From assembly GCA_934045905.1 (NCBI GenBank), contig OW203768.1:12056316-12120315 (forward strand): a stretch of DNA of 64,000 nucleotides, in the 5' to 3' direction. A program made the translations under genes and the position numbers. The stretch is from Leuctra nigra. Lineage: Eukaryota > Arthropoda > Insecta > Plecoptera > Leuctridae. Below are positions 1-64,000 of the stretch, one piece after another. The notes beneath the pieces are model-generated. The model worked only from the letters and a program-made list of their open reading frames with translations, was not told the origin of the DNA and did no database searches. The first letter of the stretch is position 1; each line of letters begins with the position of its first letter.

Positions 1-89
1 GTTACTCTCATACGATGGAACGTGACACTAGGTGATAATGACGTAATGTGATATACCTGGGGTATGTAATGTAATTAATATGATGACAG

Positions 90-1426
90 GAGCAGTCGCT
101 GCCGGCTTACCTCGACAGACCTCGCTTCAAGCCCCGCTACTGACGTCACCGACCGCCGCCCCCGTGCCGCCCCCCATCAGTTCGCCGCCTCCATCGTACG
201 ACGCGGTCGTCGGAAAGGTCAGTAGAAAGAGCTCACCTTTACCGTAAAACTTTTAAATTAGTGTATGATCATTATTAAAAACTGTTTTAATCACTTTCTT
301 TGATGAGCAATATACACTTATTCTGTTTTAATGACTTTATGACTTTGCTACACATATAAAAATTATATACTCAAAATAATTACTCAGGTGAATAATATAT
401 ATTTTTTTACTCCAAAATGTTACATAGGTATGTGTGATACAATGATTGGTGTATTGGTTACACCATCAACATTCTCATCAGAACATTGAGCGCAGTCAGT
501 AGATTGATGGGTGACCGTTCAACTGATTCTTGCCAGTTGCTGCTGTTGGGCCAGGGTTGAGCCTGCTGTTGGGCCCGCTGTTAGGCCGGGTGTTTGGGCG
601 TTAGTGTGACGACCTCCCTCCGCCTGTTATCAGTCTCTCGACGGCGCGGGTTGTGGACGCCCGAGCTGTGAATGTTACACCGTCCTTCTTGGTATCTTTC
701 GTCAGGAGTAGGCTACATGCTGGTACCGGGTTCCCTCTCCTCCCTCCTCTTTGGTGACTCCGTTGAAGTATTAGATTAGATTATTATGGTTTAACGGCGC
801 GTCAATGACGAGGTTATATTGCGCACACTAATTTTTACTGTTTACTCTTATACTTTGTTGATGATAAGTGGAGGACATGGGGAGGGGTCGACCTAACGGG
901 CCCGATCCGGAGGAGTCTGAAACTTGTGGGAAAGCCAGTTCAGAATTGGGAGAAACCGGGGGGGGGGGGCGGGGGGGGGGGGGGAGAATGCTTTGGGCCG
1001 GAGGACCCGATTTCGGGGGGATCACCATCTCGAGGGGGGAGACCGGCACGAGGGGCCCGCGAATTTAGGGATGGCATGGGACTAGGTCGACCCTGGACTG
1101 CACTTAGTTGGGACCAACACTCATGATTGCGTCAAGGTAGCAGTCCATTGGTGAGGCGTTGAAGTATAATCTGGCATCTGTTTTGCCAGGGTGGTCAGCC
1201 GCCCAGTTACGACGAGTACCTCAGTCAACAGCGTCTACTGGAGGGTCGTGTGACGCCTCCGCCTCCTTGGACGCAGTCTGCGCAGCTGTCGACCTGCCCA
1301 TGTGATCGCTGTGCTGCGCCGCGAGTGCTGCGCGAGAGAGCGCTGCGCGTGGCACTGCCCCCGGAGCAGCGCAGCACCGAGCAACTGTGCCCCTGTTCCA
1401 AGTGTCAGGTAGGCGTCATTCATTAA
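90..1426 (+). CDS. Partial gene: PPxY-motif, Cys-rich protein (two 3' exons)
   Basis: Two exons can be built. Exon A is 90-217, with an acceptor ending ...GACAG and a donor GTCAGT, ending in phase 0. Exon B starts at 1190 after ...TTTTGCCAG and is open to a TAA at 1424-1426, or could splice at GTAGGC after 1408. Joined, they read a Pro/Ser-rich stretch with two PPSYD motifs about 17 residues apart (the PPxY consensus bound by WW domains of NEDD4-type ubiquitin ligases), then a segment with paired Cys motifs (CPCDRC and CPCSKC). The 5' exons lie before the window. AATAAA-like signals at about 1516 and 1573 favour exon B being terminal. I do not recognise the family. A membrane-linked adaptor is only an inference from the PPxY pair. 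Confidence is moderate because splicing and frame agree but no conserved domain was identified. Confidence 0.5.
425..780 (+). mobile_element. 5S rRNA-derived SINE-like repeat, copy 1
   Basis: A segment near 495-515 matches the 5S rRNA box C (form GTNAGTANNTGGATGGGTGACC), and upstream bases near 468-485 resemble the adjacent 5S region with a deletion between the two. The same unit occurs reversed at about 56070-56390, sharing the blocks around 'CTCTCGACGGCGCGGGTTGT' and 'CTTTCGTCAGGAGTAGGCT'. A dispersed element with an internal 5S promoter relic is what SINE3-type elements look like. The 3' end is not sharply defined. Confidence 0.55.
958..984. repeat. Poly-G tract
   Basis: Two runs of 12 and 14 G separated by one C. 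Open frames overlapping it are products of the low-complexity sequence, not genes. Confidence 0.9.
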
Positions 1427-1913
1427 GCAGAGACAATCAGCGTTATCACCATTGCAGAGGAAGTTCGATGCTCTGTTAAATCAGTGCTTACAATTGATTA
1501 TGTCTAAACCTATTTAATAAATTTTTTAGCAAGGTATCGAGACACCGGCCCTTATTCCAGTATACTTGAATTTTAATAAACATTTAATTTTTTGGTTATT
1601 TTTAGATTTAACAAAAAGTTGAGTTCTCTAATGTAATTTTTCATTTTTCATTTTTTCATTTTTTAATGTAGTTTTTCATTTTTTAATATACCTTCCGAAT
1701 TTCCAAATCATTCTTTCGTGTAATAGTAAAGAGACATATCAAGAGACATACCTAAAATGACTTTCCAAGCTAATTATGCAATTACTTTTTAAATAAATAA
1801 TTTCTACGTCGATGTTACATTTAAAAAAAAATCATATTGATTTATCCTTTCATACCAAAATGTATTCCAAAGTTATAAAAAATGTAAAAATCTGTCATCC
1901 TTCCCCAAATCCC

Positions 1914-2213
1914 AAGTGCAATTGATGACGAATGATCTAGTTCTTGCAGCTTCGCTACTCTTCCTACAGCAACACCACTAATGTGAACACTGCTGTCCTG
2001 ATTTCTCTGGACACCACGACAGCTATGCACAGTGTCCTTGCCGACGGCATTGCTCCTTCCACAAAACCTAAGTGCAATTGATGACGAATGATCTGGTTCT
2101 TGCAGCCTCGCTACTCTTCCTACAGCAACACCACTAATGTGAACACTGCTGTCCTGATTTCTCTGGACACCACGACAGCTATGCACAGTGTCCTTGCCGA
2201 CGGCATTGCTCTC
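1914..2213. repeat. 156-bp tandem duplication
   Basis: A unit starting AAGTGCAATTGATGACGAAT at 1914 recurs at 2070 with a few substitutions, giving about 1.9 copies. The reverse frame is open (His/Ser-rich) but matches no family I know, so I treat it as non-coding. Confidence 0.85.
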
Positions 2214-3251
2214 TGCAACATCATGTGATTCCGCTGCACGAAGTCTAAAATCCCTTAGGACAACTTTACATGAACATTAAATATTCAAGTTTTTGCTATA
2301 GGATATATTTACCAAGTTTAGTAAGTAACGTTAATACTTTGAAGAATATTAAAAATTCCCGTAGATTTAAACAAAAATGTATTTTAAATGTTAAACCATG
2401 TACTTAATATCTAAAATCTTGAATAATGCCTAAATTATTTTCCAAGACACAAACAAAAGCTGTTATTATAATATTTCATCAGATCGTGAATCAACGACAG
2501 TAATTATGAAAACAAAATATAATTGTAATTACTTTTAAAAATGCACACATAAGCACAATAAGATTGTAGAATCGTATGTAGCCAATTAATTAACATAAGC
2601 ACTGCGAAGACTGATACTAAAATGTAATGACTAAATTACATAATGTACTACACATTTTATTAAAAGTAGTAAGATATTCTAAACAAAGTGAAGTCGGATT
2701 TCTATACGCTGACTAATGTGTTCTCTCGTCCTAAATGTGATTCCCTTAATGTTGATTGAATGCCATCGGGAAGCTTGTAGCTTTAGGTCCGATACTCTTT
2801 CTCATTAGTTGCATTATTATTATGACTAACTGCCAGGAAATTGCGTTAGTTGATGAACCAAATAAATAATTATTACAAAAACAAGTCTTATTTTAATCAT
2901 TTTCCTATTGCCTATAGCCTAGGCACCGAGCGTTGGGACATGTGGTGCTCCTAGCAGTTTTGTCGGAACTAATGTTTGTTCGACAATGTATGCATTTATG
3001 CGTATTCTATGCGTTTTCATTATTTACGTTCATTTCAGACAGTGTACAGTGGCAGTTTTACTGAAAAACTTTAACTGTCACAAAATTAGTACATAATATG
3101 GTTTCACACAAATCATTATCAATCTACTCGTACATTGCTATTTCAAACAATGTAGCAACAATGTAGCAATGTAGCAATACCTTTAGCAAACGATTTCCCT
3201 GACTGACTCCAAAATGTTTTGGAAGTCGTATTTAATGAATCAATTTCTCTT

Positions 3252-3338
3252 GGGGGGGGGGGGGGGGGGATAGGTGATGGATATCTATTACTCAATTTCT
3301 CTTGGGGGGGGGGGGGGGATAGGGGGGGGATTGTCCTA

Positions 3339-3367
<29 letters not shown>
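3252..3367. repeat. Poly-G / poly-C cluster
   Basis: G runs at 3252-3269 and 3304-3318 in a short direct repeat (CAATTTCTCTTGGGG), then a 29-nt C run at 3339-3367. Pro/Gly-rich open frames here are artefacts of the tracts. Confidence 0.9.
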
Positions 3368-3370
<3 letters not shown>

Positions 3371-4000
3371 ACTATCGAGCCCCCATTCACCATATTTTGG
3401 AAGCCCAGAATCACTCATAAATTGTTACATTTTAAAAACCAACCCAGACCTGACCCCCCTTCCGGGTGTCACAAACACCCTCCACCCCCATGATGAAAGT
3501 AGATCCTACGCGCCTGTTATGTTGTTACGAAAATTTGCCGATTGTATTCGATTAAATGACATGGAGGTATACAACAATTTCTGTTATTTCGCGGAACTGA
3601 ACTCTGAGCTCGCTGCCATTTTCAGTGCCAAATGGTTTGAACAGTGATCATGATGCTTTACTTAAACTATTTAGGAGTGGCGTAAAATCAAACCATTTCC
3701 TTTTTCTGACTATCAAAATATCAGTAATTACTATCAACAAACAAGTATATGATCGTAGCAAGTATGCTTTAACATTTTCCCGCCATATATTTGCACCGCC
3801 ATCTAGAGATGATGGGGAATCTGACAGCTGAGAGCATTGTTTCTAGGAACCTTGATTTTTTTTAGGTGGAGCCTTGATTGAGTTGTGTTGTGAGGGAGAT
3901 GTCGATTTTTGTGAGCTGATTTTATCTCGCTTGGTATTACGATATAAATACCATAATATAACATAACATTTGCGGAAACTAAGTGAATCTAGTCAATATA

Positions 4001-7000
4001 ATGCTTGAACAAGCAAATACATCCATGTCTACAGCTTTGTTAGCTGCTGTTGCTGTCATTTTGTGCATTCTATTTAGAATATTAAACGTCAACAGTCAAC
4101 CACAGAAACCGACATTGCATTACAAACACACCTCGTTTATTGATACTATTCTGAAGATTGCACCAGTAATCGAGGAACCGTAAGTAAAATGATTAATGTC
4201 TTAAAAAGTACGTAGTTATATCCTGGGCCCTAACGCTGATTCAACATGTTAATACAGTGAGTAGTACGTAATGGAGTTTGACAGATCTTTATCAGATGGC
4301 CCATGTCATAAATCAAATATCTGACTCATCCAAAGGTTATTTTATTCTAGTTCACTGACTCTGTGATAATTTTTTGTATAAATCGATAAATGTTTTTTAA
4401 AAGCATAAAAAAACAGTAGATGCAAACAAAGATTCAAAGATGCATTAAAAAGCAAGAATTAAGAATTGTCTCTGAGACTCTGATTTGTGTTTTTTCTACA
4501 GATATTGTCCAACTCGACTATGGGGATTTAGCGGTCATGTCCAAACAATCGTTCACACAATAATCGGCAGAGTTCGGTGTCCGTGGCCCATCGGCGAGCG
4601 TATCTATCTATCGTTGAAAGATGGCAGCACCCTCACATACGACTTGTATAAACCTCTGGACCAATCATTCGAAGGTAATGATTGTTTTACTATGTGGATA
4701 TGATCGACCGTGCTGTGACGGTAGAGTACCTACTGATTGTGATGGTTGATTGTTACAGATGATCTGACGCTTGCCATCTGCCCCGGCATCGGAAACACTT
4801 CGGAATCGGTCTATGTCAGAACATTTGTCCACTATGCACAATGTCATGGGTGAGAATAACTCATGTTAAAACTTAGTACCTACCTATACATGGGTACCAA
4901 GGTAGTCTGGACATGAACTCTGGAGATCCTGGGTTTGATTCCCATGACCAGTCTTCCAAACAGGTTTTTCATGGTGCTCAGTTGAGAGGCAAATGATGGG
5001 AAGGTTCCCTACTAATGGGCCATGACTGCCCCTTCCCACCATCCATCCTTCATTCTTCATCATCATACCTAGAATCATTCTCACACTTAACCAGTTGCCA
5101 GGCCAATTCGTGAGATTCACGTTTGAAACCACGTTTAAAACGTTGAAACGTCCTTCTATCACTATTGGCAAGTGGCAACATCCAACTCCCAACGTGATAT
5201 TATCTTCCTCTGCATCCTCTTCATATGGCCAAACCACTATTATTCTGTTATTATTATTTATTACAGAGGTAGGTCTACTTCAAACTTAGTTCAGAAATGT
5301 TTTGCTGACTGTCTGCCTTGCTCTAATCACTCCCGCCTGGATGTCTACAGATACCGGTGTTGCGTTCTGAACCACGTGGGCGCGCTGGCGTCCGTGCGCG
5401 TGACTGCGCCGCGCGTGTTCTCGTACGGCCACACGGACGACTACCACGAGATGGTGAGCCACATCCTCGCCAGGTGTCCAGGCACGGCCGTCATCTGCAT
5501 CGGCTTCTCTCTCGGAGGGAACCTCGTCACCAAGTACCTCGGCGAAACGGATCGCGTTCGATCTTCGAGCATCATCGGAGGGATTTCCATCTGCCAGGGT
5601 TACTGTGCCATAGAGTGAGTAACAACCATCTCTTGGCGAATTATTTCGATCATTGTTTATTCCCGATTTTAAAGACAGATTTTCAATCCCTTGTTAAAGT
5701 AGAGGCTCTATTAGTCCACGTTAACAAGTCAGTGACTTGATGTATGATTTTCAAATCAATTAAATAAATATTGACAGATATATTTTACTTTGTTGATATA
5801 TTTTATACTATTTCTGTATAGATATGATATTTTATCAAGAATTTGCTATTAATTTAAAACATTTCATGCAGTACGAAATTACTGCCTTCTGGTATAACAG
5901 AGCATTGAAAAACTGGCCCTTGTTAGTTTTCTGTTTGACATTGTGTGAAGAAACAATAAGTTCCTCAACATACAACACAACAAAGCTTGAATAGTTATCT
6001 ATAGAGATAAAGTGCGGCAGTTTACGTGCTATTTCCTACACATTAGAATGTAATCCACCACATTATGACGCAATCAGAGTCAAGGTCGTGAGAGTTGGAC
6101 CAAGTCTGTTACTCAGAACTCACACTACTTGGCATGAATTAACTCTTACAAGGAACTGTGGATTCCATGTTCACAATATGTGGAGTATGAGGAGATCTAC
6201 ATTCATTATGCCCAACAAACCTCAAGAGATACAACAATACACGCGTCCTGCTCGCATAGTAGGTACACCTGCACTCAGAAAAATTGACGGTAAACTGCTA
6301 CAGTAAACCCTCGTTATTACGAACTTCAATAATTCGAATTTAGGGGTAAATTCGAACTAGGTGCATGGTCCCAGTGGACAGGATAGGTTTTTACATGTTA
6401 AATCATTTTTATAAATCGAATTTTAGGTTAATTCGAAATTCGAACTGAATTTTGGTCCCAGCCCATGTTATTCCTTGCATACTTCTTCTTCTTCTTCTTC
6501 CCATCAAGGAGTAGGCTTCTAGCCTGTTCCGGCATCTAAGGGTTCTTCCACCTCTTCCGTGGACGGCCAACATCTCTTCTTCCATGAGGTCGGTAATGGT
6601 AGGCACTCCGGGGGATCCTATCTGGAGGCATTCTGGATAGATGTTCAATCCATTTGCTTCTGTACTTCACCATCGTGTCATTAACACTCTCAACATGAAG
6701 CTCTTGCCTTATTTCTTCATTCCTTACACAATCCAACCTCGTGCATCCCTTCACCGACCTTAAGAATTTCATCTCGGCAGCTTGGATGCGACTCTTATCC
6801 CGAGTCTTGTCGACCCACGATTCACTTCCGTAAAGTAATGCTGGCACCACCATTACCTTATACAATCTGATTTGGGTATCCTTCCTTGTCTTGTTTTTTA
6901 AATTTCGTCGAATAGTCCCACATATAGACTGAAACTTGTGCAGCTTCTGAGTAATGTCCTCCTCAAAAGCATATGTTATGTCACAGCCCAAATATTTGAA

Positions 7001-10000
7001 GTGAGAGACTTGCTCAATAGACTGATTGTCAATTACAATTTTCGATCTTACCGGGAATTTTCCCTTGAATGCCATGATTTTCGTTTTCCCTGTGGATAAT
7101 TTCAAATTATAACGGCGGCCAAGCTGTACCAATGTAAATATAGCTCTTTGCAGTCCATCCTCATCTTGCTCCATTATTATAAGATCATCAGCGAACAACA
7201 ATGAATTAATTGTGTGCTCTTGTCCTAACCTAATGCCTCCATTATTGATTAGTTTCCATTCTCTAAGAATGTCGTCGATATAAATGTTAAAAAGACTAGG
7301 TGAAAGACTGCAACCTTGCCGTACTCCTCTATTTACTGTAGTTGTCTTTGAAACCCTGTCATCCGTCCTTATTTCTATTTTTGTGTTGGTATATAGACTT
7401 TCAGTTACTTTGACCAGATGTTCCGGAAACCCTCGACGCCTCAGAACTTCCATCAACTTAGGTCTATTTACTCTATCAAAAGCCTTCTCAAAGTCGATGA
7501 ATGCAAGATGGGTTTCCAAGTTGAATTCTCTTCGCTTTTCAATTATCTGTCTGATTGTAAAAATATTGTCTGTACATGATCGCGCTCTTCGAAAACCATT
7601 CTGTTCTTCGGATAATAAATGTTCTGATATTGTTCGTATTCTGTTGTTAATTACTCTTGTGTAGATTTTGTATCCGGAGTTTAGTACACTGATACCTCTG
7701 TAGTTGTCACACTTGCTTCTATCACCCTTCTTGAACAACGGAATGACCGAAGCCGTTAGCCAGGTTTCTGGAATTTTCAGTTGATTCCAACACATGTTCA
7801 TTAGATGTAAAAACCTGAGCTTAAGAAAAATTCCTCCGTACTTTATTAGTTCAACACTTATGCCGTCATTTCCGCTTGCTTTACGGTTTTTCGCATGTGT
7901 TAGGGCTTCTTGAAGTTCTTGCAATGCCAACTGGTCTACATACGAAGTGTCCGCTTCCATTGAAAAGTGCGTATCTTCCAGAGGGTCTGACCAAAGTTCC
8001 TTGTAATAATTGAGCCACTGGGTTTCATCGATGACATTTAGCCTGGCGGTATCTTTTTCAATCGAGTTCAGAAGTTTGAAAGTTTTATATACAGACAGTT
8101 GTCGGCCATGAAGATCGTGCTCTAAGTTACTCACAGTTCGTTCCCAGCTCAACTCATGGGCACGTCGCACTACAGCTTTAGCAATATTTCTTTTAGAGTT
8201 ATAGTCTTCTCTCGTAGAGGCGGTGTTATCCTGAAGAAATTTTAAGTAGGCTTTATTCTTTTCTTTAATTGCACGCTCAATTTCACTGTTCCATATCTTG
8301 AGTCCTTTACGCCTCCGGGATTTCTTTTTTGTGCCAAGAGCTTCGAAGGCTGAAAGGTTAATAGCGTTCTTTATATTTTCCCATTCAATGTCAATATTAT
8401 CACTAGTTGGCATTGTGTTGAGATAGTTTGTAAGTCTATCTTGATACAACTTCCTCACACAGTCATCCTCCAAGAGATACACCTTCAGAATTTCCTTCTC
8501 TGCTTCTCTTCTGCGATTACATTTCCTCCATCTGGCAAGTATATGTATTGTAGACACTACCAGATAGTGATCTGAGAATATATCGCATCCTCGGAAAACT
8601 CGAGTGTCTTTGATCTGCGATACCAATTTCTTATTGACAATGACATAATCTATTAACGACCGAAGGCCTCTTGCACTCCATGTGTAAGTATGTATGTCCT
8701 TTTTCCTGAAGAATGTGTTGGTGATCTTCAAACTGTTGAAACTTGCAAAATCTCGAAGTATACGTCCATTGTCATTAAGATGTGCTTCGCCAAATGTTCC
8801 TACAGTTTTAGGAATGGGAACATTACCCACCCGCGCATTGAGGTCGCCCGCAAGAATCAGGTGGTCTGTTGTATTATGTTTGTTGATTACCTTCTGGAGT
8901 GTTTCATAAAACGCTTCACTCTCCTCCCTCTTTCCCTCTTCCGGTGCGTAAACGCCGACTACAGTTAGATACCCTCTCTCCACCTTAAGCCGTACAGTGA
9001 CAATTCTTTCATTAACATACGCATAACTCTTGATTTTGTTCCTCCACTTCTCGTCAACCAATATTGCCACGCCGCAGCATGCTCTTCGGTTCTGCTCAAC
9101 TCCACTGTATATCATAGTGTAATTGTTAGTCAAATCCACCGTACCCTTCAACTTCTTCTTTGTTTCTGTTATAATGGCGATGTTTATGTTCCTCTTCTTT
9201 AAAATGTTCGTGAGTTCTTCTTCCTTGGTATTGAGTCCTCTTACATTCCAAGTGCCTACATGCATTGTGTCAGTTATTCCTAATCGTTTAGCCTTATCCG
9301 CGCGTGATTTGTCATATATGAGACAGTCCGGCTTATTCCTTTGATGCTTGTAAGTAGTGGTATTTAAAGTAGAGGTCAGTTAGGGTACCCGGGTACAAAC
9401 GGGGTACCCGGGTACGCCATTACCCGGGTACAATGGCGGGTACTCGGGTATCAATTTTTTTTTTTTTTTTTTTTTGTTATTAGGTTTGGTTGCATTATTT
9501 GCGACAGCTGCCACTTAATCACCAGCTGCATTGTTTATAGCTATATAAACTGAATTTAATATTTATTCATATTTCCCAAATCTCAACAATCCCAACCAAT
9601 AATTGGTTTGTAAATTCATTGTTAGTAATTTCATGAGAATGCTGGTGAGTTGAGGATGGATTATTGATGGAGGGGATGCAGGCAAGATATAAATTGTGTT
9701 CAACCTTCCATTGTATGGACGTTGTGTATCTCTCCCCAAGGACACGGATAGAGCGGCGGCCTCAATGCAACAAATTTCAAAAAAATCTAAAAAAAAAAAA
9801 AATTTTTTTTTTTGTTATTTATTACCCGGGTAATTAAAGCGGGTACCCGGGTACAAAACATTACCCGAATCCGACCTCTAATTTAAAGTGTGCAGGTTAC
9901 TAACCCACAGCACTCGATCATGATAGGGGGGCTGCCCCTTCACTGCACTCATGATTGCAGCCACTGTTATCGGCAGTGGTCCTAGCCTTTGATGATCCAA

Positions 10001-13000
10001 CATCAAGTCCTACAAGGCAGCAGGTTTGTTTAGCATTGCTTATGGCGGCAATTATTCGCCTTGACACGGTGCCGTCACTGGACATTGGAGCATTTTATAG
10101 ACTTGCCCTGCAAAAGGCAAGCCACCCCATCCTGCTAGCACCGCCGCTCAATTGTCCGCGACCACTTATTTGGATAAACCTTATTCGTGGCTAACCTACA
10201 TATCTGTAGGCCACTCCCCTATCCGCAACCCGGGGACGCGCTCGGTAGCCCAGAGCAAGGCAGAGTTATCCATACTACTCACCGAGTAGTATGCTTGCAT
10301 ACAGTTGTTTTAATTCGAACTTAGCAGAAGGATTGATAAAATAATCGCGAACAAACTACGAAAAAACAACACTCAAAACAAAACACAACCTTCAATGGCA
10401 TCAAAATGAGATAATCTGGCTTGCGAGGTTGGCCAAACTGCTGTTACAGGTTTGCCAACCCCACTTTTTTGCAATGGCGGGAATATTCCACAGGCGGGAA
10501 TATTCAAACTTCATGAAAATGCACACAAATTTTTTTGCATTAATTATATATTTCGAACTTTTTTAATTCGAACTGGGATTTTTTGGGTCCCTTTGAATTC
10601 GAATTAACGAGGGTTTACAAGTTGAAGCTACAAACAATTACACTCAATATTTGTTGTATGGAGGTATAGGTAATTATTATGTATCCTACAACCCCACATG
10701 CTCGAAATCTTAATTGAGCTCTGTGTTTTTGTCTGAAAATCAAGTATTGAAAAAGGACTTAGAATTGTGCAAGCAATTTATGTAACCACGGGTGTATAAT
10801 GTAAATACAGTCAATTTTTATTAGAAGGTTCTATGGAAGATCATGATGTGTAGGTATTTACTTTATAAGAAATGAATGCCTCAAATTTTACACAATTTGT
10901 TAAATGATTTGAAATTTAATGAAATGTTTGAAGTTTTAAGCCTTGTTTCATATGTTTGTATCACTGCTGTATTTAGTCAATCAACTGTGTAAATCGAGAT
11001 GTTGTTAAGCTGGTGTGTGTGTTGACAGGAGCACCAAGTGGATGCTGCACTGGCAGAACTTCCGTCGCCTCTACCTCTACATCATTACAGAGACAATGAA
11101 GTCCATCATCCTCGCTCACAGATACATCTTGCTCAAGGATGAGGTCATCAGAAGGTGAGCAACCCTCGCCGACATATACATTTAAAACAAGAACTTTTGT
11201 TAAAAATGCAGTTGTGTAGTTCTCATAATCCACCAGCAGGTTAATTCTTGAAAATACACGCTTTGAAACCGTGAAGTTTTCATTGTAACTTTAAAAGTTA
11301 ACAGTGCAGACGTGAACAGTTTCAAATTAAACGTGAAAGCTCAAATTTGGCCTCCAGCCCCCTTCTCTCGTAAGATCTCTTAACATGATGACTCTAGATT
11401 ACTTGATTCCTTCTTACAGACACAACCTCATCGAACAAGAGATCATTGCAGCGGCAACTTTGCCTGAGCTGGACGATGCCTACACCAGGTTAGTAACAAC
11501 CGAGTCTTAAGATGATGAAGTTTATGAATATGCTGCTTTTCCATGCTGCGTCGTCCTGCGATATTCAAAACGATATTGACACACTGCGTCAAAACATTGC
11601 GGTCGTCACAAATGTTCATCCAACCTCAACTTTTCGATTTGCGTTGCTCTGCGTTACTGCGATTATACCGGATACGGACCTACTCTCATAGTCCATATTT
11701 GAAATATGGTGCTCTCTGATCAATTTACTGTTTTGACCAATCTATCTGCACGGAAGTTTCTCTTTACTGCCGTGTAGTTGCGAATGGAGAAAAGTTGCTC
11801 AACAACACTGGCCTGGAAAGGCTGTAGGTACCTACTTTCGTTTCTGCGAAAATCATGCCATCGCAAGTCATGGAAAGACAAGTTAAGTCACAAAATTTGC
11901 AAGTTGTCAATGTATCTACTACAGATCTCTTGAGCACTATTTCTCTGTAGTTTGTATGCCACCAAATTGTGTTTTCTTCCCTTTTATTTTCAAAATCAAA
12001 AAGTATTTCAGACCCCTAAATTGGTTTCCTTCTCTTCATCGCTGTTTGCTTGTAATCGTGGTGTTTGTCGTACAGGAAAGTGCACAACTTCAGCTCGGTG
12101 GTGGAGATGTACAAGTGGAGCTCCTGCGTCAACTACCTCCACAACATCCGCATGCCGATGATCTTCATCAACGCCCGCGACGACCCGATCGTGCCGGACG
12201 CTCTGCTGGACCCGATCAGGGAGTTTGCCTGTGAGTGCAGGATTTACAAGACTGCCAAGAGTCTTTAACAATAACATCATTATAGAAGCATAGTTTTAGC
12301 AGGCCCGGCTCCCTTTTATGCATGGAATTCCTGCAGGGTTTCTTTATTATATTTTAACTTTTTAAGTCAATATACCTATCCGATTTTAATTGAAATTGAT
12401 TTTTTTTATCTCTTTTATCTAAACCTCATTTATGTTGACTTTTTCAAAAAATATAAACTGTAAAATATAAACTGTGTTGATACTTGATAAAGAAGACGAT
12501 ATATTTAGATTTATGAATGAATAGTACACTTGTAAAACACCAAGGTCTTATTATTTTTGTCTTTAATTTCTTTAGTACCTACAGAAATTTGACATGTCGT
12601 TTTTGACTCGACATTGCATCATTTAACCTTTTTGAAAATGTACGTTTTCGTTGTTTAAAATGTAAAAGAGTTCAAGTCTGGCCTAGTTGTCAACTTTTAC
12701 GTTTTAATTTAAACAGTGAAAACGTACATGGTTTCAAAACTTGAAAACTCAAGAATTGGCCACCTGGGGTGGGATTACATAAAATGATAACTATCTTGTC
12801 ACGGTGACAAGCTTCTCATCTCAATGTTATTCACGGCCTTCTAGGGTCTTGTCACCGTGATAAGTAAGTTGTCATTTTATGTGATCGCACCCCTGGACTA
12901 GTTTTGAAAATCTGGTTGATCTGATTTAAATCAAACATCCTGCTTTTCTGTTACAAATTTATATTTAATGAAAGGGATGCGACTGATTTTTTAAAACTGT

Positions 13001-13242
13001 AGTGTACCTACCTATACACTTACGATAACATTTAACATGATCGTAACGGGCATGTAATTCTTACAGCAAACCACAACAATGTTTTGTACCTGGAAGTCTC
13101 CCACGGCGGCCATCTCGGCTTCTACGAGGGCGGCCTGCTGGTTCCGAATCTCGTCACTTGGCTCGACAGAACCGTCGTCTCATTGGTGGGCTCTTTGGCC
13201 CTTCTCCACGCCGACTCCGAGTTCAAGCGCGAGGCCCTCTAG
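4001..13242 (+). CDS. ABHD2: ABHD2-type alpha/beta hydrolase (monoacylglycerol lipase), 8 exons
   Basis: Exons: 4001-4179, 4502-4674, 4759-4849, 5351-5614, 11029-11154, 11420-11488, 12076-12230, 13067-13242. The total is 1233 nt (410 aa plus TAG), close to the ~425 aa usual for ABHD2, a membrane-anchored serine hydrolase of monoacylglycerols and lipid esters. An in-frame TAA just upstream makes the ATG at 4001 the start. Residues ~9-26 form a hydrophobic N-terminal anchor. The nucleophile elbow GFSLGG places Ser201. The Asp is in NARDDPIVP (D336/D337) and the His in SHGGHLGF (His368), so the triad is complete. All introns are GT-AG and phases join cleanly. AATAAA at 13458-13463 is a likely poly(A) signal, though longer 3' ends are possible. 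Intron 4 (5615-11028) is swollen by nested transposons. Family assignment is confident; substrate is inferred from the family. Drosophila's homologue is Hydr2. Confidence 0.95.
4890..5110 (+). mobile_element. tRNA-derived SINE copy in ABHD2 intron 3
   Basis: Contains a B-box-like GGTTTGATTCCC at about 4932, followed by the same body (AGGCAAATGATGGGAAGGTT, then a pyrimidine/ATC-rich tail) found at 40836-41117 and, reversed, near 22290-22545 and 56985-57225. Boundaries are approximate. Confidence 0.7.
6536..9265 (-). CDS. RTE endonuclease/reverse transcriptase ORF (main part)
   Basis: A 909-aa open frame. The N-terminus is an exonuclease-endonuclease-phosphatase domain (GTWNVRGL, ITETK, GDLNARVG, SLIDYVIV, SDHYLV), about residues 1-225. 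It nicks the target for target-primed reverse transcription. The reverse transcriptase follows, about residues 430-700: LFKKGDRSKCDNYRGIS, AFIDFEKAFDRV, GVRQGCSLSPSLFNIYIDDI and the catalytic FADD. The C-terminal tail ends GRPRKRW. The frame stays open upstream of this ATG to the hAT insertion at 9370. Beyond the insertion (one target copy retained) it continues in frame to an ATG at 10003. The original product was therefore near 1000 aa, and the only obvious lesion is the hAT insertion. Expression of the truncated form from the ATG at 9265 is conceivable, but nothing here shows it. Confidence 0.9.
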   Translation of the reverse strand: MHVGTWNVRGLNTKEEELTNILKKRNINIAIITETKKKLKGTVDLTNNYTMIYSGVEQNRRACCGVAILVDEKWRNKIKSYAYVNERIVTVRLKVERGYLTVVGVYAPEEGKREESEAFYETLQKVINKHNTTDHLILAGDLNARVGNVPIPKTVGTFGEAHLNDNGRILRDFASFNSLKITNTFFRKKDIHTYTWSARGLRSLIDYVIVNKKLVSQIKDTRVFRGCDIFSDHYLVVSTIHILARWRKCNRRREAEKEILKVYLLEDDCVRKLYQDRLTNYLNTMPTSDNIDIEWENIKNAINLSAFEALGTKKKSRRRKGLKIWNSEIERAIKEKNKAYLKFLQDNTASTREDYNSKRNIAKAVVRRAHELSWERTVSNLEHDLHGRQLSVYKTFKLLNSIEKDTARLNVIDETQWLNYYKELWSDPLEDTHFSMEADTSYVDQLALQELQEALTHAKNRKASGNDGISVELIKYGGIFLKLRFLHLMNMCWNQLKIPETWLTASVIPLFKKGDRSKCDNYRGISVLNSGYKIYTRVINNRIRTISEHLLSEEQNGFRRARSCTDNIFTIRQIIEKRREFNLETHLAFIDFEKAFDRVNRPKLMEVLRRRGFPEHLVKVTESLYTNTKIEIRTDDRVSKTTTVNRGVRQGCSLSPSLFNIYIDDILREWKLINNGGIRLGQEHTINSLLFADDLIIMEQDEDGLQRAIFTLVQLGRRYNLKLSTGKTKIMAFKGKFPVRSKIVIDNQSIEQVSHFKYLGCDITYAFEEDITQKLHKFQSICGTIRRNLKNKTRKDTQIRLYKVMVVPALLYGSESWVDKTRDKSRIQAAEMKFLRSVKGCTRLDCVRNEEIRQELHVESVNDTMVKYRSKWIEHLSRMPPDRIPRSAYHYRPHGRRDVGRPRKRWKNP
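9370..9880. mobile_element. Non-autonomous hAT-like element inside the RTE
   Basis: Bounded by a perfect 8-bp target duplication ATTTAAAG (9362-9369 and 9881-9888). Termini are TAGAGGTC and GACCTCTA. Subterminal GGTACCCGGGTAC motifs are repeated several times at both ends, and T/A-rich runs lie inside. Eight-bp duplications and TAGRG termini are hAT features. No transposase ORF. It interrupts the RTE ORF and so is younger than the RTE. Confidence 0.88.
10619..11028. other. Rest of ABHD2 intron 4
   Basis: AT-rich intronic sequence. No gene, repeat or regulatory motif recognised beyond the acceptor TTGACAG at 11028. Confidence 0.6.
12766..12894. mobile_element. MITE, copy 1 (TIR GGGGTGSGATYACATAAAA)
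   Basis: A hairpin-like unit in ABHD2 intron 7: GGGGTGGGATTACATAAAAT on the left and ATTTTATGTGATCGCACCCC on the right, with inner CTTGTCACGGTGACAAG arms. A second copy lies at 27178-27290. The target duplication is not clear. Confidence 0.75.
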
Positions 13243-15531
13243 GTCCAGTTGTAACGTAAAGTAACTAATTGCATCATCTCAAGAGTATAGCTTGATAAAA
13301 CTCTTCTCTCTTGCTTTATTTTAATTGAAGAGTATCATGTAATTCCATGCAGTCTTCCTCTTAGTTACTCACAAACTGACAGAATGTAAGAAATATCTTC
13401 CACATTCATCTGATGGCAAATAGTTAGAAAGTCGAGATATTGATTTGGCACATGTGAAATAAATGGTCTGTTCGTTCGCTGCAAGTGCAGCTATTTGGCC
13501 GACAAAAAGTGTGTGTTGGTGTAGAACTTTCCACACTCGGTATAGGGTGAATGGCGGCAGGTGTAGTTTCAGTTTCACCAGTGTTAGTCAAATGAGCAGA
13601 GCTAAACCTAGTCCTCCGCAGAATAATGTTGATTTACTGTTTTAATTTTACAATCTTATTCAATGTGAACTGTTAATAACTGTGATATTGATTTTAAATT
13701 GTTTTCTTATAATAATATACATTCACATTCAATATCATTTTTATGTGTTTTCTCAACTGTATTGTATACCTACTCTGTGCTGTTCGTAATGCCAACATGT
13801 GGTTGTACGATCAATCTCGCAGAGCTGCTGTCACTCCAGTGGTTAGTCTCTTGTTGGCCAGTTGCGGCCGCACAATCTCCAATCAGATCTAATCGACAAG
13901 TTGCGCTCAAGATTTTGTGAAAATTTCGTACCAGAAGAAACGTGAATCTAATTATGCATTTCACTGCTTTTTCTCTTCCGTTTTAGTAGCTTACTACGTA
14001 TTCCAGATATTGTATTTATTAGGTATAGATAATTTATTAGTAGATTGTAACTTCCATTCCTAGAAAGCATTTGCTAATAATGTTATTAATATTAATATAT
14101 TTTGAGTACCTACCTAATTATTTTATTGAAGAATTGCCATCATTCCTAATCCTTATTGATCTTGAGTTTCCAAATTGTTGCTTTTGCTGTGCTTTATATT
14201 GATGTTTAATTAATTATTATCTTTCCTGCTACTTATGGTCTGTGTAGAAGAGTAGTATTTATTATCACTTGTCCTAAAAGCAGTACACAATTATTTTGCC
14301 CGCTATATAGTTAATAATTGGAAGTTGCACCGTAAAACTGGCATATTGATTTTAATTATGCCTAGCAGCTAGTGTTGAGTACTGTTTTCGCTGCTGCCCA
14401 GACATTGTGTACTGCGTATGGATTGAATCCGTTACATATACTGCTATGCGGGCTCATGGTTGTCATATTATATTACAAATTGAAATGTTTATAAACGTGA
14501 GATTTTAGAAGAATGTTTGTATTGTAGTGTAAAAGTTTGTTCTCGCAATGGAGCGACTGCCAGGGAATTTGTTCATGTTCAACTTTCACTTCTGTAGATT
14601 GAAGTATGTTGCCTAAAATGATATTCGAAAGGTTCTAATTTACTTGTGCGACGGGTACATTTCTAAAAACTTTTGTCTCATTGAAATTATCCTGAACTTT
14701 ACATTCATTACAAGTTATGTCTAAAAAGTATATTTTCAGAATTCCAAATTACTGTTTTATTTTTTTATTTTATACCTTGATAAATTGAAAAGATTGGATA
14801 GGACTCGCTCAACACATGTGTTGAGGCTTTTGAATCTACAATAGAAAGTGGTGCAGTCGTTCCAGAGTCAAGTCCAGATTTCAGAAGATGAACTAATGTC
14901 AAAATGTGCATCACAATACTGAATCTATGTAATGATCTGTAACTATTTTGGAAGATTAGTTATGTATCTTCCATTCTTATCAATTCCAGAGCATTTAATT
15001 TTATAATAACATGTGTTGGAGGAATAATTTTATTAAAATTTGTGTAAAACAATAATATGTTTTAATTTTTTCTTACCAGTCCAATCCATGGACATAGGAG
15101 TTAGGACAATTAAAGAAAGAAACACATTTTAGATAATATTGTTTTTAATCAATTCATTTTAAGGGTTCTGTGGACATTCCAAAAAGGTACTTAATTAATG
15201 AACTACCTACATACCTTAGGTCTTACCTAGATTCTTTATATTTATAACTACAAGTACCTAGCTTTCATTAAAAATGAGATGTCTCCACAAGTTATTTACT
15301 GTCTACTGAGAGATACGATACATATTACACAATACAAAATTTAATTTAATATTAGCTTAATAAATAATCAGTACGTACAAAATACAAAATAATTATTATC
15401 TACAGAATAACGTAGTAAAATACCGGTTTTTGAGTTAAATTTGTTATTCTGGATACCTAACCTATAGCTTTTATGTAAAAAAATAGAGATGCAACCCTGA
15501 CCGAGTGAAAGCTAAATTACTGTGAGGAACA
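13243..15531. other. Intergenic region between convergent ABHD2 and NASP
   Basis: AT-rich. Holds the probable ABHD2 poly(A) signal (AATAAA, 13458-13463) and possible longer 3' UTR. No supported ORF or repeat seen; short frames here lack codon bias or homology that I can recognise. Confidence 0.6.
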
Positions 15532-16821
15532 CTACGGCTCTTTTCCAGTATTGTTGGTCGAGCTTTTAGGTTCTTCAGTGTCGTTAGTGGAAGTCATTGC
15601 CTCGACACCGCTCGAACACGGTCGCTTGGCCTGGACCGCTTCCGCCTCTTCGGACTCGGACTTGCGCTTCTTGCGGACCAGGTGGCTGATGTTGGACACG
15701 GGCTTGGCATCGGAACTCGAGCTGACACTCGGCGTCGGATCCTTGGACGAACCCGCACCGGGATCCGAAGAATCCGGTTGCTTGTGACTGAACATCGCCC
15801 TCATCGTTTCGTTCTTGAAGTCTTGCATGTCGAAGATCTTTTCCTTGATGGCAGGAAACAGTTGCTCCAGTTCTTCAATCTCTCCTTGGAAAGAGTAGAA
15901 AGGATTGCTGCCATCTGGTTTCACTCCTTCCTTGATTTTATCTTTCAAATTGCGGATTCTAAGCTCGAGAAGTTTGCCACAGTTTGCAAAAGCTTCAATA
16001 GATTCGTCGAATTGGTTAGCCAGTGAGTACGCGATTCCGATTTGATAGTATGTTTCTGCTATGAGCCGATCATCGGGTGCCAAGTGTTTCATCTGGAGGT
16101 TCAAACAGTCCTTCATGTCTTTTGTAGCATCCAGATAATTTTCAGACTCCAAGGACACTTCACCGAGTTTGAGATTTACTTCAGCGAGCTTCAGTTCCAT
16201 TGCTTCATCACCATCAGCTTGACGTTGATAGATTATCTTTGCCAATTCTAATATTTCCCATGCAAGATTGAGGTTGGGGATTTCATCTTCATCCTCATCA
16301 TCTTCTTCATCTTCGCCTTCTACCTTCTCTTGACCATTCTTATCCGAGCCTTCGGTCGTAGTAGCTGCTTCCGACCCTGACCCTCCGGCCTCCGCTTCCT
16401 TGATATTGCTGCCAGAACTCTCGGCTTCACAAGTGCCATTGCCATTCTCCGTGGTGCCATTCTTTGTAGTACCATTCTCATCAGATTTGCTGCTGGATGC
16501 AGGCCCTTCTTCAGCTTCATTGGAATCTTCGTCCCCTTCATCCTCGCTTGCAACTTTGTCACTTGCTGGTTTATCATCCATGCCCAATACGCCATTTTCT
16601 GTTCGTGCTAATTCTAGTAGAGCTTTGCCATAATTAAAATAAGCTTCACCACATTCATTCGCCGTATCTCCATAGATCTTGGCAAGATATTCGCAAGCTA
16701 GAGCAAGTGATGTAACTGCCTCAGAATAATCTTTGACCAATAAGTGTCGTTTACCTTGAGCCAGTTGATTAAATGCTTGTTGTTTCATGTCCGCCACATC
16801 GCCAACATTTTCAGAAGCCAT
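15532..16821 (-). CDS. NASP: NASP-like histone chaperone (SHNi-TPR), intronless
   Basis: A 429-aa single-exon frame. TPR1 near residues 12-75 contains the family signature YGDTANECGEAYFNYGKALL. An acidic, Ser/Glu-rich insert (about 79-184) ends in an Asp/Glu run. TPR2-4 follow (NLNLAWEILELAKIIYQRQ, KLGEVSLESENY, DDRLIAETYYQIGIAYSLA). A basic nuclear signal RKKRK sits at 383-387 with KRP at 399-401. NASP family proteins (NASP, N1/N2, Sim3, Hif1) bind H3-H4, and in vertebrates H1, and buffer the soluble histone pool in the nucleus. Length matches somatic NASP. Many animal NASP genes have introns, so an intronless copy could be a lineage feature or a retrocopy, but no poly(A) remnant or target duplication is seen and the ORF is fully intact. 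It converges on ABHD2. Confidence 0.94.
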   Translation of the reverse strand: MASENVGDVADMKQQAFNQLAQGKRHLLVKDYSEAVTSLALACEYLAKIYGDTANECGEAYFNYGKALLELARTENGVLGMDDKPASDKVASEDEGDEDSNEAEEGPASSSKSDENGTTKNGTTENGNGTCEAESSGSNIKEAEAGGSGSEAATTTEGSDKNGQEKVEGEDEEDDEDEDEIPNLNLAWEILELAKIIYQRQADGDEAMELKLAEVNLKLGEVSLESENYLDATKDMKDCLNLQMKHLAPDDRLIAETYYQIGIAYSLANQFDESIEAFANCGKLLELRIRNLKDKIKEGVKPDGSNPFYSFQGEIEELEQLFPAIKEKIFDMQDFKNETMRAMFSHKQPDSSDPGAGSSKDPTPSVSSSSDAKPVSNISHLVRKKRKSESEEAEAVQAKRPCSSGVEAMTSTNDTEEPKSSTNNTGKEP

Positions 16822-16935
16822 TTTTGAATCAATATTACCGAATAATTAATAATACTTTTACTTATAACTATTGCAACTTAACCAATAAACGATTCTCCAG
16901 TGGTCTTGACAGCCGACACACACTTGCCGCTTGAA

Positions 16936-16962
16936 AAGATGGCCGCCAACGGAGGCGCCAAA
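16936..16962. promoter_or_regulatory. Candidate E2F site upstream of NASP
   Basis: GGCGCCAAA at 16954-16962 (reverse complement TTTGGCGCC) fits the E2F consensus and lies about 135 bp upstream of the NASP start. AAGATGGCCGCC at 16936-16947 resembles a YY1 site with one mismatch. S-phase control would suit a histone chaperone. Inferred from motif and position only. Confidence 0.45.
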
Positions 16963-17662
16963 TAATATCACTTTCCGTGGTATTGAAAACCAAATTATTC
17001 TCGTCGTTTATAAATACATGGACCTTGATAATTCAAATTAGGCCCGGGATTTTACGGACTTCCAAGGAAGGAATCGCAACTAACCGTGTAAAGAAAAGAT
17101 GCTTTACTAAATAATACTCTTTTAGTTTTATCTTACCCTAACAATAGCACATTTACCCTATAGGTATAATAGAAAAAAATACTCAATTATACAAACAGTT
17201 TTAGGACTTTTATTTCGTAAAAAATGAATTACAAATATCTTTATGGATGTTGTCATGCAGTGCCATTGACCTTCATTCTGTACACTCCTTTACAATCATA
17301 GTACAAACCTCTTCTACCTAGACTACAATATACTTATTTATATTATACTTTTTTTATTAATAAATAACTGAAATAAATAATTATCTTGGATCACTTAGGG
17401 TTAAGCTGCATTACTTGTGCAGCTGTCAAGTGGCTGTCAAAATCACATTTTTAATGTCACATTTCATCGTTAAAGTCACTCGTTTGTCTTGTAATTTAAA
17501 TAAACACGCGGACATCTTCCGATCGTTCATTCATGCGCCGTCGCAATTAATGCGATGTTCGATAAAATCTCAGTCTGCTTGGTACGTAGTAAATCGTCAC
17601 TGTTCGTGTCACTTGGTTTTGACTTGGCAGCAGGCTCGGTTAGGATAGCTGCATCCAAGCGT

Positions 17663-20600
17663 TTAGAACTGCAGAATCTGGTTGATCCAGTCTCTGAACT
17701 CGGATATCCGGGTGTAGACGCCCGGTTGGTTCGGTTCCGCGCAACCGATTCCCCAGGATATCACTCCCGCTAGCAGCCAGCGACGATCCGGTCTCTGGAT
17801 CACCATTGGCCCTCCGGAATCCCCCTGGAATCATTTAGAAATGTAATATTTTGGTGAGAAGTGCTTATAGCATTAGATAAAATTTTAGCCTTCAATGTAC
17901 AATTAGTTATCCAATTCATAGGTAACTACTATGAAAAATCTTAAGTTTAACGTAAAAGAAAGAAATCAGTTAAAACTTAAAATAAGCATGGTTTGAGTTT
18001 TAAAGGTAACAAAGTATGTAATGAACTTGTAGTTTTTTGCTTTTTAATAATAATTAGAACTGGTTTTGTGGCTTTAAATTTTTATGAGATGTTTCATTTC
18101 AGGGCCAATACAATTACCTACGATGTAAACAAATAAAGTGATGTAGCTTTATTACTAAAATGTTATTTGTAATAACAGGTGTACACCTAATTTAGAAACC
18201 TCAGTTTACATCTAATTTTATCTCAAATCTTGATATGAACTCAAGTATTTTATAGATCTTTTTATAGATTATGATTCATGTCTAATATAATATGTGCAAT
18301 ATGAAATAAAATTGAAATAAAATGTGCCATGTAATACATTACATAACAAAAACTATAAAGGTCTATAATTTCTCAAATCAATGTGATCCGTTGTGCTCAC
18401 CTCGCACGAGTCAAAGCCGCCCTTCTTCCAGCCAGCGCAGATGAATATGTTGGGTATGTGTTCGATGTAGCCTGCGGACCGATACATCGTCTCGCACTGC
18501 TCGTTCTTGATCACCGGCACCGGCACTTCCTGCAGCACGCTCGGCAGCGGGCCGTCTGCAACACAAGAGGACGAGTCACAACATGGCGACAGTCGTAACG
18601 GGAACAATGAAACAGAATTACGAAAAAGGCAAACTTCTTGCCGGTGAAAAAACTGGTTTTTATTTTTGGAGTGAGCGTTTACATTCGGCATTTTGGACTC
18701 TTTCTCTCTTTTTTCTTTATTTCTTTATTTTTGGCCACCACAGGTCATATTATTTCTCCAATCAAGCTGAAATTGTGCATACTTAGGTGCTAATATAATT
18801 CTATCACCACGGACCTCGAAACGTCGGCACAAATAAAGTTGTTTCATACACGATAATAACCCATTTCATTTCAATAATATAAATGTAATAGTGTACCTAT
18901 AGTTTTTAAGCACTGCCCTCTGAAAAATGAAAATGGCCTGTAGCTCACACCGTTTGCCCTGTCAAATTAAATTTTTCCACAGTTTTTGATGCCATTGTAT
19001 AGTTTGAGGATTATAAGTCTCATGAAAATCCGTTAATTACTTAAAATTATATTACATTTCTTCTGATTGGTTGAAAAATGATCGGTTGAACAGAATGGAA
19101 AAAGCCACAACTGTTGGGACAATATTACTCACCCTCGTACAACCTCCCCCATCCCGTGACGGTCGCCGTCTTGCCGACGAAGCTCGTGTCATCTTGCGGC
19201 ACGCAGACAGGCAGTATGTTCGGCTGGAACGCGACGGGCTCGTAGAAGCGGAGCAGCGCCAAGTCGTACTCGAACGTGCGGGGATCGAACTGGGGATGCG
19301 ACGCTACGATCTGCACTCGTCGCTCCTGATAGCCGTACGGTTCCTCCTCGGTCGACAGGTCGTGCTCGCCAAGTCGCAGTAGCAGGTCGCTTGGAGGGAC
19401 GCTAACGGAGACAATACGAGGTGTCAGCTGAGGTTTAATTAGAACTCGTATAAACTCGTATTTATATTGTATACAATTTTGTAATACCATAATTGCTTTC
19501 CAAAATGATATGAACATCCAATCAAAATAAGATAAACAAAGATTAAATAATGAATAATATTAATATTAATATTTGGACTGATCGAGATAAATGGCGAGAG
19601 TTTACTGGAAGACCGGAGGGAGAAGAAGAGGAAGAAGAGTTGGGTAAGAAGAAGAAGATGACGTGATGGACTTGGCCAGTCGGCTACGAATCAGAAGGCC
19701 CTAGATTATGATGTGGAACATCTCCTGACATGATTTAAAATTGTAAACAGGATTCGATTAAATAAAATTGAAAGTCTTGGCAGGTTCAAATGAAGGCAAT
19801 GTCTGATACTAGGGATGGAGCGAACCTGGATTTTAATATCGACTATCGATATCATTTATATATCGATATATATCGATATATCGATATCGCGATATATCGA
19901 TATATTGAAATATTGAAATATCGAAATATCGATACATTGAAGTATCGATATATTGAAATATCGATATATTGAAATATTGAAATATCGAAATATCGATATA
20001 TTGAAATATCGAAATATCGAAATATTAAAATATCGAAATATCGATATATTGAAATATCGAAATATCGAAATATTGAAATATCGAAATATCGATATATTGA
20101 AATATCGAAATATTGATATATGACAATATTATATTTCGATGTAGGTATGGAAATATTGATATATCGCATAAATGCCTTAAATGCCTTAAATTGCTCCTAA
20201 AAATGATAGGAAATTCAAAAGAAAATTTAAATAGAAATAACACAGCCGTTCCAAAATATAGGGTCACCGGCCAGATAAGAAAGAAATGTGAATAATCTGA
20301 GAAATTGTTCTAAAATCTGATATACGCTGCACTGCAAATATGAATTATTTTGCCATAGTAGGTATAAACTTCAATTAAGAATATAGTTGTATCATACGGT
20401 AAAGCTTCGATATATCGATATTTCAATATATCGATATTTCAATATTTCAATATTTCGATATTTCGATATTTCGATATTTCAATATTTCAATATATCGATA
20501 TTTCAATATTTCAATATATCGATATTTCAATATTTCGATATTTCGATATTTCAATATTTCAATATTTCAATATATCGATATTTCAATATTTCGATATATC

Positions 20601-23600
20601 GATATTTCAATATATCGATATTCAATATATTCAGGTATCGATATTTCGATATTTTTTTGATATCGATATATATCGATATATCGATATTTTTTTGATATCG
20701 ATATATATCGATATATCGATATTTTCTCCATCCCTATCTGATACTCACTTCTCAACGCAATGCGCCGCAGTTATGGCCCAATTCTCGTTGAGCAGCGCCG
20801 CGCCGCACTTGTGCAGGTATGTGGAGGTACGCCACTGGCGCAACGAGATCTGAAACATTTAACACTTATACCATCGTGGACTTATTGATTATACCTAATT
20901 AATTATTTTTCTTTTTTCTCATAATTTAATATTAAGGAATATTTAGTATGATCTAGAAAGGGAATCCACATGAAAAGGCTTTTTATATTGGGATATTAAA
21001 TATCTTGCCATTAAAGTTTTTTACAATTTTGAAACTTGCATAATATGCATACTTTTTCACACAAATGGAGCTACTTTTATGGACTTTATTCCGCTTCTCA
21101 TGAGTTACGGATTGAATCACTATTCACTATGATGGTTATTCAAGTGTTATCCACGAAATCAAACTAAACTATGATCAGAATAGTGCTTGAATTCTTCAAA
21201 GTGGCGTTATAAGATTTTATAATATTAATATTAATGAGTTCAGAAAAAATATTAATATTAGTATATTATAGGAATATTAATTCCTAGGCAAGGAAAGCTT
21301 TCAAAATTGTAAATAAATAAAATAAAATTCTTAAATAATACAAAACTATCTGGGAAACTTGGTTGTCATAAATTCCCGTGATAGTTGAAAAAAGGTCCAA
21401 ATTATGGCGCGTATTAGTTTCTTCCTCCTCTCTGTGAAGGTATAAAAACTGTTGGGTAAAGGATCAGGATGTTTAGGAGGTGTTTTGTCCAAGAGGTCGT
21501 CGACGCGGTCGTAAAATTTCGTGAAGATCTTTTATGAGGGCGATAGCGCGAGCATGTGACAGAATCATAAGCAGTGAGTGATCATTCCAGGCATACCGAC
21601 CCATCAATGCCCCCTCCCCCCCCCCCCCCCCCCTTGGAGAGTTTTCAAATGAAGTCGTAAAACTTCATAGGGGCAGAATCATAAGCAGTGATCATTCTAG
21701 GCATACCAAAACAACTCATCAATACCCCCCCCCCCCCCCCCCGTACCATGGAGAATTTTCAAATTAACTGTAGTACCTACTCATAAAAACATATTACTTA
21801 TGCAAATTGAGTAAATATTAAGTGTTTTATTGCATGAATTATTATACATCCTATCATAATTTTGGTAAAATTTTAAGATTTATAGAGAAAAATTTAACAA
21901 ATTGAAGAGTTCTGCTGAGAAAATTTCAGTTCAATTGACCGTTAGAAATATAAAGAAATTCAAATTTTTTCCTCGATTTTTTCCGAGGCTATGCGTCCCG
22001 AACTTGCATAGGGCTAAGGTCCTTCCACAGTCTCGTCATTGTTTTCATGTGGGTACTTGAGACTTTAGTGTTGATCTCAATCCGATCGGTTCTTTGGTTT
22101 GGTCCGGGGGGGGGGGGGGGGGCAAACGCGAATAGTGAATACGGATACTGTAACAATAAAATAGCAGAAGATAAACGTCAATTTGAGAAATAATCATAGT
22201 AGACGACATTGTGAAGGACAAGGACAATCTGAAGGAGGCACCGCGGAAAATGACAACCATTATGCCAATGTAGGAAGCGGTGAATTCAATTTGTTTTAGT
22301 GGTGTTGAACGTCGTACTGTTCTGCAAATAGGCTTTGAATGATTATGATAATGACAGGGAAACTATGAGGAGATGTAAAAATGGGCGTTGGGAAGGATGC
22401 GGTCGTGCTTGAGCAATTAGTATACAGGGAACCTTCCCATCATTTGCCCAAGGAAAATTAAAAAAAGGAACAAAGGAAAATTACTCAGACAGGAAGGATG
22501 AATGCTGGAATCGAACCCGGAGCGTTACTCCCTGAGCTAACTTGCTCCGGGATGAATTACAGGAACAGTGAGGAAGAAGATGACATTGAACCAAGGTCGT
22601 GGAGACAAAGAAAAGCCACCCACCTGCCACGGCCACTTCCCGAAGCTCGCCTTCTCGCCGCCGACCACCCTGGCCTCCGGGAAGAGACGGCGTCCGCACA
22701 CTGAAAGGATCAAGAGAGTGGTGTTGAGCGCGGCCATCTTGATCTCCCCGTCTGCACGGAGCGACTGAGACTGATGTGAACACAATGCCACCGCCCGGCG
22801 GCCGAGGACCTTGTCATTGGCCTTTAACGCCTCGCCGAACCGACCACGTGACCGCCATTTACATACCTGCCTGTGTTGTGAATATCATTCATCGTGTACT
22901 TTTGTTTCTTCATGCTGATGAAAAGGGATGAAGCAAAATCGGCATTGGATTTTACATTTTTAAATTGTAATATTTTTCAAAATTAGTACAAAATTGTTGA
23001 ATATTTTAAGTACTTTAAATATTTATTTTAGTAAAATTGAGAAATCGTGACAAAATGCCATATAATCAATATAATTTTCTCTTTAATATAGCGAAAACCT
23101 TAAAAATTATAATAATTTGTTTGCCTTTGAAGACGAATTTTCGGAAATATGTATTTTGTCAAGACAAAATTCATTATTGAAGTTTTCCCATTATGAGCAC
23201 ACAATTTCCTTATTTAATTTTGAAGACCGGAAAAACAAATATTTACGTAAAAATATGCAACAGGTGTTCTCTTTAATATAGCGAAAACCTTAAAAAATTT
23301 GAACAATTTGTTTACCTTTGAAGATGAGTTTTCAGAAGTATTTTTTGTAAAAAAAACTAAATTCAATATTGAGGATTTCCCATTATGAGCACACAATTTC
23401 CTTATTTAAATTTGAAGGCAGGAAAAACAAATATTTACGTAAAAATATGCAACGGGTGTCCTAAATTATCAGCATTCTACATTATATTACTAATTAGTAA
23501 TTATAGTAACTTGTATGTTATTATACAGTGCAGAATCGTATTTCATTTCAGACGAGGTAAAATGTTTCTAGCCAAGTTGTAGAACACGTTTGATCAGCGA

Positions 23601-26600
23601 TAGTGGCTCATTTGTTGACTTTCGTCTTTTGTTTCAATTTTGCAAATAGAATTTGGCAGTCAGGTACTTGTGTTGAGTTCGTGCTCTGAAAAACGAATCC
23701 TGCACAGCGATAAAGTGGCGAATGCGTTTGAAACCTGACATCTGAGCACCTGATATGAATGATATGAATATCCGACAAAAGAGTGCGTGCCTCACCGCCA
23801 TGGTACACAGGTTTTGCGTGATGTTACGTGTCAAGTGACGTAACTGCTACATCTAACCTTGAACCAGCCAGAATCTTCCTCTCCCAATAATATAATACAT
23901 TTTACATGCTATAGAAATACAGCTAATAATACTTGACAATGAGAGTTTTACTGTGTATAGATTGTAAACAGACAATGAGTGGAAAAAATAGACAACTATA
24001 CAGTGGCGTAACTTCAGCTAAGGGGGCCCCCGGGCAAAAACAAAATGTGGCCCCCCTCCCCCTATTCCTCAAAATACAATAATACATGCAATGGCGTATC
24101 CAGGATTAAATTTAGGGGGGGAGGGGCGGACATTACTAATATTTTGAAAAATCCCAGTGTAAAACAGGGGGTTCGGGGGCCCAGCCCCCGAGAAAATTTT
24201 GGATCAAGGTCATTCATTTATGTGCAATTTTGAATCGCAGTGCATAGCTATTTTGGGAAGTTAAATATCCAAAAATTAGTCTAAGAGGTTTAAGAATAGG
24301 TAATTTTATTGAACTCATTAGGATATGCAGAAATATTTTGGAATTGTAACTCAATTCTAAACATTTTGGAACGTTTTTGACATAATCTGTCTATTTTTAA
24401 GTGTTTATTTTCACATATTATTTTAAATTTGCTTATTTTCTTAGATGAAATCCTGATTTCGGGGGGAGGCATGGCCCAACGTCTATACAATACTAGTGTT
24501 GTATAGACGTTGGGCATGGCCCCCTCGGCCCACCCCTGAATACGCCCTTGAACATGCCACTTTAAAAAAAAGAAACTCACCTAAAATGTAATTCGTCTGG
24601 CTGAGATAGTTCAACGAATTTCGTGATTTATCATATGTTACATATAATTGCATGCTTCGAGGTTTTTCCAGCTTTTAAAAAAGCACGAGAAACGAACTGG
24701 ACAAGTAGGTAAACAATATATCGTTCGAGGCCCCCCCCCCCCCCCCTCCCCCTCAACAATAACGTTCGCATGAATCATTGTCAATTGGTTTTATAGCTAG
24801 AGCGCAAAGCCAAAGTGAAAACCTTTTCCATCTCAAAAATGTATAAACTTATATATTTTACAAATTTATATAAAAATAAAGCTCAGGGGGCCCCCGGGAT
24901 TTGCCCGGTCCTCCCGGGCGGTAGTTACGCCACTGCAACTATAGCTGTGTACTTCTTCGTTGTCATTAATATCAATGTTATTCTCTCATAAGTTGTTGAT
25001 GACTGTAACGAAAGACATGTAATTGATGGGCAGTTAATACTTTTCCTTCCTTTTCCAATTGTTACCGCAATTTTCGAGTGTATTACCATGTATTACATTA
25101 CTAATCATTCCTTTTTGTCAATAATGTACACTGAAAGAACAAGTAGCCAAAACATGGTGAATCAAAAACAGCTCCAGTGTATTTTAGGTCGCTTTTGTAC
25201 TGAAACAGCCCCTAAAATGTGAGCCAAAATGGCCATTATTTTCAGAAAGCCGTTTTGGCTCACATTTTAGGAGCTGTTTTAGGAAGAAAACGATCTAAAA
25301 TACACTAGAGCTGTTTCTGATTCACCCTGTTTTGGCTACTTGCTTTTACAGTGTAAGTCCATTCCCCCAACATCCCTTAACTTTCTTATCATTATTGACA
25401 TCATCAACTGTTTAGAGACGTGCGTAAACATCATCTGTCAAGATGGTAATTGTCTCATTTATCTCGCTAAAGTCAAGCAATTCCCTTGGGCTGGCGCCAA
25501 CATAGTTCATGGCGCCTATCTCAACCTTCCCACGCTATCTTTAACGCAACTGATGAGGTTGGTGCATTATAAAACCGTGTCTGGAATATTATATTTTATT
25601 GAATATCAATTTTTCTGTACCAATTCTATAACCACAAAGTGAACTATAGGACATTTTGTCACATAGGTATTTCAAGGAGAAATCGTCGTCATTTTTCGGC
25701 AATGAAATGCCATAGGTGTGCGCAGGAGGAATCATTAGGGGGGGGGGGGGGGGGCAACATGGGCGTCGGCAGGATTAATGCCAGGGGGAGAAAGTCCAGG
25801 GGGAAAAAATTCTCACGCGTGAAGGGGGGTTGTGGGGGGCGCCCCCCCCCCCCCCCACCTTGCCCCGCATGGCGTTTTTTGGCACTTCAAAATCAATTTT
25901 GAGACGTTTGGGGGCCTAATCTCTTACTTGACAAAGGGTAGCTGGGGTAAGAGTCCTCAGAAGACGCGGGACCCCGGAGGACCCCGGAGATAAAATTGTG
26001 ATCCTCAAGTGGATTTGATGGAATAGCATGGCCCTTCGAATTTCCAAATAATATTTTGGTAGAAATTTAAAAAGTGCTTGCTGTAAGTAAGCAAATTATT
26101 TTGAGCAGCCCATAAACCTAGTGCTACTTATAAAAAAAATTATACACTCGCCCATATTAAAAAAGATACACTTTTTGTACCTATATTTCAACAATAGCCG
26201 ATAATGCAACTGTACACTCTGGTGCCCATTGTATTAAATGCACCAACAATTGGTCACAGTTAATTATTACTATTTGCTATATTGTTACCATGAATAACAT
26301 TATTAGATTATCGATAAAAATTATCCATTCGTCGCGTAGATATTTCCAAGCCAGTCAGTCAGAAGATGCAGCTCCGAGGAAGATTGCTGTGAGCAGTGGA
26401 GAGTTTGAATAAATATTGTGGTCGTAGGAGGGGCAATAAAGCAAGAGTACGCGGGTGAGATGGATCCTTTTTATGTGTTGTACCTTATTGAGTGTTTATA
26501 TGTTTTTAAGTGTATTTTATAAATTGATTTTTTTGTTGAGACAGGCCGGGATGGTATTTTTTTTATGTATTTGTTAATTGTATTGTACCTAATTGAGTGT

Positions 26601-29600
26601 TTATATGTTTTTAAGTGTATTTTATAAGATGAATAATTGATTTTTTTTTAGGCGGGCTGGGATGGTATTTTTTTATGTATTTGTTAATTGTATTGTACCT
26701 AATTGAGTGTTTATATGTTTTTAAGTGTATTTTATAAGATGAATAATTGATTTTTTTTTAGGCGGGCTGGGATGGTATTTTTTTAATGTATTTGTTAATT
26801 GTATTGTACCTAATTGAGTGTTTATATGTTTTTAAGTGTATTTTTATAAGTTGAGTTGATTTTTTGTTGAGGCGGGCCGGGATGGTATTTTTTTATGTAT
26901 TTGTTAATTGTATTGTATCTTATTGAGTGTTTATATGTTTTTAAGTGTATTTTTATAAGTTGAATTGATTTTTTGTTGAGGCGAGCCGGGATGGTATTTT
27001 TTATGTGTTTGTTAATTGTATTGTACCTAATTGAGTGTTTATTTGTTTTTAAGTGTATTTTATAAGATGAATTGATTTTTTTGTTGAGATTTTTTTTCTC
27101 GGCGAGGGAATGCGAACTCTGCCTTGCTCTGGGCTTCCGAGCGCGTCCCCGGGTTGCGGATAGGGGAACGGCCTACAGGGGTGCAATCACGTAAAACGAC
27201 AACTTTCTTGTCACTGTGACAAGCTTCTTATCAATAGAGACGAGAAGATTGTCACGCGACAAGAAAGTTGTCGTTTTACATGATCGCACCCGAAGTAGGT
27301 TAGCCACGAATAAGGACTTCCAAATAAGTGGTCGCGGACAATTGAGCGGCGGTGCTAGCAGGACGGGGTGACTTGCTTAGCAGGGCAAGTCCGATGTCCA
27401 ATGACGGCATCGTGTCTAAAAACACAGCATTGCTTTTTTTTAGGCGAATAACTGCCATCATAAAACACGGGACACACTGTCAAGTAAAAGTAGAGGGTTG
27501 AATCTACGCATACCTGGGGGGGGCTCAAATTAGTTACATTGCTCGAAAATATGTTTGCTAGGCTCATAGGGGCAAGGCCCCCCGCCCCCCCCCCTCCACC
27601 GTGCGCACTATACAATTATCGGTATTAGACTCATTATTTGCCGTATCACAATTGCAATAGTAAGAAAGAAGAATGGCATTTAAATATCCAACGGATAACA
27701 GCTGTTTGTCTACACTATGGCAATGTACATAAACACACATGTCTTGAACAATTCCCTCAATAATCACGTCTAATTACTGATGTAGCGATGATTAGTACTT
27801 GCGATCAGGGACATGGCTTCCAAGGCCACGATAATCTGCGGCATGTGGCGTAGAGTCGTACATTTCATTCAGAAACGGGCTTAATTCACGTGAGAACGGG
27901 TATAATTACGTGCTAATTCAATATTCACAACCGCAACCTCTGATCAAATTAATTCATAACTACGTGTCAGTGAGTCATAAACAACAAGATTAGGATATGT
28001 CGGAGCTGGAAGGATTCTTCCATCGTGTGAGGTGATCGACAAATGTTTTCATGTCATGCTTCTTCACTTTCGAAGATCTAATCGTAACCTCTCCATGTAT
28101 TTCAAGAATTCGCTTTGTACATCAGCCAAATCACATTAATAATGTCATAAACGCATTGTATTGAAATTCAAAGACATTCTGTTATTTTGAATTCACTTCC
28201 CTTCTTTTGCAAAATCTTATGCACTGGTCTCTTTATTTTATTGCCCCTTGTTTTTGTGATGACGTTTGCCGTGTTGAGCACTCACTGACTGACACAAGTG
28301 CGAATTTATCAAACAAATTCAAATTTCAACGCGTTCTAATATCAGTCTTCGTTTTGTACCAAACGTTCTTTCTTTTTGATTGAATAGTTCCACGTGGTTC
28401 CACTATCGCACAGAAAGGCCTCTTTCGAATACATAATCTTCAAAACATTCTAAAATGTAAATGTTCACTCACTATACTCAACAATGATTGCAACAATCGT
28501 TCAGAAATAGTTTAGAAAGAACCTTTTTACAATTTTGGTGGGAGAGTGTTAAAAAAAGTATGAAAATGAAGTCTGGGAAGAATTATAACTAAATATCCGT
28601 CCTATACTGACCAAAATATACCTCCCCTTATTGTTCTCATTGAAGGTTTGTGCGAATCATCAAATGACACGTGACAAGCTCTTACCGTCTCTAAAGTCGG
28701 ACATGTTGAGGGCGACGTCAGCACCAGGAGTTACTGCCATCTCCGCCTCCGTTGACTGATCGACGAGCTCCTCACTGCCTGCCGTGGAGGCGGTGGTCGT
28801 TTCTGAAACAGAGGCACATTATTGGACGTGTAGAGGGCGACGTCACTACCATCTCCGCCTCCGTCGACTGACCGACGATCTCCTCACTGCCCGCCGTGGA
28901 GGCGGTGGTCGTTTCTGAAACACAGACACATTATTGGACGTGTAGAGGGCGACGTCACTGCCATCTCCGCCTCCGTTGACTGATCGACGACCTCCTCACT
29001 GCCTGCCGTGGAGGCGGTGGTCGTTTCTGAAACAGAGGCACTTTGTGGACGTGTAGAGGGCGACGTCACTGCCATCTCCGCCTCCGTTGACTGATCGATG
29101 ACCTCCTCACTGCCTGCCGAGGAGGCGGTGGTCGTTTCTGAAACACAGACACATTATTGGACGTGTAGAGGGCGACGTCACTGCCATCTCCGCCTCCGTT
29201 GACTGATCGATGACCTCCTCACTGCCTGCCGAGGAGGCGGTGGTCGTTTCTACTACACAGACACATTAGTGGACGTGTAGAGGGCGTTGGAGCCAGGCGT
29301 CGCCTCCCGATGGCTCAACGACCTCTTAAAAAGGCGACAGAGATAAATGAAACAATTACCATGTTTTGTCACTAGAATAATAATATATCTTACAAACTTG
29401 GCTATACACTACAGACATCAATTTAATTAATCAATCAGTACTTGAAATCCATGCTTAAGCCAAATTGAGCCAAAGATTTCAAAGTTTTCAAAGTTTTTAC
29501 TGATAGAATATTTTTGAACCTATAGCCAGGTCAGCAATAATGTGTAGTTATCTGGCATATAATGATATAAAAGTTACGGTGGATAACTCATTGTTTGATT

Positions 29601-32600
29601 AAATTCAACTGTCTCAATTAATTTTGAAGTATTATTGCCTTTTTGTATTTAGCTTAACTTTGTTTAACCAGCCTAAGGATCGAATTCTTTCGATCAACTC
29701 TTGAAATAATCCTCTAATTGAGTCATTTTCAACTCTCCATGATCCATCTGTTTATTTAATCACATCGGCAATTATAAAATCGTGAGCAACGTTGAACAAA
29801 GACAAAGAATCAAGTGATTTTTACAAAACGATAATAACACATTGGAGATGAAAATATATTTCAAGACATTCCTTGTATTGAATTCTAGATAATTGAAGTA
29901 TAATAAGCCATACAAATGACACGGTGTGGTCATCTCGTATCTGACTTGAAAAACTTGTTCTAGAGTTATTAAATGTAGTTCACGACTCTGCCGCAAGGTG
30001 GCAGCTCTTACTAGTAAACCAACTTGAATTGCCTAGTAAAAGTCAACATCACACATACAATTTCAAGTTGGACAATTTCAATTTCTAGCCAATGAAACTG
30101 CAATTTGAGTGAAACTCTGAAATCCAAATGGCTGAAAAATGAGTGTGGGAGTTTGATGGTTTATGAAAAATAATAGAGTACCTACTGTAAGTCACCTATT
30201 TTTAGAATGTGGTATTTTTATAAAAGGACATTACTAATATGTTGAAAAATCACAGTGGATAACAGGGGGTCCGGGGGGCGCAGCCCCCGAGAAAAATTTG
30301 GATCAAGGTCACTTATACCTAGGTGCAATTTTGAATCGCAGCATATCTATAGCTATTTTGGGGAAATATAAATTACAAAATATCCCAAAATTGGTGTAAG
30401 AGGTTTAAGAATAGGTAAATTTATTGAACTCATTACGTTATGCAAGTCCGGGGCGCATAGTCCCGGAAATTTTTGAAATATATGTCAATTCTAATCATTT
30501 TGGAACGTTTTTGATGATCTGTCTATTTTTAAGTGTTTTTTCACATATTATTTTAAATGTGCTTATTTTTCTGGGCAAAACCCTGATTTCGGCCCACCCC
30601 CCCCCGCCCCCCCCTGAATACGCCCTTGTACCACAGCAACCACGGTGATGTACTACCCTTTAAAGTTGAAGCTTATAATATTGCGTCTAACTCGGTAAAA
30701 AAGTCTCTTATTGACAGAGTAAAAAAGAGCACATCAATCTCTTTCAAATCATATAGATTGTCCCTTCGATACTTTACCTGTGAAGAGTGTAGCTTGCGCA
30801 GGAGGCGTCGGATCTGGAATCAAAACCCATCCGTCCGTCGACGGCGTCGGCGTCGTGGTTGTCGACGTCGTCGTCGTCGTCGTCTTAGGCGTCGTCTTAG
30901 GCGCCGTCGTCGTTGTTGACGTTGTCGTCGTCGTCTTGGGCGTCGTCGTCTTCGGCGTCGTCGCTTTTTGTGTCGTCGCTTTGGGCGTCGTTGAGGGAGT
31001 CGCGGTGGTCGCTGTGGACACAATAGACGCTTTAAGAGGGGCAATAACAGAATGAGAACGATGACAATGCCATGAGCGAAAAGTCTTTTGCCAGAGACAT
31101 AATAATCTCAATATTAGGGAAGGTTGCCTATAGATTGGAATAATTGATATTTTTTGTAAGGCCTGGTTTTAAATTAAAACTAATGACATTTTAATGAGTA
31201 TCAAGTATCTAGATAGCTATCAAGTGCTCGAAAGATAACTTTCGTTAGGTGCCAATTTGCTTAATACCTTACAGATCTCACAAAATCTTACAGGACCTTA
31301 CAGACCTGATCTTACAGAATATTAAAATGTGTCCAGTCTAATAGTTGAATGTAACGCAGGAAAGGCGTTGGCTAGAAACATGGCATGTTCTGTTACAAGG
31401 GGTTTTAGAGGGGGTTAGGGATTTTTGAGACAATATAAACAAATTTGGGATTCTGAAATGGCCGCTTTTGCTGCTATCTTTTGTTATTATAACGTGTAAA
31501 ATATAGGAGCCTGTAGAAAATTTTACACATTTTCATCTTCTGTTAACAAGTTCAAGTGTTGTGCATAATTTGGAAATGAAGAGCTCAAAATGCTCTCGTC
31601 TTTTACAAGAAAATCTTGGTATCGGGGGAGGGGGCAAGTACCCCCCCCCCCCCCCCCCCTCACTGACGATGCACTTGAGTAATGAGATACAGATGATGAC
31701 GATGATGATGCAAGGCAGGAAAGTATTATGTTAAAACGACAACGTGTTGGCCCCTAGGTACTTCCATCTTGTTCTAAAGAATGCTGCCTCACTTTTGGGT
31801 TCGTCATTTTTCCATTGAATCGACTTTTTAATTGACTGAATTAATTTAAATTATAATTGCTTCTCGTAATAATAGTCATCTTGAGCTTCTTATTTTCTAG
31901 TTGCAGTGTATAATTCTCTTCTCTGTACGAAGAGAGAAGAATCAGAATCTACATAAATAGGCTCCATTTCTTGGGGTTCACATTTACTTGAAAAATACCA
32001 TTTTACTTCAGTAATTCTTTGCTTTTAAGTGACATTTGGACAACTTCATAGCTGGTTAAACGAATGTATACCCGACGGAATGGAGCCATGTTATGTATAT
32101 TATCTTTCCCCTTCTCTCGTAATTCAATAGTAGCTGGACATAAAAATAAATATTTTTTCCGATTGATTTGACATTTCTTTCACTTTACTCAAAAAATTAG
32201 ACATTTGCGTGAGAATTTACGAAACTCGATTTTATCTAAACGATTTATTGAGTGATATATTATTCAAATTTGATTCTCTGGCCTGAAGAAACAAAGTATC
32301 GACATATAACTCTTCTTTATCTTCTTTCTGACATCTCAGCCATGAAAACAGTCACAATCAGGGAGTATCGAAATTCGTGGCTCACGTACCCAAAATAATT
32401 TTTATTTTGTTAAAAGCCATTACTTTGTTTTGCTAGTTTCTGTCCCAACCCCAAATAATATTTAAGCTAGCAAAAAGATCATCACAAAAACTTAATATAA
32501 CATTTATCATCTACATTTTTTGAAAGTTGTCGATCTTTTATTTTTACGGTTGTTAATTCTTTTCTGTGCTATTCTAGAAGGAAAAAACACAAATACATTG

Positions 32601-35600
32601 GGATATTTGCAATTGTAGGTAGATCCAAAAATACACTTTGAAGTTTGGATAACTAGAATGGTTCGCTTTTTGCTTGTAATTCGTAGGTATACTGTTGACA
32701 AATTAAAAATTGTTAAACCGTCCCGAAAATGGAGCCTTTTGTTTGGTATTTTCTCACAATATAAAACAAATATAACAATTTTTCATAACATTTTTTGGAA
32801 GTTGTCGATTTTTTATTTTTAAGATGGTTAATTCTTTTCTGTGCTACCTACTCTAGAAGGAAGAAAACACAAAAACCACATTGTTATATTTATAATTTAT
32901 GCTCCAAAAATCCACTTTGCAGTTTGGTAAACCAGAATGGTTCGCTTTTTTGCTTGACATTCGTAGGTATGACAAATTAAACATTCCGAGGTAACCTGCG
33001 AAATAAAAACGCGCACCCCGACTGGGAATCGAACCCAGATCCTTCGGGTTTCCGGCCCTATGCTTTAACCATTAAGCTATCGGGACGCATTCTTAATCAG
33101 CAGGTTGGGTTGCCATACAACTCTTGCGAGTCCGAGTATCTGACCCATACACGAAGACTGAAGCACTTCGACTTCCTTTGACAACGTGAATAAATCTCTC
33201 TCGAATGGCTATGCTCAAACTTCTGAGCTACGAGTGGATTATTTGATAATGATGGAAAATGTAGTGAATCTCTCACTTAGGGATGGTGTTTTGGAGGTAA
33301 CCTGCGAAATAAAAACGCGCACCCCGACTGGGTTCGATTCCCAGTCGGGGTGCGCGTTTTTATTTCGCAGGTTACCTCTGAAACACCTTCCCTTAGTGAG
33401 AGATTCACTACATTTTCCATCATTATCAAATTAAACATTGCTAAACCATCCCGATAATGGAGCCTTCTGTTTGTATTCCGCCGCTGCACAGAAAGTAACG
33501 CCGGTCACGTGTCCTCTACTCCAATGACCTGTATCAGAGTGCGACCAGGTTGGTATGCAAACTGCGTCTGGCCGAGTGCCATGCAATCTAACTGTAACTG
33601 CCGATCCGCTACATTCTATCTCTCTGAGCGGTGTGTATTACAACCGACGTCGTGTGTTCGAGGCTGTTTTATGTCTGAGCAGATAGCACGCGACGGTTGT
33701 TGCATTGTCTTCATGAGATGCAGTCGGTAAAGTCTATGCAAAACAGTTCTAAAAGGGTTTGGAACGTTTTGGGCAAGGCGGGAAAAGAGAAATGGAACGT
33801 TTGCAATTTAAACTGAAAATTCGAATAATCAAAGAATTTGAAAAAATGGATTCGAACGTTTGGTCACGTTGACGAACATCGATATTTAAACTGAAATTTT
33901 GAAGAATAGGAATAACATTATGGGAACTTTGTCAGGATAACAAAAGCGAAATTTATTCGAATAAGACAAGAATTTGACAGACAGGTTGAAACTTTTTAGT
34001 CAAGATTTCAAAAACCAGGGGCTGGATTCACAAAGGAAACTTTATGACCAAAAAATCTAATATCGATATTAGCTATTACCATAGTATATTCATCTACATA
34101 GTAGCGTCACTTAGCTAATTTAACATTGGCGCGCTAGTTTCAAATGTCGACGGTGGCGCCCCTAGTAACCACAGTAGTAAACAGCACTTCAACGTTGACA
34201 TTTGCATGTAAACACAGCCAAGATTGACGTCTTTTTGCATAATTTCACCATTTACTATTAAATAGTGCTGCTTGTGACATGTGACACTTAGTACACAATA
34301 TAAAATGGTATAGTTAGCTTCACGTAAATCAGTTTTTGTTGCAAAATACTGTGAAATTCGAAAGATAGAAGACATCACGGCGCGGCGCAGAGACTGGATG
34401 AAGGTTAGTTCACTTATTTTCTCTCCCATAAATTAACTGAGTAAGATGCATACTTTTCGTTTAAGTTAATTAATTATACCTATAATTTATCTTTAAACAT
34501 AGATTTGGAGAAACAGTCCGGATTCTGATCTCGCCCGACAACTGACAGTTCGTGACGAAAGAAGAATGATACGACAGTCTTGGCAGAGGCGGCCTAGGCT
34601 CAGCCTACAAAGTTGAAACTAAGACCAACAAAGAAGACCAACTAACTGTCAAACAGTTTGAATGCAGTTCAGTCAAACCTACGATCACCACACGTCAAAC
34701 TGGAAGACTTTACACTTCTTCATACCTAGGTATATTGAACAATAAGTTTGACTTTCGCCAATACAAGCTGACAAATTGCAAGAAGAAGATTTCGATGTGA
34801 AGTGTTGTTGTTTAGTGTGTTGGATGTCTGTGGTAGGAAAAGTGTCTTCTCTTTGTTTGGCTTGTATCTGTATATTCTACGATCTGTAAGGTAGGCTAAC
34901 TGAATAAACATTTATCTAAATCACGGCTTGCACTATTCAATAAAAAGTGACTTACCTACCTACCTATTTCTAAGTAGCATAGTTTTACCTCAAAACAATT
35001 TGATTCTAGTGAAATACTTTTTGATCACAATGTTGACAGTGAGTATCAAGATGTATATTATGTCTATATCTAGGTAACACATAGGTAGTGTAGTATGATA
35101 TAATATCTAGGCATAATACCTCATAGGTTTGGCACCTCAAATTGAGTTGTAATAGCATCCAAAGGTAACACTAATCTTATTGGGTGTGCATTTGCACATT
35201 AGTCTACCTCAAAGTGTTTTGTGCAAAGAGAGCTGTGTTTTATTTGGAATCTGAAATTAACTGTTCAATCATTTCTACTTGTGTTAATAAAGCCATGAAA
35301 GACACATAGGCATTGGGAATAATAAAATAATGTATGTATTTTTTGTAATAGACTGACCAATCTAGGACCAACTGACTAAACCTGCTACAGTAACACTTGC
35401 CAATTATAATTGCATTTATAGCGTGTAATATCATTGAATGTAATAAATATTAAATAGTTATATCATGAGTTTTCTTTGAATTACAAAAATGATTTAATAT
35501 CATAAATATTTATCAAATATATTGCGAATTCACTGAGCCATTTGAATTTCTGGCGGCAATTTTTCATCCCATGAAAATGAGTTGCACTAAGGTGGCTACT

Positions 35601-38600
35601 TGGGGCGCCACCATCGGCGCTGAAACCAGTTTCATCTCGGAGTGACGCTACTACGTGAAGACGTGAACGGGCTGATCTTTATACTATGCTATTACCATGT
35701 TTTACCGGCATATCTTTATGAATATAATTGTTCAGATCGCCATTTATAACGATAAAACACTAAGTTTTAACAAGGTAATATCATGGTAATAGAGTTATTG
35801 GGAGGTATAATGCTTTACCGGTATAAAGTTATGCCGTTTTAAAATTTGAATATCAGATTGGAAGGTTTTGGTCAGGTATCCCACTGTATCTCTCTGGAGA
35901 GAAGGTATTCCCAATTCCATTCTGATGGATTCCGGTCACGGCCATAAGGATTAACATTGCATGGAATCGAATTCCATCAGAATTGGGAATTCAAATGTTC
36001 TATAATAGGGCTCCAGGTCCCTGTATGAAGAACCGAGATCATGTGTAAGAAGACTGTTGTAAGTGAAGAGAGTACGCGATGGTTGTAAGAACAGCAGGAG
36101 TGTTGCATTGTGTTCGTGAGATTGTGGGAGGTCAGATGCAGTTGAATAACGGACTGCTTTTTATGCAAAGCATTTGAAAACGGATTGGAATGTTTTGGTC
36201 GTGACTTGATAAAGCGCGAAATTTTTAAATTTGAAAAACAGACTGGAACCTCCAGAAGTTTTAAACGTGCGATATTTAAACTGACTTCTAGAAGTCTGTG
36301 AATTTTTAAAGTTGAGTTGAACGACTACTAAAAAGACAGCGAAATTTAACTGAAAATATAAGAAAGATTGAAAACAGGTTAAAACTTTGTGACTAAGAGA
36401 GAAGTGGTCTAGTGGTCTAAAAGGCCTAGGTAGTTGTCAACTTTTCCAAGTTTTAAACAATGAAAACACGTGCGGTTTCAAAACGTGACAGCTCAAGAAA
36501 TGACCCCTGGACTTCCACGTAATTTTAACTGAAATGTCTAGGAGTTTAAAATGCTTATCAGAAATGCAAGAAACAAGTTACATTTCACGCTTTTGATCCA
36601 CATTACCACAATTTTGAGAGGATTTCGATCTAAAGTGTAGTAAATCGTATGACAGAGAAATGTTTCACAAGAAGACAAGAGTTTTATTGTTCTCGTGAGA
36701 CTGTAGGAAGTCAAATGCATAACGGACTGCTCGACTTTTTAATTCCGTGCAAACTGTTTTATAACAGTCTAAGAATTTGAAAAACAGATTGGAATGTTTA
36801 GATCAATTATACATAAAAAGCGCGACATTCAAACTTATAATAGAATGATGAAGCAAGACTCTTAAAATGAAAATGATCGAATAATTGAAAATTAAGATTT
36901 TCTAACACAAAATTAACTAGGTATGCAAAAATACGAAAGCTAAATAAATATAACAATATAACTATACAAAACAAACATAATTGTCGATTTCAATCATTCT
37001 TGCGGTGAGCTCAAAAACTAGTAATTTTGTCTTCATCCAATCATATTTTGTAATTGAAACCCAGTAATTTTGAAAGAGAGACTTCAATATAACTGCATAA
37101 TTCTTGACTTCAGTCAAATTGCAATTTATATGGCTATGATTAGGTTAGGTACATGATTCTAAAAGACTGCAAAGCAAAACCGTAAAAATGGACATCGGTC
37201 CTTCTACCTCTAAGATACAGATATGTAGTAGCTACACTCCAGGCCAAAACTTTTGCACGTTTAGATCATGTGAGAGAAAGAATTTCGAGGCCGAAAAATG
37301 TAAAAAAGCACACATTTCTCATGAAATGGAGCCTTTTGTGTGTATTCTACTCCTCTTCTCTCGTGTTTCCGAGTACAGATGTTTAGGGCAGAAGACCGCG
37401 TTCATTTGTGTCTCTAAATTCATGTTCTTGACCCAGTTGAATTGATATTGTAACGGGTTGACATTATTCCACTTGCATTTGCATAGAACTCATATCGTGT
37501 TGACTTCGTACCTTCATTGAAATTCACACCGCATTCTTTCGTTTCACAAGAAACCGTCAGGAAGAATCCAAAGGTGCATATAAAATATACGCGGAACGCA
37601 TAATAACAACGGGTATAAATATGTTGAAACTTTTAAGAGCATTTTATACCAGAACTAAGCCGGATATGAAAATAAACGAAGTTCAAGCATATTGTAACTT
37701 CTGCATGTTGTCTACTGTTTGACTTTTGGTGGATTTCTAAAAACACAATTAATATCCTACAATAAATGGAGCATTTTTTGTGGATTCCATGCTCCTTCGC
37801 CCCTTCAATACCGGCAGTATTGGAAGCTTCTATAATTTTTGATTATTTAACTTGCGTTAAATGTTTCTTTGAGATAAGCACTTAAAATAATAATAAACAA
37901 AATTTCAAATTACCCATTTGTGATTTTAGAAACAATTTGTGTTGTATCAAGTCAACAAGAGCTGAGAAAATAAGTTTTGAACATGAACCTTCCCTTGAGA
38001 TATTTTAAAAAAATAAATGAGCGAATCTTACCCTCATACACTTTCAGAAAGTTTTTATCCATACTTTCACTGCTCTAATAAAAAAACAAAAATTATAATA
38101 TCCAGTCTTCTACCTAACGCCACTAACCTTCAGTCGTCACTACTTTAGGCGTCGTGCTCGCCGCCGTCGCCGCGACGTCGACACTCGTCCACGTCACCAA
38201 TCCCCCGGACGTCGTCGGCTGCTCGACGTCGTTGGGGACCGGCGTCGAGCTGGGGCGCGGCGGCTTCGACGCCGTCGTCTTCACCGGCTTCGGCGTCGTC
38301 TGCGTGATGAGTGACACCGACGCCAGACCGTCGGACGGCGTCGTCGACGGCTTCTTCAGCGGCTTCTTCGTCGGAGGTTTCCTTGTGGTAGTCGTCGTCG
38401 TCGACGTCGTCGCAGGCTTCGGAGCAGAAGTCGGTTTAGGAGTAGTAGTTTTCGACGTGGTCTCAGAGAAAGTCGTGACTAATTTGATTGGTTTCGTCGT
38501 CGATCTCGGCGTCGTAGTCGTCGCTTTAGTCACCTTCGGCGTCGTCGCCAGCGTCGGTTTCGGAGTTGTTTTCGGCGGCTTTACGGACGGCTTGGGTTTC

Positions 38601-41600
38601 ACAGTACTCGACGGCGTCGGTTTCACGGAAACTTTAGTTGGTTTCGTCGTCGCTTCGCTCGGTTTCCCTCCTGCCGACGTCGGCGCCGGTCTGGGGGACG
38701 ACGTCGTCGTCTTGCGGTCCACGTTGACGGTGTTGGCGTTGTCCTCCACCGACTGGAACGTAGACAGCTGGTAATTCATCTCCGTGGTCGTTGGTTCGGT
38801 CACCGGCCGCGTCACTACAGTCGGTTTCTTCGTAATTACTTCATCCTTAATCGGTTTTTTCGTAATCGGCTCGTAGATTAGTGGTTTCTTTGTGATTGGC
38901 TCGTAGATTATAGGTTTCTTAGTGATTTGTGGGTCATCTTTGATTGGTTTCTTTGTGATTGACGACGTCGTGGGTGGTCTCCTGGTGATGACGGGCTCCT
39001 TGACGGGGTCCTTGATGACGGGGTCGTCTTTGAGCGGCGTCTTGGTGACGAACTCGATCTTGGTCATCGACTCTGTCGTGTGGGTCTTCGACGTCGTCGT
39101 CATCTCTGTCGTGATGGGCTGGAACAAACAGATCATGATGTCAGTTGTCTCAACTGCTGACTCTATCCTCATCTCTGACAGCAATTGTACATTACAATGA
39201 TAAGAAGACACTTGTTACACTTTATTTTTTTTCAATTTGTTTACAAATTAGTAAATTGTTGTATGGCAAACTATATTGTGTAAAAATGAAATATTCGTAA
39301 AATGTATTACGATTATCACACCAGTTATCAACAATGCTATTAAGTTTTGTCAAAACAAGATACTGTTGCCTATTTAATTATACCTTCAAATATAATTAGC
39401 TGATAATATGCATGAAATGAGCTCATTCCACTCGAAATACGTATAATTGAAATCAGTATCACAAATTGCGACTAACTAACGTACAGTCGGCTGAAGTAAC
39501 AACAGTTCGGATTCTAAAACAAAACGTCTGCACTTCCTAATTAAACCACTGATACCGGTCCAGTCTTGTACCATCTTGTAGGTACTTTCGGAGCGTGCCT
39601 AATGGAGTATCTTCGGGGCTAAGTGAACAGTTATCCATATCTATCCAATGTCGCTACTTTTACATTGCCCGAGCGTACGCTACATATCTGCTAAACGTAT
39701 CTTATCCACCAAGTATTATCGTCTGCAACGTCGTCACCGGTGAAATGTCATCACCACCTGATTTTGTCCAGTACAAGTTACCCACTGAGTTGCGCTCGTG
39801 TCATTCGTCGTACTGGACGATGATGAAGTCAATACTGAATCAAGTCTGTCTCATTGCATTGTTGGCTGTAAATGGTTCTCCACAAAACTATTACGATGTT
39901 AAAAGTAAGCATTGAAAGCTCTATAGACTCTGGGGTTCCTCAATAATCGATAAGCGATATTTTTTGAACTTTCAAACTGTTCAAGATAGGTGCTTATTTA
40001 TATCTTCTTCGCAGATTCTACCGGGTACACATGCCTCAAAAGCGTCGTAGCATTGGATACGACTGCGAAAGCATTCTGGTATGACTTCGATCACACCTGG
40101 AAAGACATGTTTTTTACCTGCAAACAATACGTGGACGCTTCGTATATTATCTGGGACTACAAGAATCTGACTGAATCCGAGAAGCAGCTATGTGGAGACA
40201 GATTGGTGCCGTACACCGTCCCTTCAGAGCACATGATACTTTATGATGAATGGTTTTTTGTGGTTAGTATGAAACAATAGTCATAAGAGAGTCAACAGGC
40301 CTGGGGTAAGCGAATAGGAAATGCATGGTTCGTCAAAACGTTATTTTGACATTTCTCTTCACGCTAGCAGAATTAAAAAAAAAAAACAGATAGTAACGAC
40401 CCAACGTCTATACAATACTCTCTTATAAAGGTTGATCCGAACGAGGGATTTCAGTGTTCGGAAGTATTCGGCTTTTCCCACTTCGTGACGTCAACACAGC
40501 CGGCAACTGCTTGATAGTCTGTATGCGCTGGCATGTGATTTAGATAGAAATGTCCTACTCCATGACGTCACAGAGTAGGACAAAGCCGAATACTTCCGAG
40601 TACTGAAATCCCTCGATCGGTTCAACCTTTAGAAGAGAGTATTGTATAGACGTTGGTAACGACCCATTACAGACTAAATAATGCCGCAAACTGCAGTACT
40701 TTATGACCTCTGGTACGACCTCAATGTGTTAAATACGATTATGTGGTGCAATATTAAGTCTAATGGACTGTATTAAGCTGTAATGGGTCGTTACTATCTG
40801 ATTTTTTTAAATTCTTTTAGCGTGAAGAGATATTTACGGGACACGTTGAGTGAGTGGTTAACGCTCTGAACTTGTATTCCGGAGGCCCGGGTTCGATTCC
40901 CGCGGCCGTCCTTCCTGACTGGGATTTTTTCGTGGATTTCCCTCAGTCGACAGGCAAATGCTGGGAAGGTACCCTACTAATAGGCCACGACCGCCTCCTT
41001 CCTACCTTCCATACTAACCTACTCTTCACCATCATCTGCCAATCATCATCATAATCATTCATGCGTCGCCATTAGCCTCGCTGCAGAACAGTGCGACGTT
41101 AAGCCCCAGAAATAAAAACTTTTTGACGAACCATGCATATTTCCCGTTCGCTTACCCTTAAATTCTTGGTATAGAATTCCGCATTGAGGACCACAAGTTG
41201 TATGGATATTCACAAACGGCAATTTTTTCAGGGTTCCATTTACAACACGATTGAACCCGATTTCAATGAATCTTATCCAGACTTCGCGGCTGCGATCAAT
41301 ATGACATCTGGTGTCCACGACTTCGTATCACTCAACATTCCTATGTTTCAATGTGTAATATGTAAAAGAGAGGCGAACATACCAAAAACAATTCCTCACA
41401 TTTGGCCACTAGATGAAACTCTATTCGGTTTCAACATCGTCTTCACAAGCAAGGAACCGGCAGGTGACAGTTTTGAGAAAGATGTTCCATTGAAGAACAG
41501 TTTGATTCAAGATCTGGTCAGAGTTTTGTCGGTCATGCCCGCGAACATCCATCTAATACGAGCTTCCATTGAGGAGAACCGGCATGTGGTACATATGAGA

Positions 41601-44600
41601 GTTTTGGAAGAAGTGTTATATTATGACGAGGACACTGCAGTCACGTTTAGACAATTCCTTCTGACCAACTGGTGGACGGCGGGATTCTGCATGCCCGAGA
41701 GTACGATCAACTCCGCTGGTGACACATACACCTGGACCCAAGCTGGACAATGTAAGTGCAACTAAAGATTTTTCTAGAAAGCTAGAAGGTTGTCTTCATT
41801 ATCTAAAACTGCGAATGACCGGACTTCAATCATTTATGGCCAGTTTCTCCACCTCTGGTCAGAATTTCGTATAATCCTCTCGTGAATGATTTTAGTGGAT
41901 TACTTTCACGAATACCTAAACCAGAGAGTTGCAGAATCCGGCCCTAAAAGTATTGTCTTCTTTTAAAAGTATTTTTGCTTTTCATCCTGATTGATTGATT
42001 TTTCTTCAATTCCGACAGAATCTGATTTGTATAGGTAAGAGAATTTCAAGCATCGCAGAGAAGACGCAAGTGACGAGTGAATTAATTTTCTTGCAGATGA
42101 TGTGCAATCCCACGTCGTCCATGAAAGACAGGAGGTCGCTACTCGGAAGTGCGTTTGGAACAATTCTCGAATAGTTCAAGACGCTCAGTGGATTGATGTC
42201 GAGTACTTTGACGTCACTTGGCAGTCGTGCACTTTCAGCGGTGTAGTGGACGATGTTCACTTAACCGCCAATGGTGGTCAGACATACTTCGGGAATGAAG
42301 CGTACCTACCCCTATTGTTATTGTACAGGGCAAATACCAGTGATAGTATGCTAGATCTGACCAAGACAAGTTTCACAATTGAACAATTTTTTCTGGTTTA
42401 TTTTGGAGCTTTATCTTACTCAGCCTATCTCTTGAATATGGCGGACTATGTAATTCACCATGACATTCTAGGAATTATAGAATCTATGTTTGTGAAACTG
42501 AAACTGTTGTCCGGTGACAAACACCTGGCGATGGGATACGGAAACTACAACGCATTGTTCGCGATTAATCTCACGGAGGCGAGAAACCTTGTCGGCGTCG
42601 AGTCTCTCCCAGTGACTACGAATTTCATTAGTGTAGGATTTCAAACTACAAATTCCAGTTTCAATGCAGCAACTGGCACTGACATCAAGATAACCGTCTC
42701 CGAAAATCTTCTCGGAGAAAATTCTCGTGCCATGTTCTCGATTTTCATAGATTCAAATTTCTTACCAGATAGACAGAGTTTTATAGGGAAGAAATACGAA
42801 TATGTCGGGCAAGTAATTCTTGACAACGAAGAGTCTACGACCATTCATTCCGATGACTACATAGACATCTGGATCAACAATACCGATTTACACTATTGTA
42901 ATGCCTACACCTGCATGCAGTACAAGCCGCGTACTTGTGCTTCTTACGATTTCACATCCCAGTCTTGGTCGATACGTCACTGTAAGGCGCTGCGGTCAAC
43001 TCGGAGCGGCCTTGAAGTGTTCCGATGCAGCCATCTTGACCACAACGACCGCACAACCCGCGGGTACTTCAAGGTCTACTTCCACGTCGACACGTTTGCA
43101 GACTACCTCGAACGCAACCCGGACTTCGCTACTGTGATGGTCGTCGATGGGGCCCTTTCCGTTGCCGGGTTGCTGAGCATCTATTTAACGGCAATATTCT
43201 ACAAGGAATGGGCAGAAGACCTCGGTCACAAGATGCTGCTTCACATGGTCACCGCATTGGCAGTGAATCTAGCGCTTGGGTTCGTAAACAATGTTGTCCA
43301 TGTTGATACAACTAGTGTCTGGTGCATTCCACTTGGAGCCATTCGACATTACACCTTCCTCGCGATGTTCTTCTGGATGCTGGTGCTGTCAGGGTTACAG
43401 ATGAAGAGATTGATGACCATCACAGGAGCCAAAGACATCTCGCATCTGTTGTCGAAGGCGTTCGCTTTTGCTTGGGGATTGCCGTTGATACCGGTTGGCA
43501 CGCTTCTGGCGTGGAACACGAGCTTCTACAAGGCGACGGACGACAACAGTGGTTCCTGTTATCCGTCCAAGACAGCGTTCAAGGTCACCGTCCTGGCGCC
43601 TGTGGGATGCATCCTGGTGTTTAACATCATAGTCTACATCCGAGTCGTGATCCATATTTTCGGATGTTTACAGAGATGTAATGATGGACCAGTTATTCAG
43701 CGTCATGGAATTGACGAAACAACGAAGCAGTTGCGTTGCTTGGGAATGAGTATCTTTATATTCTTCTTGTTTGGGTTTAGTTGGTGGTGTGATTTTCTGT
43801 CGGAGTCAAAAGTAATTCACAGTGATTTCTTATATGAATATTTGTTTTTGATTACAGCCTCAACGCACGTTTTTATATTGGCTTTGTTCTTTGTTGTTTT
43901 CGACAAAAAGGTTCGTGATTTTTGGCTTAAGAAAAACAAGAAAAAGTAAAATAAGTAAAATAGTCTTCGTTAGTTTTAATGCATCAGAAAATCATTCTAT
44001 TGTCATCCTTTCGCAATCGTACAAAATGTCTAAATGTTCGTGCAAGTACAACGTTGGCTAGTTGGTGTTGTGGCGTTATGAGCGGTAATCGCGACCAATT
44101 ACTAAAATCATGAGGCTTTAAACACGAACGCAAGAGTGATGGTGTTAAAGTAGAATATAATCACAATGCCTTGAAAATGTTCTCATGTATTGCACACTAA
44201 TATTGACTCTTACAGAAAAACTATTTAAAACTTTTATCGCAAAGAATCATGAATTTCGTTTTAAAAATCTTGTATGTTTCGTTTGCTCTCATTTATAACT
44301 TTTAAACAATTTAATATATACTTTTAGCAATTTATAATCTAAACATTTTGTTAATTATGGTACCTATACAATAAAAAAATATTTTTAAGACATGTTGTAT
44401 TCCAGTGTGATTGGCCCATGTATTTCAGGATAATCATATAATATGTTTTAATATTTTTATAATTATCGAAAGATATATTATCCACACAATGTAATTTGCA
44501 AGACTCGACATTTTTCAATGTTTTGGAAAACGTGGAGTACCAAACGGATTGGCTCTCGAGAAATACGGGCTCGAACCTGGACCATCTAAATGCTGTAAAA

Positions 44601-47600
44601 CCACAATATTATGTCCGATCTCAGAGTTGAAGCACTTACTATTCCTTATAGCTGATGCCTCATTAAAGATTTATACGAAAAATCCTGATCAATACATCGT
44701 CCTTCACGCCTCTCCAAAATCGCAAAGTCAAATCAAGTCGCTTTTTATTTTAAGATTTACGAAATGTTACACATAAAGAAGGGCACCAAATCGTCCCATA
44801 TGTTTTCGCTCCTCAGTCAAATCTTTGAACCATAAGTTCAAAAATTGTGTTTTTATCTGATTTCATGAAAAAGTGCCGTCTTAAAAACGATTCAAAAGAC
44901 CATTTTAATTAGTATATTTTACATTAATTTTTAAAGATAATCTTTCTTTCAGCTATGTTTTCAAAGTTAGCTGCTGGTTGGTTAGGAATGTCCACCTGAT
45001 CATTGACTCTGGTTGTGTTTTGGCGCTGCGAGGGTGTAGTCACGTGCTATCTGTGATCTTGCGGGAGGCGTTAGCGAGGGGCGTTAGCGAGAGGCGTTAG
45101 CGACTGACGCGCACAAGTGTACGGATGATTTGTGTTCTCTCGTGTCACACCCACACTCTATGCGGGTTTCACGAACTCGAATCGGCGCAGTTAGTCATGG
45201 AGAACTTAACCTTACTTCCCCGGGAGGAGAGAAGAGAGTTCAAGAGATTTCGATCGACCGCAGATGGAACGCAATTTGTTGACACCCCTAAACAATTCCA
45301 TTCACAGCGAAGTTACTTATCTCATACGCTAAACAGGAATTTCAATGAGTCCAAGAATTTTAAAAACGATTTAACCTTTTGGTAAGGTAAAACAAAAAGC
45401 GCGAAATTGAGTACTACAAATTAACTTTCTTGTATTTTTATTATAAATGTCCGAAGATAAGTGGCTCGATAAAAAAATTAAATTGACGAAACATTCCATA
45501 TTCAAATAAATTTAAATATTGACGGATTATTAAATTTAAAACAGGAATTTAAGTTGCAAAACTATGGCGAAAATTACATTTGAAATGTAAAAATATACAC
45601 TTATTTTATGCCTATAAGTGGCAGCCAGATACTGAGCACTTTCAAGAATAGTGACTATAGCAATAATATCACCGTCTAATGTTCGTCCTTCATTGTGGTA
45701 ACATGACGTGGTGGGGGGACAAGAGGCGTACATTTACCCCGGATTCAGGACTGATGCTGGACCATAGAGCGTCCCCGAGCCCCGAATCCCGGACCCAAGG
45801 AGGTTATATAACTACAACCTCCTTGATCCTTGACCAGCGAACATAATCCTAGACAGTACCTTGTTGTACGCTGGCTTGCCCGGATGGAAGCCAGGCGGCG
45901 CTGACGGCGGGAACACCGGCAAGTGATTGCTCTCATTGTTGTGCCCTCCGTCGTCGTGGAGTCTGCAGCAGGAGCCGAAGTAGAAGCGATCTATGCAGGT
46001 GCCGAGATGCGTCCCGTTGCTCTTCAGACAGCTGATCGCAAACATGCACACTCCAGACTCTCCAGTCCTTCTGCTGACGCACGGCAGATGCCGGATGTTG
46101 CGACCAGAACCTGGGGACAAAGTCGACACATGAGAACATGCACACTCCAGACTCTCCAGTCCTTCTGCTGACGCACGGCAGATGCCGGATGTTGCGACCA
46201 GAACCTGGGGACAAAGTCGACACATGAGAACATGCACACTCCAGACTCTCCAGTCCTTCTGCTGACGCACGGCAGATGCCGGATGTTGCGACCAGAACCT
46301 GGGGACAAAGTCGACACATGAGAACATGCACACTCCAGACTCTCCAGTCCTTCTGCTGACGCACGGCAGATGCCGGATGTTGCGACCAGAACCTGGGGAC
46401 AAAGTCGACACATGAGAACATGCACACTCCAGACTCTCCAGTCCTTCTGCTGACGCACGGCAGATGCCGGATGTTGCGACCAGAACCTGGGGACAAAGTC
46501 GACACATGAGAACATGCACACTCCAGACTCTCCAGTCCTTCTGCTGACGCACGGCAGATGCCGGATGTTGCGACCAGAACCTGGGGACAAAGTCGACACA
46601 TGAGAACATGCACACTCCAGACTCTCCAGTCCTTCTGCTGACGCACGGCAGATGCCGGATGTTGCGACCAGAACCTGGGGACAAAGTCGACACATGAGAA
46701 CATGCACACTCCAGACTCTCCAGTCCTTCTGCTGACGCACGGCAGATGCCGGATGTTGCGACCAGAACCTGGGGACAAAGTCGACACATGAGAACATGCA
46801 CACTCCAGACTCTCCAGTCCTTCTGCTGACGCACGGCAGATGCCGGATGTTGCGACCAGAACCTGGGGACAAAGTCGACACATGAGAACATGCACACTCC
46901 AGACTCTCCAGTCCTTCTGCTGACGCACGGCAGATGCCGGATGTTGCGACCAGAACCTGGGGACAAAGTCGACACATGAGAACATGCACACTCCAGACTC
47001 TCCAGTCCTTCTGCTGACGCACGGCAGATGCCGGATGTTGCGACCAGAACCTGGGGACAAAGTCGACACATGAGAACATGCACACTCCAGACTCTCCAGT
47101 CCTTCTGCTGACGCACGGCAGATGCCGGATGTTGCGACCAGAACCTGGGGACAAAGTCGACACATGAGAACATGCACACTCCAGACTCTCCAGTCCTTCT
47201 GCTGACGCACGGCAGATGCCGGATGTTGCGACCAGAACCTGGGGACAAAGTCGACACATGAGAACATGCACACTCCAGACTCTCCAGTCCTTCTGCTGAC
47301 GCACGGCAGATGCCGGATGTTGCGACCAGAACCTGGGGACAAAGTCGACACATGAGAACATGCACACTCCAGACTCTCCAGTCCTTCTGCTGACGCACGG
47401 CAGATGCCGGATGTTGCGACCAGAACCTGGGGACAAAGTCGACACATGAGAACATGCACACTCCAGACTCTCCAGTCCTTCTGCTGACGCACGGCAGATG
47501 CCGGATGTTGCGACCAGAACCTGGGGACAAAGTCGACACATGAGAACATGCACACTCCAGACTCTCCAGTCCTTCTGCTGACGCACGGCAGATGCCGGAT

Positions 47601-50600
47601 GTTGCGACCAGAACCTGGGGACAAAGTCGACACATGAGAACATGCACACTCCAGACTCTCCAGTCCTTCTGCTGACGCACGGCAGATGCCGGATGTTGCG
47701 ACCAGAACCTGGGGACAAAGTCGACACATGAGAACATGCACACTCCAGACTCTCCAGTCCTTCTGCTGACGCACGGCAGATGCCGGATGTTGCGACCAGA
47801 ACCTGGGGACAAAGTCGACACATGAGAACATGCACACTCCAGACTCTCCAGTCCTTCTGCTGACGCAAGGCAGATGCCGGATGTTGCGACCAGAACCTGG
47901 GGACAAAGTCGACACATGAGAACATGCACACTCCAGACTCTCCAGTCCTTCTGCTGACGCAAGGCAGATGCCGGATGTTGCGACCAGAACCTGGGGACAA
48001 AGTCGACACATGAGAACATGCACACTCCAGACTCTCCAGTCCTTCTGCTGACGCAAGGCAGATGCCGGATGTTGCGACCAGAACCTGGGGACAAAGTCGA
48101 CACATGAGAACATGCACACTCCAGACTCTCCAGTCCTTCTGCTGACGCACGGCAGATGCCGGATGTTGCGACCAGAACCTGGGGACAAAGTCGACACATG
48201 AGAACATGCACACTCCAGACTCTCCAGTCCTTCTGCTGACGCACGGCAGATGCCGGATGTTGCGACCAGAACCTGGGGACAAAGTCGACACATGAGAACA
48301 TGCACACTCCAGACTCTCCAGTCCTTCTGCTGACGCAAGGCAGATGCCAGATGTTGCGACCAGAACCTGGGGACAAAGGCAATCACTGTCATTCTTCAGA
48401 TTCAAAATTAATTTTCTTTTGGCCTCCAACTCGTCTACATGCGCTCAACTGACAATGCGACCTTTCTGTCTCAATTTCGAGATACTTCGTTCCATTCCTG
48501 CCGTTTACCTCATGCCCGAGTTTCAAGGTACGCTCATACAATAATCCTACCCTTTTCAATGAGAATTTACAGCTGCCACCGATTCTCGCATCTCAACCTC
48601 CATATCCCATATCTTAACCATCATCCTCTTCCAAAAACCTTTCACCCATTGCCCTCTGAACACCATCCATCCCGAGCTCCTCAAACGTCCACGCGTCCTT
48701 CTGTACGGAGGCTTGTATCCTAATATCCTTCTTGGCCACCTCTCTTCCTCCATTCTCCTGACAATATGTCCATACCAAACCAACTGCCTCGTGTCGATTC
48801 TATCCACAATTGTGTTGACAGCAGAGGATGATCTATCTTAGACCCTGTTCGATAGTCAGAGATGGTCCATATCCTAGGGCTTGCAGAGACTAAATAGTAA
48901 GAGAATAGTACTGAGTTGGAGACCAGAGTAAGGAGTTCAACGTATGAAAACCCGTCCATCAATCCAAACAAGAAACTGGAGCCGTCAGTTTATGAAATAG
49001 AAATGTATGTCATTAACATTATATTATTATAGTTTGTCAATAATTAAAAAGTAACGTATGATTCTGTTGTGTTCGACTAAAAGTGTTTTGCCATATATCT
49101 TCGCTTTCATTGAAATTTAGATTTAAAACTAAACATAAATTGGTATTATTCAGCGAAGATAATGTAGGTTTTTTATGTTAAAATATATGTGTCAAAAAGG
49201 TCGCAATTAAAGCTGTTCAAATGCACTTGCCCCAACTATTTAACTAATAAAACAATACGCATCGACGTACTTCTTTATTTGAACAAAATAACATGAAACT
49301 AGCAAAATACATTGGCTTACAACATTTGATAAAATAAATACTGTTTCAAAAGACGAGCATCATATCTAAATTCTGTGTCTTGATTTCTGCCTCCAAGCCT
49401 TGGCAATAGAGTTTCGCTTCTTGGCTTAACCCCTCAATCTCGAGATATGTCAGAGTGGAGCACGACTCGTAGATTTGTCTCACAAACCCAGTTGAAAAGT
49501 GCGCGTTCGGGAATTCGAGATGAAGATGTCGCAGCTGCTTCATGAGATGACTGTGGTGGATGAACAGTTCAACCAACGCAGCTTCAGCTGATCCTGGCAA
49601 GTCTTCTTCTGATTCCTTGAACCCACTCAAACATAACTTCGTCAGTTGAGCTGCGTCTGCCAGACAAAGTCGCGCCAGATACACAACTCTGGATGCGAGA
49701 GTACAATAATGCCGGAGTTTAAGTTTCTCAAGATTTGGGAAAGATATTCTGTTGGTTGGCATTTGGTTTCCCACTTGTTCGCTGAGTTGCCAATCAAATA
49801 TAAATTCAAGTCTTGTTAAATTTTTACACGTTTCGCTGATAGCTTGCAGTATTTCTACCGGGTTGCTCTTTGATATGTGGATTGAAAGGTCTTTGATGTA
49901 GCTTCCTTTACATGCTAGATAATTGATCAACCAGCGCTTGTTGTGATACTGATCGCAGACTAAAGTCAGTCTCGATAATCTTACAGGACTTGCAGAAAGT
50001 ATCCGAAAATAATCTTGTTCTCCCATGCGAGGTATAATACATTCGAGATCTTGTAGATGAGGGCAATGTTCGATGATTAATTGCAGCATTTGCGGTGAAA
50101 CATTATTTAGATCCAAAGTTCTCAGTTGCAGGATTTGATTTGTGTCAAGTCGCCATGCCAGAGCCGCTGGGACGGAATATCTACATCCACGAAGCTCTAG
50201 CAGTTTATGACATGTTTCCAACACCGTTGAGTACGTCTCGGGATATGAACTCCAGACATCCATGATCTGTAACTCCGGACAACATCGACATAACGCAAGA
50301 ATGATACCGTCACAGCAAAAACTGTTGAGCTCGACTTCGACGAGCTTTGACAGGCTGGGTATTTGTTGCAACCAGAAACGAATGTGACTGTCTCTTTGCA
50401 ATCTACAAATCCCATTGTTAAACGAAGCCTCAGAACCAGCTTTCAAATCGTCACTTCCCAAATCTTCTTCATCCGTGTAGGGTGTTATAGCTAACTTCTT
50501 CAAGTTTACATTCTCATGAATGAACATTCCATACAGAATTCTCTCATCAGACATCTCAGTTCGTTCTTCGAGGACTTCGTCAAATAAATCTTCCCAGATT

Positions 50601-53600
50601 GCCGCAGGAATGTTTTCACGAAGAAAGTCTTGTACTTTCTGGACAGTTGCTTTACACCCGTCGAATTCATAGTGTAAGTTTAACCAGCAAGGATAAAGAT
50701 CCTCGATGTTCTTGCATGTAGAGTGTACTAACTGGCTTGTTGCGCTTAGAGCAAACGAAGAGAGAGTTTTTACTGGCTTATGAAGAGGCATTGTCGACTG
50801 TAGAGAGAAGTCACTTCACTTCGAAACTGTTTTAAATATGTTTCTTGCATGAAATTGAGAAACCAAGTTGATCTAAGACAATACACTTGTAGGTACTACA
50901 CTGTTGATGTTGTACACTACCCTGTTGGCAAGTTTGCTTGAATTTAATTGTGTTTTGACAGGAATGGTCCGCTCGTACTGACGCTTGCTTATTTTTTTCC
51001 TAATAACCGATTTCTAAAAGTATCTGAGTGGCTCTGGTTTATGAAATAGTTCATAGATGCAGTTTTGGAAATCAAACAGCAAGTGAAATTTTCTATAAAC
51101 CCCATTTCATTCCATGCTGGAATTTAAATTTCATTCCGTTACACCGTTTTACCCGCAATCGAAATTACTTACACTTATTTTCACTGTTATTTTCCAAAAA
51201 TTCAATTTGCATATACGTCATCATAGCTCTAGATTTTGCGAAGACTGACAGTTGTTCCTGAGGCAATGAGACGTAGACACGCTATTATAATTCAGTCATC
51301 AAAGTTTGTGACAAGATTTACTATTGCCATCACTGTGGTAGATGCGTAAAGATGATAAGAAAATTGTGGTTATTGAGCGAGCTTCACAATGCACTTTCTA
51401 TTTGAGTGTTACCTTTTAATTTTGCACACACGCAGTACGCTCATGTCACAAGTCGACATAATATATTAGCAAATAGGTCGAAAGGGAAAAATTAAATTAT
51501 CATTTTGTCCGATTGATTTCAAAATTTGCATTTTTTTGTCTGGGGCTTAGCGTCGCACTGTTCTGCAGCGAGGCTAATGGCGACGGACAAAATTTGCATG
51601 TTCATTTCATTGGGAACAACATTTTATCAGATTTTACAAATTTTCAGCTAAAAGAGAAATAAATTTGGACCACTAATATGGCTACTTTTTGCGTATAAAA
51701 TTGTTGAATGTAAAACGTTACATATTCGTAAAAAGTTACGAATTCAGGTACGTGGTATTTAAGAAAATTTACAAAAATGAGAACAAACCTCAATTTTATT
51801 AAAATAGTATGGTGTCCTGGGTCCCTATTCTATAAGTTTAAAATTCACAATTCCACTTGAATCCGATTCGGTGCAATGTCAATCCATATGGCCGTGAATC
51901 GGATTCCAGCAGAATCGGAAAAATTTAACTTGTAGAATACAGGGTCCCTGAAGGTATCAAGAAGGTTTTCCCAATTCATTCAGATGGAAACCGGTCACAG
52001 CCATAAGGAAATAAACATTGCATGGAATCAAATTCAAGTGGAATTATAGGAATTTAAAAGTTCTAGAATAGGGCCCCTAAGAAGAGAAGCAACACTTTTA
52101 AGAGGGCTCAACCGATCGAACATTCCAAAATATTTATTTTTTGAAATTACCATCATAAATTACTTTTTAAAAGAATCATAAAATGTCATTTAACTTGCAA
52201 CTCCTGTCCTATAGCGAGGTTTCAATTTATTGCTTTCCGAGAATGAACAAAACTTTAACACATGAGGTATAGGGAAATCATTCTATAACTTTTAAAATAG
52301 CACACGTTGGTATTGTTTTAATTTTTTTTCCTAATAGAATGTCCAACTATCTATCTAGAAATCAGTTTTTTTAAAAGTAAAATTGTAAAAAAGTAAAAAA
52401 GTAGAATTTCAGTAAAATTCAAAACTCAAAAATAGCATGGAAATCGTCATGATTTTGATGGCCTAGATAAGATTACATGTTAAAAATAGGAATTTATAAC
52501 TACAATATCTAAAAATCTAGACACGAGAAGTTGTTCATATTTCACAGTATCGTGTAAACAGTGATTATTGATACCTCTGCCAAAAATAAGATCATTTGGA
52601 AGATGTGACTTAACAATTGTGCTACCTTAACCCTTATGCACCCTAGAAATATATATTTTTTTAAATCGCTAAGTCCCGTTTAAATGTCTGTAAGCTATGA
52701 GGAAGAAAGTTGTCGATCCCATCACCAGCATGGAGTCGTCACAACGAGGTCAGCCGGGTTGAAAGTGTCAAGTTTATTCGGCGGTGTCGAAGCGAAGGTG
52801 TGCCCACCACATGAGCATCTCCCCGGGTAATTACGGTGCTTTCACTAGCCGCCGGCAGCGCCACCCATTGCGCATGAGCAACACTGACCTAATACACCGT
52901 TACGGCGGCCATTGTTCGAGAACAGGGTCCACTTCGGATGATGGGAGTTATATTTAGCGTGCGAGAGTTTTTTTTAAGTCGATTTGGCGATGTTGATTTG
53001 AACTCTTGCTCTTCAGAAATGGAGAGAATGTTCAATAGGACTTGTTCAGTCATGGAAATATATTCGGTAAACGCTCCTTCTCCCTTTCCATGCGTTTACG
53101 CAAGTTTAGGCTCACCCCCGACCCGTAACACTGGCAGGGCTGAAAGGGCGTTTACCGAATATAATTCCATGACTGTACACTCAACAAATGAAAAAACGGT
53201 ATTGAATTAATCGGATTGTCTCGTCTGAAAATGATTTGATCGCACTAACAGAAGTAATTCTTACTTGGCATCTAGCTATTTTAGGTGAGCACTCATTTTA
53301 TTTGTAATTATAGGATCGATTGTCGAAGAACATTAAATTCAAAGCAATCAAAGATATTTACATTAGTACACTTGGCCGAAGTAAAAACAGTATTTGAGCG
53401 AAACAGATTGGCTGCTGGTCAGGTTCCTTGACAATCAATCCTTGTTATTATCAATGAAATCAGTTATCACCTAGGTACTAGAGTTAGTACTACATGTTAG
53501 CTATGCTATACAAGTTAGCATAGGCTTCATGCCATCAAATCCAGCTATGAGCTAATCCGTTTCTTGAGAATACCGTTTTTAATTTGGCCAAGTGTACGTC

Positions 53601-56600
53601 CATATAATTTCATATAAATTATTAAAATATACGCAGTAGAATTGTCAACCAATTTCTTCATTACGTCTTCCACGAATCCGTTCCGGAAAACAATTTGCAC
53701 AGAAGTATTCTAATTAATTCATCACTCTAAAGTTTAAAGAACCGAAATGAAAGAAGGAAAGTTCCGTGATCGATCCGATAACGATTACCAGGTAACCATG
53801 GTAACATAACATGGGACTGACGACAAGACCACATTCTTCAGAACCAGTGCCAGGGGCGTCCAAACCAGCTCTTCGTGCAGTCTAGGGGTGTCCAAATGAC
53901 GCAGTGAAGAACGAAAGTGGATGCAAGTGGATTGGTGGATGTCTGATAAAATTTATTTCTACGGATTTTCCTTTTTTGGTTAAAAATCCATAAAAAGTAA
54001 AAACGTCGAGAGGGACATGCCGGGGTGCGTCTTTCCATACCCTAATCGAGCCCAACTCATTGATTTGAATATTTGCATTTTACGCGCATTTAACGCCGAA
54101 TCTATTCGGTATAACCAAACATTCTATTACTCCCATTCGTAATGAAGCAGCTAAGTAAGGTGTCTCCGAAATATTTGAGGTTTTACTCACGTAATTGTTG
54201 ACAGTTTTAAAGTAAATAGCATTGTTCGGAAAGTAGATTTAAACACTTTATAAGGAGATACACATTTCTGGATAACAAAAATCGGACACTAGACAAAAAT
54301 ACATTTGATTATAAGCAAGGCGAAACAAAATCAGCAGAAGAGGTTTGGTTTAATCAATAATAATAATAATCATGAAAATTAAATTATGACCACATTTTCA
54401 GGTCAACACCATAAGCATACGCAAAAGTACGATGTACCCCAAGTATCTACGTTTGGACTTCGCATTAATACCAACGAATGTTTTGATCAGAATAGATTCT
54501 CTAATATTATCAGCTAGGTTTATTGTAGGTCCAATATACCAATTTAAGATGGTTGTTAATAAGTGTTTTTGTGTTACAAATCAGGTACCAGGTGTTTAGG
54601 TGCTTATGTAACTATACCTAAGGTACTAAGAATTTTCAGAAGGAAGTCTCTTGAATGACGACATAAAATAATTTGAATTGCTAGAAAATATTTTGTTCAG
54701 TTATTTAGTCTCTAAACAGTTGTATTGAGTTGGGCTCGATTAGGGTATGGAAAGACGCTGCCGGCGTCTACCACCATTATAAACTAGGTACTTCCACTAG
54801 AATAAAGATATTTGTTATAATATGATAATTGATAATGAAAGCTTTTCAATAACCAATATCAATTTAAATATAATTTTTTGAAATCCTATTTCTGAAGTCC
54901 ACAAAGGGAGTGCCAACTGCAAATTGAAAAGATTTAACAACCTCTGAGATTCGATCCCATGGTTTATTCTTGAGAAACAAAATACATGGAAAATTGTTGT
55001 AGGTTTCTTTCAAGGTTCCAAAGCCATGATTATGACACGATATTTTTGATATTACCGATAGTACAGACATTTAACTTTCGATTATCGATGTTTATATTGA
55101 TATTATATTCGTTAGACATACTTATAACCAAAGATTGAGTTTTCTGAGGAGCACATTCCTCTTCTTTCACATACTGGTATAAAGATCGAGGTCCTTCATG
55201 GCGAAGTGGTGCACAATGTTTCCAAACATTCTTACCCTTATTGCCCACCCTTAATGATAATGACCACAAGGGCGAAGAATCATCCGAGAAGGAAAACACC
55301 GTGTGAGAGCGACAAAGCCTCGCGCTAACCTTGAACCTCGACTTCCTGATCACGTGCTCTGGGTGGGTACCGTTACCTGGTGACCGGGATCCCCCCTGCC
55401 CCCCCCCCCCCCCCCCCCCCCGGTTCAGGTGCCGCCGCACGACACTTCCTAGGTGCTCTAGATGCGTGCGGGGGCGGTGCCGTGATGATTCAGACACGGC
55501 GGGTGAAAGTGTGTCGTTTCAACAGACACGGACACAGTGCGTGATCGTGGTTCCACGGGATTTACATGGTCACCAGGTGTGATCGTGGTTCCACGGGATT
55601 TACATGGTCACCAGGTGTGATCGTGGTTCCACGGGATTTACATGACCACCAGGTGTGATCGTGGTTTCACGGGATTTACATGACCACCAGGTGTGATCGT
55701 GGTTCTACGGGATTTACATGGTCACCGGGTGTGATCGTGGTTCCACGGGATTTACATGGTCGCCATGCAAGATCGTGGTTTCACGGGATTTACATGACCA
55801 CCAGGTGTGATCGTGGTTCCACGGGATTTACATGGTCACAGTGCGTGATCGTGGTTTCACGGGATTTACCATGGTCACCAGGTGTAATCGTGGTTTCACG
55901 GGATTTACATGGTCACAGTGCGTGATCGTGGTTTCACGGGATTTTAACACATACCAGGTGTGATTGTGGTTTCACGGGATTTTAACAGATACCAGGTGTG
56001 ATCGTGGTTTCACGGCATTTACATGGTCACCGGGTGTGATTGTGGTTTCACGGGATTTGTATTAGAGTGTAGGCTCCACTTGTGAGTATGTAATATAGAG
56101 AAGGGAGGAGAGGAAACCCGGTACCGGCATGAAGCCTACTCCTGACGAAAGATACCAAGGGGGCCAACGGCGTCCCATCGGAAGGACGGACGGTGTAACA
56201 ATTACAGCACGGGCCTCCACAACCCGCGCCGTCGAGAGACTGATAACAGGTGGAGGGAGGTCGTCACACTAACCCCCAAACATCCCAGTCTCTCTGGCCC
56301 AACGACAGCAACCTGGCAAGGCAGAGTTGAACGGTCACCCATCCAACTACTGACCCCATGCGAGATTGTGGTTTTTATTTTTTAAGTGCGTCTTAAATAA
56401 ACACACAATTCAGAGATGTCAGAAAGAGAAGAGCACTCTGAAAGGCCGGGCTGAAAGGATCTTGACTCAGATGTAACCTTGGATAACCTCAGTCGAGTGG
56501 CAAGCAAATGATGGGAAGGTTCCTCACTGTAATATGCCGCGATCGCATCTTCCTCACCATCCACTCTCACCTGCCTTCATCTTTATCATCATCATCATCT

Positions 56601-58428
56601 CACAATCACATTATTTATTTAAAAATGTCCCCCCGCTGCATTGAGCCGAGTGCCGGTGCCAAAAGCTGCAGAACAGGATGTCTCAAGTTGAATTGGCGTG
56701 GGTATATTTGGATAACGGGAGCCACGGCGATTGCCGGTGTCGTGTGACCTTGGAGGTGACAACCAGGAATGTGTGAAGAACAAGCCGAAGACATGTCAGA
56801 CACAACGGCGATTCTTCGCACACAACAGAGATGTAAAAACACAAGAGTAAATAGCAAGTGCCATTGAGCCGGGGACTTATAACTGCACTTGTGCATTTAT
56901 TACTGCAGCACTTTGGCTATACACATTCGACAATACTCACTGACGTAGGGCCCTCCGCGAAATATTTCGATCCAAAATAACATGTGCTTTTCTGGTTGTG
57001 GGAATAGAACAATTAGTACCGCTTTTGATAAGAACCTTTGAAGGGAGGTGACGATGAAGAAAAATGTAAAGATGGATGTTGGTCTACAGGCTACAAACTC
57101 AAGATGCAGGAACTTTCCCAACACTTTCTTCTCGACTGAGGAATACCACGAAATCTCAGTCAGGAAGAACAGCCACAAGGAATGAACCCGGGACCTCCGA
57201 GTTCGCTATTCCGGAACACCCCAGATTTTAGGAATTACGCCCTTATTCTATAACAAAAACGAAATCATTTCGGTCTGCAATAAATTTTCAGATCAATGTT
57301 AACGTTATGGCAGATGTTTTCGTTTTCGTCATAGAATAGGGGGCCAGAGTTGACGTAAAGAATGTGTCCGTTATCTATGCCACGTGCTCAGTGACTGGAT
57401 GTCATTTGGGGGATGAATTTGGCGATCAGGTCATCTCCCCCCCCCCATCTCATCCCCCATCCCAGGTCATCTCGCCCGGCAAATAAGAATAAAACACCGG
57501 AATCTAAACAATGGCTTCAAATCCCGTCTCAATGACACAACTTTTCTTCATGATGAAGTATTTGCTCAACTGACACCTCGACTTGATGTCAACTAGTGAT
57601 GTTTTGTTTTGATCTTGTAAAACTGCTAAGTGTGTCAGTGGCTTCACATCTCTATCCAACTCAGTGAACCATGTATGACGACGTTGCTTTTGCCTTGCTC
57701 GGAGTTCGAACCCACGCACCCGTGTTCTCGCGAGATGAATCTCTGTTGACTGTCTGGTGGGCGACGACATCGGTCCACATTAGTCATCACCACTGACCCG
57801 GTTAACAGCTCCATTCTTCGTAGACTCAATAGAGAGAATCGAGTGGAGATTCAAAATCTTCTGGGAGTTTCCATCCCGAGGTAGGTTAAATATATGGGTA
57901 TACATTGGTTATAATAATATCTTGATGGTCTGCGATGGAATCGACAAAAAATATCGATAATTCACAAAATCCGCCCTTTCTTTTCCTATAATTTCTTGAC
58001 ATGCCGACAACGGCTTTCTGAGAATACTACTTGACACAGAATGAAGCCTACGAGGAAAACCCTTTCAGCTTCCCAGTGTTCGGGAAGTTCCTTTTTTACA
58101 AGTCATAAGTTCTATTTTTCAAAATTCGAACGAAATTAAAGTTCACTAAAAACAAAAGTAGAAACATAAGTTTTGTTTAATTTTTTTGCATATAGTTAAA
58201 AATAAAATCACACACTATAAAGCTGGGTCCTATAGAGCGACTTTTTTTTCTTTTAACCAGTAACTAATTTGATGTCCTATACTCAGAATGTCTATGGGAT
58301 TAGTAAGACATTAAAGGAGGTTGTCACTCACCTCCCGACAAGAACTGCGGCATCCACACCGGTGACGTCAAGACATACTGCTGTACCAGGAGCAGCAGCA
58401 AGCCACTGATGACGTGGCGAGTTTCCAT
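17663..58428 (-). CDS. Stubble/filzig-type secreted serine protease, 10 coding exons
   Basis: Coding exons, 5' to 3': 58428-58332, 46110-45860, 39118-38128, 31011-30778, 28802-28686, 22700-22624, 20849-20749, 19401-19133, 18555-18401, 17824-17663. The total is 2454 nt (817 aa plus TAA), with every junction GT-AG and phase-matched. Exon 1 encodes a signal peptide ([14 protein letters not shown]...). Exon 2 encodes a six-Cys knot ([13 protein letters not shown] ... [13 protein letters not shown]), as in Stubble and filzig. Exons 3-5 are a Thr/Pro/Lys-rich stem. Exons 6-10 are the chymotrypsin-fold domain: activation at R574|VVGG, His619 (TAAHC), Asp669 (EYDLALL), Ser767 (GDSGGP). Asp761 at the S1 site implies cleavage after Arg/Lys. 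Such proteases act extracellularly on epithelia and cuticle; this gene's own role is inference. Two other genes are nested in its introns. Confidence 0.93.
19810..20736. mobile_element. hAT-like foldback element with TATCGATA arms
   Basis: Perfect 8-bp target duplication TCTGATAC (19802-19809 and 20737-20744). Termini are TAGGGATGGAG and CTCCATCCCTA. Each end carries about 290 bp of ATATCGATATATTGAAAT-type repeats, in opposite orientation on the two sides, around a roughly 270-bp unique core (about 20115-20400). No transposase. The right-hand duplication supplies bases +5 to +12 of the protease intron that follows the exon ending at 20749. Confidence 0.9.
21562..21765. repeat. Direct repeat with poly-C tracts
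   Basis: Two copies of a roughly 105-bp unit (AGAATCATAAGCAGTGA...ATCATTC...GGCATACC, then an 18-C run and GAGAATTTTCAAAT), at about 21562 and 21668. Confidence 0.75.
22290..22545 (-). mobile_element. tRNA-derived SINE, antisense copy
   Basis: Reverse complement shows a B box in GGGTTCGATTCCAGC, the GGCAAATGATGGGAAGGTT body, and a tail near 22300-22320 related to CTGCAGAACAGTGCGACG of the copy at 41080. It adjoins the protease exon at 22624-22700. Confidence 0.7.
23077..23456. repeat. 200-bp tandem duplication
   Basis: Two adjacent copies with period 200, each starting TTCTCTTTAATATAGCGAAA and ending ATTTACGTAAAAATATGCAAC. Divergence between copies is modest. Function not recognised. Confidence 0.85.
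24089..24551. mobile_element. GGCGTATTCAGG-family element, copy 1
   Basis: Ends CAATGGCGTATCC and GAATACGCCCTTG are inverted repeats. The body (CAGCCCCCGAGAAAA, AAGAGGTTTAAGAATAGGTA, ATTTTTAAGTGTTT) recurs at about 30225-30627 and, reversed, at 63645-64000. No ORF of note. Confidence 0.75.
24477..24512. mobile_element. 36-bp minimal TIR-only transposon copy
   Basis: CAACGTCTATACAATACT followed by AGTGTTGTATAGACGTTG, a near-perfect palindrome. It is flanked by an exact 9-bp duplication GGCATGGCC (24468-24476 and 24513-24521). The TIR equals that of the 254-bp element at 40402-40655, which also has a 9-bp duplication. Confidence 0.85.
25139..25353. mobile_element. Tc1/mariner-type hairpin MITE
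   Basis: A 215-bp near-perfect inverted repeat with ends CACTGAAAGAACAAGTAGCC and GGCTACTTGCTTTTACAGTG, flanked by TA on both sides. Non-coding. Confidence 0.85.
26460..27090. repeat. ~110-bp tandem array, 5-6 copies
   Basis: GGGATGGTATTTTTTTATG occurs at 26548, 26659, 26769, 26879 and 26988 (spacing 109-111), each followed by TTGTTAATTGTATTGTACC and GAGTGTTTATATGTTTTTAA. AT-rich intronic satellite in the protease gene. Confidence 0.9.
27100..27465 (+). mobile_element. RTE 5'-end fragment
   Basis: Matches the reverse complement of about 10030-10290, the 5' end of the RTE at 6483-10293 (shared blocks CGAGCGCGTCCCCGGGTTGC and GGTCGCGGACAATTGAGCGG). A MITE sits inside at 27178-27290 and a small insertion at about 27417. 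The rest of the RTE is absent. Confidence 0.8.
27178..27290. mobile_element. MITE, copy 2
   Basis: GGGGTGCAATCACGTAAAAC on the left and GTTTTACATGATCGCACCC on the right, the same family as 12766-12894. It interrupts the RTE fragment, and the uninterrupted sequence is visible at about 10187-10220. Confidence 0.8.
28686..29290 (-). repeat. 112-bp tandem array of a protease exon start plus acceptor
   Basis: The functional exon is 28802-28686 (acceptor CTGTTTCAG, donor GTAAGA). Upstream on the minus strand its first ~65 nt plus the preceding acceptor recur with starts at about 28914, 29026, 29137 and 29249 (spacing 112, 112, 111, 112). Each reads Glu-Thr-Thr-Thr-Ala-Ser in one frame. Four of the five acceptors keep CAG; the farthest reads TAG. 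Because 112 is not a multiple of 3, joint use would shift frame, and I find a stop when reading from the distal copy. Confidence 0.85.
30225..30627. mobile_element. GGCGTATTCAGG-family element, copy 2
   Basis: Same body as 24089-24551 and the same 3' end GAATACGCCCTTG, with C runs near the end. The 5' terminal repeat is not evident, so this copy looks truncated. Confidence 0.75.
31012..32500. other. Intronic stretch of the protease gene
   Basis: AT-rich, with a 19-nt C run at 31641-31659 and a diffuse repeat motif near 32080 (GGAATGGAGCC...CCCCTTCTCTCG) that recurs elsewhere. No gene seen. Confidence 0.6.
32515..33480. repeat. ~275-bp duplication, second copy interrupted by a SINE
   Basis: About 32515-32750 and 32795-32985 share GAAAGTTGTCGAT.TTTTATT, TTAATTCTTTTCTGTGCTA and AGAATGGTTCGCTTTTT. 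The second copy resumes after 33440 with TAAACCATCCCGA.AATGGAGCC. Confidence 0.8.
32986..33426 (-). mobile_element. tRNA-derived composite SINE with internal palindrome
   Basis: Flanked by the 13-bp direct repeat CAAATTAAACATT (32973-32985 and 33427-33439). Its minus strand has a tRNA-like unit (about 33088 down to 33015) with D-arm TAGCTTAATGGTTAAAGC, T-arm CTGGGTTCGATTCCCAG and a pairing acceptor stem. The anticodon loop has C in place of the invariant T33, so I call it a SINE head, not a tRNA gene. A ~90-nt arm palindrome with loop TTCGATT spans about 33243-33426. Confidence 0.8.
34081..35687. mobile_element. 1.6-kb TIR element with 9-bp target duplication
   Basis: Flanked by GCTATTACC (34072-34080 and 35688-35696). 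Ends ATAGTATA and TATACTAT. The subterminal TAGTAGCGTCACT and GGTGGCGCCCC blocks occur inverted at both ends. On the + strand near 34330-34400 a decayed frame reads ...[10 protein letters not shown] before a GTTAGT. This vaguely resembles a THAP-type DNA-binding region of P-like transposases. Otherwise non-coding. Confidence 0.7.
35905..36012. mobile_element. Small MITE (CCTATTCTA family), copy 1
   Basis: Palindromic: CCAATTCCATTCTGATGGA on one side and TCCATCAGAATTGGGAATTC on the other, ending TTCTATAATAGGGC. Related to 51826-52080. Confidence 0.6.
36515..38127. other. Intronic stretch with decayed local repeats
   Basis: Between protease coding exons 3 and 4. Repeats of CATAACGGACTGCT, GAAAAACAGATTGGAATGTTT and ATGGAGCCTTTTGTGTG resemble segments at 32.0-36.3 kb. 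No gene recognised. Confidence 0.55.
39820..43949 (+). CDS. Adhesion-type (GAIN/GPS-like) seven-transmembrane receptor, nested gene
   Basis: Exons 39820-39904, 40015-40262, 41232-41751 and 42097-43949 join in phase to 2706 nt (901 aa plus TAA). [20 protein letters not shown] is a signal peptide. An ectodomain of about 600 residues, with several N-glycosylation sequons, ends in a Cys/Trp module like a GPS motif (C565, SQSWSIRHC, then RCSHLDHND at about 595-602). Cleavage in adhesion receptors is at HL|T or HL|S; here it is HL followed by Asp, so cleavage is doubtful. Seven hydrophobic helices follow from about residue 629, with a TM3 Cys (WCIP) and an ECL2 Cys (GSCYPS), as in class B/adhesion receptors. 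A short basic tail ends KKNKKK. It lies antisense inside the protease gene. AATAAA at 44370-44375 is a likely poly(A) signal. Ligand unknown. Confidence 0.85.
40402..40655. mobile_element. 254-bp MITE with 9-bp target duplication
   Basis: TIR CAACGTCTATACAATACTC with its complement at the right end, and long inner arms (AGGGATTTCAGT, GAAGTATTCGGCTTT). Exact duplication GTAACGACC at 40393-40401 and 40656-40664. A 9-bp duplication suggests a Mutator-like family. Same TIR as the 36-bp copy at 24477-24512. Confidence 0.88.
40836..41117 (+). mobile_element. tRNA-derived SINE, best-preserved copy
   Basis: A box in GAGTGAGTGGTTAACGC and B box in GGGTTCGATTCCCGC. The shared body (GGCAAATGCTGGGAAGGTA) follows, then a CATCATC-rich segment and a tail CTGCAGAACAGTGCGACGTT...CCCCAGAAATAAAAAC. 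The tail alone occurs reversed at 51536-51592. Confidence 0.8.
44376..45859. other. Intronic stretch between receptor gene and protease exon 2
   Basis: AT-rich. Three short GGCGTTAGCGAG repeats lie near 45067-45105, and a tRNA-B-box-like CGGGCTCGAACCTGG near 44567 may be a decayed SINE. No gene seen. Confidence 0.55.
46042..48377 (-). repeat. 94-bp array repeating the protease exon-2 splice acceptor and exon start
   Basis: About 25 copies with a strict 94-bp period. On the minus strand each unit is 24 nt ending CTTTGTCCCCAG (a usable 3' splice site) plus the first 70 nt of protease coding exon 2, whose true copy starts at 46110. Exon starts recur every 94 nt up to 48366, exactly 24 periods away (2256 nt = 752 codons). 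All three minus frames are open across the array. Entering at 48366 from coding exon 1 (phase 1) reads into the normal knot frame without a stop. Copies are almost identical except for a few at the distal end (GCAAGG for GCACGG; the last also CCAGATG). No large ORF here is counted as a separate gene. Confidence 0.93.
48556..48840 (-). pseudogene. RTE-type retrotransposon C-terminal fragment
   Basis: The minus-strand frame reads [20 protein letters not shown], then a basic RRTRGR segment. This is the conserved tail downstream of reverse transcriptase in RTE-like ORFs. It differs from the tail of the element at 6536-9265, so it is a different family. Only the 3' part remains. Confidence 0.75.
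49346..50791 (-). CDS. Leucine-rich-repeat protein, intronless, nested in protease intron 1
   Basis: A 481-aa single-exon frame starting [20 protein letters not shown]. After an N-terminal alpha-helical region (about 1-120) come irregular leucine-rich repeats of the FBXL/AMN1 kind: [84 protein letters not shown]. The first ~70 residues could hold a divergent F-box or BC-box, but I see no clear match, so a ubiquitin-ligase adaptor role is only a guess. Codon use is even, Cys is frequent, and there are no membrane segments or signal peptide. The reverse complement of TTTATT at 49274-49279 gives AATAAA about 70 nt past the stop. It shares strand with its host gene. Confidence 0.82.
   Translation of the reverse strand: MPLHKPVKTLSSFALSATSQLVHSTCKNIEDLYPCWLNLHYEFDGCKATVQKVQDFLRENIPAAIWEDLFDEVLEERTEMSDERILYGMFIHENVNLKKLAITPYTDEEDLGSDDLKAGSEASFNNGICRLQRDSHIRFWLQQIPSLSKLVEVELNSFCCDGIILALCRCCPELQIMDVWSSYPETYSTVLETCHKLLELRGCRYSVPAALAWRLDTNQILQLRTLDLNNVSPQMLQLIIEHCPHLQDLECIIPRMGEQDYFRILSASPVRLSRLTLVCDQYHNKRWLINYLACKGSYIKDLSIHISKSNPVEILQAISETCKNLTRLEFIFDWQLSEQVGNQMPTNRISFPNLEKLKLRHYCTLASRVVYLARLCLADAAQLTKLCLSGFKESEEDLPGSAEAALVELFIHHSHLMKQLRHLHLEFPNAHFSTGFVRQIYESCSTLTYLEIEGLSQEAKLYCQGLEAEIKTQNLDMMLVF
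50792..51535. other. Upstream flank of the LRR gene
   Basis: Probably holds the promoter and 5' UTR. No motif I can assign. Confidence 0.5.
51536..51592 (-). mobile_element. tRNA-derived SINE, 3' tail only
   Basis: GGGGCTTAGCGTCGCACTGT followed by TCTGCAGCGAGGCTAATGGC is the reverse complement of the tail at about 41065-41108. It is 5'-truncated. Confidence 0.75.
51826..52080. mobile_element. Two adjacent small MITEs (CCTATTCTA family)
   Basis: The first, about 51826-51948, has ends GGGTCCCTATTCTATAAGTT and AACTTGTAGAATACAGGGTC. The second, about 51945-52080, has core GGTCACAGCCATAAGG and ends TTCTAGAATAGGGCC. The latter resembles 35905-36012. Confidence 0.65.
53047..53175. mobile_element. 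129-bp hairpin MITE
   Basis: CAGTCATGGAAATATATTCG and CGAATATAATTCCATGACTG are inverted ends, with GGTAAACGC continuing inward on both sides. No clear target duplication. Confidence 0.75.
53369..53594. mobile_element. 226-bp TA-flanked MITE
   Basis: Ends CACTTGGCCGAAGTAAAAAC and GTTTTTAATTTGGCCAAGTG, flanked by TA on both sides, suggesting the Tc1/mariner group. Non-coding. Confidence 0.8.
54020..54764. mobile_element. ~745-bp TIR element
   Basis: Inverted ends share GCGTCTTTCCATACCCTAAT and CGAGCCCAACTCA over about 40 bp. The interior is AT-rich with no ORF. No target duplication identified. Confidence 0.75.
55399..55421. repeat. Poly-C tract (23 nt)
   Basis: Pure C run after CCCCCCTG. 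Open frames across it are low-complexity artefacts. Confidence 0.9.
55543..56060. repeat. 38-bp minisatellite, about 14 copies
   Basis: Unit GATCGTGGTTCCACGGGATT followed by TACATGGTCACCAGGTGT. Copies vary at C/T and A/C positions and by small indels near 55930-55990. Confidence 0.9.
56070..56390 (-). mobile_element. 5S rRNA-derived SINE-like repeat, copy 2
   Basis: Reverse complement of the unit at 425-780, truncated just 5' of the 5S box C (GGTCACCCATCCAACTACTG read forward at about 56332). Better preserved than copy 1 in the body. Confidence 0.6.
56470..56620 (+). mobile_element. tRNA-derived SINE fragment
   Basis: AGGCAAATGATGGGAAGGTT-like body (AGCAAATGATGGGAAGGTTC) with a CATCATCATC tail. 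The tRNA head is missing or decayed. Confidence 0.65.
56985..57225 (-). mobile_element. tRNA-derived SINE, antisense copy
   Basis: Reverse complement of the B-box region reads GGAGGTCCCGGGTTCATTCC. The shared body follows: GACTGAGATTTCGTGGTATT and GTTGGGAAAGTTCCTGCATC. Confidence 0.65.
57238..57343. mobile_element. 106-bp MITE
   Basis: Ends CCCTTATTCTATAACAAAAA and TTTTCGTCATAGAATAGGGG are inverted, continuing with ACGAAA / TTTCGT. Confidence 0.7.
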
Positions 58429-58689
58429 TGGTCAGCGGTCCTCATGCGTAGCTGCAACACGTGGGCGCCACGTGGTCAATACATAGCCAATACAAGATGG
58501 TGGATCTACACTACCTACAACTTAATGTCGCAAGAGAGGGATTTTCTATTGGGCCACGCAAGGGATGGATTACAGCACTTCCACCCTCATTTGGAGGTTA
58601 CGGTGACATTTTGTTTTGTCTGATATTTGCAGCTCAATTCTCAGACTTGGTTTACTATTCTGTATATAATTGAGATACCCTTACTTTAA

Positions 58690-61600
58690 AAACCTAAGGG
58701 CCGGTTTTTCAATGCTCTGATATTATTTTAAACAGTTTATTGCAAAACCTAACTCTGAGCAAGTCGTAACACACTCGCTATTTACTCTGAATTACCACTT
58801 TGCGCCTCTAAAAGTTCAACCTATTTTCAATATAAATCATGCTGAACCCTAGAAAGCACCGGATCAAAAAAACTGTAAAATCTAAAATCGGTCTCTGATT
58901 GGTTGGAAAACCCGCGCTTGCATGAGGAGTATTCATTTCCTGAATGAAGATACAGATTATCTAATGGTCCAGTATACTTTTGACCTTGATGTTACCTACA
59001 AGTGCACCTTCGTTGATTGTTATTTAATTGCAATATAATCACCATGTTGACACTTACGTTATCTAAACGCAATGAAGATAATACTTAAAAAACAAATTCT
59101 ACTGGCAATTGAATAATCATCAAATGAATCAAATAATTGATTTTGCCCAGGGGTTGTTGCTGTATTCAAGAAATTACATTTTAAGCTGCTGTCAGATTTG
59201 AAATGCTTTGGGCGTTATGCGAAGTTTTCTTCTTCCTCCATCTTGACGATAAGGAATTTCCTGTACCGTGAAGATTGTAGGTTATGTTGATCGCAAATTG
59301 GCCCCTATTGAGAGCTCTGCGAACAGGTGGCAATTGTTGCATAAACAAAGGCGAAACAAATTTCAAGGAAATCGTTTTTGTAGTTCACCTCTTTGATACT
59401 GTCAATGAAGAATATAAAGATTGATTGCTATAATTTGTTATTGTTATGGGATGCTAAATGCTGGCAGATGTTAAAGGATCTACGGGACACAATTGGCAAA
59501 TTATTGTCATTTTTCCGTTCGAGAAACGTTTCCATTTCATAATATAAATCGAGCGAACAGATAAGAAATTCAATTTCACAGATAATAAAAGCGGAAAATA
59601 GAAAATCAGAGAACCATCATTGTACATTTACAAAATTATTCAGAGGCAATTAGCTATGGGTCAGAAATTGTGAAGCCCTCCTAAAATAAGGATGAAAATT
59701 CTTTGCAAGCAGTCATCAATATCAAATTCTGTCTTTTCAGCCGAAAAATTTCGATTTCAATGAGTTGTTTTTACCATTTTATAAAGATAACGAATAACAG
59801 AATAGCAAATAATCGAATATATAAAGAATACAAAGAGAAGTGATTTATAGGTATTTTGTTAGTTCACGTAATAAGCCTGTCACTTCAAATTTATCCGGAT
59901 TCATTTGTCAAAACACCTCGGAATTTAAATCATGAACATGAATCTAAATCGGACATGGACCGTTCATCTAATCGCTTTCCGTCTACCGATCAAATTGCCC
60001 AATTTCTTCCATCAACATGTGCAATTCCGCGTATTTCCGTGATCAGTCCAAACCTCTTATTACACCACCGATGAATCATCTCCTACGTGGTCCAAGCGAC
60101 CTGGAAACATCGGAAAGATGTTCTCAAATCCCAAAGACGTAGACGTGTCTGATACCTCGCGTGTCTGCAAGATCGTGTCGCCGACAACAATGCTCTTGCA
60201 TTCGGTGGTTAGATGACAATGGGGCGTAACAGTCAGAACTAAACCAAGCGCGTGACATTGTCGAAAACTATTTGAGAAGTGGACCAAATAAATACGTGGC
60301 TACAAGGAAAATATCATGCATTCCGAATCAATTGGAACATTGCTGAACTAGTTCCCGAGATGCACTTTGAGAAGTAAAGTCATTTGAAGTTTTGAACAAC
60401 AAACAGTTGTAGGTATAAGTGAAGGGGAACAGAATCTACATTCAAAAGAAATGAATCTATACATTCAAAAATACAAGTACTACTATAGGTAAATAGTAGT
60501 ATTTATACGTTTTCAAGTTGTAAAAAGGTTCACTTTGATGGAAAATTCAGTTCTGGATTGGTTTACCGGATTGTAATTGTGAACTTTTGTCACTTATCGA
60601 ACTTTTTTGGTGACTATACAGATTGATTATGTAAATATATTTTTTAAAGTTTAGTGCAGTTTGTTAGAAACTGGTCGCATTTATTTATACACCTAAATTT
60701 ATTGCACTGCGTGACTGATTAGAAATGGAATGAAATTCACCAAATCCAAAAGGAGATTTCTTTAAAATGTAACAACCTGTATATCATACGGGTTTGATAT
60801 GAAATGAGGGTTGCAGTAAATCATAACAAAAACTGTCACTAAAGTATCTTGTAGGTAGCCTATATCACTCTCCCAAATGCAGAAATTGGGAATTTAGAGC
60901 ATGTACCTAGGTATTTAAATGATATTGAAATTTAAAAAAATGTGTGGATCTTGTTGATTTATAGATTAAGTTGCAAATGTGAACAATATCGTTCCTACCT
61001 ATTTTCCCATATCAAAAAAAAACATTCCAATTTGTGTCCACTTTCAAAAACAGTTCAATTTTGCATCCATTTTAAATTGATTCATGTTCAAAAAACGTTC
61101 GATTGCATACTTTGCTCTCAAGCAATGTTTTGCAAAGATCATCTATCACAAAGAGATGCCAACGGATGAGTTGTTAATATTTGTTCTCCATCAAAGAACT
61201 ACTCGCATTCCACATCATGTCTTGTAGACACAAGAAGAGAAGAGAATACCTTGAACAAACTAACTGGACTTCTTCGTTACGCCTCAGGTGAGAGGAATAA
61301 CCGCGAGCTGAGGCCCCTTGGTTCGATACCCGGTGACTTGAAGCAACTATCTGACAGTGACATATTGCAACCGAGGTATCGAACGTAAAGAAATTGATGG
61401 GATGTACGTGTTGCTATTTATCCATTATAGTTCGAGATGCACTTTAGATGCGTAAAAGGAAATTCGTATTGACATCATTGACAGTTCGTCAGAATTACAA
61501 ATTGTTAGAATGTTTTTTATGTGGGAACTGGGAAGCAATAAAATCTGATCAAGTCAATCTACACTAAATTCTGCGCAACACAAATTTAAATAAACAATTA

Positions 61601-62375
61601 TTATTGTTTCTAGTAACTCCTTGAAATAAGGATGTAATTCTTGGAGTGATTTCGTATAAGGTCAAGCAACTTTTTAATTAGCAAATTAGATAATTTTTTT
61701 ACCTGCCATTGATGTAATAAAACCTATGTTTCTTACCTTCCTTACATCAATCGCAAATCTACAAGACGTATCAAATAGGTAAATTGTTAGATTGTTGTAG
61801 GTACACTCCTGGACACTGAAATTGGCCCGCGGTCAATGTTCAAGTGGCACTACGGCTAGTATTAAACATTCATTTTAATGTAATTTTTTGGCACAAATAC
61901 CGGATCTAGTGTGCGTTTAACAAATTACAGGACTGTAATTTGTAGCTGTACTGGCTTCCTATTTCAAAGTCACCAATTCCATCCGTGATTTTTTATAAAT
62001 AAATAAGATCTGAATCTAAGGCGACCAATTGGTTAACAAAACTGGTGTTATTTTGGCTCGTAAGTATTTTTTTTTCTCGGCTGAAATTAGTCAGAAAGAA
62101 GACAACATATAAGCCGATAGTTATTACACATTTATTGCACATTTTCTAAAGTATTTTTATATCAAAAGACAAAAATTATATCACGAAGAACATATTTTAT
62201 TAAAATGATTCTAACTGAACTACCTACTGAAAATATTACTCTTCAGTTCACATTCACATGTTTATTTAGACAAATGTTCACACCAAACTTCGCACTGACA
62301 AAACCGCAAAAAGTCAACCACTCAACCCAGCACTAAGTTAGCAAAAGCAAAACTGACAGCTGTAAAACCACTTAC
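58690..62375. other. Gene-poor stretch upstream of protease coding exon 1
   Basis: Probably the intron between a 5' UTR exon and the first coding exon. Possible weak TIRs (GGGCCGGTTTTTCAATG near 58700; GGAAAACCCGCGCTT near 58905) and a tRNA-B-box-like TTGGTTCGATACCC near 61319. No supported gene. Confidence 0.5.
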
Positions 62376-62560
62376 CTTCAGTCCAGAAACACCTGCTCGA
62401 ACTAACTCTGGAGCACCACTGACGCTCTAAACACCAAACAATATCCAAATACCGTTATCCCCCACAATCACACACACCACACGGAATACACTAAATCACA
62501 ATATCATCAAACAATCCCAATCAAATCTTCTTCTTTGATTTCAATTATCAATGTACTTGA
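62376..62560 (-). other. Candidate 5' UTR exon of the protease gene
   Basis: A strong minus-strand donor, CTGAAG|GTAAGTGG, ends at 62376. A matching acceptor, GTGTTGCAG, ends at 58452, 23 nt before the coding ATG. The upstream limit is a guess. That acceptor's leader would contain an out-of-frame ATG (CGCATGAGG). Inferred from splice motifs only. Confidence 0.35.
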
Positions 62561-62599
62561 TGATGACTAGAGAAGACATGGCTGGTTATGTCATTGTCC

Positions 62600-63640
62600 C
62601 CCCGGCTTGAACAGCTGAGAAGCTTACGAGTGAATGACCTCCTCTAGTGCAGCGAGCTACTACCTGTCCTAGACCTTTACATTCACTCACTTCCTTGCAA
62701 CTTGCTCTCGGAGTGGGGAGATGAGTCTTAAGGGGGGGGGGGGGGGGGGGATCTTTTACCCCTCGATAATCTTTTACACGCTCTTTTCCTAATTATTTTT
62801 CTTCAGTAGTTTTTGTGTAGGAGATACGGTTTAGAGATTTCATATTGGTATTAGTTATTTTTTAATTACGATTCAGATTTTCAATGGAGGGGAATTGGAA
62901 TTTGATGACGGAGGTGTTAAGGAGTCGTGACTGATGCTTTAGACAGATGTCTGAGTATCAATTTACTTTTATTAACACAATGCACATTTATAATATCTAG
63001 TAAAAAAATACATTCTTCATCAAGATGTGAATAGAACAAAAATCTAAATATGGTCTCCATTTCTTATTATCGATCATGCGTTTTAAAAAACGTAAGTTAC
63101 AAAAAGTCCATTTTGAAATCTAGTATTACTATTCTTAAATAAATATATGAATTTCTTTTATTCTAAGTGATCTTTTTTAATATCCTTAAAACGGAGCTTT
63201 TTATGTAGATTATTTCCCCTGCTCTCGTGGCACGTTTAGTAGTAGTAGTAATATCATTTTAATTATGTGCCTATTATTTTGTTACACATGAAGGACAATG
63301 GCTTAAATTCGACTAGATTTCAGATATAAACAGAAAATTATGTTACAAGGTAGAATTTTTTCACATGTTTCAAATATACCGTTAAAACGGTCTCCAGTTC
63401 ATCCATAGTCATATATTACCTACTTAAAAACAATAATTTCGTTTTCTTCGGTAACCAAGGGTACGTAAGAATGTAGGACATCTCAGAGGAATGGGGGGGG
63501 GGGGGGGGGTTAGGAAAACGTTTAAGGGAGTGTAGGGAGAGAGGTTGGTGCTATTACAGGAGATGATAAATAATAGGTAGTTTTATAGATTGTGGGAGAA
63601 TCGGTTGTAATTTTCCCGTTTTGGGGAATTTTGATCGATT
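62600..63640. other. Upstream flank
   Basis: AT-rich with 17-19-nt G runs at 62732-62750 and 63493-63509, and a decayed ACGGAGC...CTGCTCTCGTGGCACG motif near 63190 akin to those at 32-37 kb. No gene. Confidence 0.5.
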
Positions 63641-63644
63641 TGAC

Positions 63645-64000
63645 TCTTTGCAAGGGCGTATTCAGAGGGGTGTGCCGGGAGGGCCATGCCCCCCTCCCGA
63701 AATCAGGATTTCATCTAAGAAAATAAGTACATTTAAAATAATATGTGAAAAAACACTTAAAAATAGACAGATCATGTCAAAAAGGTTCCAAAATGTTTAG
63801 AATTGAGTTCAAATTCCAAAAAATTTCTGCATATCCTAATGAGTTCAATAAATTTACCTAATCCTAAACCTCTTAGACCAATTTTTGGATATTTTGTAAT
63901 TTATAATTTCCCAAAATAGTTATACACTGCAATTCAAAATTGCACCTAAATGAATGACCTTAATCCAAAATTTTCTGAACCCCCTGCTTTACACTGTGAT
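63645..64000. mobile_element. GGCGTATTCAGG-family element, copy 3 (runs off window)
   Basis: Starts CAAGGGCGTATTCAGAGGGG and continues as the reverse complement of 24089-24551 to the last base. Confidence 0.8.

Follow-up and report, generated by a model that had tools for sequence, protein, structure and literature searches.

Host gene and features of the locus

The window, a stretch of 64,000 nucleotides from Leuctra nigra analysed as a whole, contains what is apparently an intact gene for an insect serine protease of the Notopleural/stubble-like type. Its ten coding exons lie on the minus strand from 58428 to 17664 and encode, in order, a hydrophobic N-terminus, a six-cysteine knot, a Thr/Pro stalk and a trypsin domain. 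The features of the gene and its two acceptor-spanning arrays are as follows.

58332..58428, minus strand: coding exon 1, encoding the hydrophobic N-terminus and ending in phase 1 at the donor GAG/GTGAGT
48367..48378, minus strand: distal (outermost) acceptor CTTTGTCCCCAG, without linker, read from the sequence
46041..48378, minus strand: 94-bp × 25 array, with a unit of CTTTGTCCCCAG, 70 nt of the exon 2 start and a 12-nt linker, from TRF and motif search
46111..46134, minus strand: putative proximal 3′ splice-site module, comprising the linker with CTCAT, a pyrimidine tract and CAG, read from the sequence
45860..46110, minus strand: coding exon 2, 251 nt when spliced at the proximal acceptor, encoding the six-cysteine knot and ending at the donor AAG/GTACTG
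38128..39118, minus strand: coding exon 3, Thr/Pro-rich stalk
30778..31011, minus strand: coding exon 4, Thr-rich stalk
28733..29286, minus strand: second acceptor-spanning array, 112 bp × 5, 93% matches, from TRF
28686..28802, minus strand: coding exon 5 when spliced at the second array's proximal acceptor
17664..22700, minus strand: protease-domain exons at 22700-22624, ~20849-20751 (His motif), 19401-19132, 18555-18400 and 17823-17664

The joined exons minus the His exon matched Pfam Trypsin with an E value of 1.3e-46, and the His exon was located at 20849-20751. Because the exons carrying His, Asp and Ser were all found and are close to homologues in sequence, the gene looks functional. 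An earlier note, made from the letters alone, had called the gene a protease, and the trypsin domain with its His, Asp and Ser motifs, together with a conserved N-terminal knot, bears this out. In a protein search with the N-terminal residues 1-118, 209 of 328 candidates matched at E <= 1e-3; two termites and a cockroach head the best 120 of these 209 matches, among which the best-scoring one shares 76% identity over 67% of residues 1-118, with shorter stretches reaching up to 85%. For Drosophila Np, a type II membrane topology is described in PMC6331135. The introns flanking exon 2 span about 10-12 kb and 6.7 kb, provided that no exon was missed.

Anatomy of the 94-bp array and its repeat unit

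TRF reported 46041-48378 as one array with a period of 94, 24.9 copies, 99% matches and 0% indels. A motif search of the window located 25 copies of the acceptor CTTTGTCCCCAG on the minus strand, with a spacing of exactly 94 nt in 24 of 24 intervals, and its core, TTTGTCCCCAG, was absent outside the array on both strands of the whole window. The first exon bases at the 25 acceptors run from 46110 to 48366 in 24 steps, as the earlier note had read them, and the 25-fold amplification of a protease acceptor and exon start that it described is real in this assembly. Such an array is far beyond chance. The note's account of the unit was correct for the acceptor and the 70 exon nucleotides but left out a 12-nt linker, CTCATGTGTCGA, so that the 94-nt unit comprises the 12-nt acceptor, 70 nt of the exon 2 start and the linker. 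The linker is exact at all 24 inter-unit positions; the outermost acceptor (48367-48378) lacks it and is preceded by unique sequence.

Across the shared 82 nt of acceptor and exon, 21 of the 25 copies are identical. One change is common to three adjacent copies, starting at 48096, 48002 and 47908, and the outermost copy (48378) carries two changes. The array looks like the product of a recent copy-number expansion, and both the near-identity of the copies and the exact spacings support recent growth as a minisatellite. Identity over 82 nt in so many copies is also typical of the repeats that assemblers miscount, and the true locus might hold only a few units; we consider an artefact or miscount of this kind quite improbable, as the variants are ordered (two changes in the outermost copy, one shared by three neighbours), unlike simple error, and the surrounding gene is coherent.

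At the inner acceptors examined, CTCAT is a full match to yUnAy with its A lying 20 nt from the exon (a match to the consensus only), and 11 of 16 positions are pyrimidines. With this branch-point-like CTCAT supplied by the linker, an inner unit seems to form a complete 3′ splice-site module. The pyrimidine count is the same, 11/16, at the distal acceptor; the sole full yUnAy match there is TTAAT, 41 nt away with two AGs in between, and the nearer branch-point candidates are partial matches. The unit thus holds what a boundary duplication carries: a branch site (by consensus only), a pyrimidine tract, a 3′ splice site and an exon start.

The unit has no good donor. On a donor weight matrix its best candidate scores 1.54 bits, a value equalled or exceeded by 1002 of the 3677 minus-strand GTs of the window, and the six host-gene donors that were scored, a set without the donors at 19132 and 18400, range from 4.72 to 11.2 bits. 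This lack makes mini-introns unlikely. The unit junction reads CCCCAG/GTTCTG, which could invite removal of the units as mini-introns or of the whole array by recursive splicing at CAG/GT, and new introns arising through tandem duplication are documented in PMC4974935; CAG/GTTCTG, however, scores only 0.1 as a donor on the same matrix and even the best unit donor falls short of all six gene donors, and we regard removal in either form as very improbable indeed.

Reading frames, homologous junctions and protein searches

Depending on the acceptor used, exon 2 would measure 251 + 94k nt, where k is the number of units upstream of 46110. Given phase 1 at the end of coding exon 1 (58428-58332), the knot frame is kept by the acceptors at k = 0, 3, ... 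24, nine of the 25. From the remaining 16, translation would run into a stop downstream of the array; counted back from the exon 2 end, it lies at 73 nt when k = 1 and at 164 nt when k = 2, distances that recur with the period in the other 14 out-of-frame acceptors. The arithmetic of the earlier note, in which 3n units keep the frame and other numbers shift it, is therefore right, and so is its statement that 24 units, a multiple of 3, are stop-free in the exon 1 frame: the distal form is open and would add 752 residues, in eight super-repeats that each comprise 94 residues and 8 cysteines. RNA surveillance is a possible frame filter on products of the other acceptors.

The open frame is only mildly beyond chance. 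Among 5000 dinucleotide shuffles of the unit, 3.6% were open in all frames; the 82 nt of exon and acceptor, however, contain zero stops in any frame, and with random 12-nt linkers (20000 draws) the array stayed open in 34%, so the open frame is weakly informative. Under plain drift, an open frame together with a unit number divisible by 3 would be expected only sometimes, a point that counts against the explanation favoured below.

At the exon 1-exon 2 junction, three of 12 aligned homologues, from the termites and the cockroach (P0001-P0003), continue straight across with the same residues, which are exactly those produced by the proximal acceptor 46110. The planthopper protein P0044 is nearly the same at the junction, and the remaining eight differ or are fragmentary there. 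These proteins uphold the junction as the earlier note had drawn it. A knot model based on 42 sequences has a mean pLDDT of 73, with blocks within residues 11-50 averaging 89-93, and places two strands (8-11 and 18-22) before a helix and two further strands. The repeated 70 nt encode the knot only as far as the second strand, with two of its six cysteines, and extra copies would therefore be partial domains. The outermost copy changes R to W at a position that is invariant in the 42 aligned sequences.

Three protein searches gave weak negative evidence against an array-bearing protein. With the proximal form as query, no such protein was among the matches listed, under length limits that exclude proteins of the size of the distal form; of 3420 candidates for a shortened distal form, 23 matched, and their reported query coverage did not exceed 25%; and a 132-residue piece of the array, compared with 171 candidates, matched one protein, a stubble protein from a cricket, with 21% coverage. 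The evidence is weak because the protein set searched seems to lack the species' own protein and because the proximal-form search barred proteins of distal length.

These results bear on the proposal that splicing goes mainly to the distal acceptor, 48366, and that the protein carries the 752 extra residues, in eight 94-residue super-repeats, ahead of the knot. The open frame and the divisibility of 24 by 3 would allow it, the distal acceptor is the first to be transcribed, and an intron-centric proximity rule, as set out in PMC9225289, would choose the upstream site. Yet, besides the weak negative searches, such a protein would have 8 cysteines per 94 residues in unfamiliar sequence, would carry the R to W change of the outermost copy at an otherwise invariant position, and would need an exon of 2507 nt between long introns. 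We judge distal use as the main mode improbable.

Acceptor choice, origin of the array and related systems

When flanking introns are long, sites nearest to each other across the exon are favoured, an exon-centric proximity rule given in PMC9225289; in that paper, this conclusion follows only after the result that upstream preference is significantly reduced when human 3′ sites in long introns are similar in strength. With introns of ~10-12 and 6.7 kb around an exon of 251 + 94k nt, this rule would favour the proximal acceptor, 46110. The use of the distal acceptor that the earlier note had raised found no support, either from the rule or from the three (weak) searches.

Other observations run against a proximal choice. 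Transcription reaches the distal acceptor first, and its pyrimidine content, 11/16, is equal to that of the inner sites. In the work of Reed and Maniatis, as relayed in PMC9225289, competition across an intron was won by the upstream 3′ site. In addition, exon 2 has the lowest-scoring donor of the six (4.72 bits), which would weaken exon definition.

The explanation that we favour, and to which we give somewhat better than an even chance, is a young minisatellite that arose by tandem duplication across an intron-exon boundary, grew by copy gain and is spliced mainly at its proximal end. We infer that a duplication over the boundary of intron 1 and exon 2 of an intact protease gene came first and that the array was then enlarged by copy-number gain, each inner unit being a full 3′ splice-site module with a branch-point-like CTCAT, a pyrimidine tract, AG and an exon start. 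The acceptor nearest to the exon 2 donor, 46110, would serve most functional mRNAs, and most of the array would be spliced out as intron. Low-level use may extend to acceptors a few units farther upstream; at 3n units these would yield an in-frame spacer, and at other units a stop at one of the two distances given above (73 or 164 nt from the exon 2 end), with the transcript probably degraded. The agreement between the proximal junction and the termite and cockroach proteins supports this explanation, and the presence of every catalytic exon, near its homologues in sequence, supports the part that concerns an intact gene. Precedents for such an origin exist in a boundary duplication in potato (PMC4974935) and in boundary minisatellites of humans (PMC2812944).

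The same modules could instead be used in a mixture, in which case about two-thirds of the products would lose the frame and be destroyed, and protease output or the length of the spacer would be tuned by the number of copies. The inner acceptors are near-identical and each has a branch-point-like motif, and nine acceptors keep the frame while the other 16 lead to a stop within exon 2, 73 or 164 nt short of its end, a division that would produce such an outcome; the exon-centric rule of PMC9225289, however, predicts a proximal bias, and the copies are too similar to reveal selection. Mixed use is in our view unlikely, although it merits more weight than main use of the distal site. The fuller proposal is that module copy number is a heritable rheostat, in which the 25 near-identical acceptors would divide splicing between isoforms with an in-frame spacer and transcripts with a stop, gain or loss of a unit would shift the amount or the N-terminal spacing of a conserved morphogenetic protease, and the gene would have acquired such an array twice; this seems a distinctly long shot.

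Returning to a minisatellite spliced mainly at 46110, its closest relatives are repeats of a kind already described, of which the present case is an extreme variant. Ma, Lan and Niu (2016) reported a tandem genomic duplication across an intron-exon boundary in an RdRp gene of potato (PMC4974935), and there, as here, the duplicated segment runs from the 3′ end of an intron, with branch site, pyrimidine tract and 3′ splice site, into the 5′ part of the exon that follows. The potato duplication created a new intron, whose donor was taken from the exonic portion of the segment, whereas the stonefly array has 25 copies, no good unit donor and no new intron evident. As a candidate mechanism, intron gain by tandem duplication was set aside, the best donor in the duplicated segment scoring 1.54 bits against 4.72-11.2 for the six gene donors.

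Human duplicated genes contain internal tandem repeats at exon-intron boundaries, on average of 30-bp units in four copies (PMC2812944), and are similar in that a minisatellite crosses such a boundary. Those repeats alter splicing patterns and are either kept or spliced out, with transcript support, whereas the array here is known from genome sequence; they also occur in recent paralogues, in contrast to 94 bp × 25 in a conserved insect gene that has two arrays. NAGNAG tandem acceptors likewise place alternative acceptors of near-equal strength side by side, but they are a few nucleotides apart and chosen at the second step after a single definition (PMC9225289), whereas in the array 94 nt separate neighbouring acceptors and each has a branch-point-like motif to itself. 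A search of open-licence PMC papers found no case of an acceptor array with this many copies. What is new relative to these known kinds is the copy number, the completeness of the unit, the lack of a donor and the recurrence in one conserved gene.

As a minisatellite on the splice junction of a conserved gene, the array offers a natural test, in an animal, of upstream-first against exon-centric rules, in that 25 near-identical 3′ splice-site modules (24 with the same branch-point-like linker) would compete for a single donor in a setting of long introns. Variation in copy number, if present, would make individuals a dosage series.

The second array straddles the acceptor of coding exon 5 in the same gene and is more diverged. 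Only its proximal acceptor (28802) is open, all four upstream choices hitting a stop, an observation on the side of proximal choice; its outermost acceptor reads TAGTAG. Exon 5 has phase 1-1, making in-frame skipping feasible, and for this reason the second array is no strict proof of proximal choice. It suggests that the gene tolerates such a layout if the proximal acceptor is used or exon 5 is skipped. Across the gene span there are four arrays with units of at least 90 bp, and two of the four straddle acceptors. With lengths of the founding units placed randomly against 8 acceptors (the His-exon acceptor left out), the probability of at least two of four arrays falling on an acceptor is 0.0035, rising to 0.10 with full array lengths, for a pattern noticed after the fact. 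Two such positions among four long-unit arrays give only a hint that expansion of this kind may happen readily at intron-exon boundaries.

Knot domain and second acceptor-spanning array

The six-cysteine knot domain encoded by coding exon 2 (45860-46110, minus strand) of the Notopleural/stubble-like serine protease gene shows no variation across a large part of its sequence when 42 sequences are aligned, and no Pfam family matched it. A tandem array also spans the acceptor of another exon of this gene, with an open frame only from the proximal acceptor (28802), the one nearest the exon's own donor.

28733-29286, minus strand: array of five 112-bp tandem units lying across the coding exon 5 acceptor

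Other repeats in the protease gene

Three tandem arrays lie in introns of the gene, and two AT-rich simple arrays of ATCGAT type, both containing long repetitive ORFs, are found close to the exon that carries the protease-domain His motif.

55541-56058: intronic tandem array, 38 bp x 13.6
26474-27088: intronic tandem array, 110 bp x 5.7
23077-23459: intronic tandem array, 192 bp x 2
20406-20724: ATCGAT-type simple array
19835-20129: ATCGAT-type simple array

Retroelement-like sequences and other ORFs

By eye, a peptide at 48606-48837 (minus strand) resembles a reverse transcriptase C terminus, a resemblance that Pfam did not confirm; it lies approximately 230 nt upstream of the outermost unit of the 94-bp array. 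Four longer ORFs were recorded.

49346-50815, minus strand: 489 residues, in protease intron 1, no Pfam family matched
42081-43949, plus strand: secretin-family receptor (Pfam 7tm_2, E 2.6e-11)
15532-16845, minus strand: SHNi-TPR (Pfam E 1.1e-10)
6536-9379, minus strand: 947 residues, endonuclease and reverse transcriptase, non-LTR-type element

The receptor ORF sits in protease intron 2, on the strand opposite to the protease gene. We take the SHNi-TPR ORF to encode, probably, a NASP-like histone chaperone.
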